This document shows, piece after piece, positions 1 to 64,000 of a DNA stretch of 64,000 nt. The DNA lies in contig NC_089280.1 of assembly GCF_963678975.1 (NCBI RefSeq), positions 33,250,603-33,314,602 on the forward strand. Reading direction: 5' to 3'. Origin of the DNA: Dysidea avara. Its lineage: Eukaryota > Porifera > Demospongiae > Dictyoceratida > Dysideidae. Numbering within the stretch: position 1 is the first letter of the stretch; the number at the start of each line of letters is the position of its first letter. The position numbers were made by a program, and so were the translations under genes. Under the pieces are notes generated by a model that was not told where the DNA came from, ran no database searches, and was given only the letters and a program-made list of their open reading frames with translations.

Positions 1-480
1 GCTGAACTCTCTACAAGGTAACTTCTTCTAGCTGATCTTTCTACAGGGTAATTTGTTGGTAGCTGAATTCTCTACAGGGTGATTTGTTTGCAGCTGAACT
101 CTGTACATGGTAGTTTCTTTGTAGCTGAACTTTCTACAATGTAATTTCTTCTAGCTGAACTCTCTACAGGATGACTTGTTTCTAACTGAACTCTCTACAG
201 TGTGATCTGTTCATAGCGGAACTTTCTACTGGGTGATTTGTTTGCAGCTAAACTCTTTGCATGATTGTTTCTTTTTAACTGAACTCTCTACAAGGTAACT
301 TCTTCTAGCTGATCTCTCTACAGGGTAATTTGTTTGTAACTGAATTCTCTACAGGGTGATTTATTTGAGCTGAACTCTCTACATGATGGCTTCTTTGTAG
401 CTGAACCCTCTATAAGGTACCTTCTTCTAGCTGATCTGACTACAGGGTGACTTGTTTGTAGCTGAATTCTCTACAGAATA
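1..480 (+). repeat. 31-bp minisatellite array, copy 1 (window-edge partial)
   Basis: This is a tandem array of about 31-bp units built on AGCTGAACTCTCTACAGGG followed by TGATTTGTTTGT, with many variants (TGATCTCTCTAC; CTTCTTCTAGC). It runs off the left edge and leads directly into the conserved tail at 481-1360. The same unit forms the large arrays at 8600-11008, 32800-36550, 51130-52950 and 60000-61650. No coding potential is seen. Confidence 0.95.
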
Positions 481-1360
481 ACTTGCAATGTAATATTACT
501 GAGTAAATTATAAATGCAGCTGAATGCTTTATTAGAGTGACTGTTCTATTAGAGTATCTCGATCTCGCATTTGCTGCACGTAGTTGCCTTTCGAATCATA
601 ACTCAGTTATTTGTAATCCGATTCTTCTGTACTACTGCAAGGACTTTCTATAATGATTATTCCAGCTACATACTGATTTTCAGCTCGTTGGTCTAAGCGG
701 TTTACCTGGTAGACACGAAAACTAATAGTTTTTTATTCATAAAAAATCGATCGCGTAATTTTGACACAGGTTGGGTTTTGTGTCATATCTCCATGGTCTT
801 TATCCCGATTCCTTTCAAACCCCAAAAAGGCACTCCTACAATGGTTGCTCCATCTACATATCAATTTTCAACTGATTCCTCCAAGGGGTTTACCCTGTAG
901 GCGTGACAGACCTTCGACCTCATTTTACGCAAATAATCGGTCATAAATCCGTGAATATTCATCGGATTCCTACCAAAGTTGGTACGGAGATCCGCCTTAC
1001 TGAGCCCTTTAAGTGTGCCAAATTTCAGCCCAATCCGAGCACGCATTCGTGTTTTATGGCGAATTTTGCGAAGTGTGCGAAATGAAGAAGATGAAGAAGA
1101 AGAAGAAAAAAACGAAGAAATTAAAACGAAATTTTGTTCACTCGTATCTCGGAAATGGCTGGAGCGATTTTCTTCAAATTTGGTATGTAGACTCCCCTAA
1201 CTGGGCGGCACGTCTCTAGAAATTTGGTTTCAATCGGATAAGGGATCACAGAGCTACATAGGTGTGAAAATTGCGTTTTCTTTCTTCCTATTAATATACT
1301 CACTGTGTGGCGCGCCGACTTCTTGGGCCGCACGACACACTACCGTGTGTCTTGATATAT
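481..1360 (+). mobile_element. Composite foldback-minisatellite element, conserved tail (copy 1)
   Basis: This tail follows the minisatellite and matches 23400-24745 (same strand) and 31931-32800 (opposite strand) over nearly its whole length. It begins with the 19-nt motif in reverse orientation near 538-556. A purine-rich GAAGAAGAAG stretch lies at 1085-1115. It ends in a small hairpin, CACACTACCGTGTG (1336-1349), followed by CTTGATAT. Short open frames in it are not conserved between copies, so I treat it as non-coding. Confidence 0.85.
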
Positions 1361-1439
1361 ACGCATGCCTGAAAATTTAGATTATAGGTCAGCAGTTAGT
1401 ACATTCTGGCTGTGTTTAGCTATGGCGAATGGACAAACC

Positions 1440-2120
1440 CAAGTTTAATGTGTTGTTGAATTATTTATGGAAAAAATTATGGAGTTTACTGAATGGATAA
1501 GCTTGCGGTTATTTTGTGTGTACATGTATTTCATGTTATCATATAATCGTACTGTATAGTAGAGACTACAAGGTTTGGGCATGGCACATGAGAAAACATC
1601 ACCCACAAACCAGCCTCTCTTTTCCCTAATGACAATGAGGCAGTATTGTGTAGGCCCAAACAAGCCTTCAGATTGACTTGAAACATTTTCAAGGAATTTT
1701 TTTTAATTATTAAACAGAATTTTCTAGTGACTGACTGACTGATTTCTTCAGACAAGTGTAACTTGATAACAGCTGAGACTACAGGCTTGATTCTTTCACT
1801 GTCCAACATTGCTTCAGCTGGACACATGCCTTTTTGGCATATTGCAGCACAAACAATGCATTCTTTATGGACTTACCAGTGTCCTCCTTTTGAGTCCCAT
1901 TCATCTTAGCTGACAGCGAAAGGTGTCAATTTGGTGGTAGCGCGAGATGGCTTCCCTTTGCAATGGAAACCATCTGTGTTTTTTAATAGTGGCTACTTTA
2001 ATTGCTGAGTTGCTTTTTAAATAGTTCTTGATTCATAATGCTGTGTAACGGGCTGAACATAGCTGACAAAGAAGCGTAATGGATACTTCACTTTTCAGAT
2101 GATAATTGAAAGCAACACAA
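1440..2120 (-). repeat. Interspersed repeat family B, copy 1
   Basis: The reverse complement matches 4450-5230 and, more weakly, 30870-31590. Shared blocks include a GTCAGTCAGTCACTAGAAAATTC-like run, the CCTCATTGTCATYAGGGAAAA block and a block around ATGTTCAACCCGTTACA. Copies are diverged with many indels and have no shared open frame. The class is unknown; it could be a degenerate non-autonomous DNA element. Confidence 0.65.
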
Positions 2121-2527
2121 TTTTTATCTCTTGATGTGGTATGCATGTGTTCACCAGTTATAATAATTTTATTTTGCAACAAGTTGATGTTGTGCTACTT
2201 CTAAAAACCAGGCGCCATGCAGCTAGCTAACTCATCTGGAATTAACTATAGACAGTATATACTACTATGAATTAACCAACTATGTATTACTACTTTACAA
2301 TAGGGTAGTTTGGGTTGTGCAATAATATAATTAGCTATTTCTCGTAATTCATAATTCATGAAATATTCGTAATTCGTTCAATTACGTTGCTATGCACTGC
2401 TAAGGAAGCGTTTGTTAAATAAACCGCTTTTACCAACATATTACGCACAAAACTATCTTCTAAACTGTTTTATAGTGTGACTAACGTGTTTTTTCCCACA
2501 AATTCTCTCGACAAGCACACTATGAAA
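2121..2527. other. AT-rich intergenic stretch, nothing recognised
   Basis: I see no open frame of note and no clear repeat ends. A run of GTAATTC-like short repeats lies at 2343-2385. Confidence 0.5.
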
Positions 2528-3341
2528 TGATTTCTTCTAATGCCTATAAATCTCTTGGCTTATTGCGTAGGGTCTTCAAGGACTCCAATTGTCCCCAGGC
2601 CAGAAAATCTCTGTTTATCACTTTAGTTAGATCAAAGCTACTGTATTGTTCCCCCCTGTGGAGGCCATACCTGTTAAAAGACATTGAATCACTTGAGAAA
2701 GTCCAACGAAGAGCCACCAAATTCATATTATCAAACTATCAATCAGACTATAAAACAAGGCTAATACAAACTGGTATGTTGCCACTAATGTACATTTACG
2801 AAATTGCCGACATACTATTCTTTATCAAATCCATCAAAAATCCATCAGATAAATTTGACATCTTGAACTATACCAACTTTACTACAGGTTCAACAAGATC
2901 TGCTGGCACAAAGTTATACCCCAAGACAGCCCATATCAACCCTATCATGAACTCATATTTTTATCGTTTACCAAGATTATGGAACTCTTTACCAATAATT
3001 GACCTATCTCAATCACTAGATGTAATCAAACCAAAGTTGAAAGCATTTTTATGGAATCATTTTTTAGCTAACTTTGATAATACCCCCTGTACTTTTCATT
3101 ACCTGTGTCCTTGTACCCGCTGCTCCAAGACTCCTGCACCAACCAACTATAATTATTTGTAACTATTATATAAATGTATGCATGTATAGTTTTTGTAGTT
3201 AAGTAGTTAGTGCTCTAGGCTACCAGTGCAGGACACTGGTAGTCCTTCAGAATTGTATGTCTCTGTAATCACTATAGCCTCTACTGTATGTAATTCCAAT
3301 TCTGTAAAGCAATTATTAAATTAAATTAAATTAAACAAAGC
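2528..3341 (+). mobile_element. 5'-truncated LINE: C-terminal end of reverse transcriptase plus 3' tail
   Basis: A 211-codon open frame (2527-3162) reads like the C-terminal thumb and connection region of a non-LTR retrotransposon reverse transcriptase. It has YKSLGLLRRVF, then RSKLLYCSPLWRPY, LEKVQRRATKFI and RLPRLWNSLP, all typical of Jockey/CR1-like LINE proteins. The catalytic core is absent, consistent with 5' truncation on insertion. After the stop comes a roughly 150-bp 3' UTR ending in an (ATTAA)n-like tail at 3315-3340, as expected for LINE 3' ends. The frame is intact over this part, suggesting a fairly young insertion. Which LINE clade it belongs to cannot be settled from this fragment. 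Confidence 0.85.
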
Positions 3342-3716
3342 CTCAAAGCTGCTCTTCATTTTTGTTCGCGTACGTAAGGGATACGCCCCCTTTCAACTCG
3401 AAGCGATAGGCTATTCCTGGCAGTGTACGAGGCCTGCACCGTTGTTTTTCAGTTGCTAAATGCCTGAAAAACCTCAAGGGGAAGGTAGTCTGAGGAAAGT
3501 CACCACACCCGTATTTCAGTCCGCCGAAAAGAAACGACCTCAGAGCAAAGTTCACCTGTCCAGAAGTTTAATACAGACTTCATTTCACTTTTACTTCTTA
3601 CGTAAAAGCTGCTTTTACCGTTATTAAACGATTTTGCTCACGTGGGTGCGGTACGTACAAACATAGGTAGATAGATAGGTACACACACACACTTTTACGA
3701 AAACAATTTCAGTAAT
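3342..3716. other. Unassigned stretch downstream of the LINE
   Basis: This stretch is less AT-rich than its surroundings. A 70-codon minus-strand frame (3343-3555) has no recognisable domain and may be chance. A GATAGATAGGTACACACACACAC microsatellite-like run lies near 3668-3692. Confidence 0.35.
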
Positions 3717-3756
3717 CCAGGCGCACGCCCACAGCCGGCTGTGGGCGTGCGCCTGG
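3717..3756. repeat. Perfect 40-bp GC-rich palindrome
   Basis: The sequence starts CCAGGCGCACGCCCACAGCC and continues as its exact reverse complement, with the axis between 3736 and 3737 and no loop. It is strongly GC-rich inside AT-rich DNA. It resembles the shorter CCGGCC-type palindromes next to the foldback modules (36686-36710; 50926-50980), so it may be a relic of that family. Confidence 0.9.
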
Positions 3757-3902
3757 TTTAAAAAAGTTAGCAAACAAGTATACAAAAAAAATGAAAATTT
3801 CAGCTAGAGTAGGGACAATAGCACATCGATAAAAAGTACTGAAACAAGCTGGAGTAGTGCATTATATTAAATCACAGTAAAACAATAAGAAGCGTTACAA
3901 TC

Positions 3903-4262
3903 CTACCAGTGATGGATCCAGGGGGGCATGGGGGGAACGTCCGCCCCCCCCCCCCCCCCCCCCCCTTTTAAAAAAAAATGCATATAAGATCAAGATAGTC
4001 TAATAGAGCAGTCAATCACCAATCACTCTAATAAAGCAGTCACAGTGTTCATGAGGCAGTGTAGCTTGAGTATGAAGCTATGGATGAGGATCTGAATAAG
4101 GATCTTTATATACTTTATAGTATAATAGTACATACACTTGGTAAAGGACAGCCATTATTGCTGTCAATCTTTTTTTTTTTTTTTTTTTTGGTCTTCAACT
4201 TTTCAGCAAAGTGCACCCCCCTTTCCAAACTCTGGATCTGCCCCTGTCTACTGTGCTCAAGA
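3903..4262. mobile_element. hAT-like non-autonomous element with poly-C and poly-T tracts
   Basis: The ends read CAGTGATGGATCCAGG on the left and, reversed, CAGGGGCAGATCCAGAG on the right. This is an imperfect terminal inverted repeat of the CAGNGGCGGATCCAG type seen in many invertebrate hAT-derived MITEs. The body holds a C tract of about 22 bases at 3943-3964, a T tract at 4171-4189, and two copies of the TCTAATAGARCAGTCA motif. A related copy lies at 38455-38775. A clean 8-bp target duplication is not visible. Confidence 0.55.
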
Positions 4263-4439
4263 TACCATAATGGAAATGCACAGCAAGTATATAACACTTC
4301 TTATTGTTTTACTGTGATTTAATATCATGCACTACTCCAGCTTGTCTCAGTACTTTTTATTGATGTGCTATGGTCCCTACTCTAGTTGAAAATTCCAAAG
4401 AAAAATTGTGTACTTTTTGTTAACTTTTTTTGTAAATAA

Positions 4440-5230
4440 TCATTATGACTGGTGAACCCACGCATACTGCACTTGAAATGGTGCCACGCCCCAGCTATAT
4501 CAATTATCATCTGAAAATTGAAGTATCTAGTATGCTTCATTGTCAGCTATGTTCAACCCGTCACGCAGCATTTTGAATCAAGAACTTTTGAAATGCATCT
4601 CTGCAATCTCCACATACCAAAAGAAATGGTGTAGCGCACCCCAGTTATATCAATTATTGTCTGAAAAGTGAAGTATCCATTACCCTTCGTTGTCAACTAT
4701 GTTCAACCCGTTACATGGCAGTATGAATCAAGAACTGTTGGAAAAGCACTTCTGCAGTCAAAATAGCCACTATGAAAAATACAGACGATTTCCATTATGA
4801 AGAGAAGCCATCATGTGTTACCACCAAATCGACACTATTCACTGTCAGTGAAGATGAATGGACACAAAGGAGGACACTGGTAAGTCCATGAAGAATGCAT
4901 TGTACATACTGCGGTATGCCAAAAGGTACCGCTTGGGCCGAAGTGACATTCATTAGTAAAAAAATGAAGCCTGTAGCCTTAACCACTATTGAGTTATGCT
5001 TGTCTGAAGGCATCAGTTAGTCAGTCAGTCACTAGAAAATTCTGTTAAATAATTTTTTTTAAAGTTCCATAGCAACTTGTTGAAAGCATTTCAGGTCAAT
5101 CTGAAAGTTTGTTTGGGCTTAGTTTTACCTAACCAATACTACCTCATTGTCATCAGGGAAAATTGAGGCTGATTTTTGGGTGATGTTATTTCGTGAGCCA
5201 CTCCTAATTCTTTGTGATCCCTACTATGCA
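4440..5230 (+). repeat. Interspersed repeat family B, copy 2
   Basis: This copy matches the reverse complement of 1440-2120 and parts of 30870-31590. It holds an internal near-duplication: blocks around 4485-4570 and 4630-4750 both read GCACCCCAGYTATATCAATTAT-like, followed by a TGTTCAACCCGTYAC block. Non-coding. Confidence 0.65.
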
Positions 5231-5379
5231 GTATAATATCTTGAGCACAGTAGGGATATAACACTTCTTATTGTTATCCTGTGTGCACTACTCCAGCTTG
5301 TTTCAGTACTTTTTATTGATGTGGTATGATCCTTACTCTAGGTGAAAATTCCAAAACTTTTTGCGTACTTGTTAGCAAT

Positions 5380-5760
5380 GTAGTTATGGTCCGTATTCAA
5401 AAATTTGCAGAACCCCTTATGAATAAGCTGTTGCACTAATTCTCACCTTAAGTCCAATGTTTTTCAACTCATAGGACGGACAGCGAGGTTAATAAACGCT
5501 TTCCATTTTCATGGCCAAGTCCAATTCATGCATACTACATGTGAGTATTAATCAATTCCCACAATTGATTTTGAATTAAAAATTATATAATCGGCAGGCC
5601 AGCTGTAGCTGGGCTACATTCAGATGTAGCCTGGACAAGTCACCAACCAGGCCACATTACATTGTAAATGCAGCTTGGGAAGTTTTGATCTGTGGTAAGA
5701 AAGAGTTATGTAATGACGTATAAAGACTTATGGTAGTGAGTCGCACGGCCAAGGAAAGTG
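5380..5760 (+). repeat. Interspersed repeat family C, copy 1
   Basis: This matches 30410-30780 on the same strand: a GTATTCAAAAATKTGYRGAA block, TTCTCACCTTAG, TTTTTCAACTCATAG, ACATTCAGATGTAG and GTCACCAAC in the same order. It ends near ATGGTAGTGAGTCGCRCGGCCAAG (5732-5755), an end-like sequence that also occurs at 13295-13325 and resembles the tail end of the composite element. Confidence 0.6.
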
Positions 5761-6929
5761 GACACGCATCTACCATTACATGAACGACTAACTCTAATAG
5801 AATGCACACCTAAAACCTACCTTTAAAACTATTCTTTTGTAAAAAAAAAAAAACCTCACGATACAACAAACCTTTGGTATATTGTTATGTAAGTGTATTA
5901 TTAAGTAAGTAATCCCTGTTATATTTTAGTAACACCGCATGAAATTTTGCTGAAAGCGTCGTATTGTTCTCCTTCTCCTCCTTCGCATACTTGTTAGCCA
6001 AGCCACCCATTTTTTACTCTTATGTCTTAGACTGTGATAGTTCTGCAGTTTTGGATTTACTATCACAAGTTCTTTGGCTAGTTAAGCTTTTTCAGTACAA
6101 ATCTTGAAACTCCATCTCTCTCTTGCAATAGCCACCATAAGCGATTTTCTCAAAGTTCGATTCATTCACTCTTGTGCTTCATTGAAGGGACAATCTTTGA
6201 TATGTAATTACACATATGGGGTAGTGTCACTCGATTATGAACTGCCATTTTTTCTGGGAAGTGGTGAGTTGATTTCCATAAGTGCGCTCATAGGACAATA
6301 ATGTTGCCTACGCTAATTGCTGAGTTAATTTTGCGGTCTTTTAGAACCCTATCTTAAATCTTAAATTTAAGACACCTCTAATTACAGTAGCATTAATTTA
6401 CAGTCTGTAAACTCGGTGAAAATTCAGCCATAAGCATCAACACTAGGTGAACATGATCAGTGTGATGAACTCAATGAACTTGTTATCGTGTGCTATTCTC
6501 GTAAGTATTTGTTATTCAGTTGTTATTTAATAAAGGGTCTGAAGTAGCAGTAACACAGCCAACAATACAGCTTTGTTTATGCATTTCAAGGGACAATCCA
6601 GCTAACAAGTAGTTTGGGACACATTCTCACTTGCCGGGAAATGACCTGTACTCAATCTGTTCACTGATGATTTAAATGGTACCTATAGAAGCCATACGCT
6701 ATTGAGGTTGCTACACTGACAAGTACCTGCCTACTTGTACCAAACTACATTCTTTGGTTTTGCCACTTCATGTCCCAAGCTACGATGCAATACACACAAT
6801 AACTGTTGATGCTGCTGTTGTGATAACCAAAGGTGGCTTGTATGAAACTATTAGCTTTGTGCATTAATTTTTTTCGTCTTGCTTAATGACAAAAATGTGT
6901 GATATTCTAAAACAAGACAGCATTGGGGC
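5761..6929. other. Intergenic, no gene recognised
   Basis: This AT-rich sequence has only short frames without recognisable domains, for example 65 codons at 6104-6301. I see no repeat ends I can support. Confidence 0.4.
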
Positions 6930-7175
6930 TATAAAAAGGGCGCTGCCACCTTGGATTTCACATCTTTTTCACCATGGCCTTTTAGAAGCCACACTCTTTT
7001 TTTACAGCTTGGCTGTTTTGGATTAGATATCACTTCTTTTTGTATAGCAGGGGCTTTTTTATCACAGGATGAAGAAAAAGATTTAATCATAATCATAATC
7101 AAGATTTAAAGCAAATTTTTAACACTTTAACTATTTTTGATTTTATCAGTAATTATACAAATTATATATATATTA
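6930..7175 (+). mobile_element. Half of a foldback module (composite element, copy 2, left part)
   Basis: The run GCCACCTTGGATTTCACATC, then TTTTTCACCATGGCCTTTT, TTTTTTACAGCTTGGCTGTT and GGATTAGATATCACTTC, matches the right arm of the foldback modules at 36690-37050 and 50568-50925. It is followed by the same AT-rich spacer (TGATTTTATCAGTAA...ATATATATA) that leads into the minisatellite in other copies. Here, simple repeats and a small MITE separate it from the minisatellite at 8600. Confidence 0.75.
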
Positions 7176-7376
7176 ATACAACATCAATATTGTGTTCTGT
7201 ATAAAAACTCCAATAGCAGCTTGTGGTATATTTTTGATATACTACAGCAAACTGGCCAATAGAATCAGTATATCACTTGTACATTTGATATACAGGTGTA
7301 CGCACTTGATTGGCAAAATTTTTTTGATAGTGTTTAGTTGTTTTACCAGTTAGGCATATCCGACTTGACAAGTAAT

Positions 7377-7534
7377 GTTACCATAGTAACCAATACATGT
7401 TACCTAGCAACCATTGCTAGGTAACCGCTACTGCTTTTAGAAATGATTTGACACCATAGCAATGGTTGCTAAGCAACCATTAAAAAGCATGTAACTAGGT
7501 CAGGTATTTTGTTTCCTAGCAACAGTTGCTATGG
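7377..7534. promoter_or_regulatory. Cluster of X-box-like inverted repeats (possible RFX sites)
   Basis: Four inverted repeats fit or nearly fit the RFX X-box GTNRCC(0-3)RGYAAC: GTTACCATAGTAAC (7377-7390), GTTACCTAGCAACC (7399-7412), GGTTGCTAAGCAACC (7464-7478) and CCTAGCAACAGTTGCTATGG (7515-7534). No host gene lies nearby, so they may only be part of a repeat. Confidence 0.25.
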
Positions 7535-7684
7535 ATTTTTGGACCGATTCTCAAGAAGATTGCAGGCTACAACACGTGTGCATTCTCCTTGAGCATGCTA
7601 ATCACAAGGAATTACTTACCAGTATTAATAATGGTGTGAAAACATTAGAAATTGCTGTTACTGCTTCCAAGTGGGAGACGAGAT

Positions 7685-7842
7685 GTTGTATTATACTACA
7701 GATATCATGGTATTCGAAATATATACCAAAAGATATACATATTAATTTTAGGAAAGGGTGCCTGCCTCGCACTATAACATCTTTTCTAAGTTTATATACC
7801 TTTTGGTATATATTTCGAATATCATGATATCTGTAGTATAAC
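7685..7842. mobile_element. Small foldback MITE
   Basis: Arms of about 45 bp (GTATTATACTACAGATATCA at 7686 onward, and its reverse complement ending at 7842) flank a roughly 65-bp centre. The arms are nearly identical. The element directly abuts the GT tract. The family is unknown. Confidence 0.8.
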
Positions 7843-7858
7843 ATATGCATATATATAT

Positions 7859-8292
<434 letters not shown>

Positions 8293-8378
8293 CATAGGAA
8301 AATGGACCTATGGAGATTTTTTAAACTTTTGAGTAAAACTCAGTAAATTTCCGTTTATTGTTAGGTGATTATAGTAAA

Positions 8379-8380
<2 letters not shown>

Positions 8381-8409
<29 letters not shown>

Positions 8410-8474
8410 CATACATACATACATACATACATACATACATACATACATACATACATACATACATACATACATAC

Positions 8475-8505
<31 letters not shown>

Positions 8506-8565
8506 CATACATACATGCATACATACATACATACATGCATACATACATACATACATACATACATA
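8381..8565. repeat. (ACAT)n microsatellite
   Basis: About 46 tetranucleotide units with single-base interruptions near 8475, 8517 and 8537. Open frames on both strands are artefacts of the repeat. Confidence 0.98.
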
Positions 8566-8599
8566 ATTATATTTATTGCATGCCAATTATTTCCTTGTT

Positions 8600-11008
8600 G
8601 CTGCTGATCTCTCTGCTGGGTGATTTGTTTGTAGCTGAACTCTCTATAAGATCTTTGTTTCTAGCTGATCACTCTTTAGGGTAACTTGTTTGTAGCTGAA
8701 CTCTCTACAGAGTGATTTGTTTGTAGCTGAACTCTCTACAAGACTACTTGTTTCTAGCTGCTCTCTTTATAGGGTAGCTTGTTTGTAGCTGAGCGTTCTA
8801 TAGGATGGCTTCTTTGTAGCTGATCTCTCTACAGAGCAACTTGTTTCTAGCTGAACTCTCTACAGGGTGATCTGTTCATGGCTAAACTCTCTACTGGGTA
8901 ATTGAACTCTCTACAGGGTGGTTTCTTTGTAGCTAAACTCTCTACATGATATTTTCTTTTAGCTGATCTCTCTACAGGGTGACTTCTTCTAGCTGATCTC
9001 TCTATAGGATAATCTGTTCATAGCTGAACTCTCTACAGTGTGATCTGTTTGCAGCTGAACTCTCTACATCGAAGTTTCTTTGTAGCTGAACTCTCTACAA
9101 GGTAACTTCTTCTAGCTGATCTCTCTACAGGATGACTTGCTTCTAGTTGAACTCTGTACAGGGTGACTGTTCATAACTGAACTCTCTACAGGGTGATTTG
9201 TTTGCAGCTGAACTCTCTACATGATGGTTTGCAGCTGAACTCTCTACATGATGGTTTGTAGCTGCATTCTCTACAAGATAACTTCTAGCTGATCTCTCTA
9301 TAGGGTGACTTGTTTATAGCTGATCTCTCTACAGGGTGAATTGTTTCTAGCTGAACTCTCTGAGGTGATCTGTTCATAGCTGAACTCTCTACAAGGTGAT
9401 TTGTTTGCAGCTGAACTCTCTACAGGGTGATTTGTTTGCAGCTGAACTCTCTACTTGATGGTTTGTAGCTGAACTCTCTACAAGATAACTTCTAGCTGAT
9501 CTCTCTATAGGGTGACTTGTTTATAGCTGATCTCTCTACAGGGTGAATTGTTTCTAGCTGAACTCTCTGAGGTGATCTGTTCATAGTTGAACTCTCTACA
9601 AGGTGATTTGTTTGCAGCTGAACTCTCTACAGGATGATTTGTTTACAGCTGAACTCTCTACAGGGTGATTTGTTTGCAGCTGAACTCTCTACATGATGGT
9701 TTGTAGCTGAACTATCTACAAGGTGACTTCTTTTGGCTGATCTCTCTACTGGGTGAATTGTTTGTAGCTGGATACTCTACAGGGTGATCTATTCGTAGCT
9801 GAACTCTCTACAGGGTGATTTGTTTGCAGCTGAACTCTCTACATGATGGTTTCTGTATAGCTGAACTCTCTACATGATGGTTTCTGTATAGCTGAACTCT
9901 CTACATGATGGTTTCTGTATAGCTGAACTCTCTACTGGGTGAATTGTTTGTAGCTGAATGCTCTACAGGGTGATCTATTCATAGCTGAACTCTCTACAGG
10001 GTGATTTGTTTGCAGCTGAACTCTCTATATGATGGTTTCTTTATAGCTGAACTCTCTACAAGATAACTTCTACCTGATCTCTCTACAGGGTGACCCGTTT
10101 GTCAGGGTTATTTGTTTGTAGCTGAACTCTCTACAAGGTGATCATCTAGCAGATCTCTCTACAAGATGACTTCTACCTGATCTCTCTACAGGGTGATTTG
10201 TTTGCAGCTGAACTCTCTACATGATGGTTTCTTTGTAGCTGAACTCTCTACAAGGTAATTTCTTCTAGCTGATCTCTCTGCAGGGTGAATTGTTTGCAGC
10301 TGAACTCTCTAAATGATGGTTTCTTTGTAGCTGAACTCTCTACAAGGTAACTTCTTCTAGCTGATCTCTCTACATTATTTCTAGCTGATCTCTGGATGAC
10401 TTGTTTCTAGCTGATCTCTCTACAGGACAACTAGTTTCTAGCTGAACTCTCTATAGGGTTGTGATTGAACTCTCTACAGGGTGATTTGTTTGTCACTAAT
10501 CTCTCTATAGGGTACCTTGTTTATAGCTGAACTCTCTACAGGATGGTTTCTTTGTAGCTGATCTCTCTACAGGATGGCTTGTTTCTAGCTGATCTCTCTA
10601 CAGGGGGATTTTTCTACAAGTAAGTCACTCTGTAGAGAGTTCAGCTACAAAGAAGCCACCATGTAGAAAGTTCAGCTACAAACACATCACCTGTAGAGAG
10701 TTCAGCTAGCTGAATATTTTATAAAGTAACTTGTTTGTAGCTGATCTCTATAGGATAGCTAACTTGTTTATACAGATGAGCTCTCTATTGGGTAGTTTCA
10801 CTGTAGTTGAGCTCTCTACATAATGACTTGTTTGTAGCTGAATTCTCTACAGAGTGACTTGTTGTAGCTGAACTCTCTACAGTGTGACTTGTTTATAGCT
10901 GAACTCTCTTCAGTGTGACTTGTAATGTTCTGAATCTCTACAACAATATATTTGTAGCTGAACTCGCTACAGGGTGACTTACTTGTAGCTGAATTGTCTA
11001 TAAGATTA
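8600..11008 (+). repeat. 31-bp minisatellite array, copy 2 (2.4 kb)
   Basis: This has the same unit as 1-480, with about 75 units. A higher-order repeat of about 207 bp is visible: the block with ACAAGATAACTTCTAGCTGA at 9270 recurs near 9477, including the shortened CTCTGAGGTGATCTG unit. A short stretch near 10618-10705 is in inverted orientation. The array ends abruptly at a LINE fragment, and the usual element tail is missing. Confidence 0.95.
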
Positions 11009-11241
11009 AAAAGGCTTTCATCCTGGTCAACTGTCATTCCTCCTACGGGCAGCTTCTGATACTCTCCCTACTCCAGTTAATTTACAGCGATGGTCACTAC
11101 ATTGTTGTGCAAGGTGTTCACTTTGTGATACAAACCGTCCCACCACAGCTCATGTTCTGAGTGGCTGCCCTGTAGCATTGACTCAACAGAGGTATACGTA
11201 TCGGCATAACCAAGTGCTTTTCATTTTAGCAACTAAATTTG
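11009..11241 (+). mobile_element. LINE fragment, 5' part of an interrupted C-terminal domain
   Basis: One frame reads LSFLLRAASDTLPTPVNLQ, then CCARCSLCDTNRPTTAHVL and SGCPVALTQQRYTYRH. This is the cysteine/histidine-rich C-terminal region found in some sponge and cnidarian non-LTR retrotransposons. The frame continues exactly at 22681 once the 11.4-kb element and one 4-bp duplicate are removed (…LATKF / VEAFTSAPF…). The upstream junction with the minisatellite is abrupt, so this is a broken LINE copy. Confidence 0.8.
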
Positions 11242-12029
11242 GGGTCATTCCATGTCAAATCAACAAGGAATTTAGGTTCACCTCTCGGATTTTGACAAAA
11301 CTTGGTGTGTTTGTAGTACCTGTGGTGCTTATCACTCATGAAAATTTTTAGCTCTACACATTCCATAGTTTCTGATTTATGACCACAAATATTTTGAATA
11401 TTTCATGAAAATTTGATCCATCTCTAGTTATAAAATTGACTGCAACTTTGCACTGTGTAAATATTTTTAAACACAATTTTCACTGATGGAAGACTGTTGA
11501 TTGACCTTTCCAGTGATCCCTAAATAATGGGAATCTACTTAATTATGGTTCAAAAGTACTTCATTGAAAACTTTAATCCTTTATATTTTGAGAAATGTTG
11601 CTTGAATTTTTCAAATTCTTTTGTGAATAATGATTGGGTCATAGTCTATGTTTGATAAAATTTTTGTGGTGGGACCACAATGGGCTCAAGAGATATAATG
11701 AATTATATTGTGGTATGTGGTGGAATTTGCAGGCTATTATTATTGGATTGGAGTGTACACCTCCAATAACCACTTACAACAAGGCTTTGCCAAGTTTGTC
11801 TTACAGAGTGAAGGTGTCTAGGTGCATTGCAACCTGTATTAGTGACCACCTGTATTGCAAGGCCATCTATGTGCTGCAGTTAAGTTATCTTCTTTAATGT
11901 ATACCACCAAAGCATCAACCCTTTCTAGCAAATCCAAAAATGGTCCTTATTAGACAGGTTGACTATAAATTAAAGATCTGACCACCATGTGTCCATAAGC
12001 ATCATGTAAAATTAATGTTGTACCATCTC

Positions 12030-12487
12030 TAGGGACCCGCCGATTATGCTGGCATAAGTTTGAGCATAATAGGTACCTAAAAGCATTGAGCATAATGCCA
12101 GCATAATAGGTTAAATATTTGTACCATAGTATAAATTCTTGCTGGAAAAATGACAATTGCAAAATAAGATCGATATACTCTACTAGAACAGTTAGTAACT
12201 CTAATAGAACAATCATCAGACTGACTGTTCTATTAGAGTATATCGATCTTTTCTCTTACATGCAGCAAGAATTTATTATTTGTGTTCCAGCCACTCATTT
12301 TTTTCTTTCTATACAGTGTTAAACTAATAGCAAAGCATATGAACTAAGGCATGAACATTGACTTGATTGAGCATAATCGAGCATAATAGGTAAATATTGA
12401 GCATTAATTTAAGCATAATAGGTGAATTTTTGAGCAGTGCAGCATAGCATAATAGGTAAAATTATGAGCATAATCGGCGGGTCCCTA
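12030..12487. mobile_element. hAT-type MITE (TAGGGACCC ends), copy 1
   Basis: The terminal inverted repeat starts TAGGGACCCGCCGATTATGC and ends in its complement. A perfect 8-bp target duplication, ACCATCTC, lies at 12022-12029 and 12488-12495, diagnostic of hAT. Repeated GAGCATAATAGGTA units line both sides. The centre is an inverted pair of the 19-nt motif flanked by GATCGATA/TATCGATC. It is inserted in the left arm of the 11.4-kb element. Confidence 0.95.
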
Positions 12488-12539
12488 ACCATCTCTTCAC
12501 AAGTACCTTCTTTATTACGTTGTGTCCCACTGTAGTGGA

Positions 12540-13215
12540 CTTAGCCATATTTAAGTTCCTTATGTGGCTGCATAGGTACATACAACAGAACTCCTCAGAA
12601 GGGATACCTGGATACCTTGATAACGAGGACACCTGTTCTGTACTCCCACTCTAGCGGTACACATACGTTTAGACCAACATACTTCTGTGGCTTCTGTAAT
12701 ATGTGCACTTTATTATGGTCCTAGCAATGGAGGGGTTTTACCATATACATGCATTAATTGTACCTCAATGTGTGAAATTAATTACTACATTACTGTACAT
12801 TCACTACCACTTTGAAGATCAAGTCATAAATTCATACACATACTCACGTAGGAAGTAAACATGTCGACCACATATTTAATATTTACCTGTACTGATCTTC
12901 AAAACGTGAACACAAAATACTTTGAAAAACCATTACTTTTAGTAATTACAGTACTATAAATCACGCATTGAGGTGCAAGCGAGTGTTAATAATATAAAAA
13001 CTTTTGGTACAAGTAATGCATCTACTGTATATAGTGTAACTCTTCTATTCCCTGGACCATTGATGAAGTGTTCATTTTTGAGAAACCACAGACTTGTCTT
13101 GGGTCCAAAATGTATGTACAGTTATAAAGTAAGATCATGAGGCTATCAAGGTACCCAGATATCCTTTTTGAGGAGGTCTGTTGTACTTATGCAGCCATGT
13201 ACGTAACTTGAATAG
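12540..13215. repeat. Internal inverted repeat
   Basis: Sequence at 12546-12735 (TATGTGGCTGCATAGGTA, CAACAGAACTCCTC, GGATACCTTGATAA) recurs inverted and diverged at about 13040-13215. Between the arms is AT-rich DNA without a gene. It may be a foldback element of its own inside the 11.4-kb element. Confidence 0.6.
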
Positions 13216-14327
13216 TGTAGTGTTGGGATATGTATGTAAGTGCATTATGGCAAGATTTTACTTAATAAATCAAAACTCATGGTAGTGATCAAGACTCATG
13301 GTAGTGAGTCGCGCGGCCAAGAAACTACAAAGCGCACGCCAAATTAAAAGACGCGCGGCCACTACTGTGAGTTATTTACGTGTAGGGCCGGTTTCGCAAT
13401 ATTAGCCCTAGATTACGCAACATCTCTCAAAGATTTGTATTGCGTTTCGTGATAAAAAAATCTTTAGGAGTCATCATCATCATAGTTTTCTTGCGACCTC
13501 GCTAAAATAAAAAAGTAACCATCGCAAAATAAAAAAATAGGCGTATTTCACTTTATTTCTCTATCTTATGTTACGACTACTGTCACGTTATACCAGTCAA
13601 CATAGCCGTGTTTGTATAGTCCATCTAGCACTGACATTATCCAATCCTGGTTTGCCTATACGCGTATTTTCTTCAATCAAACCTCTATTCCCTACAATAA
13701 CTTTTAAAGACACGACGTGGACACAAACTCTAATGCCTGATAAACAAGTTGTGATAGCGTGCTGAACCGTAAGTTCCCTAGGGATGGCGTTTTAAGCAAA
13801 AATCTTTTAAATTCGATTTAGTGCCACACCCCATGCGAGCGTTTATAAATCGCTAGTTGTCTTATGGTGTGAAGAACAAAATCACTAGCGAAGGTGCTTT
13901 AAGCATACTCTTCAATTGTCTATTTATATGTAATTTTTAATAGATTAACCACAAAGGCTGGTAAGGTGAATACAAGGCTTTAGGGGTTACCACCTCATGT
14001 AGTGTGTACCATGTAGCTTGTGTTGTGGCTTTCATTAAGTATTATGCACACACAAATGGTGCAACAAAATTTTGTAATGGATTGCTCGGATGTGCATGGT
14101 TCGTGGTGTTGTGACTCGAATGTGGTTCGTGGTTTGCCAGTGACCATGTATGAGTTGGGGTTGTTCCACACAACTTACACAATATTCAAATTTCATGATG
14201 GCCATGAAAATTTCTTGCCATATGGTAAACATACAACAATGTGTAACAACGTTAATCAAAATCACATCAATACTTGACTAAAAATAGTTCCAACAATAGT
14301 GATGATTTCTTGTATGTCAGCAAGACG
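13216..14327. other. Interior of the 11.4-kb element, no gene recognised
   Basis: This contains a CTCATGGTAGTGAGTCGCGC run (13295-13315) resembling the tail end of the composite element, and a short 85-codon frame at 14020-14277 without domains. Confidence 0.4.
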
Positions 14328-15490
14328 ATACTGAAACCTGTAAAAGAATAAGCAGGTACTGAAGTTAACCTTAAATTAAACACTCATGCAACTGACCTGG
14401 AACATCGGTCGCAACACCAAAAACACTTGTTTCGATATCTGATGACACAATCTAGCAGGCACTGAATTAAAAGAGAATGTACAAAAAATCAATATGCCGG
14501 GCTGTATCAATAATAGCATGGATAATCAAAATGAACAAAAATTATATCTCAGGCTAAGTGAATGAATAACATAACTGTTGGGTAAGCATGTCAAACCTGA
14601 ACATTAGGACATTAGTCAAACAAAAGTACGCTATCACAACTTGGTCATAATACAATGTTTGTAACACTGGACTTCACACTGGTTGCCCAAAAAAATTGTG
14701 CCATTCCGGACAAAAGCATAATTATGAAACAAATAGTTACTACAACACAGAAGGCTTACTGTTGCACTGTCTACACTGATATACCATAATTTAAAAACAT
14801 AACAGGTGGGCATTAAATACAATACACTTAACATCTAGGTACTAGGAAAAAATCACTAACATCACAACATGTAAGCTGACCTGGAAATTAACACCCTTGA
14901 TGCCACTACAGTCTACACTGGAAATTTGTATGAACCCATCAACACTATGCCCGATACATCTGAGTAGACTGACCTGCAAATTCACATCACTAGTATACAG
15001 TGATAATTGATAACTACAAAAACAACAATTGTAATAATACAATTCTTCTGTACGTCAACTGACCTGAAATTCATGACACTCGATACCGAGACCTGTAAAA
15101 GAATAAGCAGGCACTGAAGTCAACCTTAAATTAAACACACATGCAAACTGACCTGGAACATCGGTCGCAACACCAAAGACACCTGTTTTGATATCTGACA
15201 AAACAATCCAGCAGGCACTGAATTAAAAAGAGAATGTACAAAAAATCAATATGCCAGGCTGTACCAATAAAGGATGGATAATCAAAATGAACTAAAAAAT
15301 ATATATCCCATATGCAGGTTAAGTGAGTAACATAACTGTTGGGTAAGCATGTAAACCAGAACATTAGGTCATTAGTCAAACAAAAGTACGCTATCACAAA
15401 CTGGTCACTGATAATTGATAGCTACAAAAAGAACAATTGTAATAATACAATTCCTCTGAACGGTAACTGACCTGAAATTCATGACACCTG
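14328..15490. repeat. Direct duplication, about 320 bp, spaced about 758 bp
   Basis: 14330-14648 and 15088-15408 are direct copies (CTGAAACCTGTAAAAGAATA on one side, CAAAAGTACGCTATCACAA on the other). The block TGATAATTGATARCTACAAA at 15000 also recurs at 15410. No coding potential is seen. The sequence between the copies (14650-15000) is AT-rich and unassigned. Confidence 0.8.
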
Positions 15491-15646
15491 TATCTTTGTT
15501 CTTGCGTGGTCTCAACTTACATATGTACCATGATCACATTCAACTGCTAGTGGATAAACCAGTATGACCAGATGGCCTGCAAAAACCAACAAGCAGGTGT
15601 TAAATACAATACACCTAAAACCTGGAATATGAAAAATATCATATAA

Positions 15647-18554
15647 GGGTCATTCCATACCAAATCAACAAGAAAAAATCCGGACCCTTTTCAATTTTCA
15701 TGAAATTTGGCACAAACGTGGCCCCTTTCAAGAAACTTTCTCACACCAAAATTTGGCTCATTTCATAAGTCTCCCTTTAAGTTATGACCACTCAAAGTTT
15801 CTGCTGAAAATTTTATTTTACTTACATGTCTTCAATAAAATGGCCATAACTGTGTTTGTGATTGACGTGGAAACATCTGGTTTAGATTTTTGAAATGCTT
15901 ATTAAATTCTCTTTCAGGTGATATATAATGTTTTATAATTGCTCAAAGGAAAAGGTCAAACCACAAAAATGTAGCTTTTTCCTTTGATCTTAATTTTCAA
16001 AAATATGTATTCTTTGATTAAATTTATTTTTGGTTTACATGTTGCTCTAATACCCATCATTCACCACTGTGAGTTAAAAGTTGGGACCAATAGTAGATCA
16101 TGAGTTATAAGTGTTAATGTGTAGCCTTGTAATCACTGCTGTTTGTATGGTATTTTTAGTGTAATTTCCAATACCAATTGCAAGTTACCTTATATTAGTA
16201 TGTCAAAAATCATTTTATGCATTAAAATAGTTAGGGTTTGTATTGACAAGGGCTCAGTACACTGAAACCATACTAACAGAGCCACTTTTAAAGTTAAGAA
16301 AGTTGGAGCAATAATAAGGCTGCCTAATAAAATAATCACTGATTATGTTTTTGCTGTAAGTTCAGTGTCCTATAAATAGAGGTGGTCTTATTATAGAGGT
16401 AGCTACATTTATAAGGGATTTACTGAACAACTAATGATATTCCAATGTATTCTTTCAATTTTACTTACTGTACAATAATATTCAGCCACAGATTATGATG
16501 ATAGTTTCCAATCTTATACGCGTGTATAATGGATGCAAACGACATGCACAGTTATTCATACATATGTACATGTAAAGTGGAATCGAAATGTCATGTCTTA
16601 GTGATATCCAAAGCTTCTTGGTCTTAATACCTAGATAGCTGCTTCATATAGTTGCATTAGAGTAGAGATATTCTATTTTAAGTTGGCCCTTATAAAAAGG
16701 TGGCCTTTAAGGTAGCTGCTAAGATATGTTACACTGTATATCACTCTGAATCATACTCTGAAAGGGAATGCCTACTACTGCATGGCCACTTAAAGGCCAC
16801 CTTTATATGTTTGAACCTATAAATAATGCCTTTGCTGGAAAAATGTACACTTCTAAAACCACTATGTATTGTCTTACTCGTCAAATTAAAAATTTGATGG
16901 AATAGAGTGGAAAGTGGCCACCTGTATAGAAAGGCCACCACTCCAATAAGGCCAATTTTAAATTGTTGCTGTACACTTATGCAAATGTATTAAGCAGCTA
17001 CCTACACATTAAGGCCCATAAATTTTGGCCCTAAGGTAACTGGCTTAAACTCCATACATCAGCTGTATCATGATAAAAATAGCAATGTAGCTCATAATTT
17101 GATTCTATAATTGAAAATCATAGAATTATAGAAATGTTCCATAGAAATTACATTGTACAAAGATTCACTACAGCAATTGCACACTGATGCATATCTATAG
17201 CTTTAAGTGAAATACATCAACAATCGATTAAAGAAAGGGTCAACGCAACTAACTTCAAAGTTAAATCAGAGTGTTATAGTAAAAGTTGAGACTAAAACTG
17301 GTGCATATTGCATGACAGCCTCTACAATCATTCACATGGAAACTTGATACATTGATATCAGTACACAATTGAATTTTTGAAGGTATAAGTTGAAAAGAAT
17401 GTTAATACTACATCAGTTGTTCATTACTACTTGTTAGAAAAGCTCTAGTAGATTACAATATTGAAACATTCATGTCTGTGTGAATGCAGCTACATAACAT
17501 TGTTTTATTTGTAAGTGTTTCAAATTTCAGTGGAACTTGTCTTAGCAGCCACCTGTAATGAAAGGCCACCTTTCTATTAAGGGCCAACTTTAAATTGTTC
17601 AAGTAAAAGATTTGTACACATCAAACTATATAAATAGCCACCTACATTATTAAGGCCAAAGAAATTGGCCTTACTGGCTTAGACAGTTTCCACTATAGCT
17701 ACATTTGTGTATCAAAATACGTACTTGCATATCAACAATCAGCATTAAATGCTAACAGTAGCAGTTACTGTAGCTAGTGAAAATCTCATCAAGTTCAATA
17801 TTTCACTACTATATGATGAAATATTGAACTTGGATATTCGACTTGGTGTCATAATCAGAAACAATATATACAAGCTTGATAAGGGGTAAATTACTTGAGT
17901 ATATGTATTTAATTACAAGCTTTTACTGGGTTTTCTTACAAAACATAAACAAATTAACTTTACTTACAAACCAACAATGTATAAAATAATTGTGACGTAC
18001 TATTATATAAAGTTACTTGCAATTCGTATTGCATCTTTGCATATTTGAACCATACAAACAACAGTGATTACAAGGCTACACATTAACACTTATAACTCAT
18101 GATCTACTATTGGTCCCAACTTTAAACTCACAGTGATGAATGGTAGTTATTAGAGCAACATGTAAACCAAAAATATATTTAATTAAAGAATATATATTTT
18201 TGAAAATTAAGATCAAAGGAAAAAGCTACATTTTTGTGGTTTGACCTTTTCCTTTGAACGATTATAAAACATTATATATCACCTGAAAGAGAATTTAATA
18301 AGCATTTCAAAAATCTAAACCAGATGTTTCTACGTCAATCACAAGCAAAGTTATGGCCATTTTATTGAAGACATGTAAGCAAAATAAAATTTTCAGCAGA
18401 AACTTTGAGTGGTCATAACTTAAAGGGAGACCTATGAAATGAGCCAAATTTTGGTGTGAGAAAGTTTCTTGAAAGGGGCCATGTTTGTGCCAAATTTCAC
18501 GAAAATCGAAAGGGGTCCGGATTTTTTTTTTGTTGATTTGGTATGGAATGACCC
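15647..18554. mobile_element. 2.9-kb long-TIR DNA element (relative nested in the 11.4-kb one)
   Basis: The ends GGGTCATTCCATACCAAATC match the outer element's ends. Inverted arms of about 510 bp (15647-16160 and 18042-18554) are over 90% alike by eye. The target duplication is ATAA (15643-15646; 18555-18558), again 4 bp. The interior (16160-18040) is AT-rich and non-coding, with several GGCCACCTTTATA-like segments. The long TIR, non-coding body and 4-bp duplication define a shared family with the outer element. Confidence 0.9.
17528..17695. mobile_element. Small MITE inside the 2.9-kb element
   Basis: The ends AGTGGAACTTGTCTTAGC and, inverted, AGTGGAAACTGTCTAAGC enclose about 130 bp of GGCCACCTTTCTATTAAGG-like sequence. 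Similar GGCCACC segments lie at 16370-16410, 16685-16710 and 16780-17040. Confidence 0.5.
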
Positions 18555-19807
18555 ATAAGCATTATTCCACACTGATATAGTAATAGATTATATGATGTTG
18601 TGGAATTTGCCTAAACGTGTAAACTTGAACATGAGGACAACTGCATAATCTGGACACTTGGAATTGTCCAATACCTGATGAACAAGTTGGTACTAATGAA
18701 ATTCACTTCAACATTTTATCCCAGCTGGTGAATCTCTTGTAACTGAGTAAAAAGGTGTTTATTTTCCACCTGCAACCAAAGTTCTACATTTCTGTGGTTG
18801 AGTGTACATAAACTGACCTAGAAAATCAGTATGCCATAGGGGTATGGAAATGGTTCCTTTCCTTCTGTTGTGACATTACTTACAGCTGACTGGTAAATGA
18901 TCATCGATGTCCCCGTGGACCCCAACAATGAGTATATCAATAACTTCACAAGTTGGAATGAATTTCCTTTCAACATGTGGTGGAATGAATTTCCTTTCAA
19001 CATCTGGTGGACAGGTCAAAAACCCTATCGCACAAACACGGTGAATCAGTGTGTGGCGATATGACACGTTGCACAAACTTCACTCCTCGTTTCGTTAGCA
19101 TTCAAGACCGGCATATGTCATAGAGTACCTCAGTATTCTTGACTCTTACTTCTTCAAGCGTTGCTCAAGCGATGTAGTTTCTCACGAGGGGCTCGAGTTT
19201 CTCATTAAAGTCGAGCCGATTAAAGTACGCCTCACCATCCAGTTACATTCTTAAACCATTCAATTTAAAATCACGTATCACGAGTGTCCGCTTAAGGTAA
19301 TTAGGGACTTTCCACGAGATTTCCCCTAAATAGATCACGTGTTAGTTGTCAATCCGGTGGATTCTGGTGGTATACATGGTTCAACAATGCGGTAAGTGTA
19401 CTTTAATATAGTATAAGCTGTCAATAATTGTTTGTGCACTGCTAAACTAAGTCATTTTTGTGTGATAAGCATGCTTGAGGAAGGGTCTGGGGGACGAGAC
19501 TAATGTTTTTACAGCAATTGATGATGGCCAGGAAAAGAACTGCGAGAAGAACTACTGTGATAGTGTGATATAGGGAAAAATTCCACCCCTATAGCTAGGG
19601 GCATTAACTAGCATTATCTACAACTACTGTATTATGTTGCCGATATGTACATCCGGGCCAAGAATAAAGGTGAAAGTGGTAGTAAGGCTCAATCCTATTA
19701 TTCTGTTGAACAGGCAAGGGAGTCTGGGACTCTGGGGACATGCTCCCTCAGGAAAGTATAAGTACTACAACTTTTTTGTTTTAATTGCTTAAAGTTTAAA
19801 AATTTCA
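18555..19807. other. Unassigned stretch inside the 11.4-kb element
   Basis: A 27-bp direct duplication (GGAATGAATTTCCTTTCAAC twice, 18955-19005) is visible. Around 19000-19760 base composition is less AT-rich. One short frame, 19645-19761, starts MYIRAKNKGESGSKAQSY and looks more protein-like than its surroundings. I cannot assign it to a gene. Confidence 0.3.
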
Positions 19808-20172
19808 GTCAAAAGGTGGTGATCAAGGCTCTGGTCTTATGCACTGGTTGGAGTGGTTGTATCGATACTGCACTGTGACATCCTTGAGGGGTTAGTGCTG
19901 GCATTGTCCATGGCAATACTATTCCATCTCCCCAAGTCTTGATGATTGAGTCCTCCATTCCTTTCTCTGCTGCTCCAATCCTGAAGTTGTGACCACAGTC
20001 AAAAGGTGACGATCGAGGCTCTGGTCTTGCATCTATACTGTACTGCAACACCCTTGAGGGGTTAGTACTGGCATTGTCTATTGCAATACTGTTCCATCTC
20101 CCATATACAAGTCTTGATGGTTGAGTCCTCTATTCCTTTCTCTGCTGCTCTAATCCTGAAGTTGTGACCAAA
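19808..20172. repeat. Tandem duplication of about 190 bp
   Basis: Two adjacent copies start GTCAAAAGGTGRYGATCRAGG (19808 and 19998) and end CCTGAAGTTGTGACCA. They differ by scattered substitutions and a short deletion. No gene recognised. Confidence 0.85.
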
Positions 20173-20544
20173 ATATTAAAAAATGGTTATAACATGATAA
20201 ATTATTATGATGATAACAATTACAAATGTATTTATAGCTGTGTAGCAACTGTACTAGTTAGGCACTTGCAAGTTTAATTAGGTGTCTGAAGCATTTAACA
20301 TGCACAGATATGAGATATATTCGTCACATGCAGGCAGTAAAGATAGATTTACTCTAATAGAACAGTCATACTACACTGTAAATTCATACTTCCGAATTTA
20401 CGATGTTATGAAACAATCATTATTATGTTTGGATTTTACTGACTCTCCAAGACAATATTCTGCATTAATGTTAATTGCTCATTTCCAAAAAATTACCTTT
20501 TAAACCAAATGTAGAGTCTATCACTGACAAAAAAGAGTGATATC

Positions 20545-21354
20545 CACCCCAAAAACACCTTCGCTGTAAAAAGGCGCGCCCAAGAAACTACAAGTGCCTG
20601 GAACCCAATGTAAAAAAAAACAAAAAGAAAAAACAGCTCAGCTAAAGTGAAAAGTAACTGGTAACTTAAAGAGCTGATATCTGAAGCGGCCAAGAATACA
20701 ATTACTAAAGTTTAATCCATGCAAGAACACCTTGGCTATAATACAGGTGTGTACATGAAAGCAACTGGCAACTGAAATGGCTGATATCTGAAGCGGCCAA
20801 GAATGAATGGTCATATACAACTAATCCAAAAGTTTAACACTGAACCTTTATAATTCAGCTGTGTTCTATATTCACTCTTGCTGCATCGTAAAGTAATTTC
20901 TTTTAACTCTAATTGGCTGGTAATTTGGCCGCCTTTTTTTACTCTATTATACTGACTATTAAAAAAGGCGGCAAATTACCAGCCAATTAGAGTTAAAAGA
21001 AATTACTTTACGATGCAGCAAAGAGTGAATATAGAACACAGCTGAATTATAAAGGTTCAGTGTTAAACTTTTGGATTAGTTGTATATGACCATTCATTCT
21101 TGGCCGCTTCAGATATCAGCCATTTCAGTTGCCAGTTGCTTTCATGTACACACCTGTATTATAGCCAAGGTGTTCTTGCATGGATTAAACTTTAGTAATT
21201 GTATTCTTGGCCGCTTCAGATATCAGCTCTTTAAGTTACCAGTTACTTTTCACTTTAGCTGAGCTGTTTTTTCTTTTTGTTTTTTTACATTGGGTTCCAG
21301 GCACTTGTAGTTTCTTGGGCGCGCCTTTTTTACAGCGAAGGTGTTTTTGGGGTG
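20545..21354. mobile_element. 810-bp near-perfect palindrome (foldback element)
   Basis: Two arms of about 394 bp, starting CACCCCAAAAACACCTTCGC, are almost identical inverted copies around a loop of about 20 bp centred at 20950. Both arms carry identical 60-codon frames, simply as mirror images. A sub-repeat (CTGATATCTGAAGCGGCCAA) occurs twice per arm. The outer AAGGYGCGCCCAAGAAACTA resembles the composite-element tail. Arm identity implies recent origin or gene conversion. Confidence 0.95.
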
Positions 21355-21484
21355 TAAGGTATAACTGAAGAGATGGTACAACATTAATGTCTTAATGGAT
21401 GCATGATGATCTCATTTATAGTCAACCTGTCTAATAAGGACCATTTTTGGATTTGCTAGAAAAGATTGATGCTTTGGTGCTATA

Positions 21485-22003
21485 CCGTATATCAATTAAA
21501 TTTGGCGGTGAACTAAATTTGGCGAATTGGCGATTCATAACTAAACCGCCAAATTTAAATTTCGTCAATATTATTTTCAAACCTTGGGTCAAGCAGTTGT
21601 TGAAGTAGGTTTTTGACAAACCATCATAGATACTGCTGAAACTGGTAAATTAGCGTGGTTCCACGCATGCAAATGGGTGCGGCTTACTGACTAGACTAGA
21701 ACTCATACTCGATTAGTGGGCGTGGCTCCACGTAAGCTTGCAGACATGAATTCGTGCGCAGCCATTGATAAATGGGCTAGTATGCCTACAGACAGCAAAT
21801 AATCCTGAAAGTGGGTATGGCCACAAAAATTTGGAGCAGTACAGTAGGCGTCAATGGAAGCAGGACCTTTAAAGCAAGTCAGTACTACTTACGCAATTCG
21901 CCAATTTTTCAGTGAGAGCATTTCGCCAAATTAAAATTTCGCCAACTGCAATTTTATAGCAAATCGCCAAATATTAGTTTCGCCAATATTTGTTGTCATA
22001 CGG
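21485..22003. mobile_element. TA-flanked MITE (mariner-like)
   Basis: The ends are CCGTATATCAATTAAATTTG and, inverted, CCGTATGACAACAAATATTG, with TTTGGCGAA/TTCGCCAAA repeats throughout. It is flanked by TA on both sides. The uninterrupted equivalent in the left arm (near 11900) reads GGTATACATT, confirming insertion at a TA. It sits in the right arm of the 11.4-kb element. Confidence 0.85.
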
Positions 22004-22680
22004 TACATTAAGATCTAATTAAAGTATAAATTAACTGCAGCTTATAGATGATCTTTCAGTACAGGTGGTCACTAGTACAGGTTGCAATTCACCTAGATAC
22101 CTTCACTCTGTAAGACAAACTTGGCATGGCCTTGTTGCAAGTGGTTATTGGAGTTGTACACTCCAATACAGCAATAATAGACTGCAAATTCCACTGTATA
22201 CCACAACATAATTCATAATATCTCTTGAACCCATTGTGGTCCCACCACAACAATTTTATCAAACATAGACAATGACCCAAGCATTATTCACAAAAGAATT
22301 TGAAAATTTTCAATCAGCATTTCTCAAAATATAAAGGATCAAAGTTTTCAATGAAGTACTTTTGAACCATAATTAAGTAGATATCCCATAATTTAGGGAT
22401 CACTGGAAAGGTCTGTCAACAGTCTTCAATCAGTGAAAATTGTGTTTAAAAATATTTACACAGTACAAAGTTGCAGTCAATTTTGTAACTGGAGATGGAC
22501 CAAATTTTCATGAAATATTCAAAATAATTTATTTGTGGTCATAAATCAGAAACTATGGAATGTATGGAGCTAAAAATTTTCATGAGTGATAAGCATCACA
22601 GGTACTACAAACACACCAAGCTTCATCAAAATCCGAGAGGTGACCCTAAAATTCCTTGTTGATTTGACATGGAATGACCC

Positions 22681-23200
22681 TTTGTTGAAGCCTTCACTAG
22701 TGCTCCTTTCATCGAAGTGTTTGCAGATTTACTAGATTTCCATGCTGATAACACTCCCCAGTCAACAATTCCAGCAAGTCTTTTTATTACCCCCTACCGT
22801 CCTGATATTGTAATTTACAACCCTCAGAGCTCATCCATTGCACTGTTGAAATTAACATGTCCGCTAGACTCTATTCATCATATTCAGTCGGCTTGATCTA
22901 GAAAACAGAACAAAACTGATTACCTTCAGTTGTTGGCTGAATTTGATCGCCTCAACATCACTAATTATTATGAAACAATTGAGGTAACAGTATTGAGGCA
23001 TTACCAAGTCTCAGAACTTGGTCAATTTGTTTAGATTTATCCTTCCTGAGTTAAACACATCAAAAAGTGGAATCAGGAGTTGGTTAGATGAAGCAGCCTC
23101 TGCCAGTATCTCTGCCTCTCAGAGAGTTTTCATGACGAGACAATGAAAAGAGTGGTGTCCGAACTAGATACTAGTTAGCTAATATTGTAATTATCATTGT
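22681..23200 (+). mobile_element. LINE fragment, 3' part of the interrupted C-terminal domain
   Basis: This continues the frame of 11009-11241: VEAFTSAPFIEVFADLLDF, RPDIVIYNPQSSSIALLKLT, CPLDSIHHIQSA, then a stop at the codon before SRKQNK, later LLAEFDRLNITNYYETIEV and, in another frame, the closing ISASQRVFMTR. Premature stops and a frame change show an inactive copy. The RPDIVI…LLKLTCP segment resembles a restriction-endonuclease-like fold in LINE C-termini, but that assignment is inference. Confidence 0.75.
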
Positions 23201-23219
23201 AATTGTATGTGTATAATAA

Positions 23220-23247
23220 TTGTGTGTGTGTGTGTGTGTGTGTGTGT
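23220..23247. repeat. (GT)n microsatellite
   Basis: About 14 uninterrupted GT units. Confidence 0.95.
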
Positions 23248-23389
23248 TCTCTTTTTGTACCTTGCCATGCCCACAGTAGTGCTCTAGGCAGCCTACTCTG
23301 TGGTCGCATGCAGTCCGAGGTTACACATGCTTCTTTCTTTTTTATTCCTGTACATATTTTCTCATGTAATGATGGCTCTCTCTCACTCT

Positions 23390-24745
23390 TTGTAGCTGAA
23401 CTCCCTACAGAATAATTTGAAGTGTATATAATTCTATAATGGAGTAAATTTGAAATGTAGCTGAATGCTCTATTAGGGTGACTGTTCTATTAGAGTATCT
23501 CGTTCTCGCATTTGCTACATGTAGTTGTGTTTTGAATCGTAACTCAGTAGTTTGTAATCCGATTCTTCTGTACTACTGCAAGGACTTTCTATGATAATTG
23601 TTCCAGCTGCACACCAATTTTCAGCTCATTTCTCTCAGCGGTTTGCCTGGTAGGCGTGAAAACTAAAGGTTTTTTATTCATAAAAATTAATCGCGTAATT
23701 GTGACACAGGTTGGGTTTTGTGTCATATCTTGATGGCCTTTACCTGGATTTCTTTCAAACCACCAAAAGGAACTCCTACGATAGTTACTCCATCTATAGG
23801 GACCCGCCGATTATGCTGGCATAATTATGAGCATAATAGGTGCCTGAAAGCATTGAGCATAATGCTAGCATAATAGGTAGAATATTTGTATGAATTCTTG
23901 CTTATCAAAATAGCTATCACTGAAAGATCGATATACTCTAATAGAACAGTCAGTAACTCTAACTCTAATAGAACAGTCACATAGCTGACTGTTCTATTAG
24001 AGTATATCGATCTTTTCTGTGATATGCATTTTGACAAGTAAGTTTGTGCTTCAGCCACTTGTTATTTATCCATAAACTGGAAATTATTAGCAGAGCATGA
24101 GAACTGAGGCATAAATAATTGGGAATAATTTGAGCATAATAGGTAAGTATTGAGCATAAATTTAAGTATAATAGGTAAATATTTGAGCAGTGCAGCACAG
24201 CATAATAGGTAAAATTATGAGCATAATTGGCGGGTCCCTATCCATCTACATAGCAATTTTCACCTCATTCCTTCAAGGGGTTTACCCTGTGGGCATGACA
24301 GACTTCAACCTTATTTTACCTGAAAAATCGGTCATAACTCCATGAATGTTCATTGGATTCCTACCAATCTTGGTACTGAGATCCATTAATGAGCCCTTTA
24401 AGTGTTCCAAATTTCAGCCTGATTGGAGCACAAATTTGTGTTTTATGGCGGATTTTGCAAAGTGTGCGAAAAGCAGAAGTAGGAGATGAAGAAAAAATGT
24501 AGAAAAACCCCAAACTTTGGCCACTTGTATTTCGGAAATGGCTGGAACGATATTTTTCAAATATGGAATGTAGACTCCCCTACATAGCTGGCAATTCTGT
24601 AGCAACTTTGGTTTCAATTGGATAAGAGATCATGGAGTTACAAAGGTGTGAAAATAGTGTTTTCTTTCTTCCTGTTAATATACTCACAGTGTGGCGTGCC
24701 AGCTTCTTTGGCTGCATGACACACTACCGTGTGTGTTGGTATAAT
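23390..24745 (+). mobile_element. Composite element tail, copy 3, with a nested MITE
   Basis: A single minisatellite unit (23392-23425) leads into the conserved tail, matching 481-1360, and ending in CACACTACCGTGTG (24720-24733). A hAT MITE interrupts it at 23797-24240. The near-absence of the minisatellite shows how array size varies between copies. Confidence 0.85.
23797..24240. mobile_element. hAT-type MITE (TAGGGACCC ends), copy 2
   Basis: This has the same ends and organisation as 12030-12487. A perfect 8-bp duplication, TCCATCTA, lies at 23789-23796 and 24241-24248. The centre holds the 19-nt motif twice in direct orientation and once inverted, bordered by GATCGATA/TATCGATC. Confidence 0.95.
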
Positions 24746-24877
24746 AACACTAGAGCAAATACACATACGACTGTTATTAAATTGTCATTTGGCCTTTTTT
24801 GTAGTGTGTGATTTTAAAAAGTAGCCTAACGACAATTTAATAACAGTTGCATGTGTAATTGCTCTAGTTTTATTATA
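24744..24877. mobile_element. Small inverted-repeat MITE
   Basis: Arms of about 45 bp (ATAACACTAGAGCAAATACA …, and inverted ATAAAACTAGAGCAATTACA …) surround a roughly 45-bp centre. Both arms end in a GTTATTAAATTGTC block. Confidence 0.75.
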
Positions 24878-24899
24878 TAGTTAGATGCAAAGAGAATGG

Positions 24900-25130
24900 G
24901 TAATACTGCATTCACCTGGCCGCAACTTGATGTCAGTCCTTGTTCTTACCAGCTGTTTAACAGATTGATCATGGTAATATTCCAATCTAATTGGCCGCAA
25001 CTTGATATGAGTCCTTGTTCTTACCAGTCATGTTGAATAAGCTTTGTTTGATTGATTCTACTTTGCTTGGCAGCACACTTTTTTACAGCTCCAAGGCTGT
25101 TTTTGTTTTAGGATTGAGTTTATAGACCTA
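24900..25130. repeat. 71-bp direct duplication and foldback-module remnant
   Basis: GGCCGCAACTTGATRTSAGT followed by CCTTGTTCTTACCAG occurs at 24920 and 24991. A remnant of the foldback right end (GCAGCACACTTTTTTACAGC …) follows at 25072-25115. Confidence 0.6.
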
Positions 25131-25148
25131 ATTTCTATTTGAATGTAG

Positions 25149-25801
25149 GAGGAAATGATTACAGAAGTCAAAGGATTATCGCTATTACTGTACCAGCTCA
25201 TATAATGTCAACATCATTCACTATAAACATCATTGATGACAACATTGCAGAATGTGATGAAACATTTACACTAACACTTAGTGTTCCATCCTCACCTTGT
25301 GGAGTTATTAGTGGAAGTGATGATACTAGTGAAGTGATGATAAGAGATGATGATGGTAGGAGAAGTGCTAGTGATTATGTTGTGTTATTACTGACCAACA
25401 GGTGTAATGTTGTCATTTGACCAATCACAATATTTTATTGAAGAGAACATGACTCCATTATCAGTTGGTCTAATACTAAACAGGACAACCTCTGAAGATG
25501 TTATAGTAGAAGTTAGTGTGAATGATAGATCAGCCAAAGGTAATAGTTATTAATTGTTGATGTAAAGTTGAGGGATATTCTACTACAGCTGGTATTGACT
25601 ATGATAGATCAGGAGCTCCACTAGTGTTTAATGTGACTATTAGTAGTGGAGTGACATCATCATCATTTGATGTGAATATCAATAATAACACAAGACAAGA
25701 TGGAGATACGATGTTCTCCATTACTATTAGACTGATATCAACTTGTTTACCAATAACCATCAAGTCTGATACTACCAGTGTGACTATCATTGATGATGAC
25801 G
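25149..25801 (+). other. Gene 1 exons 1-3: one and a half Calx-beta domains
   Basis: Exon 1 is the second half of a Calx-beta domain: GGNDYRSQR, then SFTINIIDDNIAECDETFTL and VMIRDDDG. Exon 2 (25402-25539) is a first half, with SFDQSQYFIEENMTPLSVGL. Exon 3 (25589-25801) is its second half, ending SVTIIDDDG. In the Calx-beta family the acidic DDD/DDN and ExxETF positions bind calcium; they are kept here. The partner first half for exon 1 is missing from the visible sequence. Every exon starts and ends in phase 1. Confidence 0.85.
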
Positions 25802-28800
25802 GTATAGTTGCACTGATGTTATTTATAAGTGTTCTACTTTTTAAAATTATTTACACTTGTATATCCATCACAACAATCCAAGTTTAATATAATAAATTCT
25901 TTGAGTCATGGCTGAGGATCTGCTGATTATACTGACATACTTTTATTTATCATTCGTCTAGGGACCTGCGGTAAGGTTAAATAAAGTCTGTGTAGCAAGG
26001 AGTCAGAAAGATGTAGAAATCCCATATGAGGTGGTTACTTGATCCACCGACAACTTTGAGCAAAACTTTACATTGCTAAGAGAATCAGGCATGATGGAAA
26101 ATTTTCACTTCTAGCTAATAGATAAAATTCTAGCCTAAACATTGTTAGCCTTGTACAGTGGTAGTACTGTAGCCAGTAAGGCCAAGCCAATGTGTGGTTA
26201 TTGCTAATTGTTGGCACTAAACAGAGAGTTGCTCTAATAGTGCAGTCATTTACTCTATTACTATATACAGTCACCCAATTAGAGCAGTGGCAGATGCCCA
26301 CCCAAAATTTCCTAGGACAGCAGCACCCATTATTACAGGCAAGAGACAAGTAGTGCATACGTAGGTAGCATGATATATTCATTGTAAATCAGCAGTTGAC
26401 ATTGAGAAACATTCAATAATTGCATCACATGATCCAAGTTGTGTACAGTACCATGTGATCAAAAATTTTGGTGAGGAAGAGAGAAACACAAGGAAGTAGG
26501 GAATCCAGTTTTTTCCACATCCAGAATACTTAGTTGTGAGTAACTGCACAGATTCTCTTGTTGGCAGGTTACAGAACAAGACAATTAGGTGTAATATTCA
26601 TTTCTAGAACAGCCACACATACATAATTGTCTTGAGTTTATCATGTTTACTTTTGTGCGCAGTAAATGGCAGGTCATCTTTGTAAACAATGGCTAGCAGA
26701 TTTTCTCTATAATGTACAGTAAATCTTATTTGTCTTGAACAACACTTTTAATGCAATTAAGCATTAATTTTCATTTCTGATAGTTATGGAATACTAGGCA
26801 TTTTTGAGATTGATATAAACTTACTTTCTTTCAATTAGTTCTTCGTATTCAGTTTTCATCAACAAGTTTTAGTGGATCAGAATCATCTGGTGAAGTGTTA
26901 GTCAGTATTGTGATGTTGGGAGGAAGTTTTGATAGAAATATTAAAATATATGTCAGTCTACGTGGAATAAATGTAATAGGTCAGTGGATACTTATAAGTA
27001 TTATTAGCTAATTAGATAAAGCCATTTTTGAAACAATTAACAATTCTGTCTACAGTTATACACAGATATAGCAAAAACTAATTATGGCTTGTATCATCCT
27101 ATCCTTAAAGAATAAAGTCATTGTTGCTATTGGTTTAGCTTCCATACAATAAATCATTTGTTTAAAATTAGCTATGTTCACTTTAGTTAATATGTCTATG
27201 TGTTATGCAAAAGTAAAAATTAAGTAATTTGCAGAAGAAAACGACTTCCGTCCTACTCGTCTCACTGCTACAATTCCTGCTAATGCCACTACCACTACAG
27301 TGAGAGTACCAGTGATGAGTGATAGTATTGTTGAGGGAGATGAGATGTTTAGTATGAACTTGAATGTACCATCATCACTTGGTCCTGGAATAGTAGCTGG
27401 TTCTGTTACTAGTGCAACTGGAATAATACTGGATTCTACTGGTAAGCTTAAACATTTGCAAAGTAATTATTTACATAAATGTTATCACAGATATAACAGT
27501 GCAGTTCACACAAACACAATACACTGGTTCAGAAGATACAGGATTTGTACTGGTAACATTGGAACTAGTTGGAGGAACATCCAGTAGACCATTTGATGTC
27601 ACTGTTACTCCATTAGAACAGTCACCAGTGTCTGCAAGTAATGTTGTCTATTTTTATTATTATTGCATCTTCATCTGATTGTGTTATAGGTACCTCTGAT
27701 TTTAATTCTAGAGCTTTTGATGTAACATTTAATCCTGGAGATATTATTAAATCCTCAAACATAACAGTGTATAGAGATGACATAGTTGAATTCAATGAAA
27801 CTTTTAATATTGTCATATCTCTATTACCTCTTCTTAATCTTCATATTAAAGTAGATGACAAAATTTCCATTGAAGGACATATAGTAGATTCCACTGGTAA
27901 GAGCAGTGTCTATACATGGATTTCTTGTTGTAAATGAAATTCCATTGGCTTAGATGTGAAAAATATATTGTCGTGCAAAGTTTATTGTGATTAATTGTTT
28001 TGTAGTGATTGCCTCAATCACAGAGTATCCTGATAACTTCACAGTTGTATATGAGAATGATAGCATCACCTTATCCTGTAATGCCACAGCTAGTGGCCCC
28101 ATTATGTATCAGTGGAGGAGAAGTAGTAGAAGGATGATTAATAACAATGCCAAAGGAGTCAACACGCCTACACTAACTATATCATCGGTTACACAAGATG
28201 ATGAGGATGAGTATTACTGTACTGCTAGTTATGGTGTATATGTGAATGGGACAAGTCATGTAGCTGAGTCAGAGAGAGCACAAGTTGTTGTATTTGGTGA
28301 GACCACATGCATGCATCATTATTATACTTGTGTAAATGTTGCGCAAAATCTTTGATATATAACTTTCATGATCTTTTATTCATTATCAAGCCAGTATTAA
28401 ATCTTTCTTGTTTATTTATGTTGTCTGTTTGTATTTAGTTATTTTATGCATCATTATGTATAGGTCCTCCAGTAGTAAAACCATTTGATTCAGTCTATTA
28501 TGCTATTGTTGGACAGTCATTTACTCTGAATTGCTCTGCTATAAATGATTATGATTCACCCAACAGTTTAACATTTGCTTGGTTTAAGGACAGCAACTTA
28601 ATAAATGAAAATATTGTACAAGTAAAAGTGGTGGACTCCACCACATCTCAGCTAGTTATAACACAGTTGGATCCTGACCAACACGGTGGACAATATTCTT
28701 GTGGAGTATATAATAATGAGGTATCTGATGCTGTGTATATATCTACTAGTTTAATAATTGAAGGTTAGTTTGCATATGTATATGCTCAACAACTGTGATT

Positions 28801-31800
28801 CAATAGTTGTTGATACACAGTTGCAGACTTTACTAAGCTATTGGCCAGTGCAGTTGAATCATTCAGAATCAACGAAACAAGTTATGCTGTTAACATCAGA
28901 TTTGTGTTGCCAAATTTCTATGATGAACCAATCAGGTATGTACAGGGTACCTTGTATAGAATGTTTTATACATGGTGGCTAGCAGCAAACTGCTACAATT
29001 GTTTTGATACAAATTGTGATAGCAGAAAAATACCATATTGGCCCAAAAAGGAGGTGCTTAATATATACCTGTACCCTAGTAGTTGTTGTGCATTCAGTCA
29101 AAAGTAATGACCACATCTCCAGGTCCATTTAACATGAGGTGCCAAAAAGTGGTTATAATTATGCTAGGGTTTGCATAGTTGATTGCACTTATGGCAAGTA
29201 GCATTTGGATTACGTACATGCATAGCCTCATTTCTGACTGTTGCAATTGGAAATGCAAAACTGTATTTGCTCTCACTAAAGATATCACTATTAGGCTTGA
29301 GCCAAATATGCTTTGAAAATTGCCTATTATGCTTTTGAGCAGTGCTCAATAATCCAGCCTATTATGCTCAAAATTATGCTCTCAAAATTGTGATTATGCT
29401 CTAGAACTGACTGTTTATTAGAGTATAATCTGTATTTGCTGACTGCTGTATTAGAGTAACTGACTGCTCTATTAGAGTATCTTGATCTTATTACCATAAA
29501 GTGTGAATAATCAGTCAAGAAATAGTAAAATAATAACAATGCAAGGTTTTTTGATATGAAATGCAGTAATAATTTGCAGTGTGCTCATGTTGTACAGTAT
29601 TTGTGGCGGGCGCATTGCACAGTTTATTTAGAATTCTTGAAAATCATCCTATTATGCTGACATAATGCTTGATGCTTTTGCCAGCCTATTATCCTCGAAA
29701 TTATGCCGGCATAATTGGTGCAAGCCTAATCACCATACTAATAAGTGCTATCCCATGGCCAGCACCTGTTATACACCAAGGAATAATTATCACTCAAAGT
29801 AAACAAGTTCTGTTAAATTCCATATCCAACATAATTTGAATATTTGATGCATTAATGCTTAATAGCAAGCCTCTCTTGCAATACCTTTATTCAGAATGTT
29901 CTCTGACATTCAACCATATCAAACAGTACAGTAATACTGTTTACGTACAATTTTCCCAAAAGTGATGTGCCACTAGGTTTGAGTACTAGAGAAAATCACC
30001 CCGAGCCAGACAACCAGGAAGTACAATATAACACTTAATGCACCGCCTTGCTTGTGTGTATGAAAAATACAGTACTTGGGAGGTGTATCGAGGCAAATAC
30101 AACACTCGGCTTCACTTAGTGCTGTATTAGTCTCTCAACACACCCCCTTGTACTGTATTTTCCGTACACACGCACGGTGGTGCTTTAACTCTAACATAAA
30201 TGCAGGAAAGATTTAAATATGGGTCAGTAGCTGGTATGGTCTGACTATGTATGGCTATGTTGAATGGACAAATCCTAGAGATATCACGCAAAATTTCAGT
30301 TATGCGAGTTTAATGTTTTAATCAGTACTATTGTATCGATTATGGCATACTTATTAAAGGTAAGCTTTCTTGTATTTTCATGTAAAGTGGCAGCTTCGTT
30401 GTATCAGTAATGTGGGTGTGGGTCTGTATTCAAAAATGTGTGGAAACGCTTGCTGTAGCACTAGTTCTCACCTTAGCTCAACGTTTTTCAACTCATAGAA
30501 TAGTGAGGACAACAAAATGCTTTTGAGTGGTTTTCATGGCCTAATCCAAGCCAGGGCTACAACCAGGCAGCGATCGTATAGACATTAAGGCTGAAAATTG
30601 ATTGTGAAATAGATTTACACTCACATGATTAGTATGCATGACTTACATTCAGATGTAGTTTGGGAAAAGTCACCAACTTGCTACATTGCAAATGTATATA
30701 GCCTGGGTGGCTCCTTTGATCTCAGGCATGAAAGTGATACATTCATTAATGCTATGAAACTAAAGTGGTAAGTAGTCCTTGCTTCCTAACAGTGGAATAT
30801 TTTTACAGTGTACATGATATATATATAACATTTTATTAGACACAATACCTCTGTTACTTGCTTAGACCACATGCAGTGCAAGTGTAATGGCATACGTAGA
30901 TAAATCTCTTTTCTCTAACTCTGATAGTGTATTGACATAACAGCTCCATTTATAATGTGCATTAAGTACTGGTACATATAGCATAAAAATAACAGAATGG
31001 CACCATACATAATTATCATAACATTCATTTTGTGTCTCCACGTGCACCCCCACCAAATGAATTTTACACTCTGTAATATGTTCAGCCCGTTATACAGCAT
31101 TACAAAAGAAAAAAATATTAGAAGTGCCTTTACAGTCAATCCAGTCAGTACAATATACACAGTCAGACAATTTCCATTCTAAATGTGATAGTCAGCACAT
31201 AGGGAAGCCTTTAAGTACTACTGCATATCGACACTTTGTGCTGTCAGCAAAAAGATATGGGTCACAATGTTTGGTCCATGATGCATCCATTGTGTGTATT
31301 GTGATATGCCTAAAGACATCTGAACTATCAGTGAAAACCAAGCCCTTATATACATAGGCTTAGCAGTTATTTTGAAGGCATCAGTTATTTAGTCAGTCAG
31401 TAGAAGGTTCCACTGAACAGCAATTTTAATATTTTGTATCAACCTATTAGAAAGCATTGTAAGTCGTGCTGAAGGTACTTATGAGAGCTTGCCGCGGCAT
31501 CATAAATGTATTATTTTAGGCTGGTTTCTGATCAATTATTTTATTAGGAAGTGCAACCTTCATGATCCCTGTTATACAGTACTACCATACCATGTGATAT
31601 TTTTAACCACAATGTAATCCTGTGTTGCTTGTTATGGTTTTAGCCACTGGGTTGTTGTTGTGACCATGGATGGAAATGTGACTCCTTCTTTAATACCAGA
31701 CAGTGATCTTGTCAGTTATTCTGAATCAATTGGCCACACCATGTATGTTGCAGTTGTAAAGGATAACACAATTGAAGACCAGTGGGAGAAAACTGTAATA

Positions 31801-34800
31801 TTGGGGAATGGAAATACAAGCACATGGAATGGTAAAACCTATTACAATTCTCCTCTCAGTAAAGGTGTTTCATACCATATATTCATAAGGGCCTATGCTG
31901 CCAGTCATTTTGATATGGTGAGTTGATATCAAGACACACGGTAGTGTGTCGTGAGGCCCAAGAAGCCGGCGCGCCACACCGTGAGTATATTTACAGGAAG
32001 AAAGTAAACGCGATTTTTTTCACACCTTTGTAGCTCCATGATTCCTTATCCGATTGAAACCAAAGTTGCTACAGAGGTGCCGGTTAGGTAGGGGAGTCCA
32101 CATTCCAAATTTGAAGAAAATCGCTCCAGCCATTTCCGAGATACGAGCGGCCAAAGTTTGGGTTTTTTTTCTTCGTTTTTTTCTTCTACTCCTTTTCGCA
32201 CACTTTGCAAAATCCGAAATAAAACACGAATGCGTGTTCCAATCGGGCTGAAATTTGTCACACTTAAAGGGCTCATTAAGGCGAACCTCAGTACCAAGTT
32301 TGGTAGGGCTCCGATGAACATTCACGGAGTTATTACAGATTACTTGCGTAAAATAAGCCGGTCGAAGGTCTGTCACGCCCACAGGGTAAACCGCTTGAAG
32401 GAATGAGCTGAAAATTGCTATGTAGATGGAGTAACTATCGTAGGAGTGCCTTTTTGTGGTTTGAAAGGAATCCAGTTAAAGGCCATCGAGATATAACACA
32501 AAACCCAACCTGTGTCACAATTACGCGATCGATTTTTATGAATAAAAAACTATTAGTTTTCACGCCTACCAGGCAAACCGCTTAGAGTAGTGAGCTGAAA
32601 ATCAGTATGTAGCTGGAATAATTATCATAGAAAGTACTTGCAGTAGTACAGAAGAATCGGATTACAAACCACTGAGGTATGATTCCAAAGCCAACTACGT
32701 GTAGCATATGCGAGATCGAGATACTCTAATAGAACAGTCACCCTAATAAAGCATTCAGCTACGTTTATAACTTACTCCATTATAGAATTATATTACATTG
32801 CAAGTTATTCTGTAGGGAGTTCAGCTACATACAGTTAATCTTATAGACAATTCAGCTACAAGCAAGTCACCCTGTAGAGAATTCAGCTACAAATATGTTG
32901 CTGTAGAGATTCAGAACATTATAAGTCACACTGAAGAGAATTCAGCGATAAACAAGTCACCTTGTAGAGAGTTCAGCTACAAGTCACTCTGTAGAGAATT
33001 CAGCCACAAACAAATCACTGTGTAAAGGGTTCAGCTACAAAAAAAGCTACCCAGTAGAGAGTTCATCTAGATCAGCTACAAACAAGTCATTTTAAGCAAT
33101 GTTCAGCTACAAGTAACTCACTCTGTAGAGAGTTCAGCTACAAACAAGTCACTCTGTAGTACAAACAAGTCACCGTGGAGAAAGAGTTCAGCAACCAATC
33201 AAAGAACCACCATGTAAAAGAGTTCAGCTATACAAACAAGATATAACTCTATAGAGAGATCAGGTAGAAACTTAACAGATCACACTGTAGAGAGTTCAGC
33301 TAGAAACAAGTCATCCAGACTAAGTAGAGAGATCAACTAGAAAACATCACCTTGTAGAGAGTTCAAATCACCCTATAGATAGTTCAGCTACAAACAAATC
33401 ACCCTATAGATAGATCAGCTAGAAAAAGTCACCTTGTAAAGAGTTAGCTACAAAGAAACTACCATGTAGAGAATTCAGCTATCAACAGATCATCCTGTCA
33501 AGAGTTCAGCTAGAAACAAGTCATCCTGTAGAGAGATCAACTAGAAGAAGTTACCTTGTAGAGAGTTCAGCTACAAAGAAACAACCATGTAGAAAGTTCC
33601 ACTGCAAACAAATCAAACTGTACAGAGTTCAGCTACAAACAAATCACCCTGTAGAGAGATCAGCTAGAAACAAGTCACCTTGTACAGAAATCAACTAGAA
33701 GAAGTTACCTTGTAGAGAGATCAGCTGCAAACAAACCATCATGTAGAGAGTTCAGCTGCAAACAAATCACCTGTAGAGAGTTCAGCTACATATAAATCTC
33801 CCTGTAGAGAGATCAGCTAGAAGAAGCTACCTTGTAGAGAGTTCAGCTACAAAGAAACCACCATGTAGAGAGTTCAGCTGCAAACAAATCGAATTGTAGA
33901 GAGTTTAGCTACCAACAAATCACCATGTAGAGAGTTCAGCTAGAAACAAGTTATCCTGTAAAGAGATCAGCTAGAAGAGGTTACCTTGTAGAGAGTTCAG
34001 TTATGAACAAACCATCATGTAGAAAGTTCAGCTGCAAACGAATCACCCTGCAGAGAGTTCAGCTACGAGAATATCACCCTATAGAGAGTTCAGCTAGAAG
34101 AAGTCACCTTGTAGAGAATTCAGCTTCAAAGAAACCACCATGTAGATAGTTCAGCTGTAAACAAATCATCCTGTAGAAAGTTCAGCTACGAACAGATCAC
34201 CCGGTAGAGTTCAGCTAGAAACAAGTAACCCTGCAGAGAGATCAGCTAGAAACAAGTCATCCTGTAGAGAGACCAGCTAGAACAAGTCACTTTGTATGTA
34301 GAAAGTTCAGCTACAAAAAAAATCACCCTGTAGAGAGGTCAACTACAAACAAACCTCCCTGTAAAGAGATCAGCTAGAAGAAGTTACCTTGTTGAGAGTT
34401 CAGCTAGAAAGAAACCATCATGTAGAGAGTTCAGCTGCAAACAAATCACCTGTAGAGAGTTCAGCTACAAACAATTCACCCTCTAGGAAGATCAGCTAAA
34501 AGAAGTCACCCTGTAGAGAGTTCAGTTACAAAGAAACCACCATGTAGAGAGTTCAGCTACAAACTAGTGACCTTGTAGAGACATCAGTTACCTTGTAGAG
34601 AGTTCAGCTACAAAGAAACCATCATGTAGAGAGTTCAGCTGCAAAAAAATCACCTGTAGAGAGTTCAGCTACAAACAAATCACCCTGTAGAAAGATCAGC
34701 TAGAAGAAGTTACCTTGTGGAGAGTTCAGCTACAAAGAAACCATCATGTAGAGAGTTAAGATGCAAACAAATCACCTGTAGAGAGTTCAGCTACTAACAA

Positions 34801-37800
34801 ATCTCTCTGTAGAGAGATCAACTAGAAGAAGTTACCTTGTAGAGAGTTCAGCTAGAAAGAAATCATCATGTAGAGAGTTCAGCTGCAAACAAATCACCTG
34901 TAGAGAGTTCAGCTACAAACAATTCACCCTCTAGGAAGATCAGCTAAAAGAAGTCACCCTGTAGAGAGTTCAGTTACAAAGAAACTACCATGTAGAGAGT
35001 TCAGCTACAAACTAGTGACCTTGTAGAGACATCAGTTACCTTGTAGAGAGTTCAGCTACAAAGAAACCATCATGTAGAGAGTTCAGCTGCAAAAAAATCA
35101 CCTGTAGAGAGTTCAGCTACAAACAAATCACCCTGTAGAAAGATCAGCTAGAAGAAGTTACCTTGTGGAGAGTTCAGCTACAAAGAAACCATCATGTAGA
35201 GAGTTAAGATGCAAACAAATCACCTGTAGAGAGTTCAGCTACTAACAAATCTCTCTGTAGAGAGATCAACTAGAAGAAGTTACCTTGTAGAGAGTTCAGC
35301 TACAAAGAAACCATCATGTAGAGAGTTCAGCTGCAAACAAATCACCTGTAGAGAGTTCAGCTACAAACAAATCACCCTGTAGAAAGATCAGCTAGAAGAA
35401 GTTACCTTGTGGAGAGTTCAGCTACAAAGAAACCATCATGTAGAGAGTTAAGGTGCAAACAAATCACCTGTAGAGAGTTCAGCTACAAACAAATCTCTCT
35501 GTAGAGAGATCAGCTAGAAGAAGTTACCTTGTAGAGAGTTCAGCTACAAACAAATCACCTGTAGAGAGTTCAGCTACAAACAAATCTCCCTGTGGAAAGG
35601 TCAGCTAGAAGAAGTCACCTTGTAGAGAGTTCAGCTACAAAGAACCATCATGTAGAGAGTTCAGCTGCAAACAAATCACCCGTATAGAGTTCAGCTACAA
35701 ATAAATCTCCCTGTAGAGAGATCAGCTAGAAGAAGTTTCCTTGTAGAGAGTTCAGCTACAACAAATCACCCTGTAGAAAGATCAGCTAGATTACCTTGTG
35801 GAGAGTTCAGCTACAAAGAAACCATCATGTAGAGAGTTCAGCTGCAAACAAATCACCTGTAGAGAGTTCAGTTACAAACAAATCACCCTCTAGAAAGATC
35901 AGCTAAAAGAAGTCACCCTATAGAGAGTTCAGTTACAAAGAAACCACCATGTAGAGAGTTCAGCTACAAAGTAGTGACCTTGTAGAGACATCAGTTACCT
36001 TGTAGAGAGTTCAGCTACAAAAACAAATCACCCTGTAGAGAGGTCAGCTACAAACAAATCTCCCTGTAGAGAGATCAGCTAGAAGAAGTTACCTTGTAGA
36101 GAGTTCAGCTACAAAGAACCATCATGTAGAGAGTTCAGCTGCAAACAAATCACCTGTAGAGAGTTCAGCTACAAACAAATCTCTCTGTAGAGAGATCAGC
36201 TAGAAGAAATTACCTTGTAGAGAGTTCAGTTACAAAGAAACCACCATGTAGAGAGTTCAGCTGCAAAGAAATCACCCTGTAGAAAATTCAGCCACAAACA
36301 AATTGCCCTGTAGAAAGATCAGTTAGAAGAAGAGAGTTCAGCTGCAAAGAAACCATTCTGTAAAGAGGTCAGCTGCAAACAAATCACCTGTACAGAATTC
36401 AGCTACAAACAAACCACCCTGTAGAGAGATCAGCTAGAAGAAGTTACTTGTAGATTGTCAGCTACAAACAATGCACCCTGTAGAGAGAGCAGCAAGAGGA
36501 AGTCACTTTGTAGAGTGTTCAGTTACAAAGAAACCACCATGGAGAGTTCTGTAATAAATATATGTGTTATATATATAATTTGTACATTTACTGATAAAAT
36601 CAGAATTATTTAAAGTACATCTGCTTCCTCTTTTCTTCTTCCTGTGGAAAAGAAAAAAGACAGGTTAAAGAAGTCCCAAAGCCGGCCTATGGCCGGCTTT
36701 GGCGTATACAAATACAAAAAGAAGTGAAATCTAACCCAAAAACCCAGCTGTAAAAAAAGTGTGCGGCCCTCAAAAAGGCTATGGTGAAAAAAGATGTGAA
36801 ATCCAAGGTGGCTGCCAAGAAATGGCTGTGATGGTAGGTTAATGGTAAAAATTTTAATAACGGCAATTTAGGTGAATTTTTTGCCAAGACCAAGCGGCAC
36901 AAAAATTCACCTGAATTGTTGTTATTAAAAGTTTTACCATTAACCTACCATCACAGCCATTTCTTGGCCGCCACCTTGGATTTCACATCTTTTTTCACCA
37001 TAGCCTTTTTGAGGGCCGCACACTTTTTTTACAGCTGGGTGTTTTGGATTAGATATCATTAAACTGTAATGTTAGGAAATGGAAATACAAGCACATGGAA
37101 TGGCAAAACCTATTACAATGCTCCTCTAAGTAAAGGTGTTTCATACTATCTGTTCACAAGAGCCTATGCCTCCAGACATATTGATTGTAGTGTTGTTTTA
37201 GTACAGCAAATTCATTTTAGTTTAGTTCTAGTTCTATTGCCCATAGTCCCCTAAAGTTTTAGTTAGTTTTAGTTCTAATACCCAATTCCACCATAGTTTT
37301 AGTTAGTTTTAGTTCTAGTATCTCAATTCTACCATAGTTTTAGTTAGTATTAGTTCTGGTACCCCATATTTCTGTACTTTTAGTTAGTGTTAGTTTTAGT
37401 GTTAGATATCTTCACATATACTAACCTTGGTAGCATGCCCTAGACTTCCAGAAACTTTAGATTTGGTGTTTTGATAGATTTTTTCTCATTTTATATCGAT
37501 GAGGCAAACTGTACCAAGAATCCAATTCTTCAATTAATGCACAAAATTCACTGTTATCTACTAAATTCAGTGGTACATTGTTAGCACCTATAAAGGTTGT
37601 AAGATGAAATGTATAATAGTCTTATGTTTATTGCTGTTAGGGTTGCACAATTTAGATCCTAAACTATGTATTGGCAAGGAGGACTGTTTCAACTGGCTAG
37701 AAGAAACTCTCCTTTCTTTTTCCTTGTCTTTTCAATTTCAGCTGCTTCAAAAATATTTATAAGTGTCAGTATGGCATGTCTTCAAATGTTTCTTCAAGTT

Positions 37801-38676
37801 TATAGAATATTGTCCTTTAAATTCTTTTATACCACAAATCAAACCATCAGTACTTTTCACAGTACACACACTTTTGTCCTTGATCTTATCGTACCTGAAG
37901 TAGTTCACACTCCACTTGACTTAGGCCTTCCACCTGGTTTAGCACAACTTTCACTTGCCATTGTGCGCAAATGAACAAAAGCTCTAATAGAATTGTGCTT
38001 AAATAACCTAAATCAGCAGAATTAATGCTGAATAACAATGTTTTATGGTAGCATTTCCAGGCATCACCATCTTCAAAGAAAAGTGTTAAGTGGATATAGT
38101 GTACAATATCCTTTTATGTAGGATTGCTTGAGAAAACTTTTAGTTCTTGTCCTAAAAATTTAAAAAGTTTTGGTTTAGTTCTAGTTTTTGAACCGAAATT
38201 TGAATGAATTTTAGTTTAGTTTTAGTTTTAGAACTAAAATAGACCACAATTTTAGTTTAGTTCTAGTGTACTAGAACTAGAATTAAATTGCTGTACTAAA
38301 ACTAGATTTAGTTTTAGTTCCTTAGAACTAAAACAACACTAATTGATTGGAATAGGTTTGGTGCATTAGCAAATTACTTATGAATATAAAAATTGTTAAA
38401 TATAATAATGAAGTTTCAATTGGCTTATCTATGCAATTTAATGTATATGGCTCATAGGCGGTGGAGACAGGGGGGTCATCCCCCCCCCAATTTTTTTGGG
38501 ACACTGTTTGCAAGAAAAGATCGAGATACTCTAATAGAACAGTCAGGATCTGGATACTCTAATAGAGCAGTCACAGTATTCAGAGAAGCAGTGTAGCAAA
38601 TTACTTAGCTACGTATGTGTAGTTATAAATAAGGAGATATAATTGGTGGAGAGCAGCTATTGTTAGCAGGCTGTGA

Positions 38677-38707
<31 letters not shown>

Positions 38708-39368
38708 GGTCTTCAACTCTCAGCTGGCCTGGCCCCCTCAGTCTTTGGCCTGCTTCACTGCCCCTGATATGGCTGATGTATTCCATGTGACATATACTCT
38801 TTTCTACACAGAATCCACGATATGCATCAAGTGCTTTGTCACTACTAACTTCAGTTGGTATGTTGGCCAGTAATGTATTGCTTATTCTTAAATGTCCTAC
38901 ATTGTTGATTAACATGTATACTTTATTGGAGTGGCTAAGTTGGACATAATAAATAAGTGTGCTTTTTCTGCTTTTTAGACAACAATCGTCTTGACGATTC
39001 CTGCAATTGTGAATGTGGTGGTCACGTAATTGGAATTGCTATTGTTGCAGTTTTGTTGATAGTGGCTATAGTCTGTATTGTGGGATTGGTGATTTGGATT
39101 GTTCAGTTAAACAAAAAAAATACACAACTTCAAACATCAAAACAGTGAGTGATGTATTAAGAGATTATTTCACTTAGAATTTGTGATGTTTAGGGATTCA
39201 GCACCTCAAACAGCTAAGGAGTCAGCATATGAGCTAATAGATAAATCTGGTGATGTTAATATGGAAAAGAATCCAGCATACTCAGTCACTGGTGTCCAGG
39301 AGAGCTCAGTGGATCATCACTACGAGTCCATACCTGTTAATAATCGTTATACCAAAGCTAAACAATAA
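25149..39368 (+). CDS. Receptor gene 1: Calx-beta / Ig / FN3-like / transmembrane protein (5' end not found)
   Basis: Predicted exons: 25149-25355, 25402-25539, 25589-25801, 26839-26979, 27235-27441, 27491-27637, 27690-27896, 28006-28296, 28464-28763, 28821-28935, 31644-31917, 38812-38857, 38979-39144, 39194-39368. All junctions are GT-AG and agree in phase, giving 874 open codons to a stop. Domain order is half a Calx-beta, three Calx-beta, two Ig, one FN3-like, a short linker, a cysteine-rich DDSCNCECGG, a transmembrane helix and a tail of about 75 residues. This is a type I surface protein, probably an adhesion or recognition receptor; the function is inferred. No signal peptide or start exon was found, so the 5' part lies in or beyond the repeats upstream. 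Two introns are swollen by transposons. Absence of any lesion argues that the gene is functional. Confidence 0.85.
25802..26838. other. Gene 1 intron, about 1 kb, no separate feature recognised
   Basis: Short minus-strand frames (26068-26382; 26379-26579) show no domains. From about 26697 the intron matches 61985 onward, marking the left edge of the segmental duplication with gene 2. Confidence 0.5.
26839..27896 (+). other. Gene 1 exons 4-7: two divergent Calx-beta domains
   Basis: Exon 4 has IQFSSTSFSGSESSGEVLVS; exon 5 has TIPANATTTTVRVPV and SIVEGDEMFSMNLNVPSS; exon 6 has VQFTQTQYTGSEDTGFVLVT; exon 7 has DIVEFNETFNIVIS and ends HIVDSTG. They keep the Calx-beta strand pattern but have lost parts of the acidic loops (DSTG in place of DDDG), so calcium binding may be weaker. 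Exons are 141, 207, 147 and 207 bp, all multiples of three with phase 1 borders. The whole block is duplicated at 62138-63205. Confidence 0.85.
28006..28763 (+). other. Gene 1 exons 8-9: two Ig domains
   Basis: Exon 8 encodes an Ig domain with TLSCNATASGP, YQWRR and DDEDEYYCTASY: the two cysteines, the core tryptophan and the D-x-Y-x-C strand F signature. Exon 9 encodes a second, with FTLNCSAIND, FAWFKDS and DPDQHGGQYSCGVYN. Each Ig domain is a single exon with phase 1 at both ends, the classic shuffled Ig-exon arrangement. Several N-x-S/T sites are present. Both recur in gene 2 at 63312-64000. Confidence 0.93.
28990..29291. other. Intron sequence, nothing recognised
   Basis: AT-rich, with no clear repeat ends or coding exon. 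Confidence 0.4.
29292..29728. mobile_element. hAT-type MITE, divergent relative (TAGGCTTGAGCC ends)
   Basis: The ends are TAGGCTTGAGCCAA and, inverted, TAGGCTTGCACCAA. The 8-bp flanks ATCACTAT (29284-29291) and ATCACCAT (29729-29736) differ at one position. The body has CCTATTATGCTC repeats and the TCTATTAGAGTAT motif, as in the copies at 12030 and 23797, but with changed ends. It is older than those two. Confidence 0.85.
29737..30400. other. Intron sequence, nothing firm
   Basis: A short inverted pair around GTATGAAAAATACAGTACTTGG (30058) and GTACTGTATTTTCCGTACAC (30151) suggests a small foldback with a roughly 60-bp centre. Otherwise unassigned. Confidence 0.4.
30410..30780 (+). repeat. 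Interspersed repeat family C, copy 2
   Basis: This matches 5380-5760 in order and orientation (TGTATTCAAAAATGTGTGGA, TTCTCACCTTAG, TTTTTCAACTCATAGAATAG, ACATTCAGATGTAG). Diverged and non-coding. Confidence 0.6.
30870..31590 (+). repeat. Interspersed repeat family B, copy 3
   Basis: This shares with 4450-5230 the blocks around ATGTTCAGCCCGTTATACAG, the TGAAGGCATCAGTTATTTAG / GTCAGTCAGTAGAA run and the CATGATCCCTGTTATACAGT end. It is the most diverged of the three. Confidence 0.55.
32830..36550 (-). repeat. 31-bp minisatellite array, 3.7 kb, with higher-order repeats
   Basis: About 120 units in reverse orientation (CCTGTAGAGAGTTCAGCTAC). A block with the distinctive CCCTCTAGGAAGATCAGC variant at about 34480 recurs near 34924, giving a higher-order period of about 444 bp, with a further related copy around 35880. 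This points to recent unequal exchange or slippage of multi-unit blocks. Confidence 0.95.
36690..37050. repeat. Foldback module (inverted arms about 170 bp)
   Basis: The left arm (GTGAAATCTAACCC … ATGGTGAAAAAAGATGTGAA … CAAGAAATGGCTGTGATGG … TAATAACGGCAATTTAGGTG) folds on the right arm (… CATCACAGCCATTTCTTGGC … ATTTCACATCTTTTTTCACC …). Outside it lies an AAAGCCGGCC/GGCCGGCTTT palindrome at 36686-36710. Other copies are at 50568-50925 and 56300-56610; halves lie at 6930-7090 and 61800-61970. Confidence 0.9.
37060..37187 (+). pseudogene. Truncated duplicate of gene 1 exon 11 (FN3-like)
   Basis: This reads MLGNGNTSTWNGKTYYNAPL and KGVSYYLFTRAYASRHID, about 80% identical to the end of exon 11. 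It lacks the front half of the exon, starts at the composite element's edge, and has no donor site. A hAT element has inserted directly after HID. Exon 11 joins in phase to exon 12 at 38812 without it, so this piece is probably not used. Confidence 0.8.
37188..38341. mobile_element. hAT-type non-autonomous element (TAGTGTTGTTTTAGT ends)
   Basis: The terminal inverted repeat TAGTGTTGTTTTAGT is perfect at both ends, and the 8-bp target duplication ATTGATTG is perfect (37180-37187; 38342-38349). Both subterminal regions are arrays of AGTTTTAGTTCTAGT-like units. No transposase is seen; a 102-codon frame at 37666-37974 has no known domain. Confidence 0.93.
38455..38775. mobile_element. hAT-like non-autonomous element with poly-T, copy 2
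   Basis: This matches 3903-4262 in order: C-rich left end, the 19-nt motif twice (38527-38545 and, as a variant, about 38554-38572), GAAGCAGTGTAGC, a T tract of about 29 bases (38679-38707), GGTCTTCAACT and a right end GCCCCTGAT. It lies just upstream of gene 1 exon 12. Confidence 0.6.
38812..39368 (+). other. Gene 1 exons 12-14: linker, transmembrane helix and signalling tail
   Basis: Exon 12 is only 46 bp (NPRYASSALSLLTSV), with a pyrimidine-rich acceptor and a GTATGT donor; it is the one exon I found that joins phase 0 of exon 11 to phase 1 of exon 13. Exon 13 encodes DDSCNCECGG, then a helix IGIAIVAVLLIVAIVCIVG. Exon 14 is the tail with SAYELI, NPAYSV and HHYESI before the stop at 39366-39368. 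SAYELI fits the ITIM pattern (S/I/V/L)xYxx(I/V/L), and NPAY fits the PTB/endocytic NPxY motif. Phosphorylation signalling is therefore plausible, as inference. Confidence 0.82.
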
Positions 39369-40095
39369 CTACAAGTGGAGTCATGATAACTAACTGTAGT
39401 ATACCTTTCATTTTAGATGTACTAAACTGTAACTTTGTAGCAGCTTTAATAACTTTACAAGCTTTAATACCATAGATATGCAAGGTTTTTTTGCATTGTA
39501 CAGTGTATGTTTCTTTTACCTCAATGCTCATAGTTATCAGGTTTGGCATGGAGCCATGGACAAATGGAAAGAAGTTGTATACCAATTATACAGATAATAG
39601 ATGAACATAAAGGCTGCTATAGGTGCTTGGTTGTTACAAACTTTGCATGTAGTAGTTGAGTTAGTAACTATTTGCAAGCATGATACAGCATATCTTGAAG
39701 CAATTTTGCTCAAATTTGGTATGTGGCCATGGGCTACTGATAGTGGAGGGCATGTCCACAAGCAAAAATTGTTTTGTTTCATAAAGGCAGCATGGAGTTG
39801 CAAATAAGTGAAAATTACATTTCTTTCTTACTTTCAATATACTCACAGTGTTGCGTCCTGGCTTCTTGGGCTGCACGACACACTACCATGTGTTTTGATC
39901 ATGTACAAAAAGGCAACTTGTTATATAACTCCTGTGGATCTCCACTGGATGTCTTGTAATGTAGCTGAACTCTACAGCGAGATTTGCTACATTACTGAAC
40001 TCTCAACTGAATGACTTGAAATGGGACTTAACTATCTACAGGGAGACTTGTAATGTAGCTCAACTCTCTATATACAATCTACTGGATGACTTGTA
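39369..40095 (+). repeat. Degraded composite-element tail and minisatellite traces
   Basis: 39640-39905 is a diverged tail copy (CTTCTTGGGCTGCACGACAC, hairpin-like CACACTACCATGTG). 39955-40085 holds three or four eroded minisatellite units (TGTAGCTGAACTCTACAGCG). This is the oldest copy in the window. The first 150 bp after the gene 1 stop are probably its 3' UTR; no clear AATAAA was assigned. Confidence 0.55.
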
Positions 40096-40099
40096 TTTT

Positions 40100-43000
40100 G
40101 GAAAGGTGGGAGAGTATGTATGCAGACAGTCCAACATAATGGGTGAAGTGTGGCCCCTGGTCATTGTTCTGCTTTCCCAGGTTTGGAGGTGCCAAGGATC
40201 CCTTTGCTCCAGCCCATAGCTTAGGTCTGGACAACCAGAGTGCGTATGGTATTGGGATAGGCAGCAGCCATGGCATTGGGATAGGCGGCAGCCAGAGTGC
40301 TAATGGCATTGGGATAGACAACAGCAGTCAGCAGACCCTTGGTGGGAGAACCCATCAATTAAACAATTAAGGCATGTGGACTTAGTCCCCCTATGGATGT
40401 CACTTTTGGGGAGGGGAGTATCTATACTCACAGGTGTACCATGTGCCATAGTGAGCTATATGGCAGATAAAGCTGCCCAGTACTAGCCAAGGAAGGTTGC
40501 AAGAGTGGCCCACTACATCATGGCACACATTTTAAAAGACAGCAATCATGTGATTTAGTGTATTTACTATAGAAAATAAATGAATGTTATAGATGCAAAT
40601 CACACATGTAACGAAGAATTGGCATTGTGGTGCAGTGATCAAGGAAAGGGTATTTAATAAGAAAATAAAGTGCTCCATTGGCACAGTGTGAACACAAAAT
40701 GACTCACACATCCTGTGGCTTCTGCTCCAATTGTTTCAGCAATAGTTCATTTTTGTGGTTAATATACTTCAAACCTGAAGTGATTGGCCCATTGGATATA
40801 CTGCTGGATATCTAAGTCAGGCTAGTTTGGTTCAGAGTATGCATCCCTGGTCAAGGGTATTCTCACTCTTTCCATCTCTTTGAGGTGTTACTAGGAGGGG
40901 GATACCATGTATAATTGGAAGGGTCCTAATAGCTACAGTAGTTAGCAAAGAAAAGGGGTTACAACCAACATAAAATCCTTCTATAGTCAGTATTCCTTTG
41001 TATACTACACCCAGGTGCCTACCCCCTCTCACTTCTACCTTATGATAACTGCAGGGGTTGGTGTCTGTCATAGTATACAACAACTATTGCATCTGAATTT
41101 ATGCAGGCACCAGGTAACAGTTCCACCAATGCTAAGTAAATGAAGCTCACCTTTAAAGGTAGAGAAATGGAGAAGGATGCTAAGGGACCAGCCAGATATA
41201 GAACTGATCGATTCAGCACTTACTTGCAACTACGGTTACTGAAGGGTTCCATTGACCACAGGAAGATCTGTGTACAGTGTTGGGGGTAGTAATGCGTTAC
41301 ATAATACTAATATTATTATTACTTTTGTGGTAGGAAGTAATATAATGAAATATGCTGTAAAAAACAGGTAATATAACTCAAGTTATTTACTTGCAAATGT
41401 AATGCGTTACCTAAGTAATGAAGTTACTGTAACGAGTCTCATATTGCATAGTATTATTACTTTAAGTAACTAAGTTACTAATCTCGTTAGTGATCCACTG
41501 AGTAATGCCTAGCTACTGCGAAGTAACGAAGCTTACTGAATGAAGCTAATTCACCAGCTCCTTGCTTATAACCAAGATTTGCACATTGTCCAACAACACA
41601 ATCATGTCACGTGATAAAGTAGTAGTTTCACACGTGACAGCTTAAGGCTGTGGACACAAAGTAATATAATATTATGTAATATTATTGTAGTTACTTTATT
41701 TTATGGGCAATATGTAACTGTAACTAAATAGTTCAATTGTATTAATATGCATTATGTAACGAGTTACATTTAAAAAGTAACTGTCCCAACACTGTCTGTG
41801 TCTCAACAAAGTGCAACATTTTATCAGCAGAGGAAATCCCAGAGGTTGTAACAGCCTACCCAAGGAGGAGATAGATTCAGGAAGACTGATTGGTCCATTA
41901 CCAAGAGATTTAGAATTGATTTCTGGGGTTTGTATTAGCCCATTTGGGGTAGTTCCAAAAAGCAATTAGCTTGGTAAGTGGAGGCCAATTTTTGATATTT
42001 CTTGCCCATGAGGCCATAGTGTCAACAATGGGATATCAGAAGAACAGTCCTCACTATCATACGTCAGTGTCAATGGTGTAGCAAGGGTGGTGGCTATGTT
42101 AAGCAAGAACACATTGCTAGTGAAAGTAGACAACTAGTTCACCCAACAGACAGAATGTTGCTAGACATGGAATAGCAAGTTTTTTTGTATCTAGATACCT
42201 GTTTTCCATTTGGGCTGTGATTACCTTCAAGAATTTTTACAACCTTGGCAGATGCCATTGAGTGGAGAGCACAAAAGTGGGGGTCACTTGACTATTACAT
42301 TATCTGTGTGATTACATAAGGATGCTGGGGCACTACTACTGTAGCAACCCTTCTAGAATTCTGCAGGAGAGTAGGCATACTAAAAGTGTGAAGGGCCAAC
42401 TATAATACTGACCTCTTGGGGCATGCAGTTATTATGGAACTGCACCTGTCAGATAAGAGGCTACAACTCATAAGAGCAGAGGAATAGCTGAGTTGTGATT
42501 TGGCCAATTAGAAAGAATTAAAATTGCTATTGGGTGTACAACAGTGTAGGAAGGTAAACTGTGCTCCAGAGATGGATGCATCTGGAAACTGGAGCTGTGC
42601 AACAGTGTGTTGCTCGCACTGGTTACAGTGAGAGTGGCCAGTCGTTGGCAGATTGCTTCCAAAAATTTAATACCAATACTTTCTGTAAGAACGTTGGTAG
42701 GGTGAAGGAATGGTTTAACGGGTAGTTTCCACTGTGACAACATAGCCATGGTGGAGATCATGAATGTAAATGGGGGCTATAATGAAGATGCTCTGTTAAA
42801 GCAGCTGCTGAGGTCCTTATTCTTTATAACTGAACATTAAAAGTGAAGTCTGAAAAAGATAACACTCATGTGAATGCACTATTGACTGTGTAATAAGGGT
42901 TAGCAATTTTCACAGGATTTGGACACCCAAGTCTAAAATCCCACAACTAGATCTATTCATTCTAATGGTGAACAAGCAATCGGACCAGGTTGTTCACAGC

Positions 43001-43610
43001 TTTTACCAAACAGGTCTAGCACAATAAACGCACAAGGGTTACACAGCAGGCAAGAATTTTTTCTAAATTGCTGTAGTAGATACAATGTGACACCACTATT
43101 TTGGAGCTCCTTTGAAAAGGGAGGGCCTACTACGACACCTAACTGCCAGATCTTACCTATCGGCTGTAAGGCACATGCAGATCTCACATGGCCTGGGAGA
43201 CTCGAAGATAGGTGTGATTCCCCAAATGGAACTAGCAATCAGGTTATGAAATAAGAGCAAGCTGGACATCCAACAAAGAAGAGGCTTCCTAGTCCTGCAG
43301 CTTATATTTCAGCAATGGAAAGAAAGAGACAAACTAAGATGTCATCATGCTGTGGGTAGCAATATACTTATGCTTCAATGGCTTTCTCAGGGTGGGGAAA
43401 ACAGTACTCCCTCTGATAGTGTTTTTGATCCCTCACAGCATGTTATACAGGGACATTGTAGAACAGGCTCATTCTGTAAAAGTGTCCAGGACCTCCTGTG
43501 TTCGGTGGCAATGATACTGGCTTATATGACATTGAGAGGCCTAGCAGATGGCCCATTATTCCAGTTCAGCAATGAATGCACCCTCACAACCACTGCTTGA
43601 AGTATCTTAG
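40100..43610 (+). mobile_element. DIRS-like (tyrosine-recombinase) retroelement fossil
   Basis: Scattered plus-strand segments resemble DIRS-type proteins: a reverse-transcriptase-like part at about 41820-42500, an RNase H-like part near 42540-42750, and a tyrosine-recombinase-like part at about 43080-43600. The region 40140-40370, with a repeated GIGIG stretch, may be an upstream part but is not firm. The element is broken, with well over ten disabling changes, and has no recognisable ends. It is old. A hAT MITE later inserted in it. Confidence 0.6.
41275..41794. mobile_element. hAT-type MITE (CAGTGTTGGG ends)
   Basis: The ends are CAGTGTTGGGGGTAGTAATG and, inverted, CAGTGTTGGGACAGTTACTT. 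The flanks TCTGTGTA and TCTGTGTC make an 8-bp duplication with one mismatch. The body is rich in GTAACGAGTTAC-like palindromes, as in widespread animal hAT MITEs. Confidence 0.9.
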
Positions 43611-44186
43611 TTTACTACAGTGGTATATCCCCAGTATATGGAACAGTTAATTGTTTGTTATTTTAGTAGTTTTTCAGTAAACCCGCATTCACTGATGTTT
43701 TACTGAGAGTTTAAAACTTAGTAAAATAATTATGTTCCATATACTTAAGTTTACTGACACTTTACTATCAGTATAACTACAGTAAGGCATCTTAACAAAT
43801 TAGTAAACTAACAACCTTCAAGCAGTGAACGGTGCTTTTTAAGAAAAATATTACAGGAGTTGGGCATAGATCAGAACACATAATGCAGGCCATAGTTTTT
43901 GAATTGGAGCAGTAACAACAGTGGTAGCTCAAGGAATCCAGAAGAACTTCACATGCCAAAACATAATTTATGCAAAATGCAATATACAATTGTCAAACAC
44001 ACATGAAATCCACTGTATCAAAGATGACTGGACTGATTTGGTTACCGTATAATTTGGTGTGTAAGATATCCCACTTCCACAAAATTATAGGAATTGAAAA
44101 ATCGTTTCCTGTATAATACACACTTGTCTGTCAAACACAGGCATTCTTGGTCGTACTGCATACTACTAGTTGTTTTGATATTACGG
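43611..44186. other. Intergenic, nothing recognised
   Basis: AT-rich, with TTTACTRWCAGTA-like short inverted segments around 43610-43790. No gene supported. Confidence 0.4.
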
Positions 44187-45857
44187 GAGGTGTTGATTAT
44201 GGTAGTGGACTTTGCAATGTCACCATTCCTGCTAAAATGTTTGGAACATCATTTAGTGTTCCCATATTTGATGATAATATAATATAATGGAGAACGATGA
44301 AAGATTTTCAATTCGCATAGTTTCTAACTCACTACCTGAATATGTCATCGTCTATCATCCCAGTCTGACAACAGTGACTATAAGAGATGATGATAGTGAG
44401 CCAGTGTTATACCCAATTTTGCATATGTGACTGGGCGTGCAACAATAGGGCATGAATTTACCTAATATTCAAGTTTTAGTGACTCATAAATTTTTATGCC
44501 ATTTTGCTATAGTCATGCAATTTTTCAGGCTTATATGATACATGAATACAAATAGTCTGTTCCAATACTAAGATATGACTATTATTTTATTGTGATAGCT
44601 GTCAAAATCACTTTCAGTCAGTCAACATACAGTGTTAATGAAGATACTGGATCAGCACAACCTGTACTAGTTCTCAGTAACTCATCATCAACTGATATTA
44701 CTGTACAAGTTAGAGATACTCAGATTACTGCCACTAGTGAGTGAAGTAACATCATCACAAAATGTTAATAGTAGTAATAATGTTACAGGAGGCGTTGATT
44801 ATGATTCTGGACCATACACTGTCACATTTCCTGCTGGACAGACTAGAGTTTCACTGAATATTCCAATCAATGATGATGGCATAGTAGAAGATAATGAGAA
44901 ATTTACATTGTTTATAAACAAACCCTTGCCTAATAGGGTCACTGTTAGAAGACGTGATATTAAAGCTAGCTTCACCATAGTAGATAATGACTATAAGCAA
45001 TATTTCTAGCAATAATGCTGTTTAATAATGGCCAGTGTTACTCTGTAAACCAAAATGGCATGGAATGTTTGTATGATTTAGCCATGGTGTATGCTGTAGA
45101 GACACATGACTAATATTTAAACATGCCAGACTAACTGATGTTTCAATAGAATGCGGATTAAGTTTCACTGCACCATGTCCTTCAATGTACTGTTGGGATA
45201 AACAAAGGCTGGTAGAAGCTTGAAAAATGAAGGTGGCCAAATAATGAGTGCACAACCATGATTAAAAGTATATACCTTTTAATGGTGGATGACACACTTC
45301 TGATGTACATAATCATCTTCTAGTGAGAATTATATCACAAGCACGCTAATAACATAGGCTGCTATTATAACTCACACATACATATATATTTGTAATTGCT
45401 CTATTCTTGAATATTGTGTTTACATGAATGTGTTGTGTAGTGTTAGTAGTGGAGTTTGGATCAGATGAATTTGTTGGTTTAGAGTCATCAGGACATGTAT
45501 AAGTTGTAGTGATAATATCAGGAGGATCATCTATCACACCTATTGAAGTAGTGGTGACTCCTTCTGAGCAATCACCAGTGTCAGCAAGAGATGAGGGATA
45601 CATTAACAAGTAACACAATGTATGAACTAGTGATTACTGTACTGTGATAGGATCAGGTGTAGACTTTGACTCTAATCCAATTACTATAATATTTGGTGTT
45701 GGAGAAGTGAGTGAAAGAGTTAATATACTAGTGAGCTGTGATGAGGAGGTGGAAGGAGAAGAAACATTTGATATAACCTTGTTCTGGACAAACAATAGTC
45801 CTCAATTGAGAAGTGGTAAACACACATCGGTGGGAAAGATATATGATTATAATACAG
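44187..45857 (+). pseudogene. Decayed Calx-beta exon block (paralogue of gene 1/2 exons)
   Basis: Five Calx-beta exons are recognisable. 44187-44395 (GGVDYGSG, FGTSFSVPIFDDN) has lost its acceptor AG and carries a frameshift after DDN. 44599-44736 (ITFSQSTYSVNEDTG) is clean. 44789-44992 (GGVDYDSGPYTVTFPAG) has a donor changed from GT to AT. 45441-45587 has an in-frame TAA at 45500-45502 and a donor changed to GA. 45651-45857 (SGVDFDSNP, CDEEVEGEETF) is clean. Three of five exons are damaged at splice sites or frame, so this block is very likely not translated as a whole. It could be the relic of a receptor gene between genes 1 and 2, or the dying 5' part of gene 2. Confidence 0.8.
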
Positions 45858-46077
45858 GTACAATAATGAGCAATTTTGTATAGTATAGATGTGTAATACT
45901 GTTAAATCTATAGTAGCAGTACATACTGCATACAGCATCAGATTCCTTTTAAGAATTCAAGAGTTTAAGATTTAAATGCAGTATGAAAACTAAGAAGAGA
46001 CTTTTTCAAAATGCCCAACATTTAATGAAATTCAAAATCATGCAAATTCTAATTAGAATAACGGATCCAAGACAATA
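45858..46077. other. Short spacer, nothing recognised
   Basis: AT-rich, no feature supported. Confidence 0.4.
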
Positions 46078-46550
46078 ACAGATCCAGGATGGGGCATTTG
46101 GGGCAAATCCCTCCTTCACCCACTTCCCCCTTCTCCTACCTCTGTGGAAGAGCCATACTTCTTTTGATAGAAATACTATACACGTTGTCAGATTAAAAAT
46201 GAAAACTGCATATTACCACCAATTATTACAAACACATCTGAAATCCAAGTTAAAACATCTGTCAAACACCCAAACTGTGTCACCTAGCACCTTCGGACCT
46301 ACTAAGCACTTTTAAAAATAATTATCATGTTGCTGGTGTTTAAAACTTTCGTAGCCTTTTAAACTGCTTTTAAGACTTCACAACCATCTACAAATGCCAT
46401 GATGACAAAAATCAACCTTCTAAGGAGTGATCATTGCTACTTAAAAAATGCAGCAACTAACAAGTGAACATGATCTGCTCCCCAACCACCTAGCTATATA
46501 CAACTTAGCCAGTCTGTGCCCTTCCCCTTGCCAGCTCCTGGATCCGCAAT
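46078..46550. mobile_element. Possible hAT-like MITE (GGATCCAGG ends)
   Basis: Left ACAGATCCAGGATGGGG and right, inverted, TGCGGATCCAGGAGCTGGC resemble the ends at 3903 and 38455. There are C-rich subterminal tracts on both sides. No clear target duplication. Confidence 0.45.
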
Positions 46551-47301
46551 TGCAAGATGTTTGAAAATTGGTATAACTCTAAGTTATCTTTTGCAATAAT
46601 ACTCAGAAAGTCCTCTGTGTCAATTGTGCTTGTCACACATTTTACTTTATAACTCTGTAGCAGTGTTCCAATTGCTTTGACACTATAAAGATTTTAGCTA
46701 CCTGTTTACAGACAGATTTTCAACTTAGCAATTTATACTGTAGGAGTAACAAAAATATGAATGATTCATAACAAATTTTGTAGAGTGTGCCGAGAGAAAT
46801 TTATGTTTATACAAAGAAATAATATAGCTATGTAGAAAACAAGAGAAATTTTAAGTCCAGGTATAGATCTTGAAGAATATTAAACCAATGTATGGATAGT
46901 GTGCCACCATGAGGATAAATATGGTGGGTTTTCATCATGGCACAATCAAGCTACAATGATAATCAACTATAATAACACTCATTTTCTCACCATATAACAC
47001 ACACTACTTGAGTTGACTTTCTTTGCTGTGCAACACACTGTTAAGTGTCTTTGTCTTGATATCGTTTATTGGCATTTTTGATTAATGCCATTTATTTTAT
47101 ATGCTAAATGTTGCAGTTGTTTTGAGGAACAACTTATTCAATGCTAATTGTGTTAATGCAGATAATTTGTATTTAATATTAGATTTGCATACCAAAAATA
47201 TAGCTTGTATTTACTTGTTGTTATACAGTTGTGCTGTATGTTAGTATAATCACAATTTAGCATACATATTAAGCGCATAGCATAATATAATGGTTCTTTA
47301 G
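46551..47301. other. Non-coding stretch, nothing firm
   Basis: A weak tail-end-like run (ACTCATTTTCTCACC … CACACTGTTAAGTGTC, 46975-47060) recalls the composite element. No gene supported. Confidence 0.35.
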
Positions 47302-47504
47302 GCAAAAGGAAGATGTGTCCAACTCTCAATGATCCTGACAATGGCAAAGTAGTTCTGCTAAGTGACAGAAAGACTGTTGTTTTTACTTGTGAAAGTGGTT
47401 TTATTATTCTTGGAGAAGCATTCTTGTACTGTGATAATGGTAAATGGAAATCTGTTCCACCAAAATGTGTTTCTCCTACTGAATGTGCTAACAGACAGAA
47501 TTAG
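47302..47504 (+). CDS. Orphan Sushi/CCP-domain exon
   Basis: After an acceptor TTCTTTAG, phase 1 reads GKRKMCPTLNDPDNGKVV, then VVFTCESGFIILGEAF, LYCDNGKWKSVPPKC and a stop at 47502-47504. Four cysteines, the central glycines and the W-x-S-x-P-P-x-C end fit one complete Sushi (CCP, complement control protein) domain of about 55 residues. Phase 1 entry matches the Calx-beta exons upstream, so it may have been the last exon of a receptor-like or secreted protein. No 3' donor is visible. With the decayed block before it, its expression is doubtful, but its own frame is intact. Confidence 0.7.
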
Positions 47505-50340
47505 ATTGTTATCAGTAGTACTGAACATTAGCAACAATAGTTGTAGATATACTGTATTCTTTAGCCTTTTTCTATATGTGTGTGTAGTTTGCATGTGTGT
47601 GGGCATGTCTAGTAACATTCTCTGAGCTTGCAAACCTTTTCATTATTTATTTTATTATACTGCAATTGTGTATAGCTATATATTATGGGACATAGGCAAC
47701 AATGGTACACTTAAAATTGCATGCATAAAGTTAACCAAGTGTATTGACTTTGTCAACTGAAATGGTTAGGGTTACATAAAATATTCCTGCATAATAAAAG
47801 CATAATAGGCTGGAGTGCTATGTCAGGGTAATGTTATGTAGCATAATTAGGGTAGACATTTGAAACTATGGAGCTTAATTATACATGAAAACAGAATGAT
47901 ATTCCCTAACACAGCAGCCAGTGGAAAGTGCAAACTGCAATAGAGCACTCAAATTCATTGTAGGAGCTGCAATATAATGCAAGCATAATGAAGAGCACAA
48001 TAGGTGAAAATTTCTGAAAGCATTTTGGGTAAGCATATTTGACTCAGGCCTACAAAAGGTGCACTCAGTAAAAAGCAGAAAATTCTATGTCCACACATAG
48101 TCTAAGTTTTAACATGATGCATGTTTAGATGTATCATGTCTGTTTAACCATCTTCAATCATGACACATATGTGCATTTTTGTGTTATCATCTCCCCTCTG
48201 CTGCACTACAGAGTCAAATACCTACAGAGTCAAGTGAAATAAATGAATGGGATCACTTGCCTCCATAATTTAATATCTTGTCTAAAGTGCAAAACTTATA
48301 GAGTACTCATTCATTAACAAGTAGTCAAATAATATTTTGTAAATTATGATTTCTGGGCATGCCAAATGCTGTGATAATACTTTAGATAATACCATAATTA
48401 TGTTGGTGTATTATATGCGCTATATCATCCCTATACTTTCATCTGGCCTGGGGTGAAAGTCTACATACACTTGTAATCCATATAACCAGTATATGGTTGA
48501 CTGTGACAAAGACTCAGACTCAAAGTGTATATAGATTTTGGATGAAGCCAGATATGTTGGTAGATTTTGACACAGAAGTGTTATAATGATCGTGATGTTT
48601 ATAGGATGACCATGCACACCTACGTATGTTGAATCTGTAATCATTTTGTGTCAGACATTGTAGTGGTTGTGCATACTATTTTGAAAAAAAAATTTTTTTA
48701 AACTTGCACTTTCAGATATTAGCTTTGAGGACAATGTTGATAGTTGTGTGTGCTGTCATGAAGCAAACTGACTTAAGTCAAATTTTGTGATCAGAGATAG
48801 AAAAGCTAGCATTATATAGGGTTTTGATAGTTGCATGTGCAGTCCAGTCAATCTATCCAGATATCCCACTTTAATTGCTCATAAATTTCCGTTTCTTGAA
48901 TGTATACATGTACATACATTTATCTGATGTTTTGTCACATAATTGTGCTATGCAACAGTTTTAAGCGTTAAGTTGCTACCCTATTCAAGATATACTATGG
49001 GTTGTCAAGTCATGCTAATTAGAAAGGAATAAGAGTCAAACCAAAGTTTAGACTCTCTGAGAGCATCTTTTAAGGTTACATGTGCAATCCTTTAAAAGTT
49101 TATTTAAATTTTTACGTACGTAGTATGAAACTGTCTGAGATTGAATCTGAAAACATTAATTTTTGACCCAGTAATTTTTAAGCTCAAAGTGTCATCATCA
49201 CAACAGCATTGGTTCTGCTTTTTCTGATGATGACACACATCCTATCACTATTGTTACTAGAGACTTTCTGGGAATCCCCACCTCATAAAGAATATTCATA
49301 AACTAAAATCAGTTTAGAAAAGTGGCACTAAACTTATTACTTGTATCCTCCTGGTGTGATTTTTATGTTGAAAGGCTTCAGAAACTCAGTCTGTCAAAAT
49401 GTTCATTGTATCATTGGATCTAGCTACATGTAGCTAACTATGATTTATATAAAAATAGAGTTACATTTTTATAGTAAACTAAGGTCAAAAATTGGCCATA
49501 GACTTTGCAAATCAACTTTAATAGCTAAGGAAACTCCATTTTCACAAATGATTACCTCAAAATGTTGAACTAAAGTATACTTTTTAAACTGATATTTTTT
49601 ATGTAACTGGCATTTTGATTTTGCTGTATAGGTAAACTTTGAGATTGGTTTTGATAAGACTACCATGGACTGGTGTACTTAAGTGTATATAGGCACAGCT
49701 GACACAGAATTTGTGTGTACATTTTCAATGTATAAGTATTTCACTAATCATGATCAGTGCATGTGGTTGCTTGGTCTTCATAAGTGGATTGCTTGTCTTT
49801 ACACTATTATACCCCTAGCTGTTTACCCTGAACATTGCATGTTTTATGTTTTCATGTATAAGCTGAAACTATATAGCTATCTGTACCTTATTTACTTTCC
49901 ACTGGAATTAGCTTAGCTATATCATAGGACCATAATACTCTAATACTCTAATATACTATACTCTAATAGAACAATACTCTATACGATACTCTAATAGAAC
50001 AGTCATTACAGTACTCTAATAAATTGTGCTTCACTTTCAACACCTACCAACCATAGGATCTTGCTTTATCCATTTACAACAAATCAACTTACATAACTGC
50101 ACATCCTAGCAGAACCAGAGGCCTCACTTTAAACTTATTAGTTTGGGAAATAAATGGTGTTGTAAAGGGAAGATTTTCACATACTTATACTCTGACAACC
50201 GATTAAATGTAAAGAAAAAATAATGTGTTTATATAGATTTATTTGCCTTGATGATGTGAAACATGTAGAAGTAGTTTATGTATGACTGAAGATGGTACAT
50301 AATTATCAGTCTTTTGTGACATACTTTAACCATGGTATAG
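47505..50340. other. Large non-coding stretch between exons
   Basis: I see no coding exon. 47770-48040 has GCATAATAGGCTGG and AGCATAATGAAGAGCACAAT elements like the hAT MITE bodies and may be an eroded copy. 49930-50025 holds several TACTCTAATAGAACAGTCA-type motifs in a row. The rest is AT-rich and unassigned. Confidence 0.45.
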
Positions 50341-50478
50341 ATATCTCCATCACCTTCAGTCAGTCAACATACAGGGTTAATGAAGATGATGGACCAGTAC
50401 AACCTGTACTAGTTCTCAGTAACCCATCATCAACTGATATTACTGTACTAGTTAGAAGTACTGATGGATCAACTACTG
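50341..50478 (+). other. Calx-beta first-half exon, separated from its partner by transposons
   Basis: 138 bp, phase 1 at both ends, acceptor TATAG and donor GTAAGT. It reads ISITFSQSTYRVNEDDGPVQ and PVLVLSNPSSTDITVLV. The expected second-half exon is absent: 6.2 kb of composite element and BEL/Pao fossil follow, and the next exon at 56750 is again a first half. Joining 50341-50478 straight to 56750 stays in frame but would make a defective domain, so the second half was probably deleted when the elements arrived. Confidence 0.8.
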
Positions 50479-50567
50479 GTAAGTGCATTACCATCTCCTA
50501 TAAATTATTCATATTAACCCTTTAAGCTTTACAAAATGCATACATCATATCCACATAAGCCACTATA

Positions 50568-53016
50568 ATATTATCTAATCCAAAACAGCCAAGCTGTAAA
50601 AAAAGGATGCGGCACTCAGAAAGGCTATGGTGAAAAAAGATGTGAAATCCAAGGTGGCGGCCAAGAATTGGCTGTGATGGTAGGTTAATGGTAAAAATTT
50701 TAATAACGACAATTCAGGTGAATTTAGTGCCGCTAGGTCTTGGCACAAAATTCGCCTGAATTGTCGTTATTAAAATTTTTACCATTAACCTACCTTCACA
50801 GCCATTTCTTGGCTGCCTCCTTGGATTTCACATCTTTTTTCACCATAGCCTTTCTGAGGACCGCACTCTTTTCTTACAGCTTGGCTGTTTTGCATTAGAT
50901 TTCACTTCTTTTTGTATTTGTATACCCCAAAGCTGGCCTATGGCTGGCTTCAAAGCTGGCCTATGGCTGGCTTTGGGGCTTTTTTAACCTATCTTTTTTT
51001 CTTTACCACAAGAAGAAGAGAAAGATGAAGAAGTTTTTACATACTTTAACTAATTCTGATTTTATCAGTAAATGTACAAATTATATATATACATTTAATA
51101 ATGCATTTATTACATGTTAATTATTCCCTACAGATAACTTGTTTGCAACTCTCTACAGGGTGATTTGTTTGTAGCTGAACTCCCTACAAGGTAACTTCTT
51201 CTAGCTGATCTTTCTACGGGGCGATTTGTTTGTAACTGAGTTCTCTACAGGGTGATTTGTTTGCAGATGAACTCTCTACATGGTGGTTTCTTTATAGCTG
51301 AACTCTCTACAAGGTGACTTCTTCTAGCTGATCTCTCTACAGGGTGATTTGTTTGTAGTTGAACTCTCTACAGGTTATTTGTTTGTAGCTGAACTCCTTA
51401 CATTGTGTCTAGTTTCTAGCTGATCTCTCTACAGGGTGATTTGTTTGTAACTGATCTCTCTACAAGGTGATTTGTTTGTAGCTGATCTCTCTGCAGGTTG
51501 ATTTGTTTGTAGCTGAATTCTCTACAGAATGATTTATTTCTAGCTGATCTCTCTGTAGGTTGATTTGTTTGTAGCTGAATTCTCTACAGGGTGATTTTTT
51601 GTAGCTGACCTCTCTTCAGGGTGATGTATTTCTAGCTGATTTCTCTACAGGTTGATTTGTTTGTAGCCGATCTCTCTACAGGGTAATTTGTTTATAGTTG
51701 AACTATCTATAAAGTGATTTGTTTGTAGCTGATCTCTCTATAGGTTGATTTTTTTAGCTGAATTCTCTACAGGGTGATTTATTTGTAGCTGAACTCCTTA
51801 CATTGTGTCTAATTTCTAGCTGATCTCTCTACAGGGTGATTTGTTTGTAGCTGAAATCTCTACAGGGTGATTTGCTTGTAGCTGAACTCCTTACATTGTG
51901 TCTAGTTTCTAGCTGATCTTTCTACAGGGTGATTTGTTTGTAGCTAAAATCTCTACAGGGTGATTTTCTTGTAGCTGAACTCCTTACATTGTGTCTAGTT
52001 TCTAGCTGATCTCTCTACAGGGTGATTTCTTTGTAACTGATCTCTCTACAAGTTGATTTGTGTGTAGCTGATCTCTCTGCAGGTTGATATGTTTGTAGCC
52101 GATCTCTCTACAGGGTAATTTGTTTGTAACTGAACTATCTATAAGATGATTTGTTTGTAGCTGATCTCTCTGCAGGTTAATTTGTTTTAGCTGAACTCTC
52201 TACAGGGTGATTTACCTGTAGCTGAACTCCTTGCATTGTGTCTAGTTTCTAGCTGATCTCTCTACAGGGTGATTTGTTTGTAGCTGATCTCTCTACAAGT
52301 TGATTTGTGTGTAGCTGATCTCTCTGCAGGTTGATTTGTTTGCAGCTGATCTCTCTACAGGGTAATTTGTTTGTAGCTGAACTCTCTATAAGGTGATTTG
52401 TTTGTAGCTGATCTCTCTGCAGGTTGATTTGTTTTAGCTGAACTCTCTACAGGGTGATTTGCTTCTAGCTGAACTTGTCTATTTTCTAGCTAATGTCTCT
52501 ACAGGGTGCCTTTTTGTAGCTGAACTCTCCTCAGGGTGATCTGTTTCTAGCTTATCTCTCTACAGGTTGATTTGTGTATAACTGATCTCTTTACAAGCTG
52601 ATTTGTTTGTAGCTGATCTCTCTGCAGGTTGATTTGTTTCTAGCTGATCTCTCTCTACAAGTTGATTTGTTTGTAGCTGATCTCTCTACAGGGTAATTTG
52701 TTTGTAGCTGAACTCTCTCCACAGTGACATGTGTGTAGCTGAATTCTGTAGAGAGTGACTTAATTGTAGCTGAACTCTCGACAGGGTGCATGACTTGTTT
52801 ATAGCTGAACTCTCTTCAGTGTGACTTGTAATGTTCTGAATCTCTACAGTGATATATTTATAGCTTAACTCTCCACAGGGTGACTTGCTTCCAGTTGAAC
52901 TGTCTATAAGAGTAACTATTTGTGGCTGAACTCCCTACAGAATAACTTGCAATGTAATAGAACTCTATAATGGAGTAAGCTGAATGCTCTATTAGGGTGA
53001 CTGTTCTATTAGAGTA
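50568..53016 (+). mobile_element. Composite foldback-minisatellite element, copy 5 (tail missing)
   Basis: The order is foldback module (50568-50925), GGCTGGC-type palindromes (50926-50980), AT-rich spacer to 51120, minisatellite 51130-52950, and the 19-nt motif (52998-53016), after which a BEL/Pao fossil begins abruptly. This gives the same left-to-right order as in 37057-31925. Confidence 0.88.
51130..52950 (+). repeat. 31-bp minisatellite array, 1.8 kb
   Basis: About 58 units. A multi-unit block with the rare variant CTCCTTACATTGTGTCTAGT recurs near 51390, 51790, 51890, 51980 and 52225, showing higher-order duplication independent of that in the 32830-36550 array. Confidence 0.95.
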
Positions 53017-55990
53017 AACCCTTGCATGATGCTGAGAGACAAGTTGGGCTAAAAAAGGTGATGAGTTTATCCCAAACACTAAGCGATTAAATTGGTATTC
53101 AGTTGGTTTCTTCTTAAAATCAATGTCTCTACATAAAAATTGATGATATGGCCTATCCTTAGGATACAATTTTACTCTTAAATACATTTCTGCGATGTCG
53201 CAAGCCAAAGCAATGGGATACCTTCTGAACCGGAGTAAAACATTAAACAAGTCATTCTGTAATTTGGGACCTTGGTGTATAACATCATTTAGGGCAACAT
53301 TATTGTACTTAGCTAAAGCATCAAATACTATTCGTACCTTTGTGGTTGATCGATCCTTCTTCACAACAGGAAAGTGAGGTAAGTACCATCTCACTGCTTG
53401 GTTATCCTCCATTAAAGGTACCTTTGTCACATATCACTTTTCAAGATGTTTACCAATTATCTTCTTGTATTCTTCAGCAATTTCTGGTTCTCTAAACAAT
53501 CGTCTCTCCAGGTTGTATAGTCTCTTCTCTGCCATCTCGTAATTGTTTGGTAAGTTAATAAATTCTTCCTTCCAAGGAATAGCGACTCTATAACAACCAT
53601 TGTTGTAGGCTATAGATGTTTCTGTCATATTTAAAACCAGATTATCCTCAGCTTTCAATATTGAAAATTCTTCTGTCCCACTAGTATAAACTTCCCAAAA
53701 CTTTTGTAACATCAAATTTACCTTTTCAGTATCTGTCTGACCCACAGAAAAGAAGGTACAAGCAAAGTTATTACTCAGTTTTGTTTGTTTATTGTCATCC
53801 ATGGCACCGATACATGTCCAACCTAATGGGGTAAGATGTGCCACTGGCTGGCCAGGTGCTCCACGAATATCTTTAAATGAAAAATGGAGGTCTGCACAAT
53901 CAAGGCCAATCAACACATCCACTGTTGGTCATGATCCTAGTTTAGGAAATTCCAAATGTTGTAAATGAGCCCATTTTGCAGCAGATGATTTCCAATCAAT
54001 GGCCTTCAACTCCCTAGTAACTCTGTCTGCTGTAAGGGCAGTAATTGTCACAGCAGCTCTTCCATCCAAACTTTCAATAGTACATTCCACAGGAGATGTT
54101 TCAAAAGCTTCAACATGACCATTTAATACGCTAACATTAACCTTTTAACTGTCCTTGTAGACCAAGTTCTGCTGCAACATCTGAGTTGATGTAAGTTTTT
54201 GTGCTAGCATAATCCTATAATGCGTTCACTTTAACCTTTCTATTACCATTTCTCAAATACACTGGAATTGTCCTCAGAGCAATGGTACCTGGGTTTGTTG
54301 TAATTGTGGTGTATGATTCGTTTTGACCTGGGTCACTAGTAGCTTTTGGCTCCCCCTCATTTGGAGCACAAATCGTCTTCTCACTGGCCACATCATGTTT
54401 ACTCAGTAACTGTAGTTCTTCCTTCCCATGTACCACGCCTTTATTTTGACTACTGGAATGAGGACCTCGATCTTTGTGTAGTAATCTATGATGAACTTCT
54501 TTGCAGTTGTCAATTCCACATATTCTTGTTCGGTTACAATACTTTCCAAGTGACCATCGCCTAAACAACGGAAGCACAATTTACACTGTTTAGCACTGTC
54601 CCACCTGTTCTGTAAATCCATCTGTTTAAAGTCAGGACATGCCCATGCTCCATGGGGTTTACTGCACACCCTACAGACTCTTGAACTCTGTCTGTCTTTA
54701 CTAGTAACCTGCTTGACATTGGATTTACCAAAGAAACTATACGGTACATCTTTCTTAAATTTCTTAACTTCATACCTTCCTGATTTAACTGTGGAAAATC
54801 CATGGACTGCTTCCAGGGCTTTTGTTTGAAACTCTACGTCCTGGATAACCCACTCTTTCAAACTTTCAGCTGACTCTCGTTTGTGGTTTTCAAATATCCA
54901 CCTATGATAACCTGATAACATTGTTGTGGGTAGCTTCTTCTGTAATTTCAAATATAACAGGCCATCATTAAATTCTTCAAAGCAATTGGCTTCCTTTAGG
55001 TTAACAATGGTAACATCTAATAAATCTGCAAACTTTTCTATATCTCTGTGACTTCCTGGATTAATAGGCCTGAAGTTATCCACTTCTTCCAAATACAAAG
55101 CTATTTGGCGACGCTGTCCTCCGAACTTTCTTTCTAGCCTCTCCTTAGCAGTGTGGTATGCTGTTGCCGAATGTCCCAAACTATCAATGGCCTTTAGTAC
55201 CTCCCCTGCCAGACACTGCCCCAACTGTAGCAGTTTGTACTCTGGTGTAGCAGGAGCATTGTCCACACAAGCTGTAAATGCAGCTTTCCAATTTTGATAA
55301 GTCTTTTTGTCACCTGAAAAAACTGGGATTGTTACTCTTTTTAGCTGTTTCCACAAATCTAACCCAATAAGCCCGGGGTCTGTACAATTATTCTGACTAG
55401 CATTACTCACGGAAACTGACTCAGGACAGCTTCTCTCTTGTGGTGGCTGGTGATCTGGAGGAGCTTCTTGTTGAGGTAGCCCAGGTTCCTTTCTATTTGG
55501 CTGTTGTCTATCTTCTTTTTGTTGTTGTAATCTATTTAGGAACTAGTCATACCTCCTTGGTGTGCTTAGTGAATCCAAGACTTCCTGCGCTCGATTCTGC
55601 GCATTGCTATAATTCTATTTCAATCTTTTCTATTTCATCACTAAGCTTGTCTGCACTCTTACTATCTTTGTCTAACTTGTACCTATCATATAACCTCTCC
55701 ATAACATTCATAGCACATCCTAAAGCTACATCTAACTCCTCACAAATACCTTTTATTTCTACACTGTCTGTATCCTCTCTCTGAATTACTGTCAATAAAC
55801 ACCTTCTAACCTTTGTAAACCCTGTCTTTGCTGTTGCCTTTTCCCTCTTTAAGTCACTTACTGTTTGTTCAAGCTGTGTGGTCTGAAATCCTCCATCAGA
55901 AAGGCCATTCTCTGGCAGTAAAGAAGCTTCTTCTTCTTGACCTTTTTCCTGACCTTCACTCATCCTTAACCATCCTCTGCTACCAGAAAG
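53017..55990 (-). mobile_element. BEL/Pao-type LTR retroelement fossil
   Basis: Minus-strand segments show, in order, a leader/coiled region (about 55960-55600), a Gag-like region with zinc-knuckle cysteines (about 55410-54500), a protease/linker region (about 54200-53450) and the first part of a BEL/Pao reverse transcriptase (about 53430-53030). The rest of pol and the LTRs are not seen; the element stops at the minisatellite junction. It is broken, with about four or five breaks plus the missing part, yet its segments are well preserved, suggesting moderate age. Confidence 0.85.
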
Positions 55991-56290
55991 TTCCTTGTTC
56001 TAAAGACCTGTTCAATAAATAAAGAATAATGATATTTTATTGACAGCAATATCAGTAATTAGAAGTAACAAAGAATAATCAATTTAATTTCATAGATCTA
56101 CCAATAGAAGTACTAGATTGTTTTAGAACATTCAATGTATGTTCTATTAGAAATCCTCAAAAAATATGCACTCTATTAGAGTATTACAATAATATTGAAT
56201 TAAATCATGCAATGAAATACATTTATAAGTCTGTCTTCAATAATCAACATTGTATCTACATAGAAAAGAAGAAATGTGAGTAAAACAAAC
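55991..56290. other. AT-rich spacer, nothing firm
   Basis: Short ATTAGAGTATT-like motif remnants at about 56140-56190. No LTR boundary identified. Confidence 0.35.
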
Positions 56291-56615
56291 CTTAAAGTCA
56301 GCCATAGGCTGGTTTTGTGACCTTATAAAATACAAAAAGGAGTGAAATCCACACAAAAACAACCAAGCTGTGTGCAGCCTTAAGCCTGGGTGAAAAAAGT
56401 TGTGAAATCAAAGGTGGTGGCCAAGAAATGGCTGCTATGATATTAATGCTAAAAAATTTTAATAATGGCTGTGTGCTTTGTTAACATTTATTAGCATTAA
56501 CATTGCAGCCATTTCTTTGCCGCCACCTTTGATTTCATGACTTTTTTCACCCAGGCTTTTTAAGGCTGCACCATTTTTTCACAGCTTGGCTGTTTTTGTG
56601 TGGATTATGTTTACT
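56290..56615. mobile_element. Foldback module, solitary copy
   Basis: Inverted arms of about 150 bp: TGAAATCAAAGGTGGTGGCC … and its mirror GCCGCCACCTTTGATTTCAT …, with outer AACCAAGCTG/CAGCTTGGCTG parts. It is diverged from the modules at 36690 and 50568. It has no minisatellite or tail attached, so the module can occur alone. Confidence 0.85.
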
Positions 56616-56749
56616 GTAAATTTCTTTATTATCAGGAAACTGAGTGCATACACACAGTGCTGCATTGCAAGTGCACACCAGGCCATGTTGAGTGTGTAAT
56701 GTGCAACATGTGAAAAGTTGTTTACAAGTAAATGTTTTCTTTTTTCAAG

Positions 56750-59666
56750 CTTCCACAGTTGTGTTCAGTCAGTCAGCATACAGTGTTAATGAAGATTCTG
56801 GACAAGCACAACCTGTACTAGTTCTCAGTAACCCATCATCAACTGATATTACTGTGCAAGTGTCCACTACTAATGGATCAGCTACTGGTGAGTATGTAAA
56901 TTATTTAACAAAAATGTATAATTGGTTGTTAATAAGCAGGTATTGATTATGAAGTTGGACCCTACAATATTACATTTCCTGCGAGAGTGACCAGTGTTCA
57001 ATTTGATATTCCAGTACAAGATGATAATATATTGGAAGGAAATGAATCATTTACAATAATGATTACAAATGGTTTGCTACCGGAAGGAGTATCTGCTAAA
57101 CATGGTGATCATGATCAGGCTTATGTGACTATTGTAGACACCACTAGTAAGTCACTAACAGTTTTATAGCTAAATTGTTAATTCATCATTTTTGTTCCCA
57201 GTATCTACTGTGACTTTCTCTCCATCAACATACAGTGTTAATGAAAGTGATGGAAATGTTGACATTACACTACATCACAGTAATCCATCATCAATTGACA
57301 TCACATTAATAGTGAATAGTAATAGTGTTGCTGCTAGTGGTGAGTAATTACAGGTACATTCATTGTAGAGTCAGTTGTACTATTGATGTGTAGGTAGTGA
57401 CTACATTTATGAACCATACACTGTTACAATTCCTGCCAGAGAGAATGATGTTACATTCAGTGTTACAATAACTGATGATGACATTCGTGAAATGTCAGAA
57501 ACATTTAATCTTATTATTGATCCATCATCACTACCCAATGGTGTTACTAGTAGTAATAATGTTACTGTAACTATACTGGACCATGATGGTGAGTGGGGTG
57601 AACTTATAGAATAATTGTTGTAGACTGTGCTTTATTTAATGTATGTATATAGCTGTGAATGTAAGATTTAGACGGTCTATATACAGAGTTTTCGAGAGAA
57701 GGAAAATAAAGCAACAATTTAATCTCATTCTCAGTAATCCATCATCAACTGATATCACTATACTAGTTCAAACAAGTGATGATACTGCAATTGGTATAGA
57801 CATATTGTTTTGGGTAATATCATATTATGGTATAATACAGGTGGTGATGATTATAATAGTGGGTCATATAACATCACTTTTCCAGCTGGAATGACAAAAG
57901 CATCCTTTAATGTTCATATAATTGATGACAACATATTGGAAAGTGATGAACAATTTCAACTTAGCATCATTTTTAACTCACTACCTGATCGTGTTACTGT
58001 AAGTGATCCCAGAAAAGCTGCAGTGATTATAGAGGATGACGATTGTGAGTTCTTACTCTTGCTATTATGTGCTAATGTATAAATCAACTTGATATTTAAC
58101 AGACATTGATATTGCATTTGCCCAGTCAACATACAGTGTTAATGAAGATGATGGATCAGCACAACCTGTACTAGTTCTCAGTAACCCATCATCAACTAAT
58201 ATTACTGTACAAGTGTCCACCACTAATGGATCAGCTACTGGTGAGTATGTAAATTATTTAACAAAAATGTATAATTGATTGTTAATAAGTAGGTATTGAT
58301 TATGGAGTTGGACCCTACAATATTACATTTCCTGCTGGAGTGACCAGTGTTCAATTTGATATTCCAGTACAAGATGATAATATATTGGAAGGAAATGAAT
58401 CATTTACAATAATGATTACAAATGGTTTGCTACCGGAAGGAGTATCTGCTAAACATGGTGATCATGATCAGGCTTATGTGACTATAATAGACACCACTAG
58501 TAAGTCACTAACAGTTCTATAGCTAAATTGTTAATTCATCATTTTTGTTCCCAGTATCTACTGTGACTTTCTCTCCATCAACATACAGTGTTAATGAAAG
58601 TGATGGAAATGTTTACATTACACTACATCACAGTAATCCATCATCAATTGACATCACATTAATAGTAAATAGTAAAAGTGTTACTGCTAGTGGTGAGTGA
58701 TTTACATTCATTGTAGAGTCAGTTGTAGTATTAATTTGTAGGTAGTGACTACAATTCTGGACCATACACTGTTACAATTCCTGCCAGAGAGAATGATGTT
58801 ACATTTAGTATTACAGTAACTGATGATGATATTCGTGAAATGTCAGAAACATTTAATCTTATTATTGATCCATCATCACTACCCAATGGTGTTACTAGTA
58901 GTAATAATGTTACTGTAACTATACTGGACCATGATGGTGAGTGTAGGAAAATAACATACATTATACTTCAAACATATTTTATATTAATAGTTGTCAGTGT
59001 AAGGTTTGGTATGGCAACATACAGTGTTAATGAGAGAAATGGTAAAAGACAAAGAAATGTAGTAGTAGATCTCATTCTCAGCAACCCATCATCGACATCA
59101 ATCATAGTAAATGTCCAAGCCACAGATGTTACAACAACTGGTATGAATATTGCATACTACATGTGCAATGTCCAATTAATACACAGGAGGAGGTATTGAT
59201 TATGATTCTGGACCATACACTGTCATATTTCCTGCTAGAGTGACCAGTGTTACATTTATTGTTCCTATAACTGGTGATAATATGTTGGAAAGCAATGAAC
59301 AATTTCAACTTAATTTTTCAAACACTTAACCTGTTCATGTTACTATTGGTAACCCCAATCAGGCCACAGTTACTATAACAGATAATGATGGTAAGATATC
59401 TGTGTTGATTAGTTTTTTTGTAGCATTATAATCATGCAGATATCACAGTCACCTTCAACCAGTCAACATACAGTGTTAATGAAGATGATGGACCAGCACA
59501 ACCTGTACTAGTTCTCAGTAACCCATCATCAACTGATTTGATGTTCCAATAAAAAATGATAATGTACTGGAAAGAAATGAAACATTCACATTAATGATAG
59601 CCACTTCATTACCTGATAAGGTCACTGGTCAGGGTCAAGCAGTAGTTACCATTCTGAATAATGATA
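56750..59666 (+). CDS. Receptor gene 2, Calx-beta exon run (six and more domains, two late lesions)
   Basis: Exons: 56750-56887, 56940-57146, 57202-57339, 57394-57588, 57653-57793, 57841-58044, 58103-58240, 58293-58499, 58555-58692, 58742-58936, 58991-59140, 59187-59390, 59440-59666. They alternate first half (VNEDSGQAQPVLVLSNPSS) and second half (VTSVQFDIPVQDDNILEGN), nearly all multiples of three and phase 1 to phase 1. Two faults lie at the end: an in-frame TAA at 59327-59329, and in 59440-59666 a deletion has fused a first half to a second half out of frame (stop at 59550-59552). Skipping both faulty exons would keep the frame into 62138. So this is either a pseudogene in progress or an alternatively spliced gene. 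Confidence 0.82.
57653..57793 (+). other. Atypical Calx-beta half-exon in gene 2
   Basis: It reads VRFRRSIYRVFERRKIKQQF before the usual LILSNPSSTDITILV. The acidic VNEDDG loop that normally follows the first strand is replaced by a basic FERRKIK run, so this domain probably cannot bind calcium in the usual way. The exon is otherwise intact. Confidence 0.8.
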
Positions 59667-59679
59667 GTAAGTTAAATAC

Positions 59680-61975
59680 TATTTGCACAAAAACAGCCAA
59701 GTCACAAAAAAGGATACAATCACTTCAAAAAAATTGTAAAAGTGTAGGTTAGAGACCTAGCACAAGGATCTTCATGGATTTTAAAAACTGAGCGAAGTGA
59801 GGTTGTAAAATCTATGAAGATCCGAGGGCGTGGACTCTAACTGACTTAGAAAAATGTGTGTTTTATATGGGCATATAGGCGGAGTCATTGTGGGATTGGG
59901 TTATACGTGTGTCATACTGAAATCATCACACAATGTTAAGATAATCACAGAAGAGTGAACATGCTTTTGTCGAAGTGTTTAAACATCAAAGCTCGCACTA
60001 CTTCACCCTGTACAGAGCATAGCTACAAACAGATCACCATGTAGAGAGTTCAAGTAGAAACAAGTCATGCTGTTGAGAAATCAGCTAGAAGAAGTCACTT
60101 TATAGAGAGTTCAGCTACAGAAAACTACCCTGTGGAGAACTAGACTATGAACAGATCATCCTGGAGAGGAAACAAGCTGCAAACAAGTTACCCTGTAGAG
60201 AGATCAGCTAGAAGAAGTCACCTTGTAGAGAGTTTAGACACAAAGGAACTACCCTTTAAAGAGTTCAGTTATTAACAAATCACACCCTGCAGAGGGTTCA
60301 GCTACAAATAAATCACCCTGTAGAGAGTTCAGCTACAAACAAATCACCGAGCAGGGATCTTGACTACAAACAAATCATCTTGTATAGAGTTCAGCTACAA
60401 ATAAACCACCCTGTAGAGAGTTCAGCAACAAAGGAACCATCCTGTACAGAGTTCAGCTAGAAACAAGTCACCTTATAGAGGGATAAGCTAGAAACAAGTC
60501 ACCTTGTAGAGAGCTCAGCTCCAAATAGATAGTTCAGCTATGAAAAGATCACCCTGTAGAGAATTCAGCTATGAAAGATCTCCCTAGAAAGAGTTCAGCT
60601 CGAAACAAGTGACCCAGTAGAGAGATCAGCTAGAAACAAGTGACCCTGTAGAGGAATCAGCGAGAAAGTCACTTTGTAGAGAGTTCGGCCACAAAAAAAC
60701 ATCCTGCAGAGATTCCAGTCACAAACAGTTTACTCTGTAGAGATATCAACTTGAAACAAGTCACCCAGTAGAGAGATCAGCTAGAAACAAGTCACCTTGT
60801 AGAAAGATCAGCTAGAAGAAGTCAGCTTGTAGAGAGTTCAGTTATAAACAAATCATCCTGCAGAGTTCATTTATTAAATTCAACTGCAAACAAAACACCT
60901 TGTACAGAGATCAGCTTGAAACTATACACAATGTAGGGAATTCAGCTACAAGCAAATCACCCTGTAGAGAGTTCAAGCTACTCTGTAGAGAGATCAGCTA
61001 CAAGCAAATCACCCTATAGAGAGATCAGCTAGAAAAAGTCACCAAGTAGAGACTTCAGTTACAAATAAATCACCCTGTAGAGAGTTCAGTGGCAAACAGA
61101 TCACCCTGTAGAAGGTTCAGCTAGATACAAGTCATGCTGCAGAGAGATCAGCTAGAAGACGTCACCTTGTAGAGAGAAACAAGTAACCTTGTAGAAAGTT
61201 CAGCTACAAAGAAACCATCCTGTAGAGAGTTCAGCTACAAACAAATCACCATACAGAGTTCAGTTGCAAACAAATCACCCTGTTGAGAGTTCAGCTACAA
61301 ACACATCACCCTGTAGAGAGTTCAGCTAGATAAAACTCACCCTGCAGAGAGATCAGCTAGAAAAAGTCACCTTGTAGAGAGTTCAGCTCCAAAGAACCCA
61401 CTCTGTAGAGAGTTCAGCTACAAAGAAGTTACCCTATAGAGATTAGCTAGAAAGAAGCCTGTAGAAAGCTCGACTATAATCAAATTACCTTGCAGAGAGT
61501 TCAGCAAAAAACAAACACTTTATAGTGAGATGAGCTAGAAACAAGTCACCATGTAGAGTTCAGCTACAAAGAAACCATCCTGTAGATGGTTCAGCTACAT
61601 TTCAAGTCACCCACAGAGAGATCAGTTGCAAAAAAATATCCTGAGGGGAATAATTGGCACGTAATAAATATATGTATAAAATTTATATAATTACTAAGAA
61701 AATCAAAAATAGTTGAAGTATTACAATCTTTAAGTTCTTTTCTACTTCCTGTGGTAAAAAAAAAAAACAGATGGGTACACAAATACAAATAGAAGTGATA
61801 ACTAATCAAAAACAGCAAAGCTATAAAAAAAGGTGAGGCCATCTTGGCACAAAATTCACCTGAATTGTCATTATTAATTTTTTTTACCATTAACCTACCA
61901 TCACAGCCACCATAGCCTTTTTGAGGGCAGCACTCTTTTTTACAGCTTGGCTGTTTTGGATTAGATTTTATTGTC
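59680..61975 (-). mobile_element. Composite foldback-minisatellite element, copy 6
   Basis: On the minus strand: a partial foldback module (61970-61800), the AT-rich spacer (61780-61660), minisatellite (61650-60000), then a different end (59680-59990) with a small inverted repeat GGATCTTCATGGATTTTAAA / TAAAATCTATGAAGATCCGA and an outer ACAAAAACAGCCAAG matching the foldback end. It lies in a gene 2 intron between 59666 and 62138. The usual tail with hairpin is absent. Confidence 0.8.
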
Positions 61976-62137
61976 AGTAGCAGCAGCATCATTTTCCGTA
62001 TAATGTATAATAAATTTTATTTGTCTTGAACAACACCTTGATTTCACACCATTAATGCAATTAAGCATTTCATTTCTGATAGTTATAGAATACTTGGCAT
62101 TTTTGAGATTGATATAAACTTACTTTCTTTCAATTAG

Positions 62138-64000
62138 TTCTTCGTATTCAGTTTTCATCAACACGCTTTAGTGGATCAGAATCATCTGGTGAAGTGTTAG
62201 TCAGTATTGTGATATCGGGAGGAAGTTATGGTAGAAATATTAAAATATATGTCAGTCTACGTGGAATAAATGCAACAGGTCAGTAGATACTTATAAGTAT
62301 TATTAGCTAATTAGATAAAGCCATTTTTGAAACAATTAACAATTCTGTCTACAGTTATACACAGATATAGAAAGCTATCACAAAAACTAATTATGGCTTG
62401 TATCATCCTATCTTTAAAGAATAAAGTCATTGTTGTTGTTATTGGTTTAGTTTTCATGCAATAAATCATTTGTTTACAATTAGCTTTGTTTACTTTAGTT
62501 AATATGTCTATGCGTTATGCAAAAGTAATAATTAAATAACTTTCAGAAGAAAACGACTTCCGTTCTACTCGTCTCACTGCTAAAATTCCTGCTAATGCCA
62601 CTACCACTACAGTGAGAGTACCAGTGAAGAGTGATAATATTGTTGAGGGAGATGAGGTGTTTAGTATGAACTTAAATGTACCATCATCACTTGGTCCTGG
62701 AATAGTAGCTGGCTCTGTTACTAGTGCAACTGGAATAATACTGGATTCTACTGGTAAGCTGAAACATTTGCAAAGTAATTATTTACATAAATGTTATCAC
62801 AGATATAACAGTGCAGTTCACACAAACACAATACACTGGTTCAGAAGATACAGGATTTGTACTGGTAACATTGGAATTAGTTGGAGGAACATCCAGTAGA
62901 CCATTTAATGTCACTGTTACTCCATTAGAACAGTCACCAGTGTCTGCAAGTAATGTTGTGTATTTCTATTATTGCTGCATCTTCATCTGATTGTGTTATA
63001 GGTAGCTCTGATTTTAATTCTAGAGCTTCTGTTGTAACATTTAATCCTGGAGATATTGCTAAATCGTCAAATATACCAGTATATAAAGATAACATAGTTG
63101 AATTCAATGAAACATTTAATATTGTCATATCACTGTCACCTTTCCTTAACCTTCGTATTAATGTAGACAAAAATTCCATTGAAGGACACATAGTAGATTC
63201 TACTGGTAAAAGTAGTGTTTACATTTAGGTACCTTGTTGTATATCACTCAGTTGGTTTAAATGTAAAAAATAATTGTTAAGTTGCTTTGCAATGTTTACA
63301 TTGTTTTGTAGTGATTGCCTCAATCACAAAACATCCCAACAATTTAACAACTGTATATGAGGGTACAACAGTCACTTTATCATGTGAGGCAACAGCTAGT
63401 GGTCCCATTACATATCAGTGGAGGAGAAGTAATGGAGTGATAACTGGTGACAGATTTAATGGTGTCAACACACCTACACTAACTATACCATCACTTACAC
63501 AAAATGATGAGGATGAGTATTACTGTACTGCTAGTTATGGTGTATATGTGAATGGGACAAGTTATGTAGCAGAGTCAGAGAGAGCAAAAGTTGTTGCGTT
63601 TGGTGAGACCACATGCATTATTATTATTACACTTGTGTAAGAGTTGTGCAAAATCTGTGATATATAACTTTCATGATCTTTTATTTGTTATCAAGCCAGC
63701 ATTTACATTGTCTGTTTGTATTTAGTTATTTATGCATCACTATGCATAGGCCCTCCAGTAGTAGAACCATTTGATTCAGTGTATTATGCTATTGCTGGAC
63801 AACCGTTTACTTTCAACTGTTCTGCCATAAATGATGATGATTCACCCAACAGTTTAACATTTGTTTGGTTTAAGGACAACAACTTAATCAATGAAAATAT
63901 TGTACAAGTAAAAGTGGTGAACTCCACCACATCTCAGCTAGTTATAACACAGTTGGATCCTGACCAACACAGTGGACAATATTCTTGTGGAGTATATAAT
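62138..64000 (+). CDS. Receptor gene 2, Calx-beta and Ig exons duplicating gene 1 (runs off window)
   Basis: Exons: 62138-62278, 62547-62753, 62803-62949, 63002-63205, 63312-63602 and 63750 to the window end. They match gene 1 exons 4-9 one for one, including intron sequence, with scattered substitutions and a one-codon shortening in the fourth (VDKNSIEG against VDDKISIEG). They encode two divergent Calx-beta domains, an Ig domain (TLSCEATASGP, DEDEYYCTASY) and most of a second Ig (FTFNCSAIND, FVWFKDN, GQYSCGVYN). All frames are open and phases fit. The FN3, transmembrane and tail exons should follow beyond 64000. Confidence 0.88.

Follow-up and report, generated by a model that had tools for sequence, protein, structure and literature searches.

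A Calx-beta/Ig receptor gene of the sponge Dysidea avara in a phosphatase-related receptor array

Introduction

Vertebrate paired receptors (KIR, LILR, and SIRP) carry similar ectodomains on opposed signalling modules, in which the partner module consists of a membrane segment that binds an adaptor. To our knowledge, no membrane receptors for self/non-self or microbe recognition are known in sponges, and we know of no ectodomain of Calx-beta repeats plus Ig domains in the PTP_tm family of receptor phosphatases.

Among the closest described systems, the FcoR genes of the Botryllus fuhc locus encode clustered single-pass Ig receptors, each adjoining a partner gene, and ITIM, hemITAM, or core Y-x-x-I/L/V motifs can occur in their tails (excerpt of PMC12065747). 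The Alr family of Hydractinia consists of Ig-type single-pass membrane proteins encoded in one interval (excerpt of PMC11067881) and has 41 members (excerpt of PMC11999971). Sponge aggregation factors contain Calx-beta domains and are said to control allorecognition in demosponges (excerpt of PMC10815962).

Here we describe gene A, located in a 64,000-nucleotide stretch of Dysidea avara DNA (NC_089280.1, positions 33,250,603–33,314,602; hereafter the window, whose numbering is used for the exons of gene A and its neighbour). Gene A resembles FcoR in being one of a cluster of single-pass receptors with Ig domains and tyrosine-motif tails. FcoR differs in its V-type Ig, sushi, and C2-type Ig domains and in having been studied functionally; Calx-beta and PTP_tm were not found in the excerpt of PMC12065747. 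The Alr family is likewise a cluster of Ig-type single-pass receptors in one interval, but the Alr excerpts contained no Calx-beta, PTP_tm, or phosphatase-type siblings, and in Hydractinia allele sharing controls the response. Aggregation factors are extracellular proteoglycan, whereas gene A is a membrane receptor with Ig domains and a tail; a cluster of unsplit Calx-beta frames on contig C4 (38.29–38.64 Mb) may be of the aggregation-factor kind. In a separate search of the genome for a sponge marker, a silicatein-like pattern matched once, with Thr in place of the Ser of silicatein, compared with about 0.5 matches expected by our own estimate and 0 in the reversed control.

PTPRJ-like receptor phosphatases have a domain adjoining the membrane (PTP_tm, PF18861) to which that of gene A may correspond, with a match at the profile cut-off, and siblings of gene A in its array are followed by phosphatase exons, whereas gene A has a short tyrosine tail and no phosphatase domain. 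Among titles and abstract openings, neither a Calx-beta/Ig receptor of the gene A order nor a phosphatase/tyrosine-tail receptor array was found. The one paper among those listed that combines Calx-beta, tyrosine phosphatase, and sponge (PMC6208332) gives them, in the excerpt, as separate table entries, and the excerpts of PMC8242945 and PMC11229196 hold nothing on Calx-beta/Ig or phosphatase/tail receptors.

Results

Exons and domains of gene A

An independent rebuild of gene A gave 14 plus-strand exons encoding 874 residues and a stop, with 0 internal stops. All 13 introns are GT-AG and compatible in phase (nine of phase 1, then 2, 0, 1, and 2). The sequence-only reading had proposed 14 phase-compatible exons with 874 codons, a transmembrane helix, and the motifs SAYELI and NPAYSV in the tail, and the rebuild reproduced each of these features. 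Besides the linker and tail exons described below, the model includes (i) the second half of a Calx-beta domain, entered in phase 1 (exon 1, 25149–25355); (ii) alternating Calx-beta halves a (25402–25539, 26839–26979, and 27491–27637) and b (25589–25801, 27235–27441, and 27690–27896); (iii) Ig domains 1 (28006–28296) and 2 (28464–28763); (iv) a membrane-proximal PTP_tm-like domain (PF18861) split over 2 exons (28821–28935 and 31644–31917); and (v) a Cys-rich stalk with the transmembrane helix (38979–39144).

The joined protein matched the Pfam profiles of Calx-beta in 4 stretches (134.6 bits, E 2e-39, cut-off 27) and Ig_3 in 2 stretches (77.1 bits, E 1.5e-21), and a hydrophobic helix was read in the stalk exon. 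The proposal of Calx-beta and Ig modules on a single-pass receptor with a tyrosine tail is supported. The part that had been called FN3-like appears to be of another kind: its best match was PTP_tm, which in receptor tyrosine phosphatases adjoins the membrane, with scores at the cut-off of 26.3 bits (27.2 bits for the single-exon frame; 25.5 bits, slightly below the cut-off, for the joined protein; and 26.2 or 26.6 bits in the genome-wide profile search). Up to E 0.1, the joined protein gave no fn3 match, and the FN3 label was dropped; an fn3 match is present in sibling L014. When the membrane-proximal domain, joined across its exons, was searched against PDB sequences, 0 matches were returned up to E 10, and the predicted structure of its second exon had a mean pLDDT of 44.2, too low for use.

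The 5′ extension and paralogue B

Because exon 1 is entered in phase 1 without a start codon, the model lacks its 5′ end and represents only the 3′ part of gene A. A start at 25149 is ruled out, as the missing first Calx-beta half was found 33.9 kb upstream, outside the window (−8884 to −8753 in window numbering), and joins exon 1 in phase to form a complete Calx-beta domain that scores 49.0 bits; no Calx-beta half-exon (E <1) was found at 1–25148 in frames of at least 20 residues. Calx-beta exons extend further upstream and, if all belong to one gene, form nine repeats. No signal-peptide exon was recognised on inspection.

Paralogue B lies downstream, also on the plus strand. Calx-beta half-exons 5′ of its Ig exons (44186–45859) are in part broken, with a frameshift near 44281 and an in-frame stop near 45500; a second run (56755–59665) is broken after about 59180, and a lone half a (50343–50480) lies between the two. 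Two Calx-beta domains of four half-exons (62138–63205) then precede Ig domain 1 (63312–63602) and Ig domain 2 (63750–64000, cut by the window end), and the remainder of gene B, through its tail, occupies 64107–80917 in window numbering. Stops and frameshifts in neighbouring copies, together with the very large introns and the repeats, would suit a gene A that is itself a decaying copy, with 5′ exons stranded 34 kb upstream and an ectodomain that is no longer made. We regard such decay as quite unlikely, since all 14 exons are intact with GT-AG splice sites and the dN/dS of the A/B tail is 0.10, a value based on few substitutions (5 synonymous, 2 non-synonymous) because most A and B introns are as similar as the exons.

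The membrane exons belong to gene A

The 6.9-kb gap ahead of the membrane exons is an intron. It contains 31-bp minisatellite arrays (32801–36546) and, at 37063–37185, a half-copy 80% identical to the membrane-proximal exon, both on the plus strand. The half-copy was rejected as a used exon: the matching place has no donor site, and among the exon queries tried, paralogue B has only a 46-nt linker exon there. This linker reads NPRYASSALSLLTSV in gene A (38812–38857) and NPRYASSALSQLTSV in B, and 10 of its residues are also common to two copies assigned to phosphatase exons. In B, the counterparts of this linker and of the membrane-proximal, membrane, and tail exons lie within 0.9 kb, and the membrane exons therefore belong to gene A; an origin of the membrane and tail exons in another gene was rejected, as in B they stand directly behind the same membrane-proximal exon. 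The assignment of these exons to gene A, on which the sequence-only reading had depended, is upheld by paralogue B.

Conserved tyrosines in the cytoplasmic tail

The last exon (39194–39368, including the stop) encodes the cytoplasmic tail, 57 residues with three conserved tyrosine motifs (YELI, NPAYSV, and YESI). Twenty of 23 tail loci were fetched, and the 2 broken ones (L015 and L030) were left out, giving 18 tails for comparison. NPAY[SA]V and two tyrosines besides NPxY were conserved in 18/18 tails, and the residues E, Y, E, NPAY, V, Y, and P were invariant; a tail with tyrosine motifs, as proposed earlier, is thus conserved among the paralogues. Tail dN/dS across paralogues had a median of 0.43 in 143 of 153 pairs, which is only moderate over distant pairs.

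The ITIM consensus is [SIVL]xYxx[ILV], and the ITAM consensus is YxxL/I x6-12 YxxL/I. The gene A motif SAYELI fits the former, and the genome has an SHP-2-like gene (SH2-SH2-phosphatase in one 598-aa frame, C10:227154–228656), both of which favour the first proposal for this gene, a classical inhibitory receptor of self/non-self recognition. However, the strict ITIM pattern occurs in 1/18 tails; the closest copy, B, has SAYELM in its place and no strict ITIM; and in shuffles of the 71-residue gene A tail the ITIM pattern arose in 12% (NPxY in 1.4%), so that SAYELI alone in gene A is not beyond chance. The ITAM pattern is absent from the gene A tail and matches 1/18 tails. Both were rejected as family motifs, the ITIM is not supported as the defining feature of the tail, and a classical ITIM receptor is very improbable.

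An array of tail-type and phosphatase-type copies

Gene A is a member of a receptor-phosphatase-related family located mostly on contig C9 at about 30.2–34.4 Mb. Since the PTP_tm profile matched only 2 places genome-wide, single-exon protein queries were used for the family search. The genome contains 34 membrane-proximal exons of the gene A kind or a related kind (10 of the 22 matches to the gene A exon plus all 24 of the related kind); an alignment between the two kinds had E 1e-7 and a probability of 94%, and representatives L014 and L016 of the related kind, as well as a third, L022, have no PTP_tm match. The next module is the three-tyrosine tail for 17 exons, phosphatase exons for 15, and neither within reach for 2. 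For most copies, Ig, membrane-proximal exon, and module were linked by their order, strand, and spacing, with accepted distances including three of 21–22 kb and one of 14 kb, and phosphatase exons were assigned by profile match with 150 of 344 candidates scored. On C9 above 30 Mb, 19 of the 29 exons on the plus strand had a module within 5 kb, whereas 2000 random placements gave a mean of 1.4 and at most 7. These positions and matches indicate that related ectodomains are followed by either tyrosine phosphatase exons or the three-tyrosine tail. The change-over, as judged from A, B, and copy 3, lies at or close to the phase-1 intron that follows the linker exon.

The phosphatase-loop motif HCxAGxGR had no match on either strand of C9:33200603–33464602 (264 kb, including A and B) in a search without a positive control, and no cytoplasmic phosphatase domain was found for gene A. 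Looser patterns gave two isolated matches (window 5171, plus strand, and −10386, minus strand), neither behind a tail. Going downstream from A and B, the next of the listed phosphatase profile matches lies behind copy 3 at 33466024. Two C9 loci fit neither simple class, with a tail 2.6 kb (32598278–32599005, then 32601573) and 4.0 kb (32896867–32897208, then 32901165) after phosphatase exons. These loci, and the linker exon that A/B and copy 3 have in common before they diverge, would be expected if tail and phosphatase exons were alternative last exons of one gene, chosen by splicing, in an array of switchable receptors. The missing loop motif around A and B, as found in that uncontrolled search, and the next-module distances, which separate 32/34 copies, make such switching unlikely.

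A plainer account is that these are ordinary Calx-beta/Ig receptors of calcium-dependent adhesion, multiplied by neutral tandem duplication, with an NPxY tail for endocytosis or cytoskeletal anchoring. The NPxY of 18/18 tails and the Calx-beta repeats with broken copies near gene A are consistent with it, but the two additional tyrosines, equally conserved, and the siblings in which a related ectodomain precedes phosphatase exons point elsewhere, and we consider it somewhat unlikely.

Probable segmental exchange in the ectodomain

Of five phosphatase-type C9 copies, three share 87, 87, and 84% identity with gene A in Ig1, compared with 72% for its tail-type neighbour B; the other two, at 75% (34115213) and 66% (33460494), are about as far from A as B is. 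The membrane-proximal exon has the reverse pattern, with 80% identity to B and 44–55% to the copies at 33461911, 33678966, 33838808, 34141308, 34291675, and 34397796, five of which are assigned to phosphatase. The first two thirds of the gene A Ig1 exon differ from B by ~24%, against ~5% on average around them. In 100-nt blocks, A/B mismatches reach 23–28% in the three blocks of 27900–28199 and 0–12% in the others, a pattern found in 0/1000 shuffles. We count this block pattern in favour of segmental exchange in the Ig1 region, and the Ig1 identities in favour of a recognition part shared between tail-type and phosphatase-type copies.

Discussion

Of the earlier receptor reading, the Calx-beta/Ig ectodomain, the single membrane pass, and the tyrosine tail stand; the ITIM as its defining motif is not supported, and the phosphatase-type siblings had been missed. 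These siblings change the likely mechanism relative to that reading. We favour, with modest confidence, a gene A of several Calx-beta repeats and two Ig domains, followed by a PTP_tm-like membrane-proximal domain, a helix, and a tail, in an array that would act like paired receptors.

In the most likely mechanism, a cell-surface ligand would bind the Calx-beta/Ig ectodomain, and Src-type kinases would phosphorylate the tail; SH2 domains adjoining kinase domains are encoded on C13 and C12. The YxxI/V sites could then bind SH2 proteins, an SHP-2-like protein being encoded, and NPAY could recruit an adaptor of the PTB or endocytic kind. Phosphatase-type siblings with a closely similar first Ig domain would compete for the ligand and remove phosphate, and the output would be set by the balance of tail-type and phosphatase-type receptors, as in paired receptors.

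The array looks like paired receptors in that ectodomains are held in common by two signalling modules; as in the vertebrate systems, similar ectodomains would stand on opposed modules, but here the partner would be a phosphatase domain. The arrangement is like that of paired receptors for self/non-self or danger recognition in other animals, and a recognition role of the gene A family is plausible. More tentatively, and at less than even probability, one chromosomal region in an early-branching animal may encode two matched sets of receptors whose recognition domains are interchangeable, with one set erasing and the other displaying phosphotyrosine, and which are kept alike via segmental exchange. 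This would be a paired-receptor recognition complex based on a phosphatase rather than on ITAM/ITIM adaptors, and its members would be candidate cell-surface recognition receptors of sponges.

The C9 region at 30.2–34.4 Mb offers a defined interval and defined exon types for testing self/non-self or microbe recognition. If the paired-receptor reading is true, an early animal lineage gained opposing receptors with common ectodomains when a phosphatase and a tyrosine tail were swapped next to the membrane.

Structure of gene A

The 14-exon model of the receptor gene A (window 25149–39368), put forward in the sequence-only reading, was rebuilt from splice sites with GT-AG introns and compatible phases, and encodes 874 residues followed by a stop codon. 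Pfam identified Calx-beta in four stretches and two Ig domains; the part previously taken as FN3-like had no fn3 match in Pfam, and its best match was PTP_tm, a membrane-proximal domain whose score lies at the edge of the cut-off. The final exons encode a stalk containing CNCEC, then a membrane helix, and a tail in which YELI, NPAYSV, and YESI occur.

A downstream paralogue, gene B, lies partly in the window and partly past its end. It matches gene A exon by exon in the last Calx-beta, Ig, membrane-proximal, 46-nt linker, membrane, and tail exons, and its last four exons span less than 0.9 kb. The 6.9-kb gap in gene A is an intron; it contains 31-bp minisatellite arrays as well as a half-copy of the membrane-proximal exon (window 37063–37185, 80% identical). 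Because gene B has the same exons in the same order and closely spaced, and the gap in gene A is an intron, the membrane exons belong to gene A, as first read. The minisatellite is one family in five stretches of the window (1–485, 8603–11000, 32801–36546, 51147–52906, and 60003–61636), on both strands. The window also contains 208 perfect TG dinucleotide repeats (7861–8276) and retroelement remains (52861–55542, minus strand; 11010–11348, plus strand) with RVT_1, DUF1759, and zf-RVT matches, of which the RVT_1 match is under its cut-off.

The first model exon is entered in phase 1. A fitting first half of its Calx-beta domain was located 33.9 kb upstream, beyond the window; the two halves are in phase, and once joined they score 49.0 bits over profile positions 8–119. 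If the upstream exons are counted in order, gene A would have nine Calx-beta domains, spread across some 88 kb and presumably in one transcript. A scan of 264 kb gave 78 matches to Calx-beta half-exons at E values up to 0.05; none is on the minus strand, and some are pieces of one broken exon. Several Calx-beta exons of gene B are broken.

The tail family

The window is part of C9 in a genome of 550.8 Mb and 108 contigs. Two tail queries matched 25 and 24 places in this genome. After 3 weak places (C9:33141973, C5:4950185, and C3:45023914) were dropped, 23 tail loci remained, 22 of them on C9 at 30.19–33.49 Mb. Twenty loci were fetched and 18 tails aligned, with L015 and L030 excluded as broken or diverged. 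The residues E, Y, E, N, P, A, Y, V, Y, and P are invariant in the 18 tails. The NPxY motif is kept in all 18; the strict ITIM pattern is present in gene A and in none of the other aligned tails. At least two YxxI/L/V motifs occur in 16 of the 18 tails, and an ITAM-like pattern in 1.

The ectodomains of tail-type copies differ: (i) genes A and B have Calx-beta, Ig, Ig, and PTP_tm-like domains; (ii) the tail locus L014 has an Ig trace, one FN3 domain split over two exons (its joined halves score 54.7 bits), and a membrane-proximal exon of a related kind; and (iii) the tail loci L021 and L025 are Ig-Ig, with no membrane-proximal match found within 1.5 kb upstream of the tail.

Nei–Gojobori dN/dS between genes A and B, which rests on small numbers, was 0.10 for the tail (5 synonymous and 2 non-synonymous changes), 0.29 for Ig2, 0.59 for Calx-beta, 0.65 for Ig1 (where dN was highest, 0.18), 0.89 for the membrane-proximal exon plus linker, and 1.08 for the membrane exon; the single exon 26839–26979 stood at 2.28, from 1 synonymous change and 7 non-synonymous ones. 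The median across the 18 tails was 0.43 (143 of 153 pairs). No clear positive selection was found between the exons of genes A and B or across the 18 tails.

Phosphatase and tail modules within one array

Among the 150 of 344 candidates scored in a PF00102 search, phosphatase exons stand behind many membrane-proximal exons of the array. The membrane-proximal exon of gene A, used as query, matched 22 places. The analysis kept 10 of these and excluded the in-window half-copy together with 11 weaker matches (27–41%, on C5, C7, and C8). The L014 exon lacks a Pfam match itself; it matched 24 places, all used. Profile comparison of the two kinds gave 29% identity over 87 columns (E value 1e-7, probability 94%).

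With a module assigned when it was the next within 25 kb and ahead of the next membrane-proximal exon, the 34 exons were followed by a tail (17), a phosphatase (15), or no assigned module (2); the corresponding numbers were 3, 6, and 1 for the gene A kind and 14, 9, and 1 for the L014 kind. Two of the 34, both phosphatase-type, lie outside the main array (C2:19.98 Mb and C9:18.11 Mb). The module was within 5 kb in 19 of the 29 plus-strand exons on C9 above 30 Mb, compared with a mean of 1.4 and a maximum of 7 in 2000 random placements.

One of the 3 tail-type copies of the gene A kind (33491643) is broken by a stop in or near the tail. In copy 3 (C9:33460494–33462434), two Ig domains and the membrane-proximal exon precede a membrane segment that is different and rich in Gly; no three-tyrosine tail was found in the next 2.2 kb, and a profile match places phosphatase exons at 33466024. 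At C9:32598278–32601680 and C9:32896867–32901272, outside the window, a three-tyrosine tail match lies 2.6 and 4.0 kb downstream of phosphatase exons; these loci could be transitional genes or have alternative 3′ ends.

Possible exchange in the recognition exon

Ig1 of gene A is 87%, 87%, and 84% identical to copies 34290549, 33676923, and 34389882, which were assigned to phosphatase by order, compared with 75% (34115213) and 66% (33460494) for the remaining two phosphatase-assigned C9 copies, 74% for the C9 copy with no assigned module, and 72% for tail-type gene B. The membrane-proximal exon displays the reverse pattern: 80% to gene B and 76% to the broken tail-type 33491643, versus 44–55% to the six other C9 copies. 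Genes A and B differ by 0–12 mismatches per 100 nt over 26700–29100, exons and introns alike, except at 27900–28199 (the first two thirds of Ig1 and the intron end before it), where each 100-nt block has 23–25. This 300-nt window holds 73 of the 186 mismatches, a concentration reached in none of 1000 shuffles. The simplest reading of these alignments is that the recognition exon, Ig1, may have undergone segmental exchange.

Other genomic clusters

A genome search for Calx-beta gave 1577 first-look candidates; among the 150 scored, clusters were also found on C2, C4, C5, C7, C11, and C15, with dense ones at C2 11.06–11.37, C5 23.98–24.02, C7 18.2–19.9, C11 0.74–0.97, and C15 3.27–4.39 Mb. At C4:38.29–38.64 Mb (loci L001 and L005–L008), in contrast to the receptor array, Calx-beta frames have no intron split, and this region is a candidate aggregation-factor cluster. 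A silicatein-like pattern had one match in the genome. SH2 matches near phosphatase matches at C11:22.10–22.11 Mb, C11:24.81–24.87 Mb, and C13:4845512–4847319 suggest further SHP-type genes. Large sets of Src-family-like SH2 plus tyrosine-kinase frames lie at C13:16.66–17.59 Mb and C12:22.83–22.98 Mb, and a 581-aa tyrosine-kinase frame (C9:34515789–34516631, minus strand) is located about 0.11 Mb past the array's final receptor copy.

Proposed signalling and parallels

Three systems offer parallels to the array, not tests of it. The Botryllus fuhc histocompatibility locus is described as encoding Ig receptors that carry ITIM, hemITAM, or core YxxI/L/V motifs (PMC12065747); the Hydractinia Ig family is given 41 members (PMC11999971) and placed in the allorecognition complex (PMC11067881); and a review puts demosponge allorecognition under the control of Calx-beta aggregation factors (PMC10815962).

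By position, the signalling modules are shared within the array, and the tail is conserved. The genome encodes an SH2-SH2-phosphatase frame (C10:227154–228656) and numerous SH2-kinase frames on C13 and C12. The tail would be phosphorylated and would then recruit SH2 and PTB proteins; siblings of the phosphatase type that see the same ligand would oppose the tail-type signal.
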